Origin: Prevotella sp.
Lineage (GTDB): Bacteria; Bacteroidota; Bacteroidia; Bacteroidales; Bacteroidaceae
Length of the DNA stretch: 52,411 nt
Direction: 5' to 3'
Assembly (NCBI GenBank): GCA_017965725.1
Contig: JAGCPK010000141.1
Location: forward strand, 1 to 52,411
The stretch's first letter is position 1, and each line of letters starts with the position of its first letter. A model generated the notes under the pieces. The model did not search any database. It saw only the letters and a list, made by a program, of their open reading frames with translations, and was not told the DNA's origin. Shown piece after piece: positions 1 to 52,411 of the stretch. A program made the position numbers and the translations under genes.

Positions 1-29
1 CAAATATTATATGTTTTTTTTCCATCGGA

Positions 30-46
30 GGGGGGATTATCCCCCC
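30..46. other. G6/C6 hairpin upstream of the M15 gene
   Basis: Six G (30-35) and six C (41-46) are separated by ATTAT, a perfect 6-bp stem. No T-run follows on either strand, so it does not read as a simple terminator. It may be the end of an upstream transcript or a structure in the left-hand intergenic region. Confidence 0.3.
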
Positions 47-90
47 TGTATATCCCTAATATATCGGTGGTTTTTGTATTCCCTTTATCG

Positions 91-99
91 TACCTTTGC
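91..99 (+). promoter_or_regulatory. -7 promoter element (TACCTTTGC) for the M15 gene
   Basis: TACCTTTGC matches the Bacteroidetes -7 consensus TAnnTTTG and lies about 58 nt before the preferred ATG at 157. No clear TTTG at the ideal spacing was seen upstream. The position argues against the earlier in-frame start at 67, which would lie upstream of the promoter. Confidence 0.55.
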
Positions 100-156
100 A
101 TTCGTAAACTCATGCGAGGACGGGCTGCACCCGTAATAAATATAATTGGTAAAGGT

Positions 157-645
157 ATGAAAGAGAATTATTGTGAGAGGTTTACGGCGCATTTTGCGCT
201 GGGTGAGTTTCTTCAATCCAGTACGGCCGAGAAGCACGGCATCCCTAACGTGCCGTTGGAGTGTCACATCATGCGCCTGCGCAACCTCGCCGTGCGCTGT
301 CTCGAACCCACCCGCCAGCGCTTCGGCCTGCCGTTGCAGGTGACCAGCGGCTACCGTTGTGAACCGATCAACCGTCTCGTGGGCGGTGCCCCGAACTCGC
401 AGCATCTCACCGGCGAGGCCGCCGACATCCAGGTGCCGCGCAAGCACTGGCCCTTCAGTGTGACCTCGCAGCAGCAGATGGCCAGCATCCTCTGGGAATG
501 GATGCGTGAAAGCCTGCCCGACTACGACCAGTTGATCCTCGAACACAGTGGCGCGACCTGGTGGGTGCACGTCAGTTGCCGCATCGACCTGACGAAGAAC
601 CGCCACAAGGCGTTTAAGATTGAAAAGGTGAAGGCCGCGATTTAG
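157..645 (+). CDS. M15-family peptidase (D-Ala-D-Ala carboxypeptidase-like)
   Basis: A 162-residue protein of the M15 (M15A-like) zinc peptidase family, predicted to cut peptide cross-links of peptidoglycan. The family pattern is visible: SGYRCEPINRLVGG, then SQHLTGEAADI (the H..G.A.D zinc and substrate segment), then WWVHVS near the C-terminus supplying a second His. There is no signal peptide or membrane segment, so it would act in the cytoplasm or be released by another route, as phage endolysins are. The open frame extends upstream, but the ATG at 157 is chosen because it follows the -7 element at 91-99 and begins the conserved domain (MKENYCERF). It is followed by VapE-like and DUF4248 genes, a set common in Bacteroidales accessory islands. 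The family call is firm; the biological role is inferred. Confidence 0.85.
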   Translation: MKENYCERFTAHFALGEFLQSSTAEKHGIPNVPLECHIMRLRNLAVRCLEPTRQRFGLPLQVTSGYRCEPINRLVGGAPNSQHLTGEAADIQVPRKHWPFSVTSQQQMASILWEWMRESLPDYDQLILEHSGATWWVHVSCRIDLTKNRHKAFKIEKVKAAI

Positions 646-716
646 CGAGAGCAGAGCCAAGTGTACTTGGACTCTGCCGAGCGTGAGCGGGCTCGATGTG
701 AAACATCAAAAGTGAA

Positions 717-2030
717 ATGATGAAGGACAAGAAAAAGAAAGAGGCATCCCAGAAAGAGCACAAGCCGAACTGGCGGGAGGTGAATGCGTCGGTGGAGGAT
801 ATCCAGACATTCCTCAACGATAACATCTATCTGCGCCACAACGTCATCACAGGCCGCGTGGAGTGCCGGATACCATCGAATTATGAGTCTGACGGATCCA
901 AGGAGTGGCAGCCCATCACCGACAGGATCGTCAACACGTTGTGGAGGCATCTGTCGAAGGAGAAGGTCGTGCGTGCAAAGGACATCTACCGCGTCATTGA
1001 GTCGGACTTCGTGCCCGACTTCCACCCGTTCCGACACTATCTCGACCGCCTGCCGCCCTGGAACGGTGAGAACCACATCCTCGTCATGTCAACGACGGTC
1101 TTGGTGAAGGGTGGGGTGGATGAGCAGTTGCGCTTCGCCGAGTACCTGACGAAATGGCTTGTCGGCATGGTGGCGGGCTGGATCGATGCCACCGTCGTCA
1201 ACAACGTGATCCTCGTGCTCATCGGCGAACAAGGCTCGTACAAAACGACCTGGTTCAACTATCTCCTGCCTCCGGAACTGTCGCAGTACTTCTATACGAA
1301 GACGAACGCCAACCGCATGGGGCGCGACGACCTGCTGACGCTGGCGCAGTACGGACTGGTGTGCTGCGAGGAACTCGACACCATGCGACCCTCGGAACTC
1401 AACCAACTGAAGGCTGCCGTCACCATGCCCAGCATCGACGAGCGAGCAGCCTACGCCCACTTCCACGAGCACCGCAAGCACATCGCCTCGTTTTGCGGCA
1501 CGGGTAACAACGCACTGTTTCTGAACGACCCCACGGGCAACCGCCGCTGGTTGCCCTTCGAGGTGGATGCCATCATCTCGCCCAGAGAGAACCCTTTCAA
1601 CTACGAGGGCATCTACTCGCAGGCCTATGCCCTCTACCAGCAGGGTTTCAAGTACTGGTTCTCGCTGCAGGAGATTATCCGTCTCGCCGCCCACAACCGC
1701 CAGTTCGAGGCGCCCCGTCTGGAGTATGAACTGGCCAGTCTCTATTTCCGTCAGCCGTCGGGGGCCGAGCCCGGCGAGTTCATGTCGGTGGCCCGGGCGA
1801 TGCAGATTGTCAGTACCAATATCTCACAGAAACTGTCGCCCGTCCACATGGGTCGTGCCCTTGCTGAACTGGGTTTCCGCCGCGTGAAGTATCATGGCGT
1901 ACGGGGCTATATCGTGTCAAGCAGGAACTGGAACGAGATCCATGCCGCCCAGCAGTCGATGGCCATCCAGGCCGAACCCGAATATGAATCCGAACCGGGG
2001 TCAGTGGACAGTAACGTACAGTGTTTTTAG
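717..2030 (+). CDS. VapE-like P-loop protein (virulence-associated E / primase-helicase type)
   Basis: A 437-residue protein with a Walker A motif GEQGSYKTT at about residues 169-177, followed by the VapE-type downstream pattern: 'KTNANRMGRDDLLTLA', the acidic 'VCCEELDTM', and 'FCGTGNNALFLNDPTGNRR', which resembles an SF3-helicase sensor region. Known VapE-family proteins are helicase- or primase-like ATPases carried by prophages, satellites and islands. The N-terminus is Lys-rich and the C-terminal ~100 residues resemble the DUF3874-type winged helix often attached to Bacteroides VapE proteins (less certain). Start: ATGATG at 717/720, 71 nt after the M15 stop, with no strong Shine-Dalgarno. 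No integrase or replication origin gene is nearby, so the element looks stripped down or domesticated. Confidence 0.8.
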   Translation: MMKDKKKKEASQKEHKPNWREVNASVEDIQTFLNDNIYLRHNVITGRVECRIPSNYESDGSKEWQPITDRIVNTLWRHLSKEKVVRAKDIYRVIESDFVPDFHPFRHYLDRLPPWNGENHILVMSTTVLVKGGVDEQLRFAEYLTKWLVGMVAGWIDATVVNNVILVLIGEQGSYKTTWFNYLLPPELSQYFYTKTNANRMGRDDLLTLAQYGLVCCEELDTMRPSELNQLKAAVTMPSIDERAAYAHFHEHRKHIASFCGTGNNALFLNDPTGNRRWLPFEVDAIISPRENPFNYEGIYSQAYALYQQGFKYWFSLQEIIRLAAHNRQFEAPRLEYELASLYFRQPSGAEPGEFMSVARAMQIVSTNISQKLSPVHMGRALAELGFRRVKYHGVRGYIVSSRNWNEIHAAQQSMAIQAEPEYESEPGSVDSNVQCF

Positions 2031-2114
2031 CAAAATCCTCATGCGTACTGCGCACACACCTGTACGGTACGCGTAGAGTTTACTGATTCTACTGTCCTTT
2101 ACTGTCCACTGTCC
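2003..2114 (+). repeat. 12-bp inverted repeat and three ACTGTCC repeats around the vapE stop
   Basis: AGTGGACAGTAA (2003-2014) is perfectly inverted as TTACTGTCCACT (2099-2110). Inside lies a second inverted pair, GCGTAC (2043-2048) and GTACGC (2067-2072). ACTGTCC occurs directly at 2091, 2101 and 2108, and inverted at 2007-2013. The unit spans the vapE stop codon and ends about 20 nt before the DUF4248 start. It could be an RNA structure that ends or regulates the transcript, or a set of protein-binding sites. Confidence 0.5.
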
Positions 2115-2135
2115 ACAAAACAAACAATAAGAACG

Positions 2136-2363
2136 ATGATGATGATGTCTCCATTCGAAATCCGCAGTTATCCCAAGTCCGAACTTGCCATGCAGTACTT
2201 TCCTGACAGTGACCCGCACGTGGCCCTCAACCGCCTGAATGCCTGGATCCGCCGCTGCAGCCCTCTGGCCGACGCTCTCGTCGACTGCCACCAGAGTCCC
2301 CGTGCGAAGTTCTTCAGCGCCAAGGCTGTCCGTCTCATCATCGACTACCTCGGTGAGCCGTAA
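2136..2363 (+). CDS. DUF4248 family protein
   Basis: A 75-residue protein with the DUF4248 pattern: RSYPKSELAMQYFPD near the N-terminus, a middle NRLNAWIRRC segment, and a C-terminal AKAVRLIIDYLGEP. The family is small, Bacteroidales-specific and of unknown function. It is often found beside VapE-like proteins, HU-like proteins and peptidoglycan hydrolases, as here. The fold suggested by 'KSELAMQYFPD...AL..LNAWI' is a small helical, DNA-binding-like domain (inference). Four consecutive ATG codons begin the gene (2136-2147), so the exact start is uncertain by a few residues. No signal peptide. Confidence 0.85.
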   Translation: MMMMSPFEIRSYPKSELAMQYFPDSDPHVALNRLNAWIRRCSPLADALVDCHQSPRAKFFSAKAVRLIIDYLGEP

Positions 2364-2376
2364 GGGACTCTACCCC

Positions 2377-3703
2377 TTATTTATCCATATATTTTTGAAG
2401 GACCCTAAGGAGTTTGATATTGAAGTTGTGATGTCCTTCGAAGTCCTCGCCCTCGTAGTCGGCAATGCGGAAGGGGGCCAGACCCTCTTCTGTCATGAGG
2501 CCTAACGCAGATATCCAGCAATCGACACCATAACGCTGATACACTTCCATCGTGTCATCCCAATAGTTGAGTGCTCCTGTCATGTCTGTCACGAGTATAT
2601 CTTCAAAAGCACAAGCCCACCTGGGAAAATCTTCACTGTTCTCTTTTGCAATCAGTTCTGTTAATTCCTTATTAGAGTATGAGAATATATAGTTGGTAGT
2701 AAATGTTACGTCTTTATTGATTGTCACATACAGACTGCCGCCATCCCATTCGTTGGTTGTAGGACCTGTTTGAATGGTAGATGTTGAAGCCAGATAGAGG
2801 TATTTGTCTTTGTCCTCCTCTGGTACGAGTCCAGTTTCTTTGTCCCATTCTGACAGTTTCCTCCATTTTTGTACAGTATAAGTATCTGGGAGTTTCACCT
2901 CGAGACCACACCAGTTAAAGGAACCTTCTTTGGCCGACATGATTACGGCCTTTGTATCAGAATCAAGAGTGACAGAAATCATTTTGTCGCTTTTCCTGAA
3001 AGGTTCGCCAAAAGCGTTGGCATATCCCATGTTGAAGTCACCATCAAGTGCTGCTTCCTCATAAAGGGTTTCCTCGTCTGCAGTAATATTCACTGTTGCA
3101 TTATTAGCATTGGCAAGATAGAAATTGATGGTAGTACCTGTCGGCAGACAGCCGTCAATTATCAGCTTGTTGTCATCATGAACCGTACCATTGCCGCCAT
3201 AAATCGTATTGGGATAAGTGGGTACCCATACCGAATGATGTGCCCAGTCTATATTACCGTCACCAGTATTGTATTCGTAGAACATATAGGCCATATCCAT
3301 CAAGACACAGATAGGACGTGTATTTGTATATTTTTCAGACATATGACGATACTGTTCCATTCCAATGGCAGCGTTATCACCAGACTGGGTCTTGCTTGGC
3401 ATAAAGAGAGCTGTATAGAATATGAAACGTTCTGGAGAGACTTCCCTGATGGCATCAATCATAATGTCATGATAGTCATCGATTTGTTCTATAGTAAATG
3501 ACTGTCCACTTCCAAAGTCATCCGGGTTATAAAGACCCAAACTCATCTGATTCTTGACCACAGGCTGCATTGACCACCGCAATGATATCTGCTACGTTTA
3601 CAACCCCATCGCCGTTGGCGTCGCCTATTTCTGCTGCAACAATCTTATGAATGGCAAACATACAAAGCAGCAGCGTTATTAGTAAACCAATCCTCCTCAT
3701 CAT
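2377..3703 (-). pseudogene. Broken secreted dockerin/hydrolase gene (possibly GH5-like)
   Basis: The gene begins at 3703 with a signal peptide (MMRRIGLLITLLLCMFAIHK) and half a dockerin type I calcium loop (GDANGDGVVNVADIIAVVNA), then stops after about 58 residues. A second frame, open from about 3582 to 2377, continues for about 400 residues with no start of its own. It contains 'DYHDIMIDAIREVSPERFIF', which resembles GH5-type cellulases, and a later beta-rich part (residues ~120-300). The simplest reading is one secreted protein whose second dockerin repeat and most of its catalytic N-terminus were lost in a deletion that also shifted the frame. A -7 element (3727-3735) sits just upstream, so it is probably still transcribed. 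Base composition is visibly lower in GC than its neighbours. The GH5 assignment is weak; the dockerin and the broken frame are directly visible. Confidence 0.6.
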
Positions 3704-3726
3704 CTGAAATCCATTTTGTTTCTGCT

Positions 3727-3759
3727 GCAAAGATAAAAATAATAATTCGATTTTGCAAG
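3727..3759 (-). promoter_or_regulatory. Promoter of the broken dockerin gene
   Basis: On the minus strand TATCTTTGC (3735-3727) matches the -7 element, with CTTG 20 nt upstream (3759-3756) as the -33 element. It overlaps an upstream TTG codon, so translation must start further in, at the ATG at 3703. Confidence 0.6.
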
Positions 3760-3852
3760 CATTTAATGAATTAGTTTTATTGGTGTCCGATTTTATCGTA
3801 TCGTTGCGTATCGTTGCGCACGATGCGTATGGTTCGGGGTGGCCGGATGTCG

Positions 3853-3990
3853 TACCTTCGCAGATGAATTCCTGAGGGGCGGGGTAGGAGCCGGGGCGTG
3901 GCTATGGCGAACCGGGCGGCCGGGCGCCGCGACAACATCCAAAAGACCGCCATCGAGGCCCGTCCGATCCGAACCGCCCCTCGTTTTTGT
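3853..3990 (+). ncRNA. Candidate GC-rich structured RNA with end-closing helix
   Basis: TACCTTCG (3853-3860) is a near-match to the -7 promoter element. Starting about 14 nt after it, GAGGGGCGG (3874-3882) pairs perfectly with CCGCCCCTC (3974-3982), which is followed directly by GTTTTTGTTT. Inside, ATGGCG (3904-3909) can pair with CGCCAT further down, and GCGGC-CGGGC-GCCGC forms a 5-bp hairpin. The layout (promoter, closing stem, internal hairpins, T-run) is that of a folded RNA of about 115-120 nt, or a structured leader of the smalltalk peptide gene that starts at 4016. It matches no RNA family I recognise. A reading frame crosses it but looks unlike a protein. Confidence 0.5.
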
Positions 3991-4015
3991 TTAACCCTTA
4001 AAAAACGATTTGCGT

Positions 4016-4120
4016 ATGAAGAAGATCAAGTGGTCAACAGTGAAGAAGGTGCTGCAGGTGGTTGTTGCCATCATCTCCACCGTGGTGGGAACGGTCGCCG
4101 TGCAGGCTTCTGTGTTCTGA
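4016..4120 (+). CDS. Smalltalk protein (membrane micropeptide)
   Basis: A 34-residue peptide: a basic N-terminus (MKKIKWSTVKKVL), one hydrophobic helix (QVVVAIISTVVGTVAVQA, about residues 14-31) and a short end. This is the layout of the Bacteroidales 'smalltalk protein' family, which usually lies next to DUF4248, HU-like and amidase/M15 genes. Function is unknown. A single membrane helix beside a peptidoglycan hydrolase allows a holin-like reading (inference only). It follows the candidate structured RNA by 25 nt. Confidence 0.75.
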   Translation: MKKIKWSTVKKVLQVVVAIISTVVGTVAVQASVF

Positions 4121-4138
4121 AATGGAGGGAGGGCATCG

Positions 4139-4456
4139 ATGGGAGTGAAAACCCAGCCCCGAATCCGGGGCAGTCCATCCCCCGCCGGGGGAAAGTCCGA
4201 GCGGAATGTCAGGCAAGAAATCCCCACCGGGGTAAAGTCCGAACGGAATCTCAGGCACGATATCCCCACCGGGGTAAAGTCCGAACGGAATCCGGGGCAC
4301 GATATCCCCACCGGGGGAAAGTCCAAACCGAATCTCGGGCACGATATCCCCGCCGGGGTAAAGTCTGAACGGAATGTCGGGCACGAAATCCCCACCGGGG
4401 TGAAGTCTGAACCGAATCTCAGGCAGACCACACCCCACCGGAGAGTGAAAACATGA
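4139..4456 (+). CDS. Possible repeat protein encoded by the 42-bp array
   Basis: An open frame of 105 codons begins at ATG 4139, 8 nt after a strong Shine-Dalgarno-like GGAGGGAGGG and 18 nt after the smalltalk stop. It is almost entirely 14-residue repeats of the type KSERNLRHDIPTGV, because the DNA repeat is exactly 42 bp. Several unit differences are silent (GAA/GAG, TCC/TCT, GTA/GTG) or conservative (D/E, V/L), but others are not (R/P, R/G). The repeat length also keeps two minus-strand frames open, so the frame alone proves nothing. Start context favours translation; the repeat itself could equally be noncoding. Confidence 0.35.
   Translation: MGVKTQPRIRGSPSPAGGKSERNVRQEIPTGVKSERNLRHDIPTGVKSERNPGHDIPTGGKSKPNLGHDIPAGVKSERNVGHEIPTGVKSEPNLRQTTPHRRVKT
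4151..4444 (+). repeat. Tandem array of seven 42-bp hairpin-containing units
   Basis: Units begin with AAGTC at 4193, 4235, 4277, 4319, 4361 and 4403, exactly 42 bp apart, preceded by one degenerate unit at 4151. Each carries the hairpin CCCC-ACC-GGGG (GCC loop in two copies), and most carry a smaller CCG-AA-CGG. Copies differ at a few positions, so this is an old array rather than a recent slippage. It fills the stretch between the smalltalk gene and the DUF6261 gene. Confidence 0.9.
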
Positions 4457-4471
4457 AGAATAAACTTAAAA

Positions 4472-5452
4472 ATGACAGTTATGGGATTGAACATCAAACA
4501 GATTGATAACTTTAAACTGAAGTCGCTGCGCATGGCGGGATTCCTGGAATATGTGCAGCAGGTACAGAACATTGTGAAGGCCTTCCGCGACTCGGGCGAG
4601 GCGGGCGTGAGCCAACTCCCCGCGAAGGTCGAGGCCGCCTACACACCGTTCATCGCGGGTGTGACGGCGATGGACCAGGCCTACCGACTCAGTCGCGCCA
4701 GCGAATTTACCCAGCAGATCGCCGACGAGGACACGCGCCGCGACGGTCTCTACACGGCGCTGAAGAGCCAGGTACAGATGTACCAGAAGTTCACCTTCGA
4801 CGCCGAGAAGAAGGCGGCGGCCACGCTGCTCTGGAACATCATGAAGAAGTACAGCGTGGATGTCAGCGAGAACTACTCCGAGGAGAGCGGTAAGATGCAG
4901 CAGATGATACAGGAACTGGAGGACAACCAGCAGGCCATGACGACCATGACGGCCCTGGGACTGACCTCGCTCCTGACGCAGTTGAAGACCGCCAACGAGG
5001 CCGTGCGCACGCTGATGTCGCAGCGCAACGACGAACGTATGCAACAGGAGAGGTTGGCCCTGGCCAAGGCCCGCAACGAGGCCGACGGGGCCTACCACGA
5101 CCTGATCCTGATGCTCAACGCGGCCACCGCGATGGACGACGACCCCTCGCGCTTCGACGAGATGATCATGCAGGTGAACGAACTCATCAAGTACTACCGT
5201 CAATACGTCTTGAAGACCGGCAAGGGCTCCAATGACGATGACGACAAGCCCTCCGGCGGTAACAGCGGTAACGGCGGTGGCAATGGCGGCAATGGCGGCT
5301 CTTCGTCAGGCTCCGGCTCTAACACAGGCGGTTCCGGCTCAAGCTCTGGCGGTTCCGGCTCAAGCTCTGGCGGTTCCGGCTCAAGCTCTGGCGGTTCCGG
5401 CTCAGGCTCTGGCGGTGGTTCTAATACTGGCGGCGAAGAGGGCGGCCTGTAA
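4472..5452 (+). CDS. DUF6261 family protein with Gly/Ser repeat tail
   Basis: A 326-residue protein. Residues ~5-250 are helical and follow the DUF6261 pattern of Bacteroidales: 'LPAKVEAAYTPFIAGVTAMDQAYRLSR', 'TQQIADEDTRRDGLYTAL', a central helix pair, and the closing 'FDEMIMQVNELIKYYRQYV'. Function is unknown. The last ~70 residues are low complexity (acidic DDDD, then GGN and GGSGSSS repeats), encoded by a tandem run of a 21-bp unit at about 5326-5400, so tail length probably varies between strains. No signal peptide, hence probably cytoplasmic. ATG at 4472 or 4481 could start the protein. A clear terminator follows at 5484. Confidence 0.8.
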   Translation: MTVMGLNIKQIDNFKLKSLRMAGFLEYVQQVQNIVKAFRDSGEAGVSQLPAKVEAAYTPFIAGVTAMDQAYRLSRASEFTQQIADEDTRRDGLYTALKSQVQMYQKFTFDAEKKAAATLLWNIMKKYSVDVSENYSEESGKMQQMIQELEDNQQAMTTMTALGLTSLLTQLKTANEAVRTLMSQRNDERMQQERLALAKARNEADGAYHDLILMLNAATAMDDDPSRFDEMIMQVNELIKYYRQYVLKTGKGSNDDDDKPSGGNSGNGGGNGGNGGSSSGSGSNTGGSGSSSGGSGSSSGGSGSSSGGSGSGSGGGSNTGGEEGGL

Positions 5453-5483
5453 CCCAATAAGTTCCGTTCCTTTTGTGTAAGAT

Positions 5484-5518
5484 ATCCCCGAATTGTTTGC
5501 CAGTTCGGGGATTTTCTT
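5484..5518 (+). terminator. Rho-independent terminator after the DUF6261 gene
   Basis: ATCCCCGAA (5484-5492) pairs perfectly with TTCGGGGAT (5504-5512), followed by TTTCTT. It separates the accessory island from the next promoter at 5527. Confidence 0.75.
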
Positions 5519-5526
5519 CTAAAACA

Positions 5527-5559
5527 TTTGGAACTTCGCACAGAAATGTGTATCTTTGC
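5527..5559 (+). promoter_or_regulatory. Promoter of the BspA/InlB-type gene
   Basis: TTTG (5527-5530), 20 nt spacing and TATCTTTGC (5551-5559) give a full Bacteroidetes promoter, 25 nt before the start codon at 5585. Confidence 0.75.
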
Positions 5560-5584
5560 CACCAGAACCGATGAATAATTAGAA

Positions 5585-7693
5585 ATGATAAACAAAACCA
5601 TTACCCATTTATCCTTACGGGCAGCGGCACTGCTGACCCTCATGTTGCTCACCATCCTTACCGTCCCCACTGAGGCAAAGGCGCAAGGCGGCGACAGTTA
5701 TGATACCTATACTCTGACGCTGGACGACAATTATGATGGAGGAGGAATACGAACATTCAATATTTATAGTGGCTACAATATTACACCGACTGCACCTACA
5801 CGCACCGACTATACTTTCCTCGGCTGGGCCACGTCGGCCACTGGTGACGTTGTATATGCGCCTAATGTACAAATCACCATAAATGGCGACCTGACGCTCT
5901 ACGCAAAATGGGTAAAAACGACTTGCCATGTATATCTCTACGCCAACGATGGCACAGAGACGATGGTGACGGATAACATAGCGGGTGGCACAAATTACAA
6001 TATCCCCACATGCGGCTTTACCAGAAGCGATTATTTTTTCATCGGCTGGGCTACGTCGGCCAGCGGAAACGTTGTGTATCAGCCAGGTCAAACAGTTACC
6101 CTGACAGACGACCTGACGCTCTATGCAAAATGGTTCGAGGGATATGCCGGCACGTGTGGATGGGTTAATGGACCGTCAGGCCTCGACGGATCGGAGGTAA
6201 CATGGAGTTTGACCAAGAGCGAGGGAGGTACCATCCCTGACCTGCTCACCATCAGCAGCAGCATCCCCAACGGATCTATGGAAAACTATGGCGAAGGAGG
6301 AAGTCCCTGGTACAACTACCGCAATCAGATCAAGACCATCGTGATAGGTGATGGCATGAATCATATAGGGGGATATGCCTTCAAGGACTGCACTAAAGCG
6401 ATTTCAGTATCATTTGGCAACAGAGTTAAAGATATAGGTGAAAAAGCTTTCCAAGGATGCACCTCGTTGACAAGCGTCAACATCCCGTTGGGCGTGGGGA
6501 ATATTTTCGAACAAACCTTCGATGGTTGCACCTCCCTGACAAGTGTTAACATCCCATCGAGCGTGACAATAATCCAGTATAGAGCCTTCTCTGGTTGCAC
6601 CTCCCTGACAAGTGTTAACATCCCATCGAGCGTGACAAAAATCCAGGATAGAGCCTTCTATGGTTGCACTGGCCTGAGGTCCGTCACCATCGGCAGTGGA
6701 GTGACGAACATCCGTGGTCAGGCATTTGATAATTGCTTAAATCTGTCTTCGGTCACCATCTATGCGACGTCGGTGCCAACTTGTGACTTGGATGTTTTTA
6801 TTAGCCATGCCTTTTGGCGGAAGATATATGTGCCGGCCACCAGCGTGGAGGTATATAGGGCGGCGGATGGGTGGAAAGAATACGCTAGTGATATCTTACC
6901 GCTGGATGTGATTATTGCCGACGGCGATGACAAGAGCGTGCTGACAAACGGGCAGACGAAGAACATTGCGCTGAAACGGACATTCCCCGCCGGGAAGAAG
7001 CAGACGGTATGCCTGCCGTTCGACCCGTCGGAACTGCTGAACCACGGTAAGGTGTGGGAGTTCACGGGCATCAGCGAGGAAGGCGGCGTGAAGAAGGCGG
7101 TGATGACGGAGGTTACTTCGGGCCCGCTCTCAGCCAACACTCCGTACATCTTCGAGGCGACGAGCAACGTGTATGGCATCACATTCCCCAACGTAGAGGT
7201 CAATATCAGCGAATACCCGGAGACGGTGGATGCCACGGCGGGCTTCACCTTCCACGGGACATACACAAAATTGCACTGGGACGCCAACGACGACGATGTG
7301 AAGAACGGTCACATCTACGGCTTCCTGATGGAGGACAGCGAGGATGACCCAAGCCGCAAGGAGGGTATGTTCGTGAAGGCGAAGTACAACACAAATGTCC
7401 GCCCGTTCAGTTGCTATCTGGAATACAACGGCGAGCTGACTGGTACAGAGACGGCTTCGACGGCTCGCCGCAAGGCATCGGCAGAGGAACTGCCTGATGT
7501 GATTGAGATAGAGTGGAAGTCGGCGGAAGAGGCTCCAGGCATGGCGACGGGAATCGTTGACATTGAACATGGAACATGGAACAGTGAACATTCGGCTGGC
7601 ACGTGGTATAGCCTCGACGGTCGCAGACTCTCAGGCAAACCGTCTGTAAAGGGACTGTATATCCATAACGGGAAAAAAGTCGTGATTAAGTAG
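5585..7693 (+). CDS. Secreted BspA-type leucine-rich repeat protein with InlB repeats
   Basis: A 702-residue exported protein. Signal peptide about residues 1-33, ending TEAKA. Two InlB/Listeria-Bacteroides repeats (about 40-185) each end in LTLYAKW and contain FLGWATSA or FIGWATSA. Five BspA-type LRR_5 units follow (about 255-395; 'AFxGCTSLTSVNIPSSVT'), two of them nearly identical in DNA. Residues ~445-640 form a beta-rich module related to one in the GLUG protein at 10845. The C-terminus (WYSLDGRRLSG...KGLYIHNGKKVVIK) resembles a type IX secretion sorting tail. Such proteins are usually surface-exposed and bind host or bacterial partners (family knowledge). The stop is 17 nt before a small peptide gene, suggesting co-transcription. 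Confidence 0.88.
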   Translation: MINKTITHLSLRAAALLTLMLLTILTVPTEAKAQGGDSYDTYTLTLDDNYDGGGIRTFNIYSGYNITPTAPTRTDYTFLGWATSATGDVVYAPNVQITINGDLTLYAKWVKTTCHVYLYANDGTETMVTDNIAGGTNYNIPTCGFTRSDYFFIGWATSASGNVVYQPGQTVTLTDDLTLYAKWFEGYAGTCGWVNGPSGLDGSEVTWSLTKSEGGTIPDLLTISSSIPNGSMENYGEGGSPWYNYRNQIKTIVIGDGMNHIGGYAFKDCTKAISVSFGNRVKDIGEKAFQGCTSLTSVNIPLGVGNIFEQTFDGCTSLTSVNIPSSVTIIQYRAFSGCTSLTSVNIPSSVTKIQDRAFYGCTGLRSVTIGSGVTNIRGQAFDNCLNLSSVTIYATSVPTCDLDVFISHAFWRKIYVPATSVEVYRAADGWKEYASDILPLDVIIADGDDKSVLTNGQTKNIALKRTFPAGKKQTVCLPFDPSELLNHGKVWEFTGISEEGGVKKAVMTEVTSGPLSANTPYIFEATSNVYGITFPNVEVNISEYPETVDATAGFTFHGTYTKLHWDANDDDVKNGHIYGFLMEDSEDDPSRKEGMFVKAKYNTNVRPFSCYLEYNGELTGTETASTARRKASAEELPDVIEIEWKSAEEAPGMATGIVDIEHGTWNSEHSAGTWYSLDGRRLSGKPSVKGLYIHNGKKVVIK

Positions 7694-7710
7694 ATAAAAA
7701 GTTAAGTCAT

Positions 7711-7851
7711 ATGGAAAAGAAAAAATATATGAAGCCTTCGATGAAGGTCTATGAAATCGGAAACACCACCCGGGTGCTGGTCGGCTCTGAACAATTCGGC
7801 TACACACCCCGCATCCCCGGCCAGCAGCCCGACGAGAAACAGTTGGCGTAA
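7711..7851 (+). CDS. 46-residue peptide, putative RiPP precursor (copy 1)
   Basis: A short gene 17 nt after the BspA-type gene. The peptide begins MEKKKYMKPSMKVYEI, then TTRVLVGSEQ, and ends YTPRIPGQQPDEKQLA. It aligns along its length with the peptide at 12363: shared KKKY.KP.M.VY, (V/L)LVGS, Y.P.IPGQ and D(E/D)K(Q/H)LA. It has no signal peptide or membrane helix. Conserved leader-like N-terminus, LVGS junction and proline-rich end are what one expects of a modified-peptide precursor (inference). The last seven codons lie in a 57-bp inverted repeat flanking the DUF4143 gene, and an alternative tail sits at 9343-9375. The amino acids DEKQLA are the same in both tails although three of six codons differ silently, which supports true coding. 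Confidence 0.7.
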   Translation: MEKKKYMKPSMKVYEIGNTTRVLVGSEQFGYTPRIPGQQPDEKQLA

Positions 7852-7885
7852 CGCAGTGTTACACACGGGGACAGGAACCGTGTGT
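7829..7885 (+). repeat. Left arm of a perfect 57-bp inverted repeat
   Basis: This arm is an exact reverse complement of 9288-9344. It starts inside the last seven codons of the peptide gene, passes the stop and ends with a REP-like hairpin: ACACACGG (7861-7868), 9-nt loop, CCGTGTGT (7878-7885). Together the arms bracket the DUF4143 gene. Confidence 0.95.
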
Positions 7886-7898
7886 TACATGATTCGAA

Positions 7899-9173
7899 TC
7901 AATCCTTCAGACACCCGATTGGAACCACATAAACGCCATCCTCTCTTCTATAGGCATATGTTCCAACACCTATCAGCACCATCATAAATGATGGTTCCTT
8001 CATTTTTTCGGTGTCAATCTTCTCTGCCAGCGACTTCATCACGTCAGCACCGTCATTTATAAGATCATCGCCACCAAGTTTAATCTCCACCAAGCCATAG
8101 CGTCCATCTCTCAGATGCACCACAGCATCACATTCCAATCCATTCTTATCCCGATAATGGTACACCTTACCATTCAATGCTTCTGCATATACACGGAGGT
8201 CACGTACAGCCATGGTTTCAAAGAATAATCCAAACGTATTCAGGTCATTAATCAAATCATTAGGGCCTATACCCAAAGCAGCCGTAGCAATCGAGGGATC
8301 AGTAAAATACCGTGTATCACTTGTACGTATGGCAGTCTTACTCCTCAGGTTGGGATTCCATGCCTCACTGTCCTCCACAACGAATATTTCCTTCAGGGCC
8401 TTGCAATAAGAAGAAATAGTATCTTCCGATATCGTATCTGCTTCATTGGCAATCAAATCGGCCTTAATAGTTCCGAACGAAGCCTGACTGCCTTGGTTCC
8501 TGGCGAGAGACCGTAAGAGCCGGTGGACACGGACAGAGTCACGTTCCACACCATCCACCTTTGAAATATCACGTTTCTCAACAGATTCCACATAGTCAAA
8601 TGCCTGATCCAATGCAATTTCACGTTCCATATCAACAGCCAAAGGCCATCCGCCACGGCAAGTCAGGAAAGCCACCTGCTCAATATCCATCGGATTGACT
8701 GCGCCTACCTGTTCGGGTGTGGTAAACAACTCTGCGAGCGAAACCTCTCCGCTTGATTCCTGCGACTCCCAAAGGCTCATTGGTCGCATCCTAAGCCATC
8801 CGATACGTCCTGTTCCTGTGTGTATAACTTTACTCATATCTGGTGGAACAGAAGACCCTGTCAAAATAAACTGGCCCAATGGACCGTGGTCAGATTCAAA
8901 ACGAACACTATCCCATAATTGGGGTGCAACCTGCCATTCATCTATTAGTCTGGGAATATCACCTTTCAAGATTAATTTGGGATTCAACCTGGCCAATTGG
9001 ATGTTCTGATCTACCATACCCGTTTCCGTCATATACTTCACACTCTTGGCAATTTGCTCTGCCGTAGTAGTCTTTCCACACCACTTCGCTCCCTCAATAA
9101 GCACCGCACCTTTACCTGCTAACTTACGCTGTAAAAGGCCGTCTGCTATTCTTTTCTTATACGTTTTCTCCAT
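7899..9173 (-). CDS. DUF4143/AAA ATPase (ATP-binding protein), within an inverted-repeat element
   Basis: A 424-residue member of the AAA_14/DUF4143 family. Walker A-like region at about residues 25-37 (VLIEGAKWCGKTTTAEQ), Walker B and arginine-finger region around LIDEWQVAPQLWD and FILTGSSVP, then the C-terminal DUF4143 nuclease-like part with 'YHYRDKNGLECDAVV...GRYGLVEIKLGG', whose D...E.K spacing resembles the PD-(D/E)XK fold. The frame is open upstream, but the ATG at 9173 follows the -7 element at 9196-9204 and starts the conserved domain. The family is very common and multi-copy in Bacteroidetes; its role is unsettled (toxin-antitoxin-like and transposon-associated roles have been suggested). 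It lies in reverse orientation between 57-bp inverted repeats at the end of a peptide gene, so it looks like cargo or driver of a small mobile unit. Confidence 0.82.
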   Translation of the reverse strand: MEKTYKKRIADGLLQRKLAGKGAVLIEGAKWCGKTTTAEQIAKSVKYMTETGMVDQNIQLARLNPKLILKGDIPRLIDEWQVAPQLWDSVRFESDHGPLGQFILTGSSVPPDMSKVIHTGTGRIGWLRMRPMSLWESQESSGEVSLAELFTTPEQVGAVNPMDIEQVAFLTCRGGWPLAVDMEREIALDQAFDYVESVEKRDISKVDGVERDSVRVHRLLRSLARNQGSQASFGTIKADLIANEADTISEDTISSYCKALKEIFVVEDSEAWNPNLRSKTAIRTSDTRYFTDPSIATAALGIGPNDLINDLNTFGLFFETMAVRDLRVYAEALNGKVYHYRDKNGLECDAVVHLRDGRYGLVEIKLGGDDLINDGADVMKSLAEKIDTEKMKEPSFMMVLIGVGTYAYRREDGVYVVPIGCLKD

Positions 9174-9195
9174 ATTATCGTATTTATATTCGGGT

Positions 9196-9204
9196 GCAAA
9201 GATA
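9196..9204 (-). promoter_or_regulatory. -7 element of the DUF4143 gene
   Basis: TATCTTTGC on the minus strand, 22 nt before the ATG at 9173. It fixes the start codon: the longer frame would begin upstream of the promoter. Confidence 0.6.
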
Positions 9205-9238
9205 CAAATTATTTTTTTAATTCCGCCATTTGGCCGGA

Positions 9239-9283
9239 TTTTATTCACCCATTTGGCTTATTTTTATTCACCCATTTGGCTTA
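9239..9283 (-). repeat. Two direct 22-bp repeats upstream of the DUF4143 gene
   Basis: The 22-bp unit at 9239-9260 is repeated exactly at 9262-9283 (core TTCACCCATTTGGC). A third partial copy of CCATTTGGC lies at 9227-9234. They sit between the right inverted-repeat arm and the gene's promoter, so they may be binding sites or part of the element end. Confidence 0.85.
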
Positions 9284-9287
9284 GTGT

Positions 9288-9344
9288 ACACACGGTTCCT
9301 GTCCCCGTGTGTAACACTGCGTTACGCCAACTGTTTCTCGTCGG
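9288..9344 (-). repeat. Right arm of the 57-bp inverted repeat
   Basis: Exact reverse complement of 7829-7885, with the REP-like hairpin at its inner end (9288-9312). It directly abuts a second, slightly different peptide tail on the plus strand. Confidence 0.95.
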
Positions 9345-9375
9345 CCAGCCCCAGGACGAGAAGCAACTGGCGTAA
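9343..9375 (+). pseudogene. Detached 3' end of a peptide gene (GQPQDEKQLA)
   Basis: Read on the plus strand, 9343-9375 gives GQPQDEKQLA and a TAA stop. This matches the end of the peptide at 12363 (GQPQDDKHLA) and the present end of the peptide at 7711 (GQQPDEKQLA). There is no matching 5' part. The easiest explanation is that the DUF4143 element split the original peptide gene here and supplied a replacement tail on its left side. A terminator follows at 9403, as expected for the end of the original unit. Confidence 0.65.
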
Positions 9376-9402
9376 GAGACGACATTTTATCGAAATAACA
9401 TT

Positions 9403-9437
9403 AGCCTTGCTGACCCATAGGATCGGCAAGGCTTTTT
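9403..9437 (+). terminator. Rho-independent terminator closing the first peptide unit
   Basis: AGCCTTGC (9403-9410) pairs with GCAAGGCT (9426-9433), followed by TTTT. It lies 28 nt after the detached peptide tail. Confidence 0.75.
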
Positions 9438-9481
9438 GGTATAAAGAAAGTTAATAATCGCATCCATTCACATTTTTTTCG

Positions 9482-9490
9482 TACCTTTGC
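9482..9490 (+). promoter_or_regulatory. -7 element of the C11 peptidase gene
   Basis: TACCTTTGC, 17 nt before the ATG at 9507; no clear -33 TTTG. Confidence 0.55.
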
Positions 9491-9506
9491 CCAAATTTCT
9501 TGCGTT

Positions 9507-10784
9507 ATGAAACTATCTCGATTATTCCTGAGCCTTTTGGCCATAAGTTTTGCGGCGTGCGGTAACAACGATATGCCTGTTCCTAATCCTGTACCAGAAC
9601 CTCCCGTCGCTTCCAGCGAGCGAACGGTACTCGTATATGTGGCGGCAGATAACAATCTGAGTGATTTTTCTGTTTACGACCTCCAAGAGATGAAAGAAGG
9701 TTCGAAGGGCCTCAATGACAATCAGAACCTCATTGTCTATGTTGACAAAGATGATGATAACAACCCCTATTTCGCACGCGTCAAAGATGGCAAGTTCGTC
9801 GATTCTACCAGTGTCAGCGAGACTCCCACTTCCGACCCTGCCGTTTTCGAAGAGGCCTTGCGTTATGCCCGCGAGAAATATCCTGCCAAGAGTTATGGAC
9901 TCGTGCTCTGGGGGCATGCCACAGGATGGCTGATCAGGAATGATTCTATCACCTATGCCAGAAATCGTGCCTATGCCATCGACCAAAGTGTCTCTCCTAT
10001 TTCTTGGATGAACATTCCCTCGATGGCCCGTGCCATCAAAAACGGCATGAACGGTGAGAAACTTGCCTTCATTTTTGGCGACTGCTGTACTTTATGCACC
10101 GTCGAGGTGGCTTATGAATTGCGCAATGTCACCGACTATGTCATCGGCTCTCCTGCAGAGATTCCTGATCACGGCGCCAATTATTCTAATTTTTCCAACC
10201 TCTTCGACACCAGTTCCACTTTCTATAAAAAGATTATCGACCAATATTGGGATGAGTATATCGAGCAATTTAAGAACAATATCTATCGGTACTATTTTCT
10301 CGATTTTGGTGACTTGGCAGGTTATAGTCAACCCCTGATAGCGGTCAGGACGTCTGAACTTGATAATCTGGCCGCAGCCACCGCAAAACTGCTTAATACC
10401 ATCACAGACAAACTGAAGCCTACAGGCACGCTCGATGTCAGCAACGTGATCTTCTATGCTGTCAACAATGGTCTGATGAATAACTACGACATGTATAAGA
10501 TGCTGAAAGAGAATACTGATGAAGCCGACTTCAACGAATGGGTACCCGCCTTTGAGAAAGCAGTACCTTACTATCGTTTGTCACCTCGTTGGTTTGTTAG
10601 TAAATCCACACTTCCCGTATTCAAAAAGAATATGCCATCTTTCGATGAGATCAGTTCCGACTGCCGCGTGTTAAGTATGTTCTTCCCTGGGAATCAGTAT
10701 AATAACATCTCTCCAAGTCTGAACACCACGATACAGAATCTTCAGTGGAATGGACCTATCGGTTGGCAGCAGTACGGCTGGTAG
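9507..10784 (+). CDS. Clostripain-family (C11) cysteine peptidase lipoprotein
   Basis: A 425-residue exported lipoprotein: hydrophobic N-terminus with lipobox-like SFAAC (Cys at about residue 18), then a Pro-rich linker. The C11 catalytic core shows the His motif LVLWGHATGW (about residue 136) and the Cys motif FIFGDCCTLCTVEVAYELRN (about residue 190), the caspase-like dyad of clostripain relatives. These enzymes cleave after basic residues and often self-activate (family knowledge). The gene has its own promoter and lies between the two secreted-protein/peptide units, so it might process peptides or surface proteins made next to it, but nothing in the sequence proves that. Confidence 0.85.
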   Translation: MKLSRLFLSLLAISFAACGNNDMPVPNPVPEPPVASSERTVLVYVAADNNLSDFSVYDLQEMKEGSKGLNDNQNLIVYVDKDDDNNPYFARVKDGKFVDSTSVSETPTSDPAVFEEALRYAREKYPAKSYGLVLWGHATGWLIRNDSITYARNRAYAIDQSVSPISWMNIPSMARAIKNGMNGEKLAFIFGDCCTLCTVEVAYELRNVTDYVIGSPAEIPDHGANYSNFSNLFDTSSTFYKKIIDQYWDEYIEQFKNNIYRYYFLDFGDLAGYSQPLIAVRTSELDNLAAATAKLLNTITDKLKPTGTLDVSNVIFYAVNNGLMNNYDMYKMLKENTDEADFNEWVPAFEKAVPYYRLSPRWFVSKSTLPVFKKNMPSFDEISSDCRVLSMFFPGNQYNNISPSLNTTIQNLQWNGPIGWQQYGW

Positions 10785-10844
10785 CCATCTCGGCAAAACA
10801 ATATTTTGCACTTTCTTTGCACATAGAAATCAATCAAAACAACA

Positions 10845-12350
10845 ATGAAACACAAAAACTTTACAACTATTTTTGTGCAGGCGGCACAGATGCTGCTCGC
10901 AGTGATGCTGACGCTAGGCACACAGACGGCGTGGGCGCAGAGTACTATGCAGTTCCCGATTTATACGGGCGATGAAGGCACGTCAGAAAAACCCTATCAG
11001 ATCAAGACCACCGATGACCTGAACAAGTTGGCCGCCGACGTGAACAGCGGCACGACCTACGCTAACACGTACTTCAAGATGACCGCCGACATTGCCTATA
11101 CCTACACCATGGCGTGGAACGATGACAATAGCACCGAGAACAACTACACTGCTATTGGTTGCAAACTTAGTAATAATGATGAAGATGATCATCCTTTCGA
11201 AGGCACGTTCGACGGCGATGGCCACACCGTGAGCGGCATCCGTATCTATAAGGGTGGGAGCGATCAATTTAGCAACTCCTACCAAGGGCTCTTCGGCTAT
11301 ATGCGGCAAGGCACGGTGAAGAACGTCACCCTCAGTGACGCCAATATCACTGGCTATGGTAATGTCGGCGGCATCGTGGGACGGCAACAAAGTGGCACCA
11401 TCGAGAACTGCCTTGTGATTGGTACTAGAGTCAATCGCACTAGTTACAATGGTGCCAGAGGTGCAATTGTCGGCTATAGTCTCAATCTTGGTTCTGGTAG
11501 TACCCTCAAATATAACTACTACAGTAACTGCATCATGGGCGACACACCCACTGCCAGCGGCATCGGCTGCAACGGTGCCGACGTCACTGAGAACGACGGG
11601 GCCGTGCCTGCTACCATCTTAAGCGAGATCGCAGCCGTGCCAACGCCATTGAGCGGCACGGTGGTCTTCCGCCGTTCATTCACTGCCAACGTGGCTTCGA
11701 CTATCTGTCTGCCGTTTGCCTATACGCCCGCTACGGGCATCGGCACGTTCTATGAGTTCGCTGGCGTGAACGCCGAGAAGACGGAGGTGACGATGCAGGA
11801 TGCGAACATAACGGCAGACAATCCTTTAGAAGCCAACAAACCCTACCTGTTCAAGCCCGCCGCCACTGGGCCAGTACTGTTCCACGGCACGGCTGCTGCA
11901 ACTATCAGCGCGGGCAAGACACCCACGACGGGCAATACCGACGGTTGGGTGTTCAAGGGCACCTACGCCCGCATCAACTGGCCTGATGACCCACAGACCA
12001 TTTACGGTTTCGCGGCACCTGGCAAGGCAGACCTGGCCGAGGGTAAGTTCTTCCGCGTGAAGGGTGGAAGCAACAGTTATGTGCTGCCTTTCCGTGCCTA
12101 CCTGCAATATAGTGGCACCAGCGGTGCACGGGCCGTGACACGCGGCGGGACGGAAGACCTTCCCGAGACGATGACCGTGCGGTTTATCGATGCTGTCGGC
12201 ACGCCGACGGCCATCGGTACGCTCAACACCCGTACGGGCGAGGTCGTGTTCGGCGACGCTTGGTATAGTCTCGACGGTCGCCGCATCCAGGGCCAGCCGA
12301 CCAAGAAGGGCATCTATATCAATAATGGATATAAGATAATCATCAAATAG
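10845..12350 (+). CDS. Secreted GLUG-repeat protein
   Basis: A 501-residue exported protein. Signal peptide ends at TAWA-Q (about residue 32). 'GTSEKPYQIKTTDDLNKLAADVNSG' and 'FEGTFDGDGHTVSGIRI' are typical of GLUG-type beta-helical surface proteins; a GLUG unit is visible as 'GNVGGIVGRQQSGTIENC'. Residues ~265-501 are related to the C-terminal part of the BspA-type protein at 5585 (RSFTANVASTICLPF against RTFPAGKKQTVCLPF; LEANKPYLF against LSANTPYIF) and end WYSLDGRRIQG...KGIYINNGYKIIIK. The next peptide gene starts 12 nt after its stop with a GAGGAC ribosome site that begins at the stop codon, so they are translationally linked. Confidence 0.82.
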   Translation: MKHKNFTTIFVQAAQMLLAVMLTLGTQTAWAQSTMQFPIYTGDEGTSEKPYQIKTTDDLNKLAADVNSGTTYANTYFKMTADIAYTYTMAWNDDNSTENNYTAIGCKLSNNDEDDHPFEGTFDGDGHTVSGIRIYKGGSDQFSNSYQGLFGYMRQGTVKNVTLSDANITGYGNVGGIVGRQQSGTIENCLVIGTRVNRTSYNGARGAIVGYSLNLGSGSTLKYNYYSNCIMGDTPTASGIGCNGADVTENDGAVPATILSEIAAVPTPLSGTVVFRRSFTANVASTICLPFAYTPATGIGTFYEFAGVNAEKTEVTMQDANITADNPLEANKPYLFKPAATGPVLFHGTAAATISAGKTPTTGNTDGWVFKGTYARINWPDDPQTIYGFAAPGKADLAEGKFFRVKGGSNSYVLPFRAYLQYSGTSGARAVTRGGTEDLPETMTVRFIDAVGTPTAIGTLNTRTGEVVFGDAWYSLDGRRIQGQPTKKGIYINNGYKIIIK

Positions 12351-12362
12351 GAGGACACAACG

Positions 12363-12509
12363 ATGAAGAAGAAATATGTAAAGCCCACGATGGAGGTATA
12401 TGTGCTGAATCAGCCCACAAAGTTACTCGTAGGAAGTGACCATGACTGGAACCTCAACTACATCCCCACTATCCCAGGCCAGCCTCAGGACGATAAGCAC
12501 CTGGCGTAA
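12363..12509 (+). CDS. 48-residue peptide, putative RiPP precursor (copy 2)
   Basis: Begins MKKKYVKPTMEVYVLNQ, then TKLLVGSDHDW, and ends YIPTIPGQPQDDKHLA. It is clearly related to the peptide at 7711. A GGAGGA-type ribosome site lies about 8 nt before the ATG. It is the first gene of a tight run (10 nt to the nucleotidyltransferase) that contains a PqqD/RRE protein and an exporter, which is the strongest reason to read it as the substrate of that machinery. The KKKY.KP.M.VY part would be the recognition leader and the residues after LLVGS the product region (inference). No cysteines; the core-like part has D, H, W, N, Y, P, Q and K. Confidence 0.72.
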   Translation: MKKKYVKPTMEVYVLNQPTKLLVGSDHDWNLNYIPTIPGQPQDDKHLA

Positions 12510-12519
12510 TTAATGATAG

Positions 12520-13665
12520 ATGAAAGAGTGTCAATTATTCTTTGAGTTGCTGAGGGCGGCGATGAGGGAGGAGCCGTTGGAGACGGGGTCTTTCGGGACT
12601 GAGCCGACGGAGGCGGCATGGACGGCACTCTATCAGATGGCGCGGAAACAGTCGTTGACGGGCGTGATCTATTCGGCGGTGGCGCGGTTGCCCCGTGAGC
12701 AACAGCCTCCGATGACACTGGCCATACAGTGGGCCAGCGAGGCAGAGGAGATACGTGGTCTCAACGCCCTGTTGAACAGTGAGGCGGCACGGTTGACGAG
12801 ACTGTTTGCCGACAATGGGCGACGGACGGCCATCCTGAAGGGTCAGGCGAACGCACGACTCTATCCAGACCCAATGAGTCGGCAACCCGGTGATATCGAC
12901 ATCTGGGTGGAAGGCGGCCATGAGAGCGTCACCGACCTGTTGATGACCCTGGGGATGTTGAACGAGCGGCCATCGATGAGGAACTATGGCAAGAAGGGCA
13001 AGGCCACATCATCATATCACCATGTTCATCTGCCACCGACAAAGGACGGCGTGACGGTGGAGGTGCATTTCCGACCTTCGTCGGGCAACTTCAACGCCAT
13101 CACGAACAAACGGCTGCAACAATGGTTGGAGCGTGAGATACAACAGACGGCGATGGTGCCGGAAGGTTTCAGCGTGCCGTCGGTGCGGTTTGCGCTGGTG
13201 ATGCAACTCGCACATATCCAGCACCATTTCATCGCCAGTGGCATCGGACTGCGACAGGTCTGCGACTACTATCTGCTGTTGCAGAACTCCACGGAGGAAG
13301 AGCGCACGGAGGTGGCGGGCCTGCTGAAGCAGTTCGGACTGCATCGGACGGCAGGAGCGCTGATGTGGTTGCTCAGCGACTTGCTGCACATCGACCGTGG
13401 ACTGATGCTCTGCGAGACGGATGACTATCGCGGGGCGTGGATGCTGCGCAGGATCATGGAGGGCGGCAACTTCGGTTTTTATGCTTCGAGTGTACAACAA
13501 AATATATGGCGGGATTTCTTCCAAAGCAAATGGCATCGGCTGAAGATGATGCGGTTTGACTTCTGGGAGGTGCTGTGGCTGGAGGGCAGTTACTGGAAGA
13601 CCATCGTCAGGACCCTTCCCGAGCGCATCAGACGAAGGAAACTGTCATTGAGAACGTGTATATGA
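12520..13665 (+). CDS. Nucleotidyltransferase family protein (NTP_transf_5 type)
   Basis: A 381-residue protein with the hallmark LKGQANARLYPDPMSR...GDIDIWV (residues ~106-130), in which the DxD supplies metal ligands, followed by VEVHFRP (~180). Length and pattern fit PF14907-type proteins, found in peptide natural-product clusters, including paeninodin-type lasso clusters where the homologue sits with an HPr-kinase-like gene. Proposed role: transfer of a nucleotidyl or related group to the peptide or to a phosphorylated intermediate (inference). Its stop overlaps the next start by ATGA, indicating translational coupling. Confidence 0.82.
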   Translation: MKECQLFFELLRAAMREEPLETGSFGTEPTEAAWTALYQMARKQSLTGVIYSAVARLPREQQPPMTLAIQWASEAEEIRGLNALLNSEAARLTRLFADNGRRTAILKGQANARLYPDPMSRQPGDIDIWVEGGHESVTDLLMTLGMLNERPSMRNYGKKGKATSSYHHVHLPPTKDGVTVEVHFRPSSGNFNAITNKRLQQWLEREIQQTAMVPEGFSVPSVRFALVMQLAHIQHHFIASGIGLRQVCDYYLLLQNSTEEERTEVAGLLKQFGLHRTAGALMWLLSDLLHIDRGLMLCETDDYRGAWMLRRIMEGGNFGFYASSVQQNIWRDFFQSKWHRLKMMRFDFWEVLWLEGSYWKTIVRTLPERIRRRKLSLRTCI

Positions 13666-14510
13666 CTACGAGATATTACAACGTGGCAGGACATGCGTTC
13701 TGCGTGACGGCCGGGGAGAATGACTTCGGACAGATGCAGAATTATGAGCCGTTTGCGACCACTCCACATGATCCTCTATTTACGTTGACGGTCGGGGAGG
13801 GGGAGCCCCCGGCATATACCGAGGAGTTCAGACAGGAGGAAGAGGGGCAGGTGATTGTCTGGGGCAAGACGGATGACGGACAACCCGTGTTTGTTTTTTG
13901 CTGGGACGGACAGACGGCAGGGTGGCTGGTGTGTTCGGCCGACTACCGCGAGGCACGGCTCATCACGACGGGATACGCCCGTAAGATGGCGATAGACAAC
14001 GCCCTGATGATACTCTATGCCCTGATGACTGCCGACAAGAACACGCTGCTGTTTCATGCGGCGGTGGTGAGTCATGAGGGGCACGGCTATATGTTCCTCG
14101 GCAAGAGCGGCACGGGCAAGAGCACTCATGCCAGTCTGTGGCTACAACATATCATGGGCACGGAACTGGTGAATGATGACAATCCCGTGGTGCATATCAT
14201 CGACGGTAGTGCCATCGTGTATGGCTCGCCGTGGAGCGGAAAGACACCGTGTTACCGTAACGTGAGTCATCCCCTCGGGGGCATCGTGCTGTTGAGTCAG
14301 GCTCCCTACAACAAGATAGAACGGCTACAGGGCATTGCGGCATATATGGCCGTCGTGACGAGTGTCAGTGGGATGCGATGGGAGAAACGGATGGCCGACG
14401 GGCTGCACCGTACGGAGAACATGCTGGCCCAGACGGTGGCGACATGGCATCTGGAGTGTCTGCCTGATCAAGAAGCAGCAACATTATGTCAAACGACGAT
14501 AGGATTATAG
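13662..14510 (+). CDS. HPr-kinase-like P-loop protein (peptide kinase candidate)
   Basis: A 282-residue protein. The open frame reaches further upstream inside the previous gene, but the ATG at 13662, overlapping the TGA of the nucleotidyltransferase, begins the conserved part (MTTRYYNVAGHAF). The Walker A motif is FLGKSGTGKSTHASLW (about 145-160), preceded by LLFHAAVVSHEGHGYM and followed by ELVNDDNPVV, the arrangement of HPr kinase/phosphorylase relatives. Homologues in lasso-peptide clusters phosphorylate the precursor peptide (known for paeninodin). The substrate here would be the peptide at 12363 (inference). It overlaps the next gene by 25 nt. Confidence 0.8.
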   Translation: MTTRYYNVAGHAFCVTAGENDFGQMQNYEPFATTPHDPLFTLTVGEGEPPAYTEEFRQEEEGQVIVWGKTDDGQPVFVFCWDGQTAGWLVCSADYREARLITTGYARKMAIDNALMILYALMTADKNTLLFHAAVVSHEGHGYMFLGKSGTGKSTHASLWLQHIMGTELVNDDNPVVHIIDGSAIVYGSPWSGKTPCYRNVSHPLGGIVLLSQAPYNKIERLQGIAAYMAVVTSVSGMRWEKRMADGLHRTENMLAQTVATWHLECLPDQEAATLCQTTIGL

Positions 14511-14914
14511 AGGAGACGATACGACTGGTGGGGGAGGGCGTGAGCGTGACGCTTCCAGTGAACGGGAACAGCATGCTGCCGTTTATCATCGGTGGGCGTG
14601 AGAGCGTCATCCTGCAGCCACCATCACACCTGGATGTCGGCGACGTGGTGCTGGCGTGGGTCAAGGGCGGCTACTACGTGGTGCACCGGATCATCGCCAT
14701 CGACAGCGACGCGGTGACACTGATGGGCGACGGTAACCTGGCAATCACGGAACAGTGTGCCAAGAGCGACATCAAGGCCCTGGTGACACATGTGGTGGAT
14801 GCCAATGGGCGGCGACACGAGATAGACAGTCAGTGGCGGCGATGCGCTGCCAGACTCTGGTGGCATCTGCGCCCCATAAGAAGATATCTTTTAGCAATAT
14901 ACAGACGATTATGA
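14486..14914 (+). CDS. S24/S26-type peptidase with Sec11-like Ser-His-Asp residues
   Basis: A 142-residue protein with GNSMLPF (Ser29), YYVVHRIIAI (His67) and MGDGN (Asp82). The HR motif in place of the bacterial catalytic Lys is the pattern of archaeal and ER-type signal peptidases (S26B), so a Ser/His/Asp mechanism is likely. Unlike real signal peptidases it has no N-terminal membrane anchor; the C-terminus is very basic and amphipathic (WRRCAARLWWHLRPIRRY). In this cassette it is the obvious candidate to remove a leader peptide (inference). Overlaps the PqqD gene by ATGA. Confidence 0.78.
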   Translation: MSNDDRIIEETIRLVGEGVSVTLPVNGNSMLPFIIGGRESVILQPPSHLDVGDVVLAWVKGGYYVVHRIIAIDSDAVTLMGDGNLAITEQCAKSDIKALVTHVVDANGRRHEIDSQWRRCAARLWWHLRPIRRYLLAIYRRL

Positions 14915-15183
14915 GAATCAAACAAGGATTTACGCTGCGCGAGGTGTGCGGCGAGAGAGTGATCATCGGAGAGGGTCTTGGGGCCGTGAACTTCGGTAAA
15001 CTGCTGGCCCTGAACGAGAGTGCCGCATGGCTCTGGAAACAGGCTGTGGAGGCGGGCGACTTCACTGTGGAGTCGTTGGCCGACAGGATGTGTGAGGAAT
15101 ACGAAGTAACGGCAGAAGAGGCCCGTCAGGACGTCATGGAGATAATCCAAGAATGGAAGTCTGTGGGCGTCATTGCAGCATAA
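14911..15183 (+). CDS. PqqD family RiPP recognition element protein
   Basis: A 90-residue PqqD-like protein. 'MRIKQGFTLREVCGERVIIGEG' forms the beta-strands, then 'LLALNESAAWLWKQA' and 'ADRMCEEYEVTAEEARQDV' the helices, ending 'EWKSVGVI'. PqqD domains bind the leader of a ribosomal peptide and present it to modifying enzymes (known for PqqD and lasso B1 proteins). Its presence is the main reason to call the run a RiPP cluster. Start: ATG at 14911 overlapping the TGA of the previous gene; the longer upstream frame lies entirely within that gene. Confidence 0.85.
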   Translation: MRIKQGFTLREVCGERVIIGEGLGAVNFGKLLALNESAAWLWKQAVEAGDFTVESLADRMCEEYEVTAEEARQDVMEIIQEWKSVGVIAA

Positions 15184-15185
15184 TT

Positions 15186-16775
15186 ATGAACTACATCACG
15201 TGGCTATGGCGCAACTCACGGGGCATCCGCTGGAACACGGCGGTGCGCATCGTGGTGGGCATCACACAGGTCTGGCTCGGACTGTTGATGGTATGGCTCA
15301 GTAGGCTGTTCATCGATGAGACCATCCGAACGGGCTCGACCGACGATGTGCTGCAGATGGTGGCATGGCTCGTGCTGACCGTTGTCGGCGGTGTCGTACT
15401 GCGACAGTGCTACTACTGGCTCACGACATCGGCCGGCATCCGACAGACCAACACCCTGCGCCTCAGGATCTTCAGCAGTCTCTTCCGCCGACAACTCTAT
15501 ACTGGCGAGGAGATGCACTCGGGCGACGTGACCTCACGCATGGCGAAGGATATCGAACAGGTGAGCACCACGACCACCGACACGCTGCCCCAGGTGTTGA
15601 TCACGATGATACAACTCTGCGGCGCCTTCCTGTTGATGCGCTGGTTCGACGAGCGGCTGGCATGGGCCCTGCTCTTGCTGACACCTCTGGCTGTCGTTTT
15701 CGGCAAACTCATTGCTCGTCGGCTGCGGCAGATGACACTCGACATCCGACAGGACGAGAGCCGTATCCAGATGCAGGTGCAGGAGGGAATGGAGCACAAC
15801 GCCGTGCTGCGCTCCCTGGGCTCGGAGCAATGGGTGACCAACCGCCTCGACATGATGCAGGAGCGGTTGAGGGGGAACGTGATGCGGCGCACACGGTTTA
15901 CCGTGGCAACACGCCTGGCACTGGGCTTCGCCTTCGGCCTTGGCTACCTGCTGGCCTTCGTCTGGGGCGGTCTGCAACTGCGCGCAGGCGCCATCACCTT
16001 CGGTGTGATGACCTCGTTCCTGCAACTGGTGGGCATGATACAGGGACCGATACTGCAACTGCTCAACATGGTGCCTTACGTGATCCACACCACAGCGAGC
16101 ATCGACCGACTTAATGAACTCGATGCTGACGACGGCTCAATTAAAAAAACGACAGAACGGGGTATCTCTGATTCACTCCAACATGGCATTCGTTTCGACG
16201 ACGTCAGTTTCCGCTACGCTACGGGCGACAGGGAGATACTGCGTCAATTCACCCACGACTTCAAGGCTGGCACGAAGACCGCCATCATGGGTGAGACGGG
16301 CATCGGCAAGACAACACTCTTCCGACTGATCCTCGGCTTCATCGAGCCCACGAGTGGACGGGTGGAAGTAGGCGGAGAACCCTGTTTCGTGCCACAGGGC
16401 AACACCCTGATGAGCGGCACCATCCGCTACAATCTGCAACTGGCCAAGCCCGATGCGACCGATGAGGAACTGCGGGAAGTGCTCCATATTGCCTGTGCTG
16501 ATTTCGTCATGGATATGCCGGAAGGTATCGACACCGAACTGGGTGAGCGTGGCGGCGGACTCAGCGAGGGACAGGCGCAACGTATCGCCATCGCACGGGG
16601 ACTGTTGCATCCTGGCGACATCCTGCTGCTCGACGAGATCAGCAGTTCACTCGATGAACCCACCGAGCGCGAACTCTACCGCAGACTCTTCAACGCCTAT
16701 CCCGACAGGACCATGCTCTTCATCACTCATCGTCCCACCGTCACCGAACAGTGCGACGAGACAATACAGTTATAG
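15186..16775 (+). CDS. ABC transporter, fused membrane and ATPase domains (peptide exporter)
   Basis: A 529-residue half-transporter. Six membrane helices in residues ~20-300 (for example VRIVVGITQVWLGLLMVWL and LGFAFGLGYLLAFVW), then an ATPase with Walker A GETGIGKTT (~369), Q-loop FVPQGN, signature LSEGQ (~459), Walker B ILLLDE (~479) and H-loop ITHR (~512). There is no N-terminal C39 peptidase domain, so leader removal must be done by another protein. Start ATG at 15186, 2 nt after the PqqD stop. Last gene of the cassette; likely exports the modified peptide as a homodimer. Confidence 0.85.
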   Translation: MNYITWLWRNSRGIRWNTAVRIVVGITQVWLGLLMVWLSRLFIDETIRTGSTDDVLQMVAWLVLTVVGGVVLRQCYYWLTTSAGIRQTNTLRLRIFSSLFRRQLYTGEEMHSGDVTSRMAKDIEQVSTTTTDTLPQVLITMIQLCGAFLLMRWFDERLAWALLLLTPLAVVFGKLIARRLRQMTLDIRQDESRIQMQVQEGMEHNAVLRSLGSEQWVTNRLDMMQERLRGNVMRRTRFTVATRLALGFAFGLGYLLAFVWGGLQLRAGAITFGVMTSFLQLVGMIQGPILQLLNMVPYVIHTTASIDRLNELDADDGSIKKTTERGISDSLQHGIRFDDVSFRYATGDREILRQFTHDFKAGTKTAIMGETGIGKTTLFRLILGFIEPTSGRVEVGGEPCFVPQGNTLMSGTIRYNLQLAKPDATDEELREVLHIACADFVMDMPEGIDTELGERGGGLSEGQAQRIAIARGLLHPGDILLLDEISSSLDEPTERELYRRLFNAYPDRTMLFITHRPTVTEQCDETIQL

Positions 16776-16786
16776 GATAAAATAAT

Positions 16787-16816
16787 CAGCGGTGGCGGGA
16801 AAGCCTGCCACCGCTG
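16787..16816 (+). terminator. 10-bp hairpin at the end of the peptide cassette
   Basis: CAGCGGTGGC (16787-16796) pairs perfectly with GCCACCGCTG (16807-16816). No T-run follows directly, so it may work as a transcript end only with other factors. It sits between two convergent genes. Confidence 0.5.
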
Positions 16817-16868
16817 AACAATAAACAAATAATTTTATGATAAAGTGTGGAATTTATGATTTCCAGAC

Positions 16869-17375
16869 TTAGATGTTGGGCCGACCCTGACGGGGACCGC
16901 GCTGACCGCCACCGAAGCCACCACCACCGCGCTGACGACGGTTCTTCTGATCTTCCTGGTACTGCTTGAACTGGTCGGCTGTCATGATCTTCTCCAACTC
17001 AGCATCGTACTCCTTCTGAGCCTCCTCGCGCTTCTTGCGAGCCTCTTCCATCTGGGCGCGCTGCTCCTCAGTGAGTTCGGGCATCTGACCGCCCTGACCG
17101 AAACCACCACCAGGACCTCCCTGGCCCATGCCGCCACCACGACGACCACCGCCCATACGGCCGAAGCCACCCATCAGACGGTCGTTGTACTTCGTGTTGA
17201 GTTCGAGCAACTGCTTGGCCTGGTCGGCATTCAGTTTGTACTGCTCTACGGTGCGGTCGGTACGCATCTTAATCATCTGCTCGGGGTCGAACTGTCCACC
17301 ACCGAAACCTCCCTGTGCGAAGGCGGCGCCACTCATCATGAAGGCTGCTGCCAGTGTCAATAAGAACTTTTTCAT
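16869..17375 (-). CDS. Spy/CpxP-like periplasmic protein (DUF4890 type), Gly-rich
   Basis: A 168-residue exported protein. Signal peptide ends at AAFA-Q (residue ~20). It then has a Spy/CpxP-like helical pattern: 'LNADQAKQLLELNTKYNDRL', and 'LTEEQRAQMEEARKK...YDAELEKIMTADQFKQYQ' with the LTxxQ-like motif. Three Gly-rich stretches (GGFGGGQ, GGFGRMGGGRRGGG, GGGGFGGGQRG) interrupt the helices. Spy-like proteins are periplasmic chaperones or stress sensors (family knowledge). It is divergent from the barrel gene at 17582, whose tail is Gly/Met-rich in the same style. A good AAAGGA ribosome site precedes the ATG. Confidence 0.75.
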   Translation of the reverse strand: MKKFLLTLAAAFMMSGAAFAQGGFGGGQFDPEQMIKMRTDRTVEQYKLNADQAKQLLELNTKYNDRLMGGFGRMGGGRRGGGMGQGGPGGGFGQGGQMPELTEEQRAQMEEARKKREEAQKEYDAELEKIMTADQFKQYQEDQKNRRQRGGGGFGGGQRGPRQGRPNI

Positions 17376-17431
17376 TTTTTCCTTTGGTTTAATTGTTATA
17401 CTGATTGTGAATTTGAATGTTCAACTGAAAC

Positions 17432-17538
17432 TTTGACCCCCAAAAAGGAAAAGGGTTTAATCTGGAAATGATAAATTATGTTATTTAAACTGACTTGTCA
17501 GAGACAAAATTAAACTATTTAATTTTAAGAAGGTCAAA
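17432..17538. promoter_or_regulatory. Possible operator region between divergent envelope genes
   Basis: The 206-nt divergent gap contains TTTGACC (17432-17438) inverted as GGTCAAA (17532-17538), and the palindrome CTGACTTGTCAG (17490-17501) midway. No standard -7 element is obvious for either gene. The symmetry suggests shared control of both, but it is only a pattern. Confidence 0.25.
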
Positions 17539-17581
17539 AAAATAACAACCAGGTTTAACAGCCCTAATTGAATATAGATTA

Positions 17582-20500
17582 ATGGATTTTTCTCAACGAC
17601 TTCACTCACTGCTAATCATGCTCTGCCTGAGCGTGATGACAGCAAGTGCACAACAGGACAATGTCACGGGACGCGTGATAGACAAGGAAAACAGAGACGC
17701 GATGGTGCGGACCACCCTGCAACTCTTCAAACTGGGACGATTGCAGAACGGCAAGCGCGACACCACCTTCGTGAAAGGCTCGTTTACCGATGAACAGGGC
17801 CGGTTCACCATCACCGGCGTGAGCGCAGGACAGTACCTGTTGAAGTTCAGTTTCCTGGGATACAAGGACCTGAGGCGTGAGGTGACGAAGACGAGAGGAC
17901 AACAACTGCAACTGGGTGACATCACCATGGAGGCCGACGCCATACAACTGGACGAGGCGGTGGTGACGGCCAACGTACCAAAGATGGTCGTGAAGGACGA
18001 TACCTTAATATATAATGCAGACGCCTTCCGCGTGCCGGAGGGTTCGGTGATCGAGGCACTGGTGGAGGCCCTGCCAGGTGCGAAGATTGACGAGGACGGT
18101 GGCATCACCATCAATGGTAAGAGCGTGCGGAAATTCAAGATGGACGGACGTGACTTCATGACGGGCAACAACGACGCCGTGATGAAGAACCTGCCCTCGT
18201 ACGTGATTGATAAGGTGAAGGCCTACGACGAGCAGAGCGACCAGTCGAGGCTGACGGGTATCGACGACGGCAACGACGACTTCGTCTTGGAGTTCGTGAC
18301 GAAGCGCAGTGCCCGCAACGGTCTGCAGATGAACCCTGACGTGGGCTACGGTACTGACCACCGCTATGGCATACGACTGACGGCCATGAAGCCCTTCGGT
18401 GCCATGCGCTACACCTTCATGGGCAATGCCAACAACGTGAACGACCGTAACTTCACCGGACGAGGCGGACGTGGACGAGGCAACAACCAGGGTCAGCGAG
18501 AGACGAAGACGGCAGCCCTCGACGTGAGTTATGAGAACGACAAGAACCTGAAGGTGAGCGGACGTGTGACATGGACACACGGCGACACCGACAACTGGAA
18601 CCGTACAGGGTCGGAGAACTTCGTGAACACCCGAGGCGGTGCCTTCTCGAACAGCATCAGCCAGAGTTACTCACGTAACAACAGTTGGACGGGTAACATG
18701 AACCTGCAATGGACCATCGACTCGGTGACCACCCTGTCGTTCCGTCCCGACGTGAGTTTCTCGACCAACGACAGTCGTAGCGAATCGACCAACGCATCGT
18801 TTAATGTGGATCCCTTCGAGTACGTCACTGACCCCCTGAGCACCGAGAGCCGACAGAAGATGGATGAACTCAACCTGATCGTGAACGGTCGTGAGAACAA
18901 GTCGATGAGTTACGGCAGTAACACGAACATCAACTCGCAACTGCAACTGTACCGTCGTTTCGGGAGCAAAGGACGTAACATGACCATCAACGGCCGGTTC
19001 AACTACCGTGATGGCAGCAACAAGAACGCCAGTCTCTCACGGGTGCTGCTCTACCAACAGCCCGACAGGTTCGGCAACGACTCGACCTACCAGACCAACC
19101 GATACACCTTGTCGCCCTCAGACAACTGGGGCTACCAGATAGGATTCAGTTATACAGAACCGCTCTATATCTTCAAACCAAAACCACAACCTGAGGACAC
19201 CACACAGACTAACCGCTTCGGATTCGGAAACTTCGGTGGAAGAGGAGGAGGCGGCAGAGGTGGTGCCGGCGGTGGCAGAGGCAATAGAGTAGGGCAGCAG
19301 GGCATCTTCCTGCAGGTGAACTACCGCTATGGCTACAGTTACCAGAAGAGCGACCCCTCGACCTATGACTTCCCTGAACTGTCGAGCGACGCCTTCCTCG
19401 ACGTGTTGCACGACTACCGCGACTTCACCCGTCTGTTCGGCTATCTCGACAATCCCTACGAGACCTATCTCTCCGACGACCTGAGCCGCTATTCGGAGCG
19501 CACGGAGCATAACCATAACATCGACCTGCAACTGCGCGTGGTGAGGGAGAAACTGAACATGAACGTGGGTGTGCAGATACAACCCCAGAAGTCGCACTAC
19601 ATCCAGCAGTACCTGGGCATCCCCATCGACACCGTGAGGACGGTATCCAACATCTCGCCAACACTGAACATGCGTTTCCGCTTCAACCAGCAGACCAACC
19701 TGCAGATACAGTACCGCGGAAACAGTCAGCAGCCGAACATCACCCAACTGCTCGATATCTACGACGATACCAACCCCCTGAACATCTCAATGGGTAATCC
19801 GGGTCTGAAACCCTCGTTTACGAGCAACCTGACCATGAACTTCCAGAAACAGCGTCAGACGAAACTGGTGGAGGACAGCCTGGGATTCATGGTGCCGAAG
19901 GCCCAGCGACACTGGAGTTTCAGCATGAACGGCGGCTGGCAGATCACCAAGAACTCGATAGGTAACGTGGTGACCTATAATGAGACGACGGGCGGACGCA
20001 TCAGTCGGCCGGAGAATATCAACGGCAACTGGTCAACGAACGCCAGCATCACCTTCAACATGGGTCTCGACACACTGAACCGCTGGGATATCAGCGGCTC
20101 CATCGGCGGACGCTACGACCATCGCATCGGTTACGTGAACCTGAACCGCACGGCCATACCCGACCGTAACGTGACACATACCTATAATGTCAACCCATCG
20201 ATCTCGCTCAGTTTCCGTAACAAATGGCTCAGTTTCTCAGTGAACGGACGTGCCACCTGGGCACGCACAGAGAATAAGTTGCAGGCCTCGAACAACCTGA
20301 CCACCTGGAACTTCCAGTATGGCGGTAATGCGAACATCACCTTCCCGTGGGGAACCAACCTGACGACCGACGTCCATATGTTCAGCAAACGAGGCTATAG
20401 CGACGAGACGCTGAACACCAATGAGATGATCTGGAACGCGCAGTTGTCGCACAGTTTCCTGCGTGGCAAGAAACTGACCGTGATGCTGCAGTGGTACGAC

Positions 20501-20782
20501 ATCCTGCATGAGCAGACGAACTTCTCGCGTACGGTGAATGCCAACGGCTGGACAGACCGTGAGGTGAACGCCATCACATCGTATGGCATGATCCATGTGA
20601 GTTACCGCCTGAACCTGTTTGGTGGCAATAACAACAACCAGCGCCGTGGTCCTGAGGGATTCGGCAGAGGTGGTCGTGGCGGACGAGGTGGCGGTATGCC
20701 AGGCGGCGGATTCCCAGGAGGTGGTATGCCTGGTGGTGGCATGCCCGGAGGATTCGGCGGCGGTGGCGGCGGACCAATGTAA
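17582..20782 (+). CDS. TonB-receptor-like outer-membrane beta-barrel protein with Gly/Met-rich tail
   Basis: A 1066-residue exported protein. Signal peptide ends TASA-Q (~23). A CarboxypepD-regulatory-like domain follows (~25-115, 'GRVIDKENRDAMVRTTLQLF', 'GSFTDEQGRFTITGV'), then a plug-like region ('PEGSVIEALVEALPGAKID', ~155-230) and a long beta-barrel of the Omp_b-brl_3 type. Gly/Arg-rich loops occur at GRGGRGRGNN and GRGGGGRGGAGGGRG. The barrel's last strand (MIHVSYRLNLFGG) is followed by ~40 residues of GGMPGGGFPGGGMPGGG type, unusual because barrels normally end at the last strand. Probably imports a ligand or serves as a surface scaffold. Not paired with a SusD gene. Confidence 0.82.
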   Translation: MDFSQRLHSLLIMLCLSVMTASAQQDNVTGRVIDKENRDAMVRTTLQLFKLGRLQNGKRDTTFVKGSFTDEQGRFTITGVSAGQYLLKFSFLGYKDLRREVTKTRGQQLQLGDITMEADAIQLDEAVVTANVPKMVVKDDTLIYNADAFRVPEGSVIEALVEALPGAKIDEDGGITINGKSVRKFKMDGRDFMTGNNDAVMKNLPSYVIDKVKAYDEQSDQSRLTGIDDGNDDFVLEFVTKRSARNGLQMNPDVGYGTDHRYGIRLTAMKPFGAMRYTFMGNANNVNDRNFTGRGGRGRGNNQGQRETKTAALDVSYENDKNLKVSGRVTWTHGDTDNWNRTGSENFVNTRGGAFSNSISQSYSRNNSWTGNMNLQWTIDSVTTLSFRPDVSFSTNDSRSESTNASFNVDPFEYVTDPLSTESRQKMDELNLIVNGRENKSMSYGSNTNINSQLQLYRRFGSKGRNMTINGRFNYRDGSNKNASLSRVLLYQQPDRFGNDSTYQTNRYTLSPSDNWGYQIGFSYTEPLYIFKPKPQPEDTTQTNRFGFGNFGGRGGGGRGGAGGGRGNRVGQQGIFLQVNYRYGYSYQKSDPSTYDFPELSSDAFLDVLHDYRDFTRLFGYLDNPYETYLSDDLSRYSERTEHNHNIDLQLRVVREKLNMNVGVQIQPQKSHYIQQYLGIPIDTVRTVSNISPTLNMRFRFNQQTNLQIQYRGNSQQPNITQLLDIYDDTNPLNISMGNPGLKPSFTSNLTMNFQKQRQTKLVEDSLGFMVPKAQRHWSFSMNGGWQITKNSIGNVVTYNETTGGRISRPENINGNWSTNASITFNMGLDTLNRWDISGSIGGRYDHRIGYVNLNRTAIPDRNVTHTYNVNPSISLSFRNKWLSFSVNGRATWARTENKLQASNNLTTWNFQYGGNANITFPWGTNLTTDVHMFSKRGYSDETLNTNEMIWNAQLSHSFLRGKKLTVMLQWYDILHEQTNFSRTVNANGWTDREVNAITSYGMIHVSYRLNLFGGNNNNQRRGPEGFGRGGRGGRGGGMPGGGFPGGGMPGGGMPGGFGGGGGGPM

Positions 20783-20799
20783 AAACTATGATATATGTG

Positions 20800-22071
20800 T
20801 TATTCGGAAGAATGCTTCTTGTGAGTGTTCTTCCGTTTTTGATTGTTCTTGCGACCGTTGCCCTTGCTGTGCCAACGCCCATGACGGCGGGTGTCGTTGC
20901 GTTTCTTCTCGCGCTTGACATAGACAGGGGCTTCGCCCAGGTCGTCGGGTAGGGGCGTCTTCTCCACTTCCTTGCCTAAGAAATGCTCTATCTGCTGGAA
21001 ACGGTAGATGTCCATATCGCTGATGAAGGTGATGGCCTGGCCATCGCGGTCGGCACGGGCTGTACGACCAATACGGTGGACATAGTCCTCGGCATCGTGG
21101 GGCACGTCGTAGTTGATGACGATGCGGATATCGTCGATGTCGATGCCGCGCGCCACGATATCGGTGGCCACCAGCACATCGGTCTTGCCTGCCTTGAAAC
21201 GGTACATCACCTCGTCGCGCTCCTGTTGAGAGAGGTCGCTGTGCATCTGGTCGCAGTTGACTTGCATCTGTTTCAACTGACGCGTCACCTCCTTCACCTT
21301 CTCCTTCTTGCCAGAGAAGATGATGACACGCTGCAGGTCGCCAGCCTTGAAGAGGTGTTTGATAATCTTGAGTTTCTGCGGTTCGTAGCAGACATACGCA
21401 CTCTGGCGGATCTTCTCGGCAGGGCGGGAGACCGCAATCTTCACCTCGACAGGGTCGTGGAGCAGGGTGACAGCCAGTTCGCGAATCTTCGGGGGCATGG
21501 TGGCGGAGAACATCACGCACTGGCACGACTTAGGCAACTGCTGCACAATCATCATGATATCGTCGATGAAACCCATATCGAGCATACGGTCGGCCTCGTC
21601 GAGGACAAAGAAACTGCAACGGGAGAGATCGAGGTTGCCCACCTTCAGATGACTCAGCAGACGTCCGGGGGTGGCGATGAGCACGTCGGCACCAAGGCGC
21701 ATGCCGCGTAACTCCTGTTCGTAACGCCCACCGTCGTTGCCGCCATAGACAGCCACCGACGACACGTCGTCGAGGTAATAGCCGAAGCCCTGCATGGCCT
21801 GGTCGATCTGTTGGGCGAGTTCGCGGGTGGGTGACATGATGACGCAGTTGATGGCGTCCTTGGGATAGTCGCCGTCATCGAGCATGGAGAGGATGGGCAG
21901 GAGGTAGGCGGCGGTCTTGCCGGTACCTGTCTGGGCTACACCTAAAACATCGTATCCATCGAGGATCTCGGGGATGCAGCGTTCCTGGATAGGGGTCATT
22001 TCATCGAAGCGCATGTCATAGAGCGCGTCGAGGATATTGTCGTTCAGATATGTCTCTTCAAATCGCATCAA
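20800..22071 (-). CDS. DEAD-box RNA helicase (RhlE-like)
   Basis: A 423-residue ATP-dependent RNA helicase. Motifs in order: Q motif (MTPIQERCIPEIL), I (AQTGTGKT), Ia (PTRELAQQ), Ib (TPGRLL), II (DEAD), III (SAT), then C-domain motifs V (VATDIVARGIDID) and VI (HRIGRTAR). A short basic tail (KREKKRNDTRRHGRW...NQKRKN) probably binds RNA. Likely role: RNA unwinding in ribosome assembly or mRNA turnover. Last gene of the lon-tgt-lptF/G run, 34 nt after the permease gene; convergent with the barrel gene, with 17 nt between the stops. Confidence 0.92.
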   Translation of the reverse strand: MMRFEETYLNDNILDALYDMRFDEMTPIQERCIPEILDGYDVLGVAQTGTGKTAAYLLPILSMLDDGDYPKDAINCVIMSPTRELAQQIDQAMQGFGYYLDDVSSVAVYGGNDGGRYEQELRGMRLGADVLIATPGRLLSHLKVGNLDLSRCSFFVLDEADRMLDMGFIDDIMMIVQQLPKSCQCVMFSATMPPKIRELAVTLLHDPVEVKIAVSRPAEKIRQSAYVCYEPQKLKIIKHLFKAGDLQRVIIFSGKKEKVKEVTRQLKQMQVNCDQMHSDLSQQERDEVMYRFKAGKTDVLVATDIVARGIDIDDIRIVINYDVPHDAEDYVHRIGRTARADRDGQAITFISDMDIYRFQQIEHFLGKEVEKTPLPDDLGEAPVYVKREKKRNDTRRHGRWHSKGNGRKNNQKRKNTHKKHSSE

Positions 22072-22105
22072 TCGAAATGGTCAAATTGTATGGTCCAATT
22101 GTAAA

Positions 22106-23350
22106 TTAATTCGGTGCTTGACGGTAACAGAAATAGGCGATGAATATGAACAGGATGTTCGGAATCCATACTGCCAGCATGGGTGGTGTGTCGGCCTGGA
22201 TGGCAAACGTGGCACTGACGGTCTGCAACAGGATATACGTAAACGAGAGGGCCAGGCCGATACCGAGGTAGAGACCCATGCCGCCCTTGCGCTTACGACT
22301 GGAGAGCGACACACCGATGATGGTGAGGATGAAGGAGGCGAAAGAGGTGGCGATACGCTTGTGGTACTCCACTTCGTACTGTACCACATTGCCAGAGCCA
22401 CGGTCGATCTGCTTGGAGATGTACTGGCGCAGTTCTGAGGAGGTAAGCGTCTCCTGCTGACCATCGGAGAAGACCAGATCCATCGGCTCCATCATGATGG
22501 TCGTGTCAATCTGTGCGCCCGACTTGATCTCTTCCTTCAGGCCCTTCAGCGTGCGGATCTTGTAGTTCATGGCCTTCCAGTGGTAACGGCTCTCACTGAT
22601 GGAGTCGTAGCGTACGGTAGAGGCCGTCATGTGACTGACGAGTTTCTTGTTCTCGAACTTATCGAGCGAGAAGCCATAACCTGTCTTAGAACGGTCGTCA
22701 TACTGTTGGATATAGGCGATGACACCGGGACCCACCATCAACTGCACGTTGGACGCAGAGAGGGTCTTCTTGTTGTTCTTGTACTTCGCCTCGAAGTCGA
22801 GTTTCACGATGGTGCCCTTGGGAATGTAATAGGCGCTCAGCGTGAAGTTGACGATGGCAATCAGGGCAGCGGAGATGAGGTAGGGGCGCAACAGGCGCCT
22901 GAAACTGACACCGGCTGCCAGCATGGCGATGATCTCACTGTTGCTTGCCAACTTCGAGGTAAAGAAGATGACGGCAATGAAGACGAACAGCGGTGAGAAC
23001 AGACAAGAGAAATAGGGTACGAAATTGGCGTAATAATCGAATATAATTGCCTTCAACGGTGCATGGTAGGTGGCGAACTTAGCCATATGCTCGTTGAAAT
23101 CGAAGACGATGGAGATGGAGATGATGAGGGCGATGGAGTAGATATAGGTGCCGATGAACTTGGCGATGATGTAACGGTCGAGCCTGTTCAACAAGCGGAA
23201 GGGATTGAGGTACTTCAGGTAGCGGAGCCAGCCCAGCCACTTCTTCAGGAAGGTGCAGAGGGCGGTCCAATAGCGCTGGATGGCGCGACGACGGCGATAA
23301 CTCTTCACATGATCGCGTATCTTGCTGAAGTCCTTGTCCCTGTAGATCAT
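22106..23350 (-). CDS. LptF/LptG family permease (LPS export)
   Basis: A 414-residue YjgP/YjgQ-family membrane protein. 'LNRLDRYIIAKFIGTYIYSIALIISISIVFDF' starts the first membrane helix; further helices lie at about residues 90-150, and three more at the C-terminus (SFASFILTIIGVSL, LYLGIGLALSFTYILL, AVWIPNILFIFIAYF), with a periplasmic domain between. It is the membrane part of the Lpt ABC complex that extracts lipopolysaccharide; F and G cannot be told apart here. Start ATG at 23350 overlaps the tgt stop (ATGA); an earlier in-frame start lies inside tgt. The N-terminal ~45 residues are very basic. Confidence 0.85.
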   Translation of the reverse strand: MIYRDKDFSKIRDHVKSYRRRRAIQRYWTALCTFLKKWLGWLRYLKYLNPFRLLNRLDRYIIAKFIGTYIYSIALIISISIVFDFNEHMAKFATYHAPLKAIIFDYYANFVPYFSCLFSPLFVFIAVIFFTSKLASNSEIIAMLAAGVSFRRLLRPYLISAALIAIVNFTLSAYYIPKGTIVKLDFEAKYKNNKKTLSASNVQLMVGPGVIAYIQQYDDRSKTGYGFSLDKFENKKLVSHMTASTVRYDSISESRYHWKAMNYKIRTLKGLKEEIKSGAQIDTTIMMEPMDLVFSDGQQETLTSSELRQYISKQIDRGSGNVVQYEVEYHKRIATSFASFILTIIGVSLSSRKRKGGMGLYLGIGLALSFTYILLQTVSATFAIQADTPPMLAVWIPNILFIFIAYFCYRQAPN

Positions 23351-24489
23351 ACTCTCTGTCCTAATTGGTCTATCACACTGCTCTTCCACTGCTTGAAGTC
23401 GCCTGCCATGATATGCTGGCGGGCATCAGTGACCAGGCGCAGGTAGAAGGCGAGGTTATGGATGCTGGCTATCTGCATGGCCAACAGTTCCTGGGCCTTG
23501 AAGAGATGGTGCAGATAGGCCTTGGAATGGATACGGTCGATCTCACAGCCCTCAGGATCGATGGGGGAGAAGTCGGCCTCCCATTTCTTGTTACGCATGT
23601 TCATCGTCCCCTGATAGGTGAAGAGCATGGCGTTACGGCCATTGCGCGTGGGCATCACACAGTCGAACATATCGACGCCACGCTCGATGGATTCGAGGAT
23701 ATTCTGCGGCGTACCGACTCCCATCAGGTAACGGGGCCTGTCGTTCGGCAGAATCTCATTCACCACCTCAATCATCTCGTACATCACCTCGGTGGGTTCA
23801 CCGACAGCCAGTCCACCGATTGAGGCGCCACCCCCGTCGTTGAGATGTGAGAGGACGTCGCAGACATGTTTGGCAGAATCCTGGCGCAAATCTTTATAGG
23901 TGCATCCCTGTACGATGGGGAAGAGCGTCTGACGGTAGCCATAGAGGGGTTCGGTCTCGTTGAAACGCTTGACACATCGCTCGAGCCAATGTTGTGTAAG
24001 TCGCAGGCTCTTAGCGGCATACTGGTAGTCGCTGTCGCCTGGGGGACATTCGTCGAAGGCCATCATGATATCGGCTCCGATGATGCGCTGCGTGTCTATC
24101 ACATTCTCGGGCGTGAAGAAATGCTTGGAACCGTCGATATGGCTGCGGAACTCACAGCCCTCCTCCTTGAGTTTGCGGATGCCTGTCAGTGAGAAGACCT
24201 GAAAACCGCCTGAGTCGGTGAGGATGGGACGGTCCCAGGTGTTGAACTGATGGAGTCCGCCTGCCTTACGGAGGATGTCAAGTCCGGGACGCAGGTAGAG
24301 ATGATAGGTGTTGCCCAGGATGATCTGAGCCTTGACCTGTTCACGGAGTTCGGAGAAATGCACGGCCTTGACACTGCCCACCGTGCCCACAGGCATGAAG
24401 ATGGGGGTCTGTATCTGTCCGTGGTCGGTCGATATCAGACCAGCACGGGCATTACTATTCGGGTCGGTATGTTGTACTTCGAACGTCAC
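23347..24489 (-). CDS. tgt: tRNA-guanine transglycosylase
   Basis: A 380-residue enzyme that exchanges G34 of Asp, Asn, His and Tyr tRNAs for preQ1 in queuosine synthesis. Motifs: 'LGNTYHLYLRPG', 'DSGGFQVFSL' (catalytic Asp region), 'FDECPPGDSDY', 'GGLAVGEP', and 'FDCVMPTRNGRNA' with the nucleophile Asp. The C-terminal zinc site is odd: where the family has CxCxxC...H, this protein has only 'EGCEIDRIHSKAYLHHLF...IHNLAFY', so just one of the three cysteines remains. Operon-coupled to lptF/G (ATGA overlap) and 12 nt after lon. Confidence 0.92.
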   Translation of the reverse strand: MTFEVQHTDPNSNARAGLISTDHGQIQTPIFMPVGTVGSVKAVHFSELREQVKAQIILGNTYHLYLRPGLDILRKAGGLHQFNTWDRPILTDSGGFQVFSLTGIRKLKEEGCEFRSHIDGSKHFFTPENVIDTQRIIGADIMMAFDECPPGDSDYQYAAKSLRLTQHWLERCVKRFNETEPLYGYRQTLFPIVQGCTYKDLRQDSAKHVCDVLSHLNDGGGASIGGLAVGEPTEVMYEMIEVVNEILPNDRPRYLMGVGTPQNILESIERGVDMFDCVMPTRNGRNAMLFTYQGTMNMRNKKWEADFSPIDPEGCEIDRIHSKAYLHHLFKAQELLAMQIASIHNLAFYLRLVTDARQHIMAGDFKQWKSSVIDQLGQRV

Positions 24490-24501
24490 CTTCTCACTTT
24501 T

Positions 24502-26973
24502 TCACTTTTTCACCTTTTCAATTTTCACCTCTTCCTCGGGGATGGTGAAGTCGAGCGGATGTCTGACGACCTCGTCTGTCAGGGCGAAATCCCACACGTC
24601 CTGTACATTCTCCACATAGTGGAAGGTGACTCCCTTCAGATAGACATCGGGAATCTCATTGATGTCCTTCTCGTTCTCGCGGCACATCACGATGTCAGTG
24701 ATACCGGCACGCTTGGCAGCGAGAATCTTTTCCTTGATACCACCTACGGGGAGTACTTTTCCACGCAGGGTGATCTCACCTGTCATAGCCGTATTCTTAC
24801 GCACCTTACGTTGGGTGAGGGCAGAGGCGATACTCGTGGCAATGGTGATACCGGCCGAAGGACCGTCCTTGGGCGTGGCACCCTCAGGCACGTGGATGTG
24901 GATGTTCCAGTAGTCAAAGATGCGATAGTCGATGTTGAGTGTCTCGGCATGGGCCTTGACATATTCGAGGGCAAGGATGGCCGACTCTTTCATCACATCG
25001 CCCAGGTTTCCTGTCAGCGTGAGTTTCGAACCCTTGCCCTTCGACAGGGAGGTCTCGATAAAGAGGATCTCACCACCCACACTCGTCCACGCCAGTCCTG
25101 TCACCACACCAGCATAGTCGTTGCCCTGATAGATGTCACGATAGAATGGCGGTTTTCCCAGTAAGCCTTCGAGTTCCTGAGGCGTAATCTTCTTCTTGGT
25201 GTCGTCACCGTCCAACTGCATGTTATAGGCAATCTTACGAAGGGCCTTGTTGATCTGCTTTTCCAGTTGACGGACACCACTCTCGCGGGTGTATTGCTCG
25301 ATAATCTTCTCGATGGACGCCTTGTTGAAGGTCGGTTTCATCGAGGGTTTCTCCAAACCTGTATTCTTCAGTTCACGAGGTATCAAGTGACGCTTTGCGA
25401 TTTCTATCTTTTCCTCTGTGATATAGCCACTTACCTCAATGACCTCCATACGGTCGAGTAGGGGACGGGGGATGGTGCTGAGGTTGTTGGCGGTGGCAAT
25501 GAACAACACTTTGGAGAGGTCGTAATCCACATCCAGGTAGTTGTCGTGGAAGGCATTGTTCTGCTCGGGATCAAGTACTTCCAGGAGGGCAGAGGCAGGG
25601 TCGCCATTGTGGGTGTTCTGCGTCACCTTATCGATTTCATCGAGGATGAACACGGGGTTGCTGGAACCTGCTTTCTGGATGCTCTTGATGACACGTCCAG
25701 GCATGGCACCGACATAGGTGCGACGATGGCCGCGGATCTCGGCCTCGTCGTGAAGACCGCCCAACGACATACGGACATACTTACGTTTCATGGCCTCGGC
25801 GATGCTTTTGCCCAAAGACGTCTTTCCGACACCCGGAGGACCGTAGAGACAGAGGATGGGCGACTTCAGGTCGCCACGTAATGAGAGCACGGCCATATAC
25901 TCAAGGATACGTTCCTTGACCTTCTCCATGCCATAGTGGTCGTGGTCGAGAATCTTCTGGGCTCTTTTCAGATCCAGATCATCGGGGGTGTATTCTCCCC
26001 AAGGCAAGTTGACCATCGTCTGTAGGTAGTTCAACTGTACGTTGAAATCAGGACTTTGCGGGTTCAGGTTGTCGAGTTTGTCGCATTCCTTCTGGAACGT
26101 GCGGGCAATCTCCTCAGGCCATTTCTTGCTTCGGGCCTTGAACATCAGTTCCTGTTTCTCAGGCGAGCCTTCACCATTACCAATCTCTGCCTGGATGTTC
26201 TTGATCTGCTGTTGCAGGAAATAGTTGCGCTGCTGTTCGTCGATATCCTCACGGGTCTTGTTGCGGATGTCGGCCTTCAGATGCTGGAGATTGATCTCAC
26301 GGTTGATAATCTTCATCAACATGAAAAGACGCTCCTTGACGGTTTCCATCTCCAGAAGTGACATCTTCTCCTTGACATTGAAGGGCATGTTGGAACAGAT
26401 GAAGTTGAGCGCCATCACATTATTGCTGATATTCTTGATGGCGAAGGTGGCTTCCTCGGGAAGGTCATCGCAGATGCTGACATAATCTTCCACCAGTCCA
26501 CGCAGGTCATCCATCGCCGTTCTGAACTCACGGTCTCTCTTCTCCGGTTCTATCTCTGGCACAGGCTCGACGACACCCTCCAGATAAGGCGTAGAACTCA
26601 CCAAGTCAAGAAGACGCAAGCGTCCCATTGCCTGGACGATGGCCGTCACATTGCCATTGGGCAAGGTGAGTAACTTCATGATCTTAGCATAGACACCAAA
26701 CTGGTAGAGATCCTCTTTCATGGGGATATCAGTCTCAGGATCCAACTGGCACACGACACCGATGACCATGTTTTTCTTCTCGGCCTTCTGGACAAGGGTC
26801 TTGCTGGAATCACGACCAATGAGAATAGGAGAGAGCACACCCGGGAAAAGAACCAGGTTGCGCACGGCTAATATAGGTACTGTGGGGGGCGTTTCTACAT
26901 TGATTAAATCCTGAAATTCTCCGCTTATGTCTGCTATCATCTGAAATGCTGAGTTTTTATTCTGTTTACTCAT
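24502..26973 (-). CDS. lon: Lon protease (endopeptidase La)
   Basis: An 823-residue ATP-dependent serine protease of the cytoplasm. N-terminal substrate-binding LON domain (about 30-235, starting [19 protein letters not shown]), coiled region, AAA+ domain with Walker [15 protein letters not shown] (~380) and Walker B VFILDEID, then the protease domain with [13 protein letters not shown] (catalytic Ser, ~715) and [11 protein letters not shown] (catalytic Lys). Full family length. First gene of the minus-strand run; a -7 element at 27001-27009 lies about 28 nt upstream of the ATG. Confidence 0.96.
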
Positions 26974-27000
26974 TTCGTTATATTTTTCCTATTTTTGCGT

Positions 27001-27009
27001 GCAAAGGTA
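27001..27009 (-). promoter_or_regulatory. -7 element of the lon operon
   Basis: TACCTTTGC on the minus strand, about 28 nt before the lon ATG at 26973. No clear -33 TTTG at the usual spacing. Confidence 0.6.
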
Positions 27010-27080
27010 CTAAATATAATTGAGAATTGAGAAGAGAGACTGAAAAAATAGGGATTAGAGGACGAAGAATTAACAAAAAA

Positions 27081-27113
27081 TTTGGTATTTCATCCTTTTT
27101 ACACTACCTTTGT
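27081..27113 (+). promoter_or_regulatory. Promoter of trmN6
   Basis: TTTG (27081-27084), 20-nt spacer, TACCTTTGT (27105-27113), 10 nt before the ATG at 27123. The short leader shows that the longer frame from 27027 is not the real start. Confidence 0.7.
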
Positions 27114-27122
27114 CGCTTGAAA

Positions 27123-27830
27123 ATGGCAAAGGGATTATTTGAATTCAGGCAATTCACCATTCATCAGGAGGAATGTGCGATGAAAGTGGGTACTGACGGA
27201 ACACTGCTTGGCGCATGGGCCATGGCAAGAGAGGGACAGTGCCGTATCCTGGACATTGGCACAGGTACAGGTCTGATGGCACTGATGATGGCACAGCGTT
27301 ATCCAGAGGCAGAAATTACAGGGATAGATCTCGATGAAAAGGCCGTTTTTCAGGCACAAGCCAACGCCATGGCGTCGCCCTTTGCCAACCGTATTCGTAT
27401 CCAACAGGCAGATGTCAATTCTTTTACAGACAAACCGTTCGATTCCATCGTGTGTAATCCGCCTTTCTTTGTAGATTCCCTGACTTGTCCGGATGCACGG
27501 CGCTCACAGGCCAGACATGCAGAAACGCTCACATACGAGACACTGATTCTGTCGGTCAAAAGACTGCTTGACACGAATGGCGTTTTTTCTGTAATTATTC
27601 CAACAGACTATCGTTCGCAATTACTGTCAGAAGCATCGCTTTCCGGTCTGATGCTGACCAGAGAATGTTTCGTCAGAACGACACCGAAAAAATCTCCCAA
27701 ACGCTGTTTGATGGAATTCAGATGGCGTCCTGTCGCCACGGTTGATACTGCTACAGAAACGCTTGAAATGAAACCAGGAGAACGCAGCGAGTGGTATCAT
27801 CAATTGACCAAAGAATTCTACCTTTATTAG
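27123..27830 (+). CDS. trmN6: tRNA1(Val) adenine-N6-methyltransferase (YfiC-like)
   Basis: A 235-residue SAM-dependent methyltransferase. SAM-binding motif ILDIGTGTGLMALMMA (~40-55), acidic loop GIDLDEKAV, and catalytic NPPFF (~118), the signature of N6-adenine methyltransferases. 'FEFRQFTIHQEECAMKVGTDGTLLGAW' is the typical TrmN6/YfiC opening; the enzyme modifies A37 of tRNA-Val. Divergent from lon with its own promoter. Confidence 0.85.
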   Translation: MAKGLFEFRQFTIHQEECAMKVGTDGTLLGAWAMAREGQCRILDIGTGTGLMALMMAQRYPEAEITGIDLDEKAVFQAQANAMASPFANRIRIQQADVNSFTDKPFDSIVCNPPFFVDSLTCPDARRSQARHAETLTYETLILSVKRLLDTNGVFSVIIPTDYRSQLLSEASLSGLMLTRECFVRTTPKKSPKRCLMEFRWRPVATVDTATETLEMKPGERSEWYHQLTKEFYLY

Positions 27831-27898
27831 CCTTATCCTTTTTAAGGAGGAATCAGCATTATGATAAATAGAATAAATAGGAAACAATCCTACTCCTT

Positions 27899-28585
27899 TC
27901 ATTTCTCAGGAAAAGCAGAAACAAATTTCATCTCATGCAGAATCCGTTTTTGACGCTTTAGCATATAATCCGAAGGATTCTTGCTAGAGAACTTACGAGG
28001 ATTGGGCAATGTGGCGGCAATGAGCGCACACTGTTCACGACTCAGATTCTTTGCGTCTGTATGGAAATGTTCTTCTGCCACAGCATCGACGCCATAAATG
28101 CCGTCGCCCATCTCAATGCTGTTCAGATAGACTTCCATGATGCGCTGTTTGGACCAAAGCAGTTCTATGAGTGTCGTGAAATACACCTCGAAACCCTTGC
28201 GTATCCACGAACGTCCTGGCCACAGGAAAATATTCTTAGCAGTCTGTTGTGAAATCGTCGAAGCACCCAGTTTTCGTTTCTCAGGGTTTTTCATATTACG
28301 GATGGCAGCACTCTCGATGGCTTTATAGTCAAAGCCATGGTGCTTCAGGAAATTAGCATCCTCACTGGCTATGACGGCCACAGGCATAGAAGGACTGATG
28401 CGTTCCATCGGTACCCAGTGATGCGAGAGTTTCATGTCCCTGCCCTCGCTGACCTGTTGTGCACAGCGGATAACCATCAACGGCGTAAACCATACGGGCA
28501 TAAATCTCAACGCCACCACAGCAAGGATCGTGGATGCAAAGAAGATGGCAATAACCCAGCGTAATACTTTCTTCAGACGTTTCAT
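27899..28585 (-). CDS. mtgA: Monofunctional biosynthetic peptidoglycan transglycosylase
   Basis: A 228-residue GT51 enzyme that polymerises lipid II into glycan strands. One N-terminal membrane helix (about 11-33) anchors it; catalytic Glu in 'VAVIASEDANFLKHHGFD' (~75), then 'GASTISQQTAKNIFLWPGRSWIRK' and 'KQRIMEVYLNSIEMGDGIYGV'. No transpeptidase domain, so it is monofunctional. It lies after a terminator that ends the OmpA gene. Confidence 0.93.
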   Translation of the reverse strand: MKRLKKVLRWVIAIFFASTILAVVALRFMPVWFTPLMVIRCAQQVSEGRDMKLSHHWVPMERISPSMPVAVIASEDANFLKHHGFDYKAIESAAIRNMKNPEKRKLGASTISQQTAKNIFLWPGRSWIRKGFEVYFTTLIELLWSKQRIMEVYLNSIEMGDGIYGVDAVAEEHFHTDAKNLSREQCALIAATLPNPRKFSSKNPSDYMLKRQKRILHEMKFVSAFPEK

Positions 28586-28590
28586 TGACT

Positions 28591-28638
28591 AAAAAATAGT
28601 AATGAGTAATTTCGCTGTCCGCTAATTACCCATTACTA
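28591..28638 (-). terminator. Terminator after the OmpA-type gene
   Basis: On the minus strand TAGTAATGGGTAATT pairs with AATTACTCATTACTA (28638-28624 with 28611-28597, one mismatch), followed by TTTTTT (28596-28591). It separates the OmpA-type gene from mtgA. Confidence 0.75.
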
Positions 28639-28662
28639 ATAATATTTCTATTCTACAGAGAC

Positions 28663-29364
28663 TTACTTGGCTTCCTGCTCAGCAGCATTGATCATGGCCT
28701 GAGAAGCATACATATAAACCTCTACACGACGGTTCTGAGCCTTACCAGCAGCAGTTGAGTTGTCAGCAACAGGATTAGACTCACCGAAACCTGTGGTGCT
28801 ACGAATCTGCGAAGAAGGAACACCGAGTGACAGCAGATAACTGGTCACTGCGTCAGCACGCTTCTGAGACAGATCGAGGTTCTTCTGGGCACTCTGGGCA
28901 GCTGTAGAATTCTTCCAACCTGCATTGTCGGTATAGCCCTGTACGGCCACATCACATTCGGCATTGCTCTTCAAGACACCAGCAAACTGTGAGAGCGAAC
29001 TCTTAGCAGTTGAACTCAGTGTAGAACTACCTGTTGTAAAGAGAATACCAGAGTCGAAGGTCACCTTCACAGCGTCCAGACCATTGGCATCCTTGATACC
29101 CTCAACCTGAGCGTTCTTCACGGCCTCAGCCTCCTTCTTGGCCTTATCCATCTTGTGACCGATAATGGCACCTGCGCCAGCACCTACGGCACCACCGATA
29201 GCAGCACCAACGGCTGTGTTACCAGCGATATGACCAATAATTGCACCAAGGGCAGCACCACCACCAGCACCGATAGCAGTTCCCTTTACAGTGTTACTTG
29301 CTGTACATCCAGCCAAAGTAATTGCAGCACAAAGGGCTACAGCGATTGTTTTTAAATTCTTCAT
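28663..29364 (-). CDS. OmpA-family lipoprotein with glycine zipper
   Basis: A 233-residue envelope lipoprotein (YiaD-like). Lipobox LAGC (Cys at 20), Gly-zipper membrane-like segment (about 30-75, GAGGGAALGAIIGHIAG and a repeat of it), a short linker, then an OmpA C-terminal domain (~105-220) with 'VQGYTDNAG' and 'LSQKRADAVTSYLLSLGV', ending 'GKAQNRRVEVYM'. The OmpA domain binds peptidoglycan non-covalently, linking the outer membrane to the wall. A -7 element precedes it. Confidence 0.9.
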   Translation of the reverse strand: MKNLKTIAVALCAAITLAGCTASNTVKGTAIGAGGGAALGAIIGHIAGNTAVGAAIGGAVGAGAGAIIGHKMDKAKKEAEAVKNAQVEGIKDANGLDAVKVTFDSGILFTTGSSTLSSTAKSSLSQFAGVLKSNAECDVAVQGYTDNAGWKNSTAAQSAQKNLDLSQKRADAVTSYLLSLGVPSSQIRSTTGFGESNPVADNSTAAGKAQNRRVEVYMYASQAMINAAEQEAK

Positions 29365-29418
29365 AATCTTTTCTAAATAAATTAATGTAAAATAACGAAT
29401 TTGAACATTTAATATGGT

Positions 29419-29427
29419 GCAAAGATA
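29419..29427 (-). promoter_or_regulatory. -7 element of the OmpA-type gene
   Basis: TATCTTTGC on the minus strand, about 55 nt before the ATG at 29364. Confidence 0.55.
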
Positions 29428-29501
29428 ATTCTTTTATTCGAATCTTGTATCATTTTCCAACTTTTTTTTTGAAAATCCACAAATAAATCGATTATTTTGA
29501 G

Positions 29502-29510
29502 TAATTTTGC
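29502..29510 (+). promoter_or_regulatory. -7 element of proS
   Basis: TAATTTTGC, 29 nt before the ATG at 29540. It overlaps the upstream in-frame codons, confirming the later start. Confidence 0.55.
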
Positions 29511-29539
29511 AGCCAAATTATATCTATCATATATCAAAA

Positions 29540-31021
29540 ATGGCAAAAGAATTAAAAGATTTAACGAAAAGGGCTGATAACTATAGTCAGTGGTTTAATG
29601 ACCTTGTGGTGAAGGCTGACCTCGCTGAACAGAGTGCCGTCAGAGGCTGTATGGTGATCAAGCCTTACGGTTACGCCATCTGGGAGAAGATGCAGCAGCA
29701 ACTCGATAAGATGTTCAAGGAGACCGGGGCTCAAAACGCCTACTTCCCTCTCCTGATCCCGAAGTCGTTCCTCAGTCGTGAGGCAGAGCATGTGGAAGGC
29801 TTTGCCAAGGAGTGTGCCGTGGTGACTCACTACCGTCTGCGTGCCAAGGAGGACAAGAGCGGTGTGGAGGTGGATCCTGCTGCCAAGTTGGAGGAAGAAC
29901 TGATTGTACGCCCTACCTCTGAGACAATTATCTGGAACACCTATAAGAACTGGATTCACTCCTGGCGCGATCTGCCACTGATGTGCAACCAGTGGTGTAA
30001 TGTCATGCGTTGGGAGATGCGTACCCGTCCTTTCCTGCGTACCTCGGAGTTCCTGTGGCAGGAAGGTCATACGGCCCATGCCACCCGTGAAGAGGCCGAG
30101 GAGGAAGCCCAGAAGATGTTGAAGGTGTATGCCAAGTTTGCTGAGGAATGGATGGCCGTGCCAGTGGTTCAGGGTGTGAAAAGTGAGACCGAGCGTTTTG
30201 CCGGTGCCCTCGACACCTATACCATCGAGGCGATGATGCAGGACGGCAAGGCCCTGCAGAGCGGTACCTCTCACTTCCTCGGACAGAACTTCGCCAAAGC
30301 TTTTGAGGTAACCTATCTGAACAAAGACAACAAACCCGAATATGTGTGGGCTACTTCTTGGGGTGTCTCTACCCGACTCATCGGTGCCCTCATCATGACC
30401 CACTCCGACGACAACGGTCTCGTGCTGCCTCCCAAACTGGCTCCATTGCAGGTGGTCATCATTCCTATCGCCACCAAACCAGAACAGATGGAACAGGTCA
30501 ACAAAGAGGTACAACCGATCATTGAACAACTCCGTCAGAAAGGTATCAGCGTGAAGTTCGACGATGCCGACAATAAGCGTCCGGGCTTCAAATTTGCCGA
30601 CTATGAGTTGAAGGGTGTTCCCGTACGTCTGGTACTCGGTGCCAGAGACCTGGAGAACGGTACCATCGAGGTGATGCGACGTGACACGCTCGAGAAGGAG
30701 ACTCGTAGCATCGAGGGCATCGTGGCGTATGTTGAGCAACTGCTGGAGGATATCCAGAAGAATATCTTCAAGAAGGCAAAGGACTATCGCGACGCACACA
30801 TCTTCGAGTGTGACAATTATGAGGAATTCAAGGAGAAAGTAAAGGACGGTGGTTTCTTCCTCTGCCACTGGGACGGCACTGCTGAGACAGAGGCTCAGAT
30901 CAAGGAAGAGACACAGGCTACCATCCGTTGTGTTCCATTCGGCGTAGAACAAACACCAGGTGTTGACATGGTTAGCGGTAAACCCAGCAAAGCCCGTGTC
31001 ATCATCGCCAGAAGTTATTAA
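29540..31021 (+). CDS. proS: Prolyl-tRNA synthetase (ProS type 3, archaeal/eukaryotic-like)
   Basis: A 493-residue class II synthetase that charges tRNA-Pro. '[21 protein letters not shown]' (motif 1 region), '[12 protein letters not shown]' and '[26 protein letters not shown]' (motif 2), '[14 protein letters not shown]', then '[25 protein letters not shown]' (motif 3), and an anticodon-binding domain (~305-400). The editing insertion of the bacterial long form is absent, and length and motifs fit the short type 3. Start MAKELKD at 29540 after the -7 element. Confidence 0.95.
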
Positions 31022-31060
31022 AAAAAGAAAAGGAAACTTTCCCAAGTTCCCTTTTCCAAA

Positions 31061-31121
31061 CCAACCATTTTTTTCGGTTGGCTCAGAAAGTTGGATGTCT
31101 CACGACATCCAATTTTCTTTT
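31061..31121 (+). terminator. Terminator of proS (two hairpins)
   Basis: CCAACC (31061-31066) pairs with GGTTGG (31076-31081). Then TTGGATGTC (31091-31099) pairs perfectly with GACATCCAA (31104-31112), followed by TTTTCTTTT. The second is a strong rho-independent terminator. Confidence 0.8.
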
Positions 31122-31145
31122 AACCTTAATAATCTAATACCATGA

Positions 31146-31199
31146 AAAACACTCGGCAAATTTACGAATTATTTCATTTCGTTCGATTTTTTGCCGAGT
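31146..31199 (-). terminator. Terminator after the DUF3256 gene
   Basis: ACTCGGCAAA (31151-31160) pairs perfectly with TTTGCCGAGT (31190-31199) around a long loop. On the minus strand the stem is followed by GTTTTTC, ending the long ileS-to-DUF3256 transcript. A 28-codon frame crosses it on the plus strand. Confidence 0.6.
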
Positions 31200-31213
31200 G
31201 GCCTTCAGGTTAT

Positions 31214-31729
31214 TTAATCTTTTTTTAGGGTTTTGTCTTCCCAATTAAGAATCGTTTGCAAATCAAGGGCCCCTATCCTATCGTATGCCGCATCGTTGAG
31301 AAGCGGTTTCTCCTGGATTGTAACCCACTGAGGCGTAAAGTAATCCACGACAGTATGAAGCGTCGTCTCGTCGATACCATAGGTCCGTACCATACAGACT
31401 ATCTGATGACAACTGTCAACAAGTTCCTCTGGTGTCAACAACAGACAAGTGACCGTTAGTGCCTGGCTTATCCGTACACACAGACTATCATCTGTCAATG
31501 CCGTCATTTCACTACGCCCCCCTAGCCTATTCGTCACCTCAGCCTTCATACCAGAATACATGAAGTCAATCATATCCAAGCGGTTATTCTTGGAAAGGGT
31601 TGGCAACAGCGAGTCGGGCATCTCACGAAACACATCCGCGATGGTCTGTTGGGCGGCACTGCCTGCAGGCATTCCACAGAGCAGAACACCTGTCAGGAGG
31701 ATCTGAGTAATACGCCTGCCTAATGACAT
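31214..31729 (-). CDS. DUF3256 family protein
   Basis: A 171-residue exported protein of unknown function. Signal peptide ends about AGSAAQ (~26). Family pattern: 'VFREMPDSLLPTLSKNNRLDMIDFMYSGMKAEVTNRLGGRSEM', then a beta-rich second half ending in W-x-D ('NWEDKTLKKD'). Found only in Bacteroidetes. Starts 3 nt after the phenylacetate-CoA ligase stop, so it is part of that transcript. Confidence 0.82.
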   Translation of the reverse strand: MSLGRRITQILLTGVLLCGMPAGSAAQQTIADVFREMPDSLLPTLSKNNRLDMIDFMYSGMKAEVTNRLGGRSEMTALTDDSLCVRISQALTVTCLLLTPEELVDSCHQIVCMVRTYGIDETTLHTVVDYFTPQWVTIQEKPLLNDAAYDRIGALDLQTILNWEDKTLKKD

Positions 31730-31732
31730 GGA

Positions 31733-33070
31733 TTATTTATTGTTTCGCAGGTCATGGACACGTACAGCCTTACCTTCGCTCTGAGGCAAGGAGCCTTTCT
31801 TGACGAGTTTCACCCGTGGTGTCAGCAGGATCTCATCCTTCAAGGCACGTTGGATGTCCTTGGTCATATTCTGGATCTCGGGATAGATATCCGACTCCAG
31901 TCCCTCAAGTTCAACCTCAACGGTCATCACATCGTTGTCATCGATGGTTTCGAGGGTGATCAGGTAGTTGCTACCCAAACCAGGATACTGCACGAGAATC
32001 TTCTCTACCTGCATGGGGAATACGTTGACGCCCTTGATGATGAACATATCGTCAGTACGTCCCTTGATACGGTCGATACGACGATGGGTACGTCCACACT
32101 TACACTCACCAGGAATGATACGGGTCAGGTCGCGCGTGCGATACCTTAAGATAGGCATCATCGTACGGTCGAGCGTGGTGAGCACCATCTCACCCATCTC
32201 ACCATCGGGCACAGGCTCGAGGGTATCAGGATCGACAATCTCCACGATATAGTTGTCTTCCCAGAGGTGCATACCAGCCTGATACTTACACTCGAAGGCC
32301 ACACCAGGGCCGTTCATCTCCGTCATACCGAACGAGTTGTAGGCCTTGACACCCAGCATACGCTCGATGCGCTGACGCTGTTCCTCAGTATGTGGTTCAG
32401 CACCGATAAAGAGGGTGCGTAACTTGGTGGTCTTCGGGTCAACGCCCTCTTCCTTGAACACCTCTGCCAAACGGATGGCATAAGAAGGAATGGCGTGCAG
32501 GCAGGTGGTACCAAAGTCCTTGATGAACATGATCTGACGCTTAGAGTTACCAGCAGCGGCAGGCACGGTCGTAGCGCCCAACCACTCAGCACCATGTTGG
32601 AAGCCCAGACCACCGGTGAACATACCATAGCCGCTGGAGTTCTGGAATACATCGCTCTTACGACAGCCCACCATATACATGTCACGGGCAATCATATTGG
32701 CCCACGAACAGATGTCGTGTTCAGAATAGGTGACAACGCACGGATGTCCTGTCGTACCACTCGTAGAGTGAATACGGATGGCATCATCCATATTGCCGCC
32801 TACCAGTCCAAAGGGATAGTTTTCGCGCAGATCCTGTTTCGTGGTGAAAGGGAGTTTGCGGATATCATCGACCGTATTGATAGAGTCGGCCGTGATTCCG
32901 TACTCACCCAGACGTTTTTTATAGAAGGGCGATTTCAAGGCGATGTTAATGGACTCCTTGAGTTTCTTTACTTGCAACTGCTGAAGTTGCTCTCTTGGCA
33001 TGGTCTCTAATTCCGGTTGCCAATACTCACCATCGGGTTTGATGGTTGACATGATTTTCTCGTCAGTCAT
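31733..33070 (-). CDS. paaK: Phenylacetate--CoA ligase
   Basis: A 445-residue AMP-forming acyl-CoA ligase. 'IHSTSGTTGHPCVVTY' (P-loop, ~102-116), 'YNSFGMTEMNGPG' (A5-like), 'YRTRDLTRI' and 'GRTDDMFIIKGVNVFP' (A8 hinge), with the C-terminal Lys in 'LPQSEGKAVRV'. Activates aryl acids such as phenylacetate to CoA thioesters. In Bacteroidales this gene is usually linked to aromatic amino acid breakdown; no oxidoreductase partner lies in this window. Start ATG 33070 or the in-frame ATG at 33052. Confidence 0.9.
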   Translation of the reverse strand: MTDEKIMSTIKPDGEYWQPELETMPREQLQQLQVKKLKESINIALKSPFYKKRLGEYGITADSINTVDDIRKLPFTTKQDLRENYPFGLVGGNMDDAIRIHSTSGTTGHPCVVTYSEHDICSWANMIARDMYMVGCRKSDVFQNSSGYGMFTGGLGFQHGAEWLGATTVPAAAGNSKRQIMFIKDFGTTCLHAIPSYAIRLAEVFKEEGVDPKTTKLRTLFIGAEPHTEEQRQRIERMLGVKAYNSFGMTEMNGPGVAFECKYQAGMHLWEDNYIVEIVDPDTLEPVPDGEMGEMVLTTLDRTMMPILRYRTRDLTRIIPGECKCGRTHRRIDRIKGRTDDMFIIKGVNVFPMQVEKILVQYPGLGSNYLITLETIDDNDVMTVEVELEGLESDIYPEIQNMTKDIQRALKDEILLTPRVKLVKKGSLPQSEGKAVRVHDLRNNK

Positions 33071-33097
33071 CTTTTTCTGTTTTTATAATTTACCTAT

Positions 33098-33817
33098 TCA
33101 CGATTTTGCCAACTGCATCATCATCACTGCAGCCAGACCTGCTGTTTCCGTACGCAGCCGACTCTTTCCGAGGTGGACGCTCTGATATCCTTTCTCCATA
33201 CAGATTCTCACCTCCTCAAGGCTGAAGTCACCTTCAGGACCAATCAACACTGTCACTTCCTCATCGTCGGCATTTTGCTTTAACTCATCGAAGAGATATG
33301 TACGGGGAATTTCCTCGTAACAGTGGGCGATATATTTTTTCCCCTGTCTCGGTTGTTCCAGGAATTTCTTGAGCGGCTCCATCTCATGGAGCACAGGCTT
33401 CCACGCCTTATGACTTTGTTTGATGGCTGAAATGGCTATTTTCTCCAGACGAGTAGTCTTCATCAGCCGTCTTTCAGAAAACTGACAGTTGATATAGGAA
33501 ATCTCATCTATTCCTATCTCTGTGGCCTTCTCCGTCATCCACTCTATACGATCCATGGTCTTTGTTGGTGCTATAGCCAGATGGAGATGTCCTTTCCACT
33601 GAGGTTCCTGAGGCAGGCATTCCGTAATCTGGTAATAGCAATGGTGGGTGGCAGCAATTGTCACCTCCGCCCTGTAATAGTTGCCTTCGCCATCCATCAG
33701 GAAGAGTTCATCCCCACCCTTCAACCGCAGCACACGCATCGCATGCATGGCTTCGTCAGGCGGCAGTTCCGTCTGATGAACAGCATCTGGCACATAGAAA
33801 AATCTCATTTCCTTCAT
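33098..33817 (-). CDS. rsmE: 16S rRNA (uracil1498-N3)-methyltransferase
   Basis: A 239-residue SPOUT methyltransferase. N-terminal RNA-binding part 'HAMRVLRLKGGDELFLMDGEG', then the knot region: 'WMTEKATEIGIDEI' and the SAM-binding 'TVLIGPEGDFSLEEV', ending 'LGKSRLRTETAGLAA'. Start: MKEMRFFYV at 33817, which lies 4 nt after the stop of the upstream transporter gene; the longer frame would overlap it. Confidence 0.92.
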   Translation of the reverse strand: MKEMRFFYVPDAVHQTELPPDEAMHAMRVLRLKGGDELFLMDGEGNYYRAEVTIAATHHCYYQITECLPQEPQWKGHLHLAIAPTKTMDRIEWMTEKATEIGIDEISYINCQFSERRLMKTTRLEKIAISAIKQSHKAWKPVLHEMEPLKKFLEQPRQGKKYIAHCYEEIPRTYLFDELKQNADDEEVTVLIGPEGDFSLEEVRICMEKGYQSVHLGKSRLRTETAGLAAVMMMQLAKS

Positions 33818-33821
33818 ACGG

Positions 33822-35141
33822 TCATCTCTGTTTTTGTTCCGGTTTGAAGACAAGGGCGAACGATACACCTACCGCCAATGCAAAGGCGGCAAAGATAAAC
33901 CAACAAGTCTGCCAGTCGCCTACCAGGAATCCATTCTCCCATTGACAATAGGAGTTGACAATCTCACCTGCAGCCAATGTTCCGATGGTGGCACCCAGTC
34001 CGTTGGTCATCATCATGAAGAGTCCCTGTGCAGAGGCTTTGATGGATGGCTCGCACTCCTGATCGACGAAAATACCGCCTGAGACATTGAAGAAGTCGAA
34101 GGCTACACCATAGACGATGCAGGAGAGGATAAACATGATGACACCCGGCATGGCAGGATTACCAACACCGAAGAAGCCGAAACGGAATACCCATGCAAAC
34201 ATCGACATCAGCATCACGGTCTTGATACCATAACGTTTCAGGAAGAAAGGAATCATCAGGATACACAGTGCCTCACTGATCTGTGAGATACTGGTCAGGA
34301 GTGTTGCATTGTTTGCTGCAAACGAAGTGGCGACGGCTGCATCAGCACTGCCCTTGAAACTCGTGATAAATGGTCCGGCATAGCCGTTGGTAACCTGAAG
34401 ACACATACCCAACAGGGCTGAGAATATGAAGAACAACGCCATCTTCCTTGTCTTGAAGAGTTTAAAGGCGTTCAGGCCTAGGCTCTCTGCCAACGATACA
34501 TTCCCATCCTTCTTCTCCACCTTACATGCCGGCAATGTGAAACAGTATGCACAGAGCACGATGCTCAGAAAACCTGATACGAAGAACTGCATATAGGTGT
34601 ATTGGAACTTATGGGCATTGTCAGCCAAGGTCAGTGAGAAGGCACCGTCTTCCCAAACGGCACAGTTGACAAACCACATGGTTACAATGAAACCTACTGT
34701 TCCCAGTACACGGATGGGCGGGAAATCCTTCACAGTGTCAAGGTTGTTGTTCTTGAGAATCGTAAAGGCTGTCGTGTTTGCCAGCGCGATGGTAGGCATG
34801 AAGAAGGCCACGCTCAACGTATATAAGGTGATGAACAGCGATTTGTTCGGCAGTTCTTGTCCGAAGCCAGCCTGAAGACCTAACCACCAGCAACCCAGCA
34901 TGAACCCTCCTGCCACCAAATGACAGAGACCAAGCAGACGTTGCGGTTGGATGTATTTATCTGCCACAATACCCATCAGTGTAGGCATGAAGATACTTAC
35001 AATGCCCTGAATGGCATAGAACCAGGATATCTTGTCGCCCAAGCCGGCAATGCCAAGATAGTTGCCCATACACGTTAAATAAGCACCCCATACAGCGAAC
35101 TCCAGGAAGTTCATCAGTGCCAAACGTAACTTCGCATTCAT
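33822..35141 (-). CDS. Nucleoside:proton symporter (NupG-type MFS)
   Basis: A 439-residue inner-membrane transporter with about 12 membrane helices. Opening 'MNAKLRLALMNFLEFAVWGAYLTCMGNYL' and 'FMPTLMGIVADKYIQPQRLLGL' match the NupG/XapB family (Nuc_H_symport), followed later by 'YGVAFDFFNVSGGIFVDQE' and 'ASAQGLFMMMTNGLGATIG'. It imports nucleosides. Seven nt after the DUF4296 gene and part of the ileS-led run. Confidence 0.87.
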   Translation of the reverse strand: MNAKLRLALMNFLEFAVWGAYLTCMGNYLGIAGLGDKISWFYAIQGIVSIFMPTLMGIVADKYIQPQRLLGLCHLVAGGFMLGCWWLGLQAGFGQELPNKSLFITLYTLSVAFFMPTIALANTTAFTILKNNNLDTVKDFPPIRVLGTVGFIVTMWFVNCAVWEDGAFSLTLADNAHKFQYTYMQFFVSGFLSIVLCAYCFTLPACKVEKKDGNVSLAESLGLNAFKLFKTRKMALFFIFSALLGMCLQVTNGYAGPFITSFKGSADAAVATSFAANNATLLTSISQISEALCILMIPFFLKRYGIKTVMLMSMFAWVFRFGFFGVGNPAMPGVIMFILSCIVYGVAFDFFNVSGGIFVDQECEPSIKASAQGLFMMMTNGLGATIGTLAAGEIVNSYCQWENGFLVGDWQTCWFIFAAFALAVGVSFALVFKPEQKQR

Positions 35142-35148
35142 TTCTTAT

Positions 35149-36021
35149 CTAGTTTTTTAGTTTTAACATACGTACAGAGTCTTTCTTCACGGATAAGGAA
35201 TCGGACTTTACAGCATTTACGGCAGACCCCTCATCGTCTTTCTTCTGATGGAAACGAATCAGTTGGACATCTGTCATGAAGAGCAGTTTGAGTTCCGTGT
35301 TCTTATCACGACTTTGTCCGAGATAGAAATAGCCCATCACCTCCTTGACCCTCAGGTCACAGGCACTCATTCTCAACTTCGTGTTACCACTCGCAGTGAA
35401 GTGAACGGTCTGAGAGGCGACACTGTCATTCTCATATTTCAACGCCAGATATACCAAGGCATCCTTGGAACCTCCCTGATAGAGGAAATCGCTCTTGAAA
35501 GTCAACATGAAACTGTCGCCCTTATGGAAGGATGTGTCGGCTTTCTGTGTGAACTGCAGACGGTTGTAGGGTGCATTAGGAATCAGCATGATAAAACGAT
35601 CCCCCTCCCAGACATTGGCTGTGTCACCCGACAGACTCTGTGTGGTGAAACGTTCAACCTCTCCTTGTGAGGCTCCCAGTTCCAAGGCTTCCTTACCCAG
35701 ACGATCCTGCACATTACGGTAAATCTTCACAAACCGGTCTGCCCGTGTGTAATAATATACCAGCGAGGAGTCAAAGTCGGCCCTTGTCACCCCATGCTTC
35801 TTCAGCACGGCATTGAAATACAGGTCTCGCCGATAGTCTTCATTGGCCTTATTACTCTTGTCTTTGCTCGGTGTTGCCACAATCCCCTGTGCTACATAAT
35901 AGTCGTAGAGAATGTCCTCCATGTCTGATGGCTGGATCACCTCCTTAGGAACACCAGGCTTACAAGCCATCATCATCATCAGTCCTATACCTATTATATA
36001 TATATAGTTGTGGCGCATCAT
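35149..36021 (-). CDS. DUF4296 lipoprotein
   Basis: A 290-residue lipoprotein: short hydrophobic start and lipobox-like MMMMAC (Cys ~20), then 'IQPSDMEDILYDYYVAQGI' and the 'RRDLYFNAVLKKHGVTRADFDSSLVYYYTRADRF' segment typical of DUF4296. The C-terminal ~140 residues are beta-rich (carbohydrate-binding-like shape). Function unknown. It starts immediately after the lspA stop, a gene order that recurs in Bacteroidales. Confidence 0.82.
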   Translation of the reverse strand: MMRHNYIYIIGIGLMMMMACKPGVPKEVIQPSDMEDILYDYYVAQGIVATPSKDKSNKANEDYRRDLYFNAVLKKHGVTRADFDSSLVYYYTRADRFVKIYRNVQDRLGKEALELGASQGEVERFTTQSLSGDTANVWEGDRFIMLIPNAPYNRLQFTQKADTSFHKGDSFMLTFKSDFLYQGGSKDALVYLALKYENDSVASQTVHFTASGNTKLRMSACDLRVKEVMGYFYLGQSRDKNTELKLLFMTDVQLIRFHQKKDDEGSAVNAVKSDSLSVKKDSVRMLKLKN

Positions 36022-36669
36022 CTACTCTTCCTGTTTCACCTCCCGTTTAAAAGATATCTCACTGATCTCTTTTCTGAAGAACAACAGCAACAGTACGACA
36101 CCCACACTGATGCTGGCATCGGCAAAGTTGAACACAGGACTGAAGAAGACGAAATGATCGCCACCTACCAATGGCATCCAGTCGGGCCAGTTCGTCTCTA
36201 TCAGTGGGAAATAAAACATATCCACCACTTTTCCCATCAGGAAAGGCGCATAGCCTGTACCGAAGGGCACGAAATAAGAGGTATAGAACTCCGAGGAACC
36301 AGCAAAGCAGAGGCCATAGAACATACTGTCAATCAAATTGCCGATGGCTCCTGCAAGAACCATTGACAGACAAAGTATGTAACTTGTACGGGCCTGCTTC
36401 TTTATTAGTTGGTAGATATAGTATGTCAAGAAGGCGATAGCCACTGTTCGGAAGAGCGAGAGGGTGATCTTGCTGCCTATCTGCATGCCAAAAGCCATTC
36501 CTATATTCTCTATATAGTTGATATAGAACCAATTGGTGATACGAATGGACTCATGCAGGCACATCGACGTCTTCACCCAGATCTTGATAGTCTGGTCTAT
36601 CAACAAGATGGCAACCACGACGATGATTGCCAACCTGCCATCAGTGAAGACCTTCCTCAACGGGCTCAT
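36022..36669 (-). CDS. lspA: Lipoprotein signal peptidase (signal peptidase II)
   Basis: A 215-residue aspartic peptidase that removes lipoprotein signal peptides. Four membrane helices; catalytic Asp motifs 'GAIGNLIDSMFYG' and 'VFNFADASISVGV'. Opening 'IVVVAILLIDQTIKIWV' and 'NIGMAFGMQ' are typical. Slightly longer than the proteobacterial form, with an extra-cytoplasmic insert of ~35 residues between the two Asp motifs, as in Bacteroidetes. Overlaps the DksA-like gene by 1 nt (TAATG) and abuts the DUF4296 gene. Confidence 0.93.
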   Translation of the reverse strand: MSPLRKVFTDGRLAIIVVVAILLIDQTIKIWVKTSMCLHESIRITNWFYINYIENIGMAFGMQIGSKITLSLFRTVAIAFLTYYIYQLIKKQARTSYILCLSMVLAGAIGNLIDSMFYGLCFAGSSEFYTSYFVPFGTGYAPFLMGKVVDMFYFPLIETNWPDWMPLVGGDHFVFFSPVFNFADASISVGVVLLLLFFRKEISEISFKREVKQEE

Positions 36670-37052
36670 TACGGCTTCTTCTGATTCATTTTTGACTGCA
36701 CACTCAGTGTGGCATGAGGCACGGCACGAAGACGTTCCTTCGGAATCAATTCGCCCGTGATACGGTCGATGCCGTAGGTCTTGTTCTCAATACGCACCAG
36801 CGCAGCCTTCAGTCCTTGGATAAACTTCTGTTGGCGAGCAGCCATAGAAATCAACTCTTCCTTCGACTGGGTGACACTACCCTCCTCCAGAGCCTTGTAG
36901 GTGGGGGATGTGTCATCTACATCATTGGAGTCTTCATTCATCAGAACGCGCATCATCTGGTCGTAGTCGCGCTTGGCCAAGGCCATTTTCTCATTGATGA
37001 TCTGACGGAACTCCTCGAGTTCCTCGTCAGAATAACGTGTCTTTTCTGCCAT
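36669..37052 (-). CDS. DksA/TraR-family protein without zinc cysteines
   Basis: A 127-residue protein of the DksA/TraR type: coiled-coil region (about 5-95) with an acidic centre ('LMNEDSNDVDDTSPTYKALEEG'), then 'NKTYGIDRITGELIPKERLRAVPHATLSV', the degenerate zinc-finger part. Relatives have at least one Cys in 'YGIC'; here it is Asp, and the whole protein contains no Cys. Presumed RNA-polymerase secondary-channel factor linked to the stringent response. Second gene of the ileS run, 24 nt after ileS. Confidence 0.82.
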   Translation of the reverse strand: MAEKTRYSDEELEEFRQIINEKMALAKRDYDQMMRVLMNEDSNDVDDTSPTYKALEEGSVTQSKEELISMAARQQKFIQGLKAALVRIENKTYGIDRITGELIPKERLRAVPHATLSVQSKMNQKKP

Positions 37053-37076
37053 AATAGTTTTTTTGTTATTGTTATT

Positions 37077-40000
37077 TTATACTTTTTCCACTTTAATATT
37101 CAATTTGAAGTCATCGAAGTCAATCTCTTGTCCGTCATTTGGTCGCACAAGGATATCATCTGCCAGCACCTGGGTCTTGATATAGTTTGCAAAACTGTCC
37201 AGACTCTTCTCTACCTCCTCATTCGGAGCGATGGCTACAGAGATACGATCCGTAATCTCGAAACCACTCTCCTTACGGATATTCTGGATGCGGTTAATGA
37301 GTTCACGGGCCATACCCTCGTTCTTCAGTTCATCAGTGAGTTCCACCTCAAGGGCTACGGTCAGGTTACCTTCATTAGCCACGAGCCAGCCTGGGATATC
37401 CTCGCTGATGATATCCACATCGACAGCCTCTACCGTCAGATCCTGACCTTCAACGCTGATGCCGATGCTGCCATTCTGTTCCAGTTCGGCAATCTGTTCC
37501 TGAGAGAGAGCATCCATTGCAGCAGCCACACTCTTCATGAGTTTACCAAACTTCTTACCCATGGTACGGAAGTTACACTTCACCTTCTTTACCAGCACGC
37601 CGGCACCTTCTACGAAACGAAGTTCCTTCACGTTCACCTCGTTCATGATCAGGTCTTTCACAGCCTCGATGTGTTTCTTCTGAGTCTCATCGACGGCAGG
37701 AATCATGATTGCCTGCAGCGGCTGACGCACCTTAATGTTCACCTTACGACGCAGGGCCAATACCATTGACGTAATCTTCTGTGCCATCTGCATACGAGCC
37801 TCCAGGTCTTTATTGATCTGGCTGTCGTCAGCCACGGGGAACTTGTCAAGATGAACGGAATCGAACTCACCGCCCAGATCCTTATACAATTGATCGGCAT
37901 AGAAAGGAGCAAATGGAGCCAACAACTTAGCCACTGTCATCAGACAAGTGTAGAGCGTCTGATAGGCAGAGAGTTTGTCCTCACTCATCTCCTTACCCCA
38001 GAAACGTTTGCGGTTCAGACGGACGAACCAGTTTGAGAGGTCGTCGTTCACGAAGGCATCGATCAGTCGACCTGCACGTGTCGGGTCATAGTTGTCGAGT
38101 TCTGCCCCTACCCCTTTGATGAGCGTGTTCAGGCAAGAGAGGATCCAACGGTCAATCTCAGGACGCTTGTCGAATGCCACCTGTGCTGCCTGTGGGTCGA
38201 AACCATCGACATTGGCATACAAGGCGAAGAAACTATAGGTGTTATATAATGTGCCAAAGAACTTACGACGCACCTCATCGACACCCTCGGGGTCAAACTT
38301 CAGGTTGTCCCAGGGTTCAGAGTTGGTCATCATATACAGACGTACGGCATCGCTACCGAACTTGCCAATCATATCAAACGGATTCACCACATTACCCACA
38401 TGCTTCGACATCTTGTTACCCTTGGCATCGAGTACCAGACCAGAGGAAATCACATTCTTGAAGGCTACGGAGTCGAAGATCATAGTAGCAATTGCATGCA
38501 AAGTGAAGAACCAGCCACGCGTCTGATCAACCCCCTCGTTGATGAAGTCACAGGGGAAGGCGATGCCCTTGTCGATCAGGTCCTTGTTCTCGAAGGGATA
38601 GTGTACCTGGGCGTAAGGCATGGAACCAGAGTCGAACCACACGTCGATCAGGTCACTCTCACGCTTCATGGGCTTGCCACTCTCTGACACGAGGATGATG
38701 TTATCCACATATGGACGATGGAGGTCGATCTTGTCGTAGTTCTCCTTATTCCAGTCGCATGGTACAAAGCCATTGTCCTTTAAGGGGTTGCTCTTCATAA
38801 AGCCAGCCTTGACAGACTTCTCAATCTCGTTGTAAAGTTCCTCTACGCTGCCAATGCAGATTTCCTTACCATCCTCATCGCGCCAGATAGGCAGTGGAGT
38901 TCCCCAGAAACGTGAGCGAGACAGGTTCCAGTCGTTCAGGTTCTCGAGCCAGTTACCAAAACGGCCTGTACCTGTTGACTCCGGCTGCCAGTTGATGGTC
39001 TTGTTGAGTTCGAACATACGGTCCTTCTTGGCTGTAGAGCGGATGAACCATGAATCCAGAGGATAATAAAGCACGGGCTTGTCTGTACGCCAGCAGTGGG
39101 GATAGTTGTGTACGTGCTTCTCGATCTTCAGTGCCGTACCCTCCTGCTTCATCTCCATACAGATCACGATGTTCAGGTCTTCGGCTTTTGCAGCAGCCTG
39201 CTCGTCGTACTTACCGTCTTTGTTGAACTCCGGGGCGTAGGCATTCTTCACGTAGTCGCCTGCATGGTGGCCATAGCCTTCTTTATTTACACACTTCTCT
39301 ATGAAGTTTTCGTCGAGTTCGTCCATGACATAGTACTTACCCTGCAGGTCAACCATTGGACGGGTCTCACCTTTCTTATTTATAAGGAACAGACTTGGCA
39401 CGTGCGCATCCTTGGCCACCTTGGCATCGTCGGCACCGAAGGTAGGTGCGATATGTACGATACCTGCACCATCCTCAGTGGTCACGTAGTCACCGGGGAT
39501 CACACGGAAGGCCTCGCTCTCCATCTCCACAAACTGATCCTTACCATTCTCGCCGGTAAAGACCTTGTCAGGATGGGCAGCAGCATACGCCTTCACATAG
39601 TCGGCAGCATTGGCATCGAGTTTGGCTGATGGCTTTACCCAAGGCATCAGTTGCTGATATTTCAATCCCACCAGTTGTTCACCTGTATAACGACCTACGA
39701 TACGATAAGGAACGAACTTCTCGCCCTTATTGTATTCTGGCATCTCCTCACCGTCCGTGATGTTTCCCTCGGGAGAGAGGTAGGCGTTCAGACGACTCTC
39801 GGCTAGGATGATAGTGATCTTCTCACCGTTATAGGCATTATAGGTCTCCACAGCCACATAGTCAATCTTCGGACCGACACAGAGGGCTGTGTTTGAGGGC
39901 AGTGTCCATGGGGTCGTTGTCCAGGCCACGAAGTATGGTGTTCCCCACTTCGTCCACTCCTCCCTGGGATTAAGAGCCTTGAACAGCGCAGTGACGGTAG

Positions 40001-40637
40001 TGTCCTTCACGTCGCGATAGCAACCAGGCTGGTTCAGTTCGTGAGAACTCAAACCTGTTCCTGCTGCAGGTGAATACGGTTGGATGGTATAGCCCTTGTA
40101 GAGCAGTCCCTTCTTGTAGAACTGCTGCAGCAACCACCACAGCGTCTCGATATACTTATTGTCGTAAGTGATATACGGATTGTCAAGATCTACGAAGTAA
40201 CCCATCTTCTCCGTCAGGTCGCGCCATTCCTGCGTGAACATCATCACGTTCTCGCGGCATTTCTTGTTGTAGTCTTCCGTAGAGATATACTTGTCGCTTT
40301 CCTTGTTGTCGATGTCAGCCTTCGTAATACCGAGTTCTTTCTCCACGCCAAGTTCTACGGGCAGTCCGTGAGTATCCCAGCCAGCCTTGCGCTTCACCTG
40401 GAAGCCTTTCATCGTCTTGTAGCGGTTGAAGGTGTCCTTGATGGTACGGGCCAACACATGGTGAATACCTGGATGACCGTTAGCCGAGGGAGGTCCTTCA
40501 TAGAAAACAAACTGAGGACAACCCTCCCTTTCCTCAATCGAGCGCCAGAAAATATTCTTTTCCTGCCACATCTTCAGGACGTCATCGTTCACTTGGGTTA
40601 GGTTCAACCCGTTGTGTTCTGCAAATTTCTTAGCCAT
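37077..40637 (-). CDS. ileS: Isoleucyl-tRNA synthetase (IleS2-like)
   Basis: An 1186-residue class I synthetase charging tRNA-Ile. HIGH-type motif 'GPPSANGHPGIHHVLARTIKD' (~48-68), editing domain (~190-450, 'VAWTTTPWTLPSN'), KMSKS motif as 'GNKMSKHVGN' (~690), anticodon-binding domain, and a long C-terminal part of the DUF5915 kind. The length and 'KAGWDTHGLPVELGVEKELGI' fit the eukaryote-like type 2 form, which is usually less sensitive to mupirocin (family knowledge). First gene of an eight-gene run with its own promoter. Confidence 0.95.
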   Translation of the reverse strand: MAKKFAEHNGLNLTQVNDDVLKMWQEKNIFWRSIEEREGCPQFVFYEGPPSANGHPGIHHVLARTIKDTFNRYKTMKGFQVKRKAGWDTHGLPVELGVEKELGITKADIDNKESDKYISTEDYNKKCRENVMMFTQEWRDLTEKMGYFVDLDNPYITYDNKYIETLWWLLQQFYKKGLLYKGYTIQPYSPAAGTGLSSHELNQPGCYRDVKDTTVTALFKALNPREEWTKWGTPYFVAWTTTPWTLPSNTALCVGPKIDYVAVETYNAYNGEKITIILAESRLNAYLSPEGNITDGEEMPEYNKGEKFVPYRIVGRYTGEQLVGLKYQQLMPWVKPSAKLDANAADYVKAYAAAHPDKVFTGENGKDQFVEMESEAFRVIPGDYVTTEDGAGIVHIAPTFGADDAKVAKDAHVPSLFLINKKGETRPMVDLQGKYYVMDELDENFIEKCVNKEGYGHHAGDYVKNAYAPEFNKDGKYDEQAAAKAEDLNIVICMEMKQEGTALKIEKHVHNYPHCWRTDKPVLYYPLDSWFIRSTAKKDRMFELNKTINWQPESTGTGRFGNWLENLNDWNLSRSRFWGTPLPIWRDEDGKEICIGSVEELYNEIEKSVKAGFMKSNPLKDNGFVPCDWNKENYDKIDLHRPYVDNIILVSESGKPMKRESDLIDVWFDSGSMPYAQVHYPFENKDLIDKGIAFPCDFINEGVDQTRGWFFTLHAIATMIFDSVAFKNVISSGLVLDAKGNKMSKHVGNVVNPFDMIGKFGSDAVRLYMMTNSEPWDNLKFDPEGVDEVRRKFFGTLYNTYSFFALYANVDGFDPQAAQVAFDKRPEIDRWILSCLNTLIKGVGAELDNYDPTRAGRLIDAFVNDDLSNWFVRLNRKRFWGKEMSEDKLSAYQTLYTCLMTVAKLLAPFAPFYADQLYKDLGGEFDSVHLDKFPVADDSQINKDLEARMQMAQKITSMVLALRRKVNIKVRQPLQAIMIPAVDETQKKHIEAVKDLIMNEVNVKELRFVEGAGVLVKKVKCNFRTMGKKFGKLMKSVAAAMDALSQEQIAELEQNGSIGISVEGQDLTVEAVDVDIISEDIPGWLVANEGNLTVALEVELTDELKNEGMARELINRIQNIRKESGFEITDRISVAIAPNEEVEKSLDSFANYIKTQVLADDILVRPNDGQEIDFDDFKLNIKVEKV

Positions 40638-40672
40638 ATCTATTGTTTTTTCTTTCCTTTCTTATTTGGCGT

Positions 40673-40704
40673 GCAAAGGTAGTAAAATTATCCGACCTGA
40701 CAAA
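40673..40704 (-). promoter_or_regulatory. Promoter of the ileS operon
   Basis: On the minus strand TTTG (40704-40701), 19-nt spacer, TACCTTTGC (40681-40673), about 36 nt before the ileS ATG. Confidence 0.75.
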
Positions 40705-40775
40705 GGAAATAATTTTTTTTAAGAATTGCAACTCATTTTCCTACTAAAAAAATAGTTTTATCCAAAAAATATTCG

Positions 40776-40784
40776 TATCTTTGC
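40776..40784 (+). promoter_or_regulatory. -7 element of the C4-dicarboxylate transporter gene
   Basis: TATCTTTGC, 31 nt before the ATG at 40816; divergent from the ileS promoter. Confidence 0.6.
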
Positions 40785-40815
40785 AAACTGATGTCAATAA
40801 CTAAATTTTAATGAT

Positions 40816-42144
40816 ATGGTATTAATGATTATTCAGCTCTGTATTGTGCTCGGAGCGTTGTGGGTGGGTTCGCGTTACGGTTCTTTGGCCCTTGGTGCAA
40901 TTTCCGGTATCGGTCTCGCCATTCTTGTCTTTTGTTTCGGACTCAAACCAGGAACTCCTCCGACGGATGTGATTTACATCATCATCGCAGCAGTCACCTG
41001 TGCAGGCATCATGCAGGCATCGGGTGGTATGGACTGGCTTATCCAGATTGCTGAGAGGATGTTGCGTAAGCATCCTGACCGCATCACCTTCCTGGCTCCG
41101 TTGACGACGTTCTTCCTGACAGTATTGGTAGGAACTGGTCATGTCGTATATACTTTAATGCCAATCATTTGTGACATTGCGTTAAAGAAGGGCATTCGTC
41201 CCGAACGTCCCTGTGGTGTAGCCTCAATAGCCTCACAGGTAGGTATCACCTGTTCGCCCATTGCTGCCGCCGTGGTGGCCTTTGTCACCATCTCAAATGA
41301 GAATGGTTTCAATATCTCCATTCCTGGTGTGCTGATGATTTCTATTCCAGCCTGTCTGTGTGGACTGATGGCAGCAGCGGCAGCCTCATATCATCGTGGA
41401 CTCGACCTGGACAAGGATCCTGAGTTCCAGAAGAAGATTGCCGACCCTGTGCAGCGTGAATATATCTATGGTTCAGGTGCCACGACACTTGACAAGGAAA
41501 TACCACAGTCAGCCAAGAATGCTGTATTTGTTTTCCTCGGTGCCCTCGCCATCATTGTGATGTTCGCTGTCTTCCCCAGTCTCCTACCCTCTTGGGATGG
41601 TAAGGCCCTGAAGATGAACCTTGTTATCCAGATTGTGATGATTGCTGCAGCCGCCCTGATGATCCTCTTCTGTAAGGCCCAACCCAAGAAGGCTGTGGCA
41701 GGTCCAGTATGGCAGTCAGGTATGGTGGCCGTGGTTGCCATCTACGGTATTGCCTGGATGGCCGACACCTATTTCTCGAACTATATGCCTGAGATTCAGG
41801 CCATGCTCGAGGGTATCGTGAAGGACTACCCGTGGTCAATAGCCCTTGTCTTCTTTATGGTGTCAGTGCTCATCAACTCGCAGGGAGCCGTCGTCGTGTC
41901 GATGTTACCGTTGGCCTACTCACTTGGCATTGCAGGTCCAGTATTATTGGGTGTCCTTCCGAGTGTCTATGGATACTTCTTCATCCCGAACTATCCTTCA
42001 GATATTGCTACGGTGAACTTCGACCGATCTGGAACTACGGTCATTGGTAAATATCTCTTGAACCACTCATTCATGATGCCTGGTCTCATCTGTGTAATCA
42101 CTTCTACCATCGTGGCATACCTGTTGAGCACCATCTTTTTCTAA
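40816..42144 (+). CDS. Anaerobic C4-dicarboxylate transporter (DcuA/DcuB type)
   Basis: A 442-residue inner-membrane protein with about 10-12 helices. 'DVIYIIIAAVTCAGIMQASGGMDWLIQIAERMLRKHP' and 'VGTGHVVYTLMPIICDIALKKGIRPERP' are Dcu-family signatures, as is 'PNYPSDIATVNFDRSGTTVIGKYLLNHSF'. Exchanges fumarate, malate or aspartate for succinate, fitting fermentation with fumarate respiration. DcuA and DcuB cannot be separated by eye. The next gene follows after 29 nt. Confidence 0.9.
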   Translation: MVLMIIQLCIVLGALWVGSRYGSLALGAISGIGLAILVFCFGLKPGTPPTDVIYIIIAAVTCAGIMQASGGMDWLIQIAERMLRKHPDRITFLAPLTTFFLTVLVGTGHVVYTLMPIICDIALKKGIRPERPCGVASIASQVGITCSPIAAAVVAFVTISNENGFNISIPGVLMISIPACLCGLMAAAAASYHRGLDLDKDPEFQKKIADPVQREYIYGSGATTLDKEIPQSAKNAVFVFLGALAIIVMFAVFPSLLPSWDGKALKMNLVIQIVMIAAAALMILFCKAQPKKAVAGPVWQSGMVAVVAIYGIAWMADTYFSNYMPEIQAMLEGIVKDYPWSIALVFFMVSVLINSQGAVVVSMLPLAYSLGIAGPVLLGVLPSVYGYFFIPNYPSDIATVNFDRSGTTVIGKYLLNHSFMMPGLICVITSTIVAYLLSTIFF

Positions 42145-42173
42145 GTTCATGGGGTTATAGAACAAAACAACAG

Positions 42174-42971
42174 ATGCCCGTCATTGAACTTCACGACCTA
42201 AATCACCCTGGGACAGCAGTATTCAGTCATCTGACAGAGTCTCAACTGCGCTCCAGGGTTGATCCTGCCAAGGGACTGTTTATTGCAGAGAGTCCCAAGG
42301 TGATTCGGGTTGCGCTCAAGGCAGGTTATGAACCTACTGCCCTTCTCTGTGAGAAGAAGCATATCAATGGAGATGCCGCCGACATTGTCAAGCAATGTGG
42401 CGACATTCCTATTTTTACAGGTGAACGAAAATTGTTGGCCGATCTCACCGGCTATACGCTCACCCGTGGGGTACTTTGTGCCATGCGTCGTCCCCAAGAA
42501 AAGTCTGTCGGAGAAATCTGTGAGGGTTCCCATCGCATCGTGGTCATCGACGGTGTTGTCGATACCACCAATATTGGAGCCATCTTCCGCAGTGCCGCTG
42601 CCCTGGGCATTGATGCCGTATTGTTGACACGCAACTCCTGCGACCCTCTGAATCGTCGGGCGGTACGTGTATCCATGGGATCCGTATTCCTTGTACCATG
42701 GACATGGCTCGATGCCCCTATCTCCAGTCTTCATGACTATGGCTTTCGCACCGTAGCCATGGCCCTTACATCGAAAAGCATTCCCCTCGATGCTCCTGTA
42801 CTGAAAACAGTCAGTCGGTTGGCCATCATCATGGGTACAGAAGGTGACGGTCTGCCTCAGGAGACCATCACCTCTGCCGACTATGTCGTACGTATTCCCA
42901 TGTCGCATGAGGTTGATTCCCTCAATGTGGCTGCCGCTGCTGCTGTCGCTTTTTGGGAACTCCGTCATTAA
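42174..42971 (+). CDS. TrmH/SpoU-family RNA 2'-O-methyltransferase
   Basis: A 265-residue SPOUT methyltransferase. N-terminal substrate-binding part ('GLFIAESPKVIRVALKAGY'), then the knot: 'VVDTTNIGAIFRSAAALGIDAVLLT' (motif 1), 'LAIIMGTEGDGLPQET' (motif 2) and 'IPMSHEVDSLNVAAAAAVAFWE' (motif 3). It methylates a ribose in tRNA or rRNA; the exact target cannot be read from sequence. Probably read through from the Dcu gene. Confidence 0.88.
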   Translation: MPVIELHDLNHPGTAVFSHLTESQLRSRVDPAKGLFIAESPKVIRVALKAGYEPTALLCEKKHINGDAADIVKQCGDIPIFTGERKLLADLTGYTLTRGVLCAMRRPQEKSVGEICEGSHRIVVIDGVVDTTNIGAIFRSAAALGIDAVLLTRNSCDPLNRRAVRVSMGSVFLVPWTWLDAPISSLHDYGFRTVAMALTSKSIPLDAPVLKTVSRLAIIMGTEGDGLPQETITSADYVVRIPMSHEVDSLNVAAAAAVAFWELRH

Positions 42972-43107
42972 TCGATTTCTTTTTTCTTCCAAATCTAAAA
43001 AAGTGCAGAAAAAATACCCTTTTTTTACAGGAAATAATTAAAGAATGTTAAACAGGGGGAGTTCGTCTATAAAAGTACAGGATTCATCGATATGACCTAA
43101 AAATAAA

Positions 43108-43140
43108 TTTGGAGGTTTTAGATATTTGTCGTACATTTGC
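43108..43140 (+). promoter_or_regulatory. Consensus promoter in the gap before bcp
   Basis: TTTG (43108-43111), 20-nt spacer, TACATTTGC (43132-43140). A full match on the plus strand, but no plus-strand gene follows; only a hairpin terminator at 43169. Confidence 0.65.
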
Positions 43141-43146
43141 AACGTC

Positions 43147-43212
43147 AAAAGGTTAATAGATTGTTTTATAGTTTGGGGTTCGCAGTGATTGCGAGCCCTA
43201 AACTAGTTTTTG
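43147..43212 (+). ncRNA. Candidate small RNA of about 65 nt
   Basis: The transcript would start about 7 nt after the promoter at 43108-43140 and end at a strong hairpin: TAGTTTGGGGTTCGCA (43169-43184) pairs with TGCGAGCCCTAAACTA (43190-43205), 16 bp with two G-T pairs, then GTTTTT. The unpaired 5' part (aaaaggttaatag) is free for pairing. No open frame fits. The 3' end lies 7 nt from the bcp stop on the other strand, so it could also affect bcp mRNA. A plain terminator for the upstream gene is the alternative, but does not explain the promoter. Confidence 0.5.
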
Positions 43213-43218
43213 GGGGTA

Positions 43219-43671
43219 CTACAAACCCAGGATCTGTTCCGCATGCTCCTTGGTCTTCACCTGCTTGCCTGCGAAAATCTGTTCGATGATACCCTCTTCA
43301 TTGATGATGTAGGTCGTACGGATAGTGCCTGTCACCTTCTTGCCATACATCGTCTTCTCACCCCAGGCACCCATTGCCTCCAGCAGTGTATGATCCACAT
43401 CAGCAATCAGCGGAAACGGTAACTCATGTTTCTTCTTGAACTTCACATGTGAATCGGCAGAGTCCTTGCTCACACCCACCACCTCATAGCCTGCGCCTTG
43501 CAGGCTGTCGTAATGGTCTCTCAAACTACAGGCCTCCGCAGTACAACCGCTCGTATTGTCCTTCGGGTAGAAATACAATACCAGTTTCCTTCCCTTATAG
43601 TCACTCAGACGGATCTCCCGTCCATTCTCATCCTTGCCCAAAACCTCAGGCGCTCTGTCTCCAATGTTCAT
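43219..43671 (-). CDS. bcp: Thioredoxin-dependent thiol peroxidase (BCP/PrxQ)
   Basis: A 150-residue peroxiredoxin that reduces hydroperoxides. 'YFYPKDNTSGCTAEACSLRD' holds the peroxidatic Cys (~43) and the PrxQ resolving Cys five residues later. 'GVSKDSADSHVKFKKKHELPFPLIAD' is the typical middle. Cytoplasmic, single gene with its own -7 element (43704-43712). Confidence 0.95.
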   Translation of the reverse strand: MNIGDRAPEVLGKDENGREIRLSDYKGRKLVLYFYPKDNTSGCTAEACSLRDHYDSLQGAGYEVVGVSKDSADSHVKFKKKHELPFPLIADVDHTLLEAMGAWGEKTMYGKKVTGTIRTTYIINEEGIIEQIFAGKQVKTKEHAEQILGL

Positions 43672-43703
43672 ATTATAATGCTTTAAATTGTAGTATTTTC
43701 ATT

Positions 43704-43712
43704 GCAAAATTA
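43704..43712 (-). promoter_or_regulatory. -7 element of bcp
   Basis: TAATTTTGC on the minus strand, about 33 nt before the ATG. Confidence 0.5.
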
Positions 43713-43754
43713 CGTATTATTTTTTAATTTGCAAGGACTTTACATCTTTTTTTG

Positions 43755-43763
43755 TATCTTTGC
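43755..43763 (+). promoter_or_regulatory. -7 element of the CotH gene
   Basis: TATCTTTGC, 21 nt before the ATG at 43785. A TTTG at 43728-43731 is slightly too far upstream (23-nt spacer). Confidence 0.55.
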
Positions 43764-43784
43764 CCACGGAATTTCATCTAAAGA

Positions 43785-46223
43785 ATGGAAATGAGGAAAG
43801 TAGCAGTCTGTCTGACATTGGTCTTAGGGAGCATCGTTCCTGCGGAGGCACAACTTGTGATTAACGAGTTGATGCAGTCGAATATTGACTGTGTGATGGA
43901 CGACCTCAACGATTTTCCTGACTCTTGGGTGGAACTCTACAATACGGGAAACACAGACATCAAACTGAACCAATATAAGATAGGTGTGACGGAGAACGCA
44001 TCAGAAGCCTGGACGCTTCCGAGTCAGACCATCGGAGCCAAGCAGCATGTACTTGTCTATTGCGACAAGGTAGCCAAAAAACTACACACGAACTTCCGTC
44101 TGGAGACAGGCAAGGGAATGACACTCTATCTCTTCAATAACGGGAAGGCAGTAGATCAGGTGACGGGACTTCAAAAACAGCCTGCACCCAACATCTCTTA
44201 TGGCAGAAAGACTGATGGCAGTGACGAGTGGGGCTACCAACTTACCCCTACCCCTCATGCAACCAATGTTGGCGGTATCTGTGAACATGACCATATCCTC
44301 GGCTCCCCTGTCTTCAGTGAGCCTGGGCATGTCTTTGCCAACAAGAAATCCATCACACTGACGCTGAGTCTGCCTGAAGGTTCACCCGAAGGAACTATCA
44401 TCCGCTACACCACCGATGGTTCAGAGCCTACCCTCGAAAACGGTATCACCTACAGTGGACATATTGGAGTAAACACCAACACGTGCATTCATGCCAGACT
44501 CTTTTGTGATGGCTGGCTCTCACCGAGAAGCACCTCTCACTCTTATCTCTTCCATGGCAGGGACGTCACACTGCCTGTCATCTCGATGAGTATCGACGAG
44601 AAATACCTCTATGACTCTGATACAGGTATCATCGAGCATAACAACGATTCGCAGAGAAACGACTGGCGCAGACCTCTGAACATCGAGTTCTTCTTTGCCG
44701 AAGGTGAAGAGAGTCAGTTGAACCAACTCTGTGAGACGCGCATCATGGGAGGGGCTTCGCGGGGTGCACAGAAGAAATCGTTCGCCATCTATGCCCACAA
44801 ACGTTTTGGTACGAAACGTTTCGACTATGAGTTCTTCCCCGACCAGAAGCCTGGACTGAGGGATTTTAAGTCATTTGTGTTGCGTAATGCCGGTAATGAC
44901 TTCGACTACCTCTACATGCGTGACGCCATCATCCAGCGTAACATGGGACAGCATGCAGACCTCGATTGGCAGGCTTGGCGACCTGCCATCATCTATATCA
45001 ATGGTACCTACTATGGTATGCTGAACATTCGTGAACGGGCCAATGACAATAATATCTATACCAACTACGACGGGCTGGAGGACATCGATCTCTTGGAGAA
45101 TGGTAGTCTGAAGGAAGGTACAAAGGACAACTACAAGGCTTTTCAGACGTTCTACAACGAACATGGACATACGCTGGCAGAATACGCTGAATGGATGGAC
45201 TGGGAAGAGTACATCAATCTGATGGCAATGAATCTCTATTACCACAACCAGGACTTTCCTGGTAACAATGTCGTGATATGGCGACCAAAAGCCGAGGGTG
45301 GCAAATGGCGCTGGATAGCCAAGGATACAGACTTCGGTCTCGGACTCTATGGTTCACCTGCCGACTACAATACGATAGAATGGCTCTACAACAACGACTA
45401 TGACCCTGACAGAGCGTGGGGCAACACCTCAGATGCCACCCGACTCTTCCGACGACTGATGGAAGACGAGGATTTCAGTCACGAGTTTATTGACAGATGT
45501 TGCATCTATATGGGCGACTTCATGAATGAAAGAGGTACGCGCGAGATATGGGACCCCATGTATGAACTCATCAAATATGAATATCCCTACCACCGTAACC
45601 TTATCAACAGATGGTGGCCCAAATATGATGAGGAACTGGAATCTGCACATAACTTCCTTGCGAAACGTACAGAGGAATTCTATAAGCAGTTGAGTGGTAA
45701 ATACGAATTAGGCGAACCTGGGACACTGAGCATTAACCGGACAACAAATCATCCTGAGGATGTCAGCCTGACTTTCAACGGTATTCCTCTTGCCTATCAT
45801 CAGTTCTATGGTAAATATTTCGAGGGGCACCCCGTCACACTCACCGCCACACCTGTGGAGGGAAAGGTGGTGAAGGGATGGAAGATTACCCAGATATCCA
45901 AGACTGGTGCTACCAGCAACAATGAAGTAGAAGGCGATACCTATCGTTTCCTGATGCCTGAATGCAGTAATCTGATGATTTCCACCATCGTCAGCGACGA
46001 GTCAGGCATCGACGATATCAAGCAGACAAACTGGACCTGGCTGCGACATGGCGATGAGATCATTGTCTGTGATGTGCCCACATCAACACGCGTAGCCCTC
46101 TACGACATGAAGGGCATGCTTCTTTACCAGACATCGGCAACAGGTGCTGAGGTTCGCATGCCTGCCACCGATGGAAAACTGTATATTCTGAAAGTAGGCA
46201 ACGAAGCCGTCAAACTGCGTTAA
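43785..46223 (+). CDS. Secreted CotH-kinase family protein with lamin-tail domain
   Basis: An 812-residue exported protein. Signal peptide ends PAEAQ (~22). Lamin-tail-like domain (about 25-130, 'VINELMQSN...DSWVELYNTGN'), a chitobiase-like beta domain ('IRYTTDGSEPTLENGITYSG', ~205-240), then a CotH kinase domain (~260-640) with 'RIMGGASRGAQKKSFAIYA', 'LRNAGNDFDYLYMRDAI', 'YINGTYYGMLNIRER' and 'WRWIAKDTDFGLGL' carrying the kinase-like acidic residues. The C-terminal part ends in a short sorting-like segment (ALYDMKGMLLYQ...LYILKVGNEAVKLR). CotH proteins phosphorylate coat proteins in Bacillus; the targets here are unknown. The stop overlaps the convergent relA stop by 4 nt. Confidence 0.85.
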   Translation: MEMRKVAVCLTLVLGSIVPAEAQLVINELMQSNIDCVMDDLNDFPDSWVELYNTGNTDIKLNQYKIGVTENASEAWTLPSQTIGAKQHVLVYCDKVAKKLHTNFRLETGKGMTLYLFNNGKAVDQVTGLQKQPAPNISYGRKTDGSDEWGYQLTPTPHATNVGGICEHDHILGSPVFSEPGHVFANKKSITLTLSLPEGSPEGTIIRYTTDGSEPTLENGITYSGHIGVNTNTCIHARLFCDGWLSPRSTSHSYLFHGRDVTLPVISMSIDEKYLYDSDTGIIEHNNDSQRNDWRRPLNIEFFFAEGEESQLNQLCETRIMGGASRGAQKKSFAIYAHKRFGTKRFDYEFFPDQKPGLRDFKSFVLRNAGNDFDYLYMRDAIIQRNMGQHADLDWQAWRPAIIYINGTYYGMLNIRERANDNNIYTNYDGLEDIDLLENGSLKEGTKDNYKAFQTFYNEHGHTLAEYAEWMDWEEYINLMAMNLYYHNQDFPGNNVVIWRPKAEGGKWRWIAKDTDFGLGLYGSPADYNTIEWLYNNDYDPDRAWGNTSDATRLFRRLMEDEDFSHEFIDRCCIYMGDFMNERGTREIWDPMYELIKYEYPYHRNLINRWWPKYDEELESAHNFLAKRTEEFYKQLSGKYELGEPGTLSINRTTNHPEDVSLTFNGIPLAYHQFYGKYFEGHPVTLTATPVEGKVVKGWKITQISKTGATSNNEVEGDTYRFLMPECSNLMISTIVSDESGIDDIKQTNWTWLRHGDEIIVCDVPTSTRVALYDMKGMLLYQTSATGAEVRMPATDGKLYILKVGNEAVKLR

Positions 46224-48292
46224 ATTCGTTCCACTTGCTTTACACCACGGACGGTACGAAGTTTCTTGATGAGGGCTTCGAGGCGGGTGTTGTCGTTGAT
46301 CATCACTACGAGGGTACCACTGAAGAGTCCGTCGTGCGAGTCGATATTGATGCTACGTAGCACCAGTTTCTCGTCTTTAGATATGATACTCGTGAGATTG
46401 TTCACGATACCGATATCATCAGTACCGATGATACGCAGGGTGATGCTGTACTGCGACGATCCTTTCCCACTCCACTTCGCCCTGACGATACGATAGCCGA
46501 AACGACGACGCAGTTCCGGGGCGTTAGGACAGTCTGTACGATGAATCTTAATACCTCCGCTGATAGTCACAAAGCCAAAGACGCTGTCACCATAGATGGG
46601 AGAACAGCACTTGGCGAGTTGATAGTCGAGGCCCTTGAGGTTACGGTCTATCACCAGCACATCATCGTTGATGGCCTGATTCAGTCCCGCTATCTTCGAC
46701 TCGTCGAGTTCAAACTCCGAAGCACTGCGTGCCACATTGTCGCCTGTGATGGTCTTCTCACCCTCACGTAGTTCCAGGTATTTCTCTATGACAGCATTGG
46801 TGTCCAGTATTCCCTCGGCAATCTGCTTATAGAAGTCGCTTACCTCCTTGAATCCCATCTTCTTGATGACGTGGAACATGGTACCTTCGTCCTGTTCAAT
46901 CTTACGGTTCTTGAACTTACGCTCCAACATCTCTTTGGCAAAGAGGCCGTCTTTCACCTGTGTCTCCTTCAGTGCCAGACGAATCTTCGACTTGGCACGC
47001 GAGGTCTTCACGATATTCAGCCACTCCTGACGAGGCTTTTGATTGGCGGAAGTGAGAATCTCCACCTGGTCGCCACTCTTCAGTTCCTGACGGATAGGCA
47101 CCACACGTCCGTTGATGCGTCCACCCGTACACTGATTACCTATCTTCGAGTGGATATGGTAGGCGAAGTCGAGCACTGTAGCCCCCATAGGGAACTTATG
47201 CAGATCACCTCGCGGGGTAAAGACGAAGACCTCATCTTCGTAGAGATCCATCTTAAACTGATCCATCGCCTCCATGCCGTCGGAACTCTCCAGCATATTA
47301 CGGATACCCGTCAACCACTCGTCGAGCCCCGTCTCACCTTTCACACCCTTATAGCGCCAGTGGGCTGCCACACCCCGCTCTGCTATCTCGTCCATACGTT
47401 CCGTACGTATCTGCACCTCCACCCATTTCTGTTCAGGACCGAGCACAGTGATATGCAGACTCTCATAGCCATTCGACTTAGGCACACTGAGCCAGTCGCG
47501 CAAGCGCTTGGGATTCGGCTGGTACATATCCGTCACAATGGAATAGGCCTGCCAACACTGCATCTTCTCCTGTTCCTGCGGACAGTCGATGATGATACGG
47601 ATGGCGAAGAGGTCATAGACACCCTCGAACGGACACTTCTGCTTTTTCATCTTCTGCCAGATGCTGTGTATGCTCTTCGTACGTCCCTTGATGTGGCAAT
47701 GGATACCTGCCGCTTTCACCTTCTCCTCTATTGGTTTGATGAAACGGTCGATATAGGCATCACGGGCAGCCTTCGTGGCACTGAGTTTCTCGCGGATATG
47801 ATAGTAGGCATCGTGCTCCATATACTTCAGCGAGAGGTCTTCGAGTTCGCTCTTCAGTTTATAGAGACCTAACTTATGAGCCAACGGTGCATAGAGATAA
47901 GCAGCCTCCTGCGACACCTCCAGTCTGGCCTCCTCGTTGTCTGTATCACGTATATGACGCATCAGGTTCACACGGTTGGCGATCATAATAAGGATCACAC
48001 GCATATCCTCGGCAAATGACAGCAGGAGGTTGCGGAAGTTCTCGCTCTCAACAGCCGGATTCTTGGCGTAGAGTTGTTGGATGCGGGCCAGGCCATGCAA
48101 GATACGTGCCACTGATTCCCCGTGCGACTTCTCTACCTCCTCGATGGTGAGATTTCCCGCTTCAATATCAGGAATCAGATTCACTGCCTCTATCGCGTCG
48201 CCTTTCAGGCCGATTTCCTCCGTCAGGATCTCAGCCGTCTGCGCAGCCATTTTCTTCTTTTCCTCGTATGTAAATGTGAACTTTTCTGCCAT
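46220..48292 (-). CDS. relA: RelA/SpoT-type (p)ppGpp synthetase
   Basis: A 690-residue stringent-response enzyme. The N-terminal region lacks the HD-E-D-T hydrolase motif ('FRNLLLSFAEDMRVILIMIANRVNLMRHI' follows the RelA rather than the SpoT pattern), so it is probably synthase-only. Synthetase core 'GYESLHITVLGPEQKWVEVQIRT', TGS domain 'VFVFTPRGDLHKFPMGATVLDFAYHIHS' (~385-445), a conserved Cys-Cys region 'LAKCCSPIYGDSVFGFV', and a C-terminal ACT domain (~615-690). Start MAEKFTFTY at 48292: the longer frame would begin inside the -7 element. Confidence 0.92.
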   Translation of the reverse strand: MAEKFTFTYEEKKKMAAQTAEILTEEIGLKGDAIEAVNLIPDIEAGNLTIEEVEKSHGESVARILHGLARIQQLYAKNPAVESENFRNLLLSFAEDMRVILIMIANRVNLMRHIRDTDNEEARLEVSQEAAYLYAPLAHKLGLYKLKSELEDLSLKYMEHDAYYHIREKLSATKAARDAYIDRFIKPIEEKVKAAGIHCHIKGRTKSIHSIWQKMKKQKCPFEGVYDLFAIRIIIDCPQEQEKMQCWQAYSIVTDMYQPNPKRLRDWLSVPKSNGYESLHITVLGPEQKWVEVQIRTERMDEIAERGVAAHWRYKGVKGETGLDEWLTGIRNMLESSDGMEAMDQFKMDLYEDEVFVFTPRGDLHKFPMGATVLDFAYHIHSKIGNQCTGGRINGRVVPIRQELKSGDQVEILTSANQKPRQEWLNIVKTSRAKSKIRLALKETQVKDGLFAKEMLERKFKNRKIEQDEGTMFHVIKKMGFKEVSDFYKQIAEGILDTNAVIEKYLELREGEKTITGDNVARSASEFELDESKIAGLNQAINDDVLVIDRNLKGLDYQLAKCCSPIYGDSVFGFVTISGGIKIHRTDCPNAPELRRRFGYRIVRAKWSGKGSSQYSITLRIIGTDDIGIVNNLTSIISKDEKLVLRSINIDSHDGLFSGTLVVMINDNTRLEALIKKLRTVRGVKQVERI

Positions 48293-48309
48293 TGTGTCGA
48301 TATTTTCGT

Positions 48310-48318
48310 GCAAAATTA
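48310..48318 (-). promoter_or_regulatory. -7 element of relA
   Basis: TAATTTTGC on the minus strand, 17 nt before the preferred ATG at 48292. Confidence 0.55.
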
Positions 48319-48361
48319 TAAAAAATCTGAGATAATCTGAGTAATCTGTGGCTTTTTTTCG

Positions 48362-48370
48362 TATCTTTGC
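48362..48370 (+). promoter_or_regulatory. -7 element of the DUF4301 gene
   Basis: TATCTTTGC, 28 nt before the ATG at 48399; divergent from relA. Confidence 0.55.
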
Positions 48371-48398
48371 AGCAAAATATTAACAATATACCAATATT

Positions 48399-49898
48399 AT
48401 GTTACAGGAAAAAGACTTAAAACAAATCGCTCAGAAGGGAATCACCCCCGAGCAGATCGAGAATCAGTTGAATGAGTTTAAAACCGGTTTCCCCTTCCTG
48501 AAGTTGGAGGCTGCCGCAGGCATCGGACGAGGCATCATCGCTCCCGACGATTCAGAGCGTAAGATCCTGGTGGATGCTTGGAACGCCTATAAGGCAGAGG
48601 GCAAGCGTGTGGTGAAGTTCGTACCTGCCTCAGGTGCTGCCAGTCGTATGTTCAAGAACATGTTCGCCTTCGTCGATGCCGACTATGACGTGCCGACTAC
48701 TGACTTCGAGAAAAAATATTTCGATTCGATTGATAAGTTCGCCTTCTACGACGCCCTCAACGCCGTCTGTCTGAAAAACGAAGACAAGACCATCAAGGGT
48801 CTCATCTCCTCAGGCAATTACAAGGCCGTGGCTGCCAATATGCTGAAGGCAGAGGGGCTGAACTATGGTCAGTTGCCAAAGGGTCTGCTGCTCTTCCATA
48901 AATATCCTGAGGGAGCCCGTACCCCCATGGAGGAACATCTCGTAGAGGGTGCGCTCTATGCTGCCTCGAATGGTGAGGCACATGTCCATTTCACCGTTTC
49001 TCATGAGCACATGGAACTGTTCAAGGCCAAGGTCGCAGAGAAAGCAGATTCTTTCGCCAAGAAATATGGCATCAAATACGACATCACCTTCTCTGAGCAG
49101 AAACCCAGTACTGACACTGTGGCTGCCAATCCTGACAACACCCCATTCCGCAATGACGACGGTTCCCTGCTCTTCCGTCCAGGAGGACATGGTGCCCTCA
49201 TCGAGAATCTCAACGAGATTGAGGCTGATGTTATCTTCATCAAGAATATCGACAACGTAGTGCCTGACCGTCTGAAACCAGAGACGGTGGAGTGGAAACA
49301 GGTCATCGCAGGTGTACTCGTCACCCTTCAGAAACAGGCTTTCGAATATCTGAAACTCCTTGATGCCGGGGCCAACGAAGCCCAATTGGAAGAGATTGCT
49401 GCCTTTGTTGCCAAGAACCTCTGCACGGATGCCAAGGATAACAAGGTGGATGCCGCCTATCTGCGTCGCAAACTGAACCGCCCCATGCGTGTCTGCGGTG
49501 TGGTGAAGAATGTCGGTGAACCCGGTGGAGGTCCGTTCCTGACCTATAATCAGGATGGTACCGTATCACTCCAGATCCTGGAGAGCAGTCAGATTGACAC
49601 TAACAACGAGGCCTATATGAAGATGTTTACGCAGGGCACCCATTTCAACCCCGTTGATCTTGTCTGTGCTGTCAAGGACTACAAGGGTCAGCCCTTCAAT
49701 CTCCCAGAATTCGTTGATAAGACCACAGGCTTCATCTCTTCTAAATCAAAAGCCGGTAAAGAGTTGAAGGCCTTGGAGTTACCAGGTCTGTGGAATGGGG
49801 CCATGAGCGATTGGAGTACAGTGTTCGTGGAAGTACCTCTTGGCACCTTCAATCCTGTGAAGACCGTCAACGACCTGCTTCGCGATCAGCATCAGTAA
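48399..49898 (+). CDS. DUF4301 family protein
   Basis: A 499-residue cytoplasmic protein (no signal peptide). 'VVKFVPASGAASRMFKNMFAF' near residue 75 resembles the nucleotide-binding loop of nucleotidyltransferases, and 'SLLFRPGGHGALIENLNEIEADVIFIKNIDNVVPD' (~250-290) resembles the sugar-nucleotide pyrophosphorylase core. Bacteroidetes-specific; activity not established, but a nucleotidyltransferase-like fold is likely (inference). It is followed after 6 nt by the secreted esterase gene, so they are probably co-transcribed. Confidence 0.85.
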   Translation: MLQEKDLKQIAQKGITPEQIENQLNEFKTGFPFLKLEAAAGIGRGIIAPDDSERKILVDAWNAYKAEGKRVVKFVPASGAASRMFKNMFAFVDADYDVPTTDFEKKYFDSIDKFAFYDALNAVCLKNEDKTIKGLISSGNYKAVAANMLKAEGLNYGQLPKGLLLFHKYPEGARTPMEEHLVEGALYAASNGEAHVHFTVSHEHMELFKAKVAEKADSFAKKYGIKYDITFSEQKPSTDTVAANPDNTPFRNDDGSLLFRPGGHGALIENLNEIEADVIFIKNIDNVVPDRLKPETVEWKQVIAGVLVTLQKQAFEYLKLLDAGANEAQLEEIAAFVAKNLCTDAKDNKVDAAYLRRKLNRPMRVCGVVKNVGEPGGGPFLTYNQDGTVSLQILESSQIDTNNEAYMKMFTQGTHFNPVDLVCAVKDYKGQPFNLPEFVDKTTGFISSKSKAGKELKALELPGLWNGAMSDWSTVFVEVPLGTFNPVKTVNDLLRDQHQ

Positions 49899-49904
49899 AC
49901 CGAC

Positions 49905-51668
49905 ATGAGACGTTCATTATTCTCTGTTGTCATTTTCCTTCTCGCAGCGTTGCAACTATCCGCTTATAAGAAGGAGTCCATCGACATTAAAGTGAATGGC
50001 AAGCAGCGGAACATGGTGGTCTTTACCCCCAATAATCTGCCTGCCAAGTCACCTTTGTTCATCGTCACCCATGGCATGAACCAAGACCCGGAGTACCAGT
50101 ATGGGTCTGACAAGATGTATGAGATGATCGACACAGCCAAGTTCGTCATCACCTATCTGCGTAGCGACGGCAATACTTGGGATACAGGCGGTACAAAGGA
50201 TCAGGACTTTGTCATTCAGACCATCGACGAGATGGCAAGTCGTTATGACATCGACACAGACCGTGTGTATTGGTCAGGTTTCTCCATGGGATCCATGCTT
50301 ATCCACCATTGCATCAGCAAGATGCAGGACAAGATTGCGGCTTTTGCTCCCACCAGTGGCATCCAGTTCTCCGAGAGTCCTTGGAACAACTGCAAGAAAC
50401 CTGTCAACCTGTTGGAGTGTATCGCCTATGCCGACGATGTGTTTGGCTATGAGCAATATGGCATTCACGATTATATCGAGAACTATGCCAAGCACGACAA
50501 ACACACGTCCTACAGAAAGACCACTGGCTATAAGCCTATCAGCAGCAGTTGGTACGACGGTGATCTGGAGAAATGGACTGGTGGTGAAAATGGGGGTGAG
50601 GTGTGGCTCTATTCCTACAACAATGGTGGTCATTGGCCGATGGATCTGAACCGTCACCTCATCTGGAACTTCTGTAAGCGTTTCTCCCTGAATCAGCCTT
50701 TGACGAGGATTACTGAGCCCGCAGGCGAGACCCTTCGCCTCTGTATGGCTCCGAAGGGTGAGGAATCTTATCCAGACATCACTGTCGAGGCTAGTGCTCA
50801 GGCCACAAACGGCCATATCGTCAAGATAGATTTCTATGATGGTGAGAAGTTGATTTCTTCCCAGACAGACGCGCCCTACCAGGCCACACTGACGGCCCCG
50901 AAGGCTGGCAAACATGAACTTCGTGCAGTGGCTACCGACGAGAATGGAAAGACGGGTGAGTATTCTTGTCTTATCAACTGTGCCACGTCAGCCTCCGCCT
51001 TCAGTCTATACTCTACTTTCAAGAGCGAGGGCGTGGTGCCACAGAACTGGCACGTGAGCAATGGCAATACAGAGCGTGTGGGTGGCGGACTCCCCTACTC
51101 CAGTGGACCCCGCATCCTGCGTTTCACCAATGCCAACAAAGCCTTTGAATATGGGTTGTATGTGCAGAATGCAGCAGACGAGAGAACTGGATGGGCAAAA
51201 TTCGGTGATAAGACTTCCAACTCCTATCTGACCTTACGCGCAGGCCATTATGCCGTCAAATACAAGGTATGCAACTGGAATCATCCCGAGTTTTTGCCAG
51301 TGACCCTCTCCATAGAGCGTCTCGACGGTCAAGTGGTGGCATCAGAGACTTACACGCCCACTGTGAACATCGGGGCTAAGACAAGCAACAAGTTCATTGG
51401 AGTCGATCAGCAGACCTTTGAGTTCGACATCCCAGAGACAGGTGATTATGTTGTCGCCTTTTACACTGACACCGTGAAGAATGCTGACTTCGTGCTGGGT
51501 CTTGTCACCCTCCATGCCATCTCATTTGAGTCTGTAGGGATCTCTCATGTCACCACAGACAAAGCAGACTCTCCGTATGCTTACGACCTCAGTGGCAGAC
51601 GGTTGTCAAAGAAAAATCTTAAGCCCGGTCTATACATCATCGACGGGCACAAAGTTGTGATAAAATAA
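49905..51668 (+). CDS. Secreted CE1/LpqC-like esterase with Ig-like domain
   Basis: A 587-residue exported enzyme. Signal peptide ends about LQLSA (~20). Alpha/beta-hydrolase domain (~25-265): oxyanion 'FIVTHGMNQDP', nucleophile elbow 'YWSGFSMGSMLIHH' (GxSxG), late His in 'YNNGGHWPMDLNRHLIW'. It resembles feruloyl/acetylxylan esterases and PHB-depolymerase-like proteins. An Ig-like domain follows ('IVKIDFYDGEKLISSQTDAPYQ', ~305-360), a second beta module (~365-550), then the tail YDLSGRRLSKK...PGLYIIDGHKVVIK, likely a type IX sorting signal. Probably cleaves ester side groups from plant cell-wall sugars outside the cell. Confidence 0.85.
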   Translation: MRRSLFSVVIFLLAALQLSAYKKESIDIKVNGKQRNMVVFTPNNLPAKSPLFIVTHGMNQDPEYQYGSDKMYEMIDTAKFVITYLRSDGNTWDTGGTKDQDFVIQTIDEMASRYDIDTDRVYWSGFSMGSMLIHHCISKMQDKIAAFAPTSGIQFSESPWNNCKKPVNLLECIAYADDVFGYEQYGIHDYIENYAKHDKHTSYRKTTGYKPISSSWYDGDLEKWTGGENGGEVWLYSYNNGGHWPMDLNRHLIWNFCKRFSLNQPLTRITEPAGETLRLCMAPKGEESYPDITVEASAQATNGHIVKIDFYDGEKLISSQTDAPYQATLTAPKAGKHELRAVATDENGKTGEYSCLINCATSASAFSLYSTFKSEGVVPQNWHVSNGNTERVGGGLPYSSGPRILRFTNANKAFEYGLYVQNAADERTGWAKFGDKTSNSYLTLRAGHYAVKYKVCNWNHPEFLPVTLSIERLDGQVVASETYTPTVNIGAKTSNKFIGVDQQTFEFDIPETGDYVVAFYTDTVKNADFVLGLVTLHAISFESVGISHVTTDKADSPYAYDLSGRRLSKKNLKPGLYIIDGHKVVIK

Positions 51669-51673
51669 TGAAT

Positions 51674-51752
51674 ACTGGGGTCATGCCCCAGTTGTTTCAA
51701 TAGTATTAGTCTAAGGTATAGGGAGCCCGCAGTGATGTTCGCTCCCTTTTTT
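51674..51752 (+). terminator. Two terminator hairpins after the esterase gene
   Basis: ACTGGGG (51674-51680) pairs with CCCCAGT (51686-51692), followed by TGTTTC. GGGAGC (51721-51726) pairs with GCTCCC (51741-51746), followed by TTTTTT. The second is the stronger and ends at the stop of the convergent last gene. Confidence 0.75.
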
Positions 51753-52411
51753 CTAGTATGTCCCGGATTCCTGTTTGATCTCCTTGAATGTGTTGTTCCC
51801 CCACCTTAGGATACAATTTTCCCATATGAAATCATCTTCATCTGTATTGACGAATTCTATGTAAAACACCTTGATGTCCTTGCCTTCCTTTGGTAATTCG
51901 AGGTTGGGAGCACCATGATGCTTGGCGAGGATGTTCTTCACGGTTTTATAGATGGTCATGTCCGGGGTCATCATGTGTGTGGAGGGGTCGTAGTCGTAGA
52001 ACAGCATGGCATTGTCGGTTTGCGATCCTTCTCCCTCGTGCCCCATCTGCAACAGCACACCCACCAGCGAATGGCCATTTTTGCGCTTCCAGAAACACAT
52101 CTCCGTCAGGTAGTCGAACTGTCCGGGCATGTTGCACTTGATGAACCCATTGCGTGGAGCGTCATCCATAAAAAACTCGTCTTTCTTCTCGTCGTATTGG
52201 GTAGGATCCTTCAAATACAGCATCATGGCCACATTGGGCGCATACTTCTGGTACTGACTGCAGAAAGCCTTGGCGAAATTGTGAATCATAGCCTTGGGAT
52301 CATCATTATCTACTTCCAGCGGTGTCTTCGACCAACTCTGCTCAATGGCATGGATTTCACCTTCCGGGTTCTCATAACTCCAAGGGTCGAACGCTTGTCC
52401 CCACCCCATGG
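51753..52411 (-). CDS. Uncharacterised protein, 5' end beyond the window
   Basis: At least 218 residues. I do not recognise the family. It is acidic, rich in aromatic residues, and has no membrane segment in the visible part; 'FCSQYQKYAPNVAMMLYLKDPTQYDEKK' and 'CFWKRKNGHSLVGVLLQMGHEG' look like parts of a compact beta-rich domain. An ATG is present at 52409, two bases from the window edge, so the true start is probably further upstream; an export signal may be missing for that reason. Convergent with the esterase gene. Confidence 0.6.
   Translation of the reverse strand, partial: MGWGQAFDPWSYENPEGEIHAIEQSWSKTPLEVDNDDPKAMIHNFAKAFCSQYQKYAPNVAMMLYLKDPTQYDEKKDEFFMDDAPRNGFIKCNMPGQFDYLTEMCFWKRKNGHSLVGVLLQMGHEGEGSQTDNAMLFYDYDPSTHMMTPDMTIYKTVKNILAKHHGAPNLELPKEGKDIKVFYIEFVNTDEDDFIWENCILRWGNNTFKEIKQESGTY

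Follow-up and report, generated by a model that had tools for sequence, protein, structure and literature searches.

The window, i.e. the entire stretch of 52,411 nucleotides analysed here, contains a run of genes which ORF analysis and family scans identify, in order, as a candidate precursor peptide, an NTP_transf_5 nucleotidyltransferase (NTP5), an HprK-like kinase, an S26 peptidase, a PqqD/RRE protein and an ABC exporter (Table 1). The peptide gene starts 12 nt past the stop of the preceding GLUG-like gene and ends 10 nt before NTP5. The ORF coordinates confirm the gene content and junctions of the original prediction: NTP5 and kinase overlap by 4 nt, kinase and S26 peptidase by 25 nt, and S26 peptidase and PqqD by 4 nt, followed by a 2-nt gap to the ABC gene. 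A scan of the window returned 8 terminators (9.6 in shuffled sequences) and 17 promoters (10.9 in shuffled sequences, sd 2.7).

Table 1. Genes of the cassette and of the neighbouring peptide and surface-protein pairs in the window.
Feature	Position	Strand	Evidence
List-Bact-repeat/leucine-rich surface-type protein	5585..7693	+	TIGR02543 2.8e-12; CTD model A3 77 bits
Second family peptide, 46 aa	7711..7851	+	58.5 bits in own genome (model includes this peptide); first seen by motif
GLUG-like protein, C-terminal domain end WYSLDGRRIQGQPTKKGIYINNGYKIIIK	10845..12350	+	PF07581 17.2 bits, below cut-off; CTD model A3 73 bits
Putative precursor peptide, 48 aa	12363..12509	+	ORF; family model A1, 61.6 bits (own genome)
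NTP_transf_5 nucleotidyltransferase (NTP5)	12520..13665	+	PF14907 E 2.7e-48; GDIDxWV motif
HprK-like P-loop kinase	13662..14510	+	TIGR00679 2.3e-6, ScmC 1.2e-6, both below cut-off
Soluble Sec11-type S26 peptidase	14486..14914	+	TIGR02228 1e-4, Peptidase_S24 6e-4; below curated cut-offs but consistent
PqqD-type RRE protein	14911..15183	+	PF05402 E 5.3e-15
ABC exporter	15186..16775	+	PF00664 (ABC_membrane) and PF00005 (ABC_tran)

GDIDxWV of NTP5 is present in 10/10 aligned rows, and the residues of SGTGKST and NDDN in the kinase are invariant in 40 sequences. The kinase also matches Hpr_kinase_C (0.0015); its matches lie below curated cut-offs but are consistent. In the S26 peptidase S29, H67 and D82, which we take to be the catalytic positions of Sec11, are invariant in 46 sequences, and the protein has no transmembrane-like segment (hydropathy maximum 1.37). 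Profile searches against the PDB gave weak matches only for both kinase and peptidase. The PqqD profile matched the lasso RRE TfuB1 (6jx3, E 0.007) and 9x90 (E 0.062), and the best lasso-PqqD model of NCBIfam reached 5.6e-6 on the cassette protein, below that model's cut-off. By these matches and the one to PF05402, the cassette has a discrete PqqD-type (B1) RRE. The domain matches of the ABC exporter in the Pfam/NCBIfam scan include no peptidase domain.

The cassette peptide combines a leader carrying Y-x-K-P-x-M with an LLVGS junction and an acidic core of 23 aa. Its calculated intact mass is 5561.88 Da; a core starting at Ser25, the junction serine, would weigh 2773.31 Da and one starting after it 2686.28 Da. 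Its family shares the leader consensus KKxYxKPxMxVVxL...LLxGS, ending in a near-invariant serine that is followed by a hypervariable acidic core. Among 78 peptides (unique, non-independent sequences scoring 16 bits or more in the DNA fetched) the tyrosine is conserved in 76/77 and the proline in 78/78; the junction serine is found in 74/75 aligned, a count to be read with the A1 model in mind, which includes this serine and so favours peptides having it, most of its seeds coming from within 10 kb of cassettes. The position after YxxPx is M in 43, F in 12, T in 7, V in 4 and L in 3 peptides, so that only 46/78 carry M or L at Tyr+5. Three peptides without the junction pattern were dropped from all core counts. 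In the other 75, pairwise identity (up to 800 random pairs) is 42% for the leader and 27% for the core, compared with 26% for shuffled cores, and 63/75 cores are net negative. With conserved leader and variable core these short peptides have the make-up of RiPP precursors. The family matched nothing in Pfam, NCBIfam or PHROGs better than chance, and the cassette peptide itself has no family match; one of 19 peptides hit NF033524 (paeninodin family) at E 0.083, which we rejected as chance level. Copies are dispersed in the genomes, with two in the genome of the window and up to at least 22 elsewhere.

Thioether, lanthionine or disulphide formation was rejected, as just 4/75 cores contain cysteine. 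Paeninodin-style phosphorylation of a C-terminal serine was rejected as well, only 2/75 cores ending in this residue, which makes the serine at the leader-core junction the better phosphorylation candidate. The comparison with paeninodin in the original prediction therefore suits the enzymes but not the target, the paeninodin-type kinase acting on a C-terminal serine according to an excerpt of PMC8498205.

Both window peptides directly follow genes of surface-type proteins (the GLUG-like one for the cassette peptide, the leucine-rich one for the second) that end in the same C-terminal domain (CTD). The CTD model A3 includes these two partners and, being built from peptide partners, is biased towards them. 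Neither partner matched the sorting-domain models (T9SS) of NCBIfam; SprA (PF14349) was detected in 7/7 genomes and 0/14 controls. Overall, 31/78 peptides lie directly downstream of a gene whose product bears a CTD, while 28/78 lie directly upstream of a lipoprotein gene, lipobox and CTD being called by regular expression with a background of 62 and 20 of 850 genes, respectively. On visual inspection, several lipoproteins in the 17 'other' cases had escaped the lipobox rule, and one of two 'lipo_up' calls looks false; the CTD share is lowered because 16 regions were picked for lacking a listed upstream CTD match, and the CTD matches are the best 150 of 183. Fimbrillin-like (PF13149), GLUG and leucine-rich proteins are among the partners. 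Given the direct adjacency, the peptide product is probably made and used together with these proteins. An antimicrobial or signalling RiPP, with the neighbouring lipoprotein as immunity or receptor protein, would be in line with the hypervariable core and with the 28 peptides preceding lipobox genes. We nevertheless regard it as improbable, since fimbrillin-like, GLUG and leucine-rich partners are more typical of adhesins and 31 peptides follow a CTD-bearing protein instead.

The cassette core recurs in 55 loci, selected by similarity to the PqqD of the window, and also in other families of the order; its recurrence is confirmed as more than chance. The order HprK-S26-PqqD is kept in 48/55 loci and in 19/20 further genomes. 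NTP5 is present in 12/55 loci and the ABC gene in 46/55, with a strong ABC match beside the triad in only 8/20 of the further genomes; export through the ABC protein is thus not general. The core unit is the HprK-S26-PqqD triad with NTP5 as an optional member, and the five genes proposed earlier are not supported as the unit. Fusions join HprK and S26 in three loci (L010, L027, L039) and S26 and ABC in one (L131). In the genus, PqqD was found in 44/47 genomes, as a single copy in 40 of these 44. A decayed lasso cluster, whose ancestor lost cyclase and B2 and left functionless tailoring enzymes behind, was also considered. Kinase, nucleotidyltransferase, RRE and ABC protein do co-occur in lasso clusters, as excerpts of PMC8498205, PMC10368454 and PMC7533575 describe, but decay would not preserve invariant active sites, gene order and PqqD itself, and we consider this scenario very improbable.

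The link between peptide and cassette sits at the level of the genome, because the precursors are dispersed. Among 249 genomes of the own family, 133 carry both PqqD and peptide, 56 PqqD alone, 2 the peptide alone and 58 neither, so that PqqD is present in 133/135 peptide-positive genomes and a peptide in 2/60 PqqD-negative ones; here as at the order level, genomes are not independent and the counts are without tree correction. At the order level (392 genomes) PqqD occurs in 11/12 peptide-positive genomes versus 50/392 overall, and outside the own family in 8/9 versus 45/385; four of these eight supporting genomes belong to one genus, and in three others the peptide match is weak (E ~0.005). 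One peptide-positive genome (G317) is without the PqqD. Peptide counts are lower bounds, with for example the best 28 of 36 candidates scored in G207 and 13 candidates scored in several order-level genomes. Next to the cassettes, 21 peptides occur in 19/55 loci where about 0.8 would be expected (fetched DNA, some loci partial), and a hand count finds 14 peptides, three of them on the opposite strand, within 4 kb of PqqD where about 0.4 would be expected, both expectations deriving from the genus density of 130 peptides in 152.66 Mb. One of the p-values calculated with these comparisons assumes 2,600 genes per genome. Peptides scoring 20-23 bits also lie in or beside the cassette genes at L138, L131, L170 and L175. 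In the cultured rumen strain Xylanibacter ruminicola Ga6B6 (L038), which carries HprK-S26-PqqD-ABC, a peptide is found at a distance of 8.7 kb. That a peptide always accompanies the cassette, which the original prediction proposed to check, is rejected by the 19/55 loci and by the 56/189 PqqD-positive genomes of the own family in which no peptide was detected at E<=0.01. Wide occurrence of the genes without a peptide had been named as an argument against the whole idea; it is what we see locally, but genome-wide the 133/135 largely answer it.

The cassette could instead act on another target, for example the surface proteins or some small molecule; the peptides would then be short ORFs with a regulatory role in surface-protein operons, and their co-occurrence with the cassette would be inherited. 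The 56 genomes without detectable peptide and the many peptides lying far from the cassette beside surface-protein genes would agree with this. We nonetheless think it unlikely: peptides adjoin the cassette far above chance, the co-occurrence is repeated outside the own family, and the leader resembles the YxxPxL motif (Tyr-17/Pro-14/Leu-12) which, in the excerpts of the literature available, is recognised by the B1 RREs of lasso systems.

The ring-forming enzymes of a lasso system were not found in the operon, as originally stated, and none was recognised in the 85%-complete genome. The family scan detected no Asn-synthetase-like cyclase in the operon, and the genome yielded no match to the B2 protease family PF13471 at E<=10. 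The sole strong PF00733 match is an ORF of 554 aa that begins with MCGIV, adjoins a CarB-like ORF and, by eye, reads as AsnB. Neighbours of 591 and 164 aa in three loci (L031, L036, L046) were considered as cyclase and B2 and rejected, as by eye they resemble a carboxylase subunit and an HD-type protein. A genuine lasso system, or one making another kind of ring, with cyclase and B2 encoded away from the cassette or on DNA absent from the assembly, could draw on the incompleteness of the genome, on three further short PF00733 matches (21.8-23.3 bits at a cut-off of 21, covering 37-63 of 354 positions) and on PF13471 matches at E<=0.01 in 19/100 genus genomes, one of them above cut-off. Against it, no cyclase or B2 was recognised by eye among the cassette neighbours viewed, few of which were Pfam-scanned, and Asp/Glu is absent from core positions 7-9 of both window peptides, whether the count starts at the junction serine or one residue before or after it. 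We hold such a system to be very unlikely.

In our view the evidence probably reflects a non-lasso, RiPP-like maturation system acting in trans, in which one cassette serves dispersed precursors wired to surface-protein operons. The route that we infer, from leader binding to export, would run as follows. PqqD would bind the YxxPx[M/L]-type leader, and the HprK-like kinase would phosphorylate a residue with a hydroxyl group, the near-invariant junction serine being the likeliest site. Where present, NTP5 may add a nucleotidyl or sugar group onto that phosphate. The cytoplasmic S26 peptidase would cleave next to [G/A]-Ser, and the ABC protein, if present, would export the acidic core. Precedents appear in excerpts of two papers: an RRE speeds up a kinase that targets Ser3 in the core of its precursor (PMC10368454), and a lasso peptide, once phosphorylated, receives hexoses from a nucleotidyltransferase (PMC8498205). 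The non-lasso, RRE-guided modification, S26 cut and export inferred in the original prediction fit this route; its five-gene unit and the idea of a constant peptide do not. As a tentative extension, which we see as possible though doubtful, one kinase/S26/RRE cassette would mature many dispersed peptides, phosphorylated or phosphoglycosylated at the junction serine, each released as ligand, cap or regulator of the adjoining surface protein. The surface proteins concerned would be fimbrillins, other lipoproteins, CTD-bearing GLUG proteins and leucine-rich proteins.

Among the matches listed in the open-licence PMC literature we found no description of such a peptide-maturation system, a scope that makes this weak evidence of novelty. 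If our reading holds, many Prevotella-like bacteria have a mostly single-copy peptide-maturation system with substrates that are easily overlooked: they are tiny, lack a family-model match and are often encoded a long way from the enzymes. It would also mean that kinase, nucleotidyltransferase and RRE, the tailoring enzymes of lasso systems, are separable from lasso folding, that an S26 peptidase can take the role of leader peptidase, and that small modified peptides are tied to adhesin/fimbrial operons in rumen and gut bacteria.

Several known systems share parts of this design. Prochlorosins, lanthipeptides that a LanM synthetase produces, also rely on one enzyme set for many dispersed precursors; as here, a conserved leader is combined with a hypervariable core, but the cores of the present family are nearly cysteine-free and the cassette is without a LanM-type enzyme. 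PCATs (C39) couple a leader peptidase to an ABC exporter, as does the single S26-ABC fusion (L131); unlike in PCATs, the peptidase is S26-like (Ser/His/Asp) and is separate or kinase-fused in the other loci read. The HprK-related/SynChlorMet cassettes (TIGR04352/TIGR04353, ScmC/ScmD) likewise pair an HprK-like protein with a PqqD-like chaperone, the matches here remaining below the curated cut-offs of these models. According to excerpts of PMC8498205 and PMC10368454, lasso clusters of the paeninodin/pseudomycoidin/bsf type share with the cassette the PqqD-type RRE, the HPr-kinase homologue, the nucleotidyltransferase and the ABC exporter; their YxxPxL leader motif is resembled by that of the present family, in which L itself stands at Tyr+5 in 3/78 peptides. 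The cassette differs from them in having an S26 peptidase where no lasso cyclase or transglutaminase-like B2 was found, in the two window peptides with their cores free of Asp/Glu at positions 7-9, in its dispersed precursors, and in conserving the junction serine instead of a C-terminal one.

Every one of the six genes of the original prediction, which had described a lasso-like RiPP cassette lacking the ring-forming enzymes, was confirmed by ORF analysis and family searches at its predicted position, together with the junctions from the nucleotidyltransferase to the ABC gene (overlaps of 4, 25 and 4 nt, then a 2-nt gap). The peptide gene starts 12 nt past the stop of a GLUG-like protein gene (10845-12350) and ends 10 nt 5' of the nucleotidyltransferase gene; because these gaps are so short it is probably co-transcribed with both. 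Just 5' of the GLUG-like gene, on the same strand, a clostripain-family putative lipoprotein (9507-10784; PF03415, E 1.3e-41) is possibly co-transcribed with it and the cassette. The expected catalytic residues of the S26 peptidase (Ser29, His67, Asp82) do not vary in 46 sequences, nor do the SGTGKST and NDDN motifs of the HprK-like kinase in 40; no transmembrane-like segment was found in the S26 protein. The best solved-structure match of the PqqD profile, a weak one, is the lasso RRE TfuB1 (E 0.007).

Precursor peptides and cassette genes in the window
Feature	Position	Strand	Evidence
Second precursor peptide	7711-7851	+	model A1 (profile of the precursor family); directly 3' of List-Bact/leucine-rich protein gene
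Precursor peptide	12363-12509	+	ORF
NTP_transf_5 nucleotidyltransferase (NTP5)	12520-13665	+	PF14907, E 2.7e-48
HprK-like kinase	13662-14510	+	below curated cut-offs; ScmC/HPr kinase best NCBIfam matches
S26 peptidase	14486-14914	+	below curated cut-offs; archaeal-type signal peptidase best NCBIfam match
PqqD	14911-15183	+	PF05402, E 5.3e-15
ABC protein	15186-16775	+	ABC_membrane plus ABC_tran

Ring-forming enzymes were also sought in the source genome (85% complete): PF13471 has no match at E≤10, and the one strong PF00733 ORF begins with MCGIV and reads as AsnB, three further short PF00733 matches lying just over the cut-off. Across 100 genomes of the genus PF13471 exceeds its cut-off in one and reaches E≤0.01 in 19. 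Core positions 7, 8 and 9 hold neither Asp nor Glu in either window peptide, whether numbering starts at the junction Ser or one residue before or after it. As far as tested, the window cassette is not a lasso cluster.

Querying with the PqqD protein retrieved 55 loci, titled Prevotella, Prevotellaceae, Xylanibacter or Segatella (44), other Bacteroidales or Bacteroidaceae (9), "uncultured bacterium" (1) and Fibrobacter MAG (1). HprK is present in 51/55, S26 in 54/55, ABC in 46/55 and NTP5 in 12/55, several contigs being cut short. The constant element is thus not the predicted five-gene neighbourhood but the order HprK-S26-PqqD, kept in 48 of the 51 loci that hold the complete triad and in 19/20 further genomes picked across the family of the window's organism, of which 8/20 have a strong ABC match near the triad and 5/20 NTP5. 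The other neighbours inspected look, by eye, like ordinary housekeeping or unrelated genes. HprK is fused to S26 without an internal stop in three loci (L010, L027, L039) and S26 to ABC, likewise without one, in a fourth (L131, 5344-7395), where the peptidase forms the N terminus of a 683-aa exporter; this protein resembles a C39 peptidase-containing transporter, but its domain is S26-like. Judged from sequence, these fusions argue that the HprK, S26 and ABC proteins act jointly. Two genomes of one genus (g11; L129 of G159, 7676-12049, and L139 of G126, 3849-10727) interleave HprK, S26, PqqD, NTP5 and ABC with two radical SAM genes (PF04055), a mixture which suggests a modular platform; both also carry a second PqqD-like gene and, downstream, genes that by eye are of polysaccharide-export type.

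The peptide family is unclassified: its 19 members searched gave no Pfam match and only two chance-level NCBIfam matches, and neither window peptide matched PHROGs. Among 78 unique peptides Pro is invariant (78/78), Tyr stands three residues before it in 76/77 and a junction Ser follows in 74/75 aligned peptides, residues which the search model itself favours. The Ser is preceded by Gly (51/77) or Ala (11/77), and the residue at Tyr+5 is Met in 43, Phe in 12, Thr in 7, Val in 4 and Leu in 3 of the 78. Mean identity is 42% up to the junction Ser and 27% after it, against 26% for shuffled cores. Cores span 9-56 residues (median 22); of 75, 63 are net negative, 48 contain Trp and 4 Cys. Since a peptidase needing only a small residue would accept Ala or Gly, the near-strict Ser suggests to us Ser chemistry such as phosphorylation. 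Some matches cross an in-frame stop (G207:C13:343174, G057:C8:404092, G135:C55:15872) and may be either decayed copies or matches stretched beyond the end of a short peptide.

At E≤1 the source genome holds two copies, both within the window. Peptides (E≤0.01) occur in 135/249 genomes of the family, up to 21 per genome (22 at E≤0.05), and PqqD is mostly single-copy. Counting genomes as independent, though they are related, 133 of the 249 have both, 56 PqqD only, 2 peptide only and 58 neither (Fisher p 5e-22); the genus alone gives 38, 6, 0 and 3 (p 0.005). In an order-level sample (n=392) PqqD occurs in 11/12 peptide-positive genomes versus 50/392 overall, and outside the family in 8/9 versus 45/385, although in distant genomes a weak match to PqqD does not necessarily indicate the same cassette. 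Of these eight genomes, four belong to a single genus and carry 4 to 17 peptides each, and in three the peptide matches are weak (E about 0.005).

The 55 loci (0.93 Mb) contain 21 peptides, in 19 loci, versus about 0.8 expected from genus density, and 14 lie ≤4 kb from PqqD versus about 0.4 expected. The peptide does not, as the original prediction had proposed to check, always accompany the cassette: it is absent from the fetched DNA of 36/55 loci. Elsewhere, too, the peptide is found beside cassette genes, in four matches of 20-23 bits which lie 3' of the ABC gene (L138), 5' of a lipoprotein gene and PqqD in a stretch without HprK (L131), within the cassette (L170, family f50) and 3' of NTP5 (L175, family f91).

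Partner genes were assigned by rule. For 31/78 unique peptides the gene directly 5' encodes a protein that terminates in a C-terminal domain (CTD; e.g. WYxLDGRxLxGKPxKKGLYIxNGKKVVIK) for which a profile model was built; 28/78 lie directly 5' of a lipoprotein gene and 2/78 directly 3' of one, and the rule left the other 17/78 unclassified. The same rules applied to 850 background genes gave 20 CTD and 62 lipoprotein genes. In seven genomes at least 25/46 peptides lie 5-206 nt 3' of a CTD match, with 150 of 183 CTD matches considered. Most CTD genes lack a peptide: 25 of the 150 listed (of 183) have one, and 2 of 25 listed in the source genome. An esterase-like window protein (49905-51668) with the same kind of CTD (43 bits) has no YxxP peptide 3' of it, another sign that not every CTD protein is paired with a peptide. 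SprA, a T9SS gene, occurs in 7/7 of the seven genomes above, but known sorting-domain models do not match the two window partner proteins, so T9SS export of CTD-bearing partners is no more than plausible. A Pfam scan of 20 neighbours found four fimbrillin-like proteins (PF13149), two above the GLUG cut-off and one with Big_2 and F5_F8 domains; 9/20 had no match at E≤0.01. In five loci of another family, f50 (L177, L178, L179, L180, L182), the YxxP peptide is often flanked by a gene that by eye is transposase-like on one side and a lipoprotein gene on the other, an arrangement that looks as though peptide and lipoprotein gene were being copied or shuffled as a pair.

In the mechanism we propose, PqqD would capture the leader and the HprK-like kinase would phosphorylate the junction Ser; a lasso RRE is described as speeding up a kinase acting on Ser3 of the precursor core (PMC10368454). 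NTP5, where present, could extend the phosphate, much as hexoses are reported to be added by a nucleotidyltransferase in pseudomycoidin (PMC8498205). S26 would cut next to the junction Ser and the ABC protein, where present, would export the product; for triads without a nearby ABC gene, either a different exporter must serve or the product would remain inside.

Complete lasso clusters of rumen bacteria are reported exclusively in Firmicutes (PMC7533575), the main text of a Bacteroidales RiPP survey (PMC10352776) does not mention nucleotidyltransferase, S24 or signal peptidase, and no description of this gene arrangement was found among the open-licence papers listed. The leader of the family resembles the YxxPxL motif of lasso leaders, which is read by lasso B1 proteins (PMC10368454). 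We class the system as RiPP-like maturation with lasso-type tailoring enzymes and an S26 peptidase, no cyclase having been found, whose precursors are dispersed and wired to surface-protein operons.
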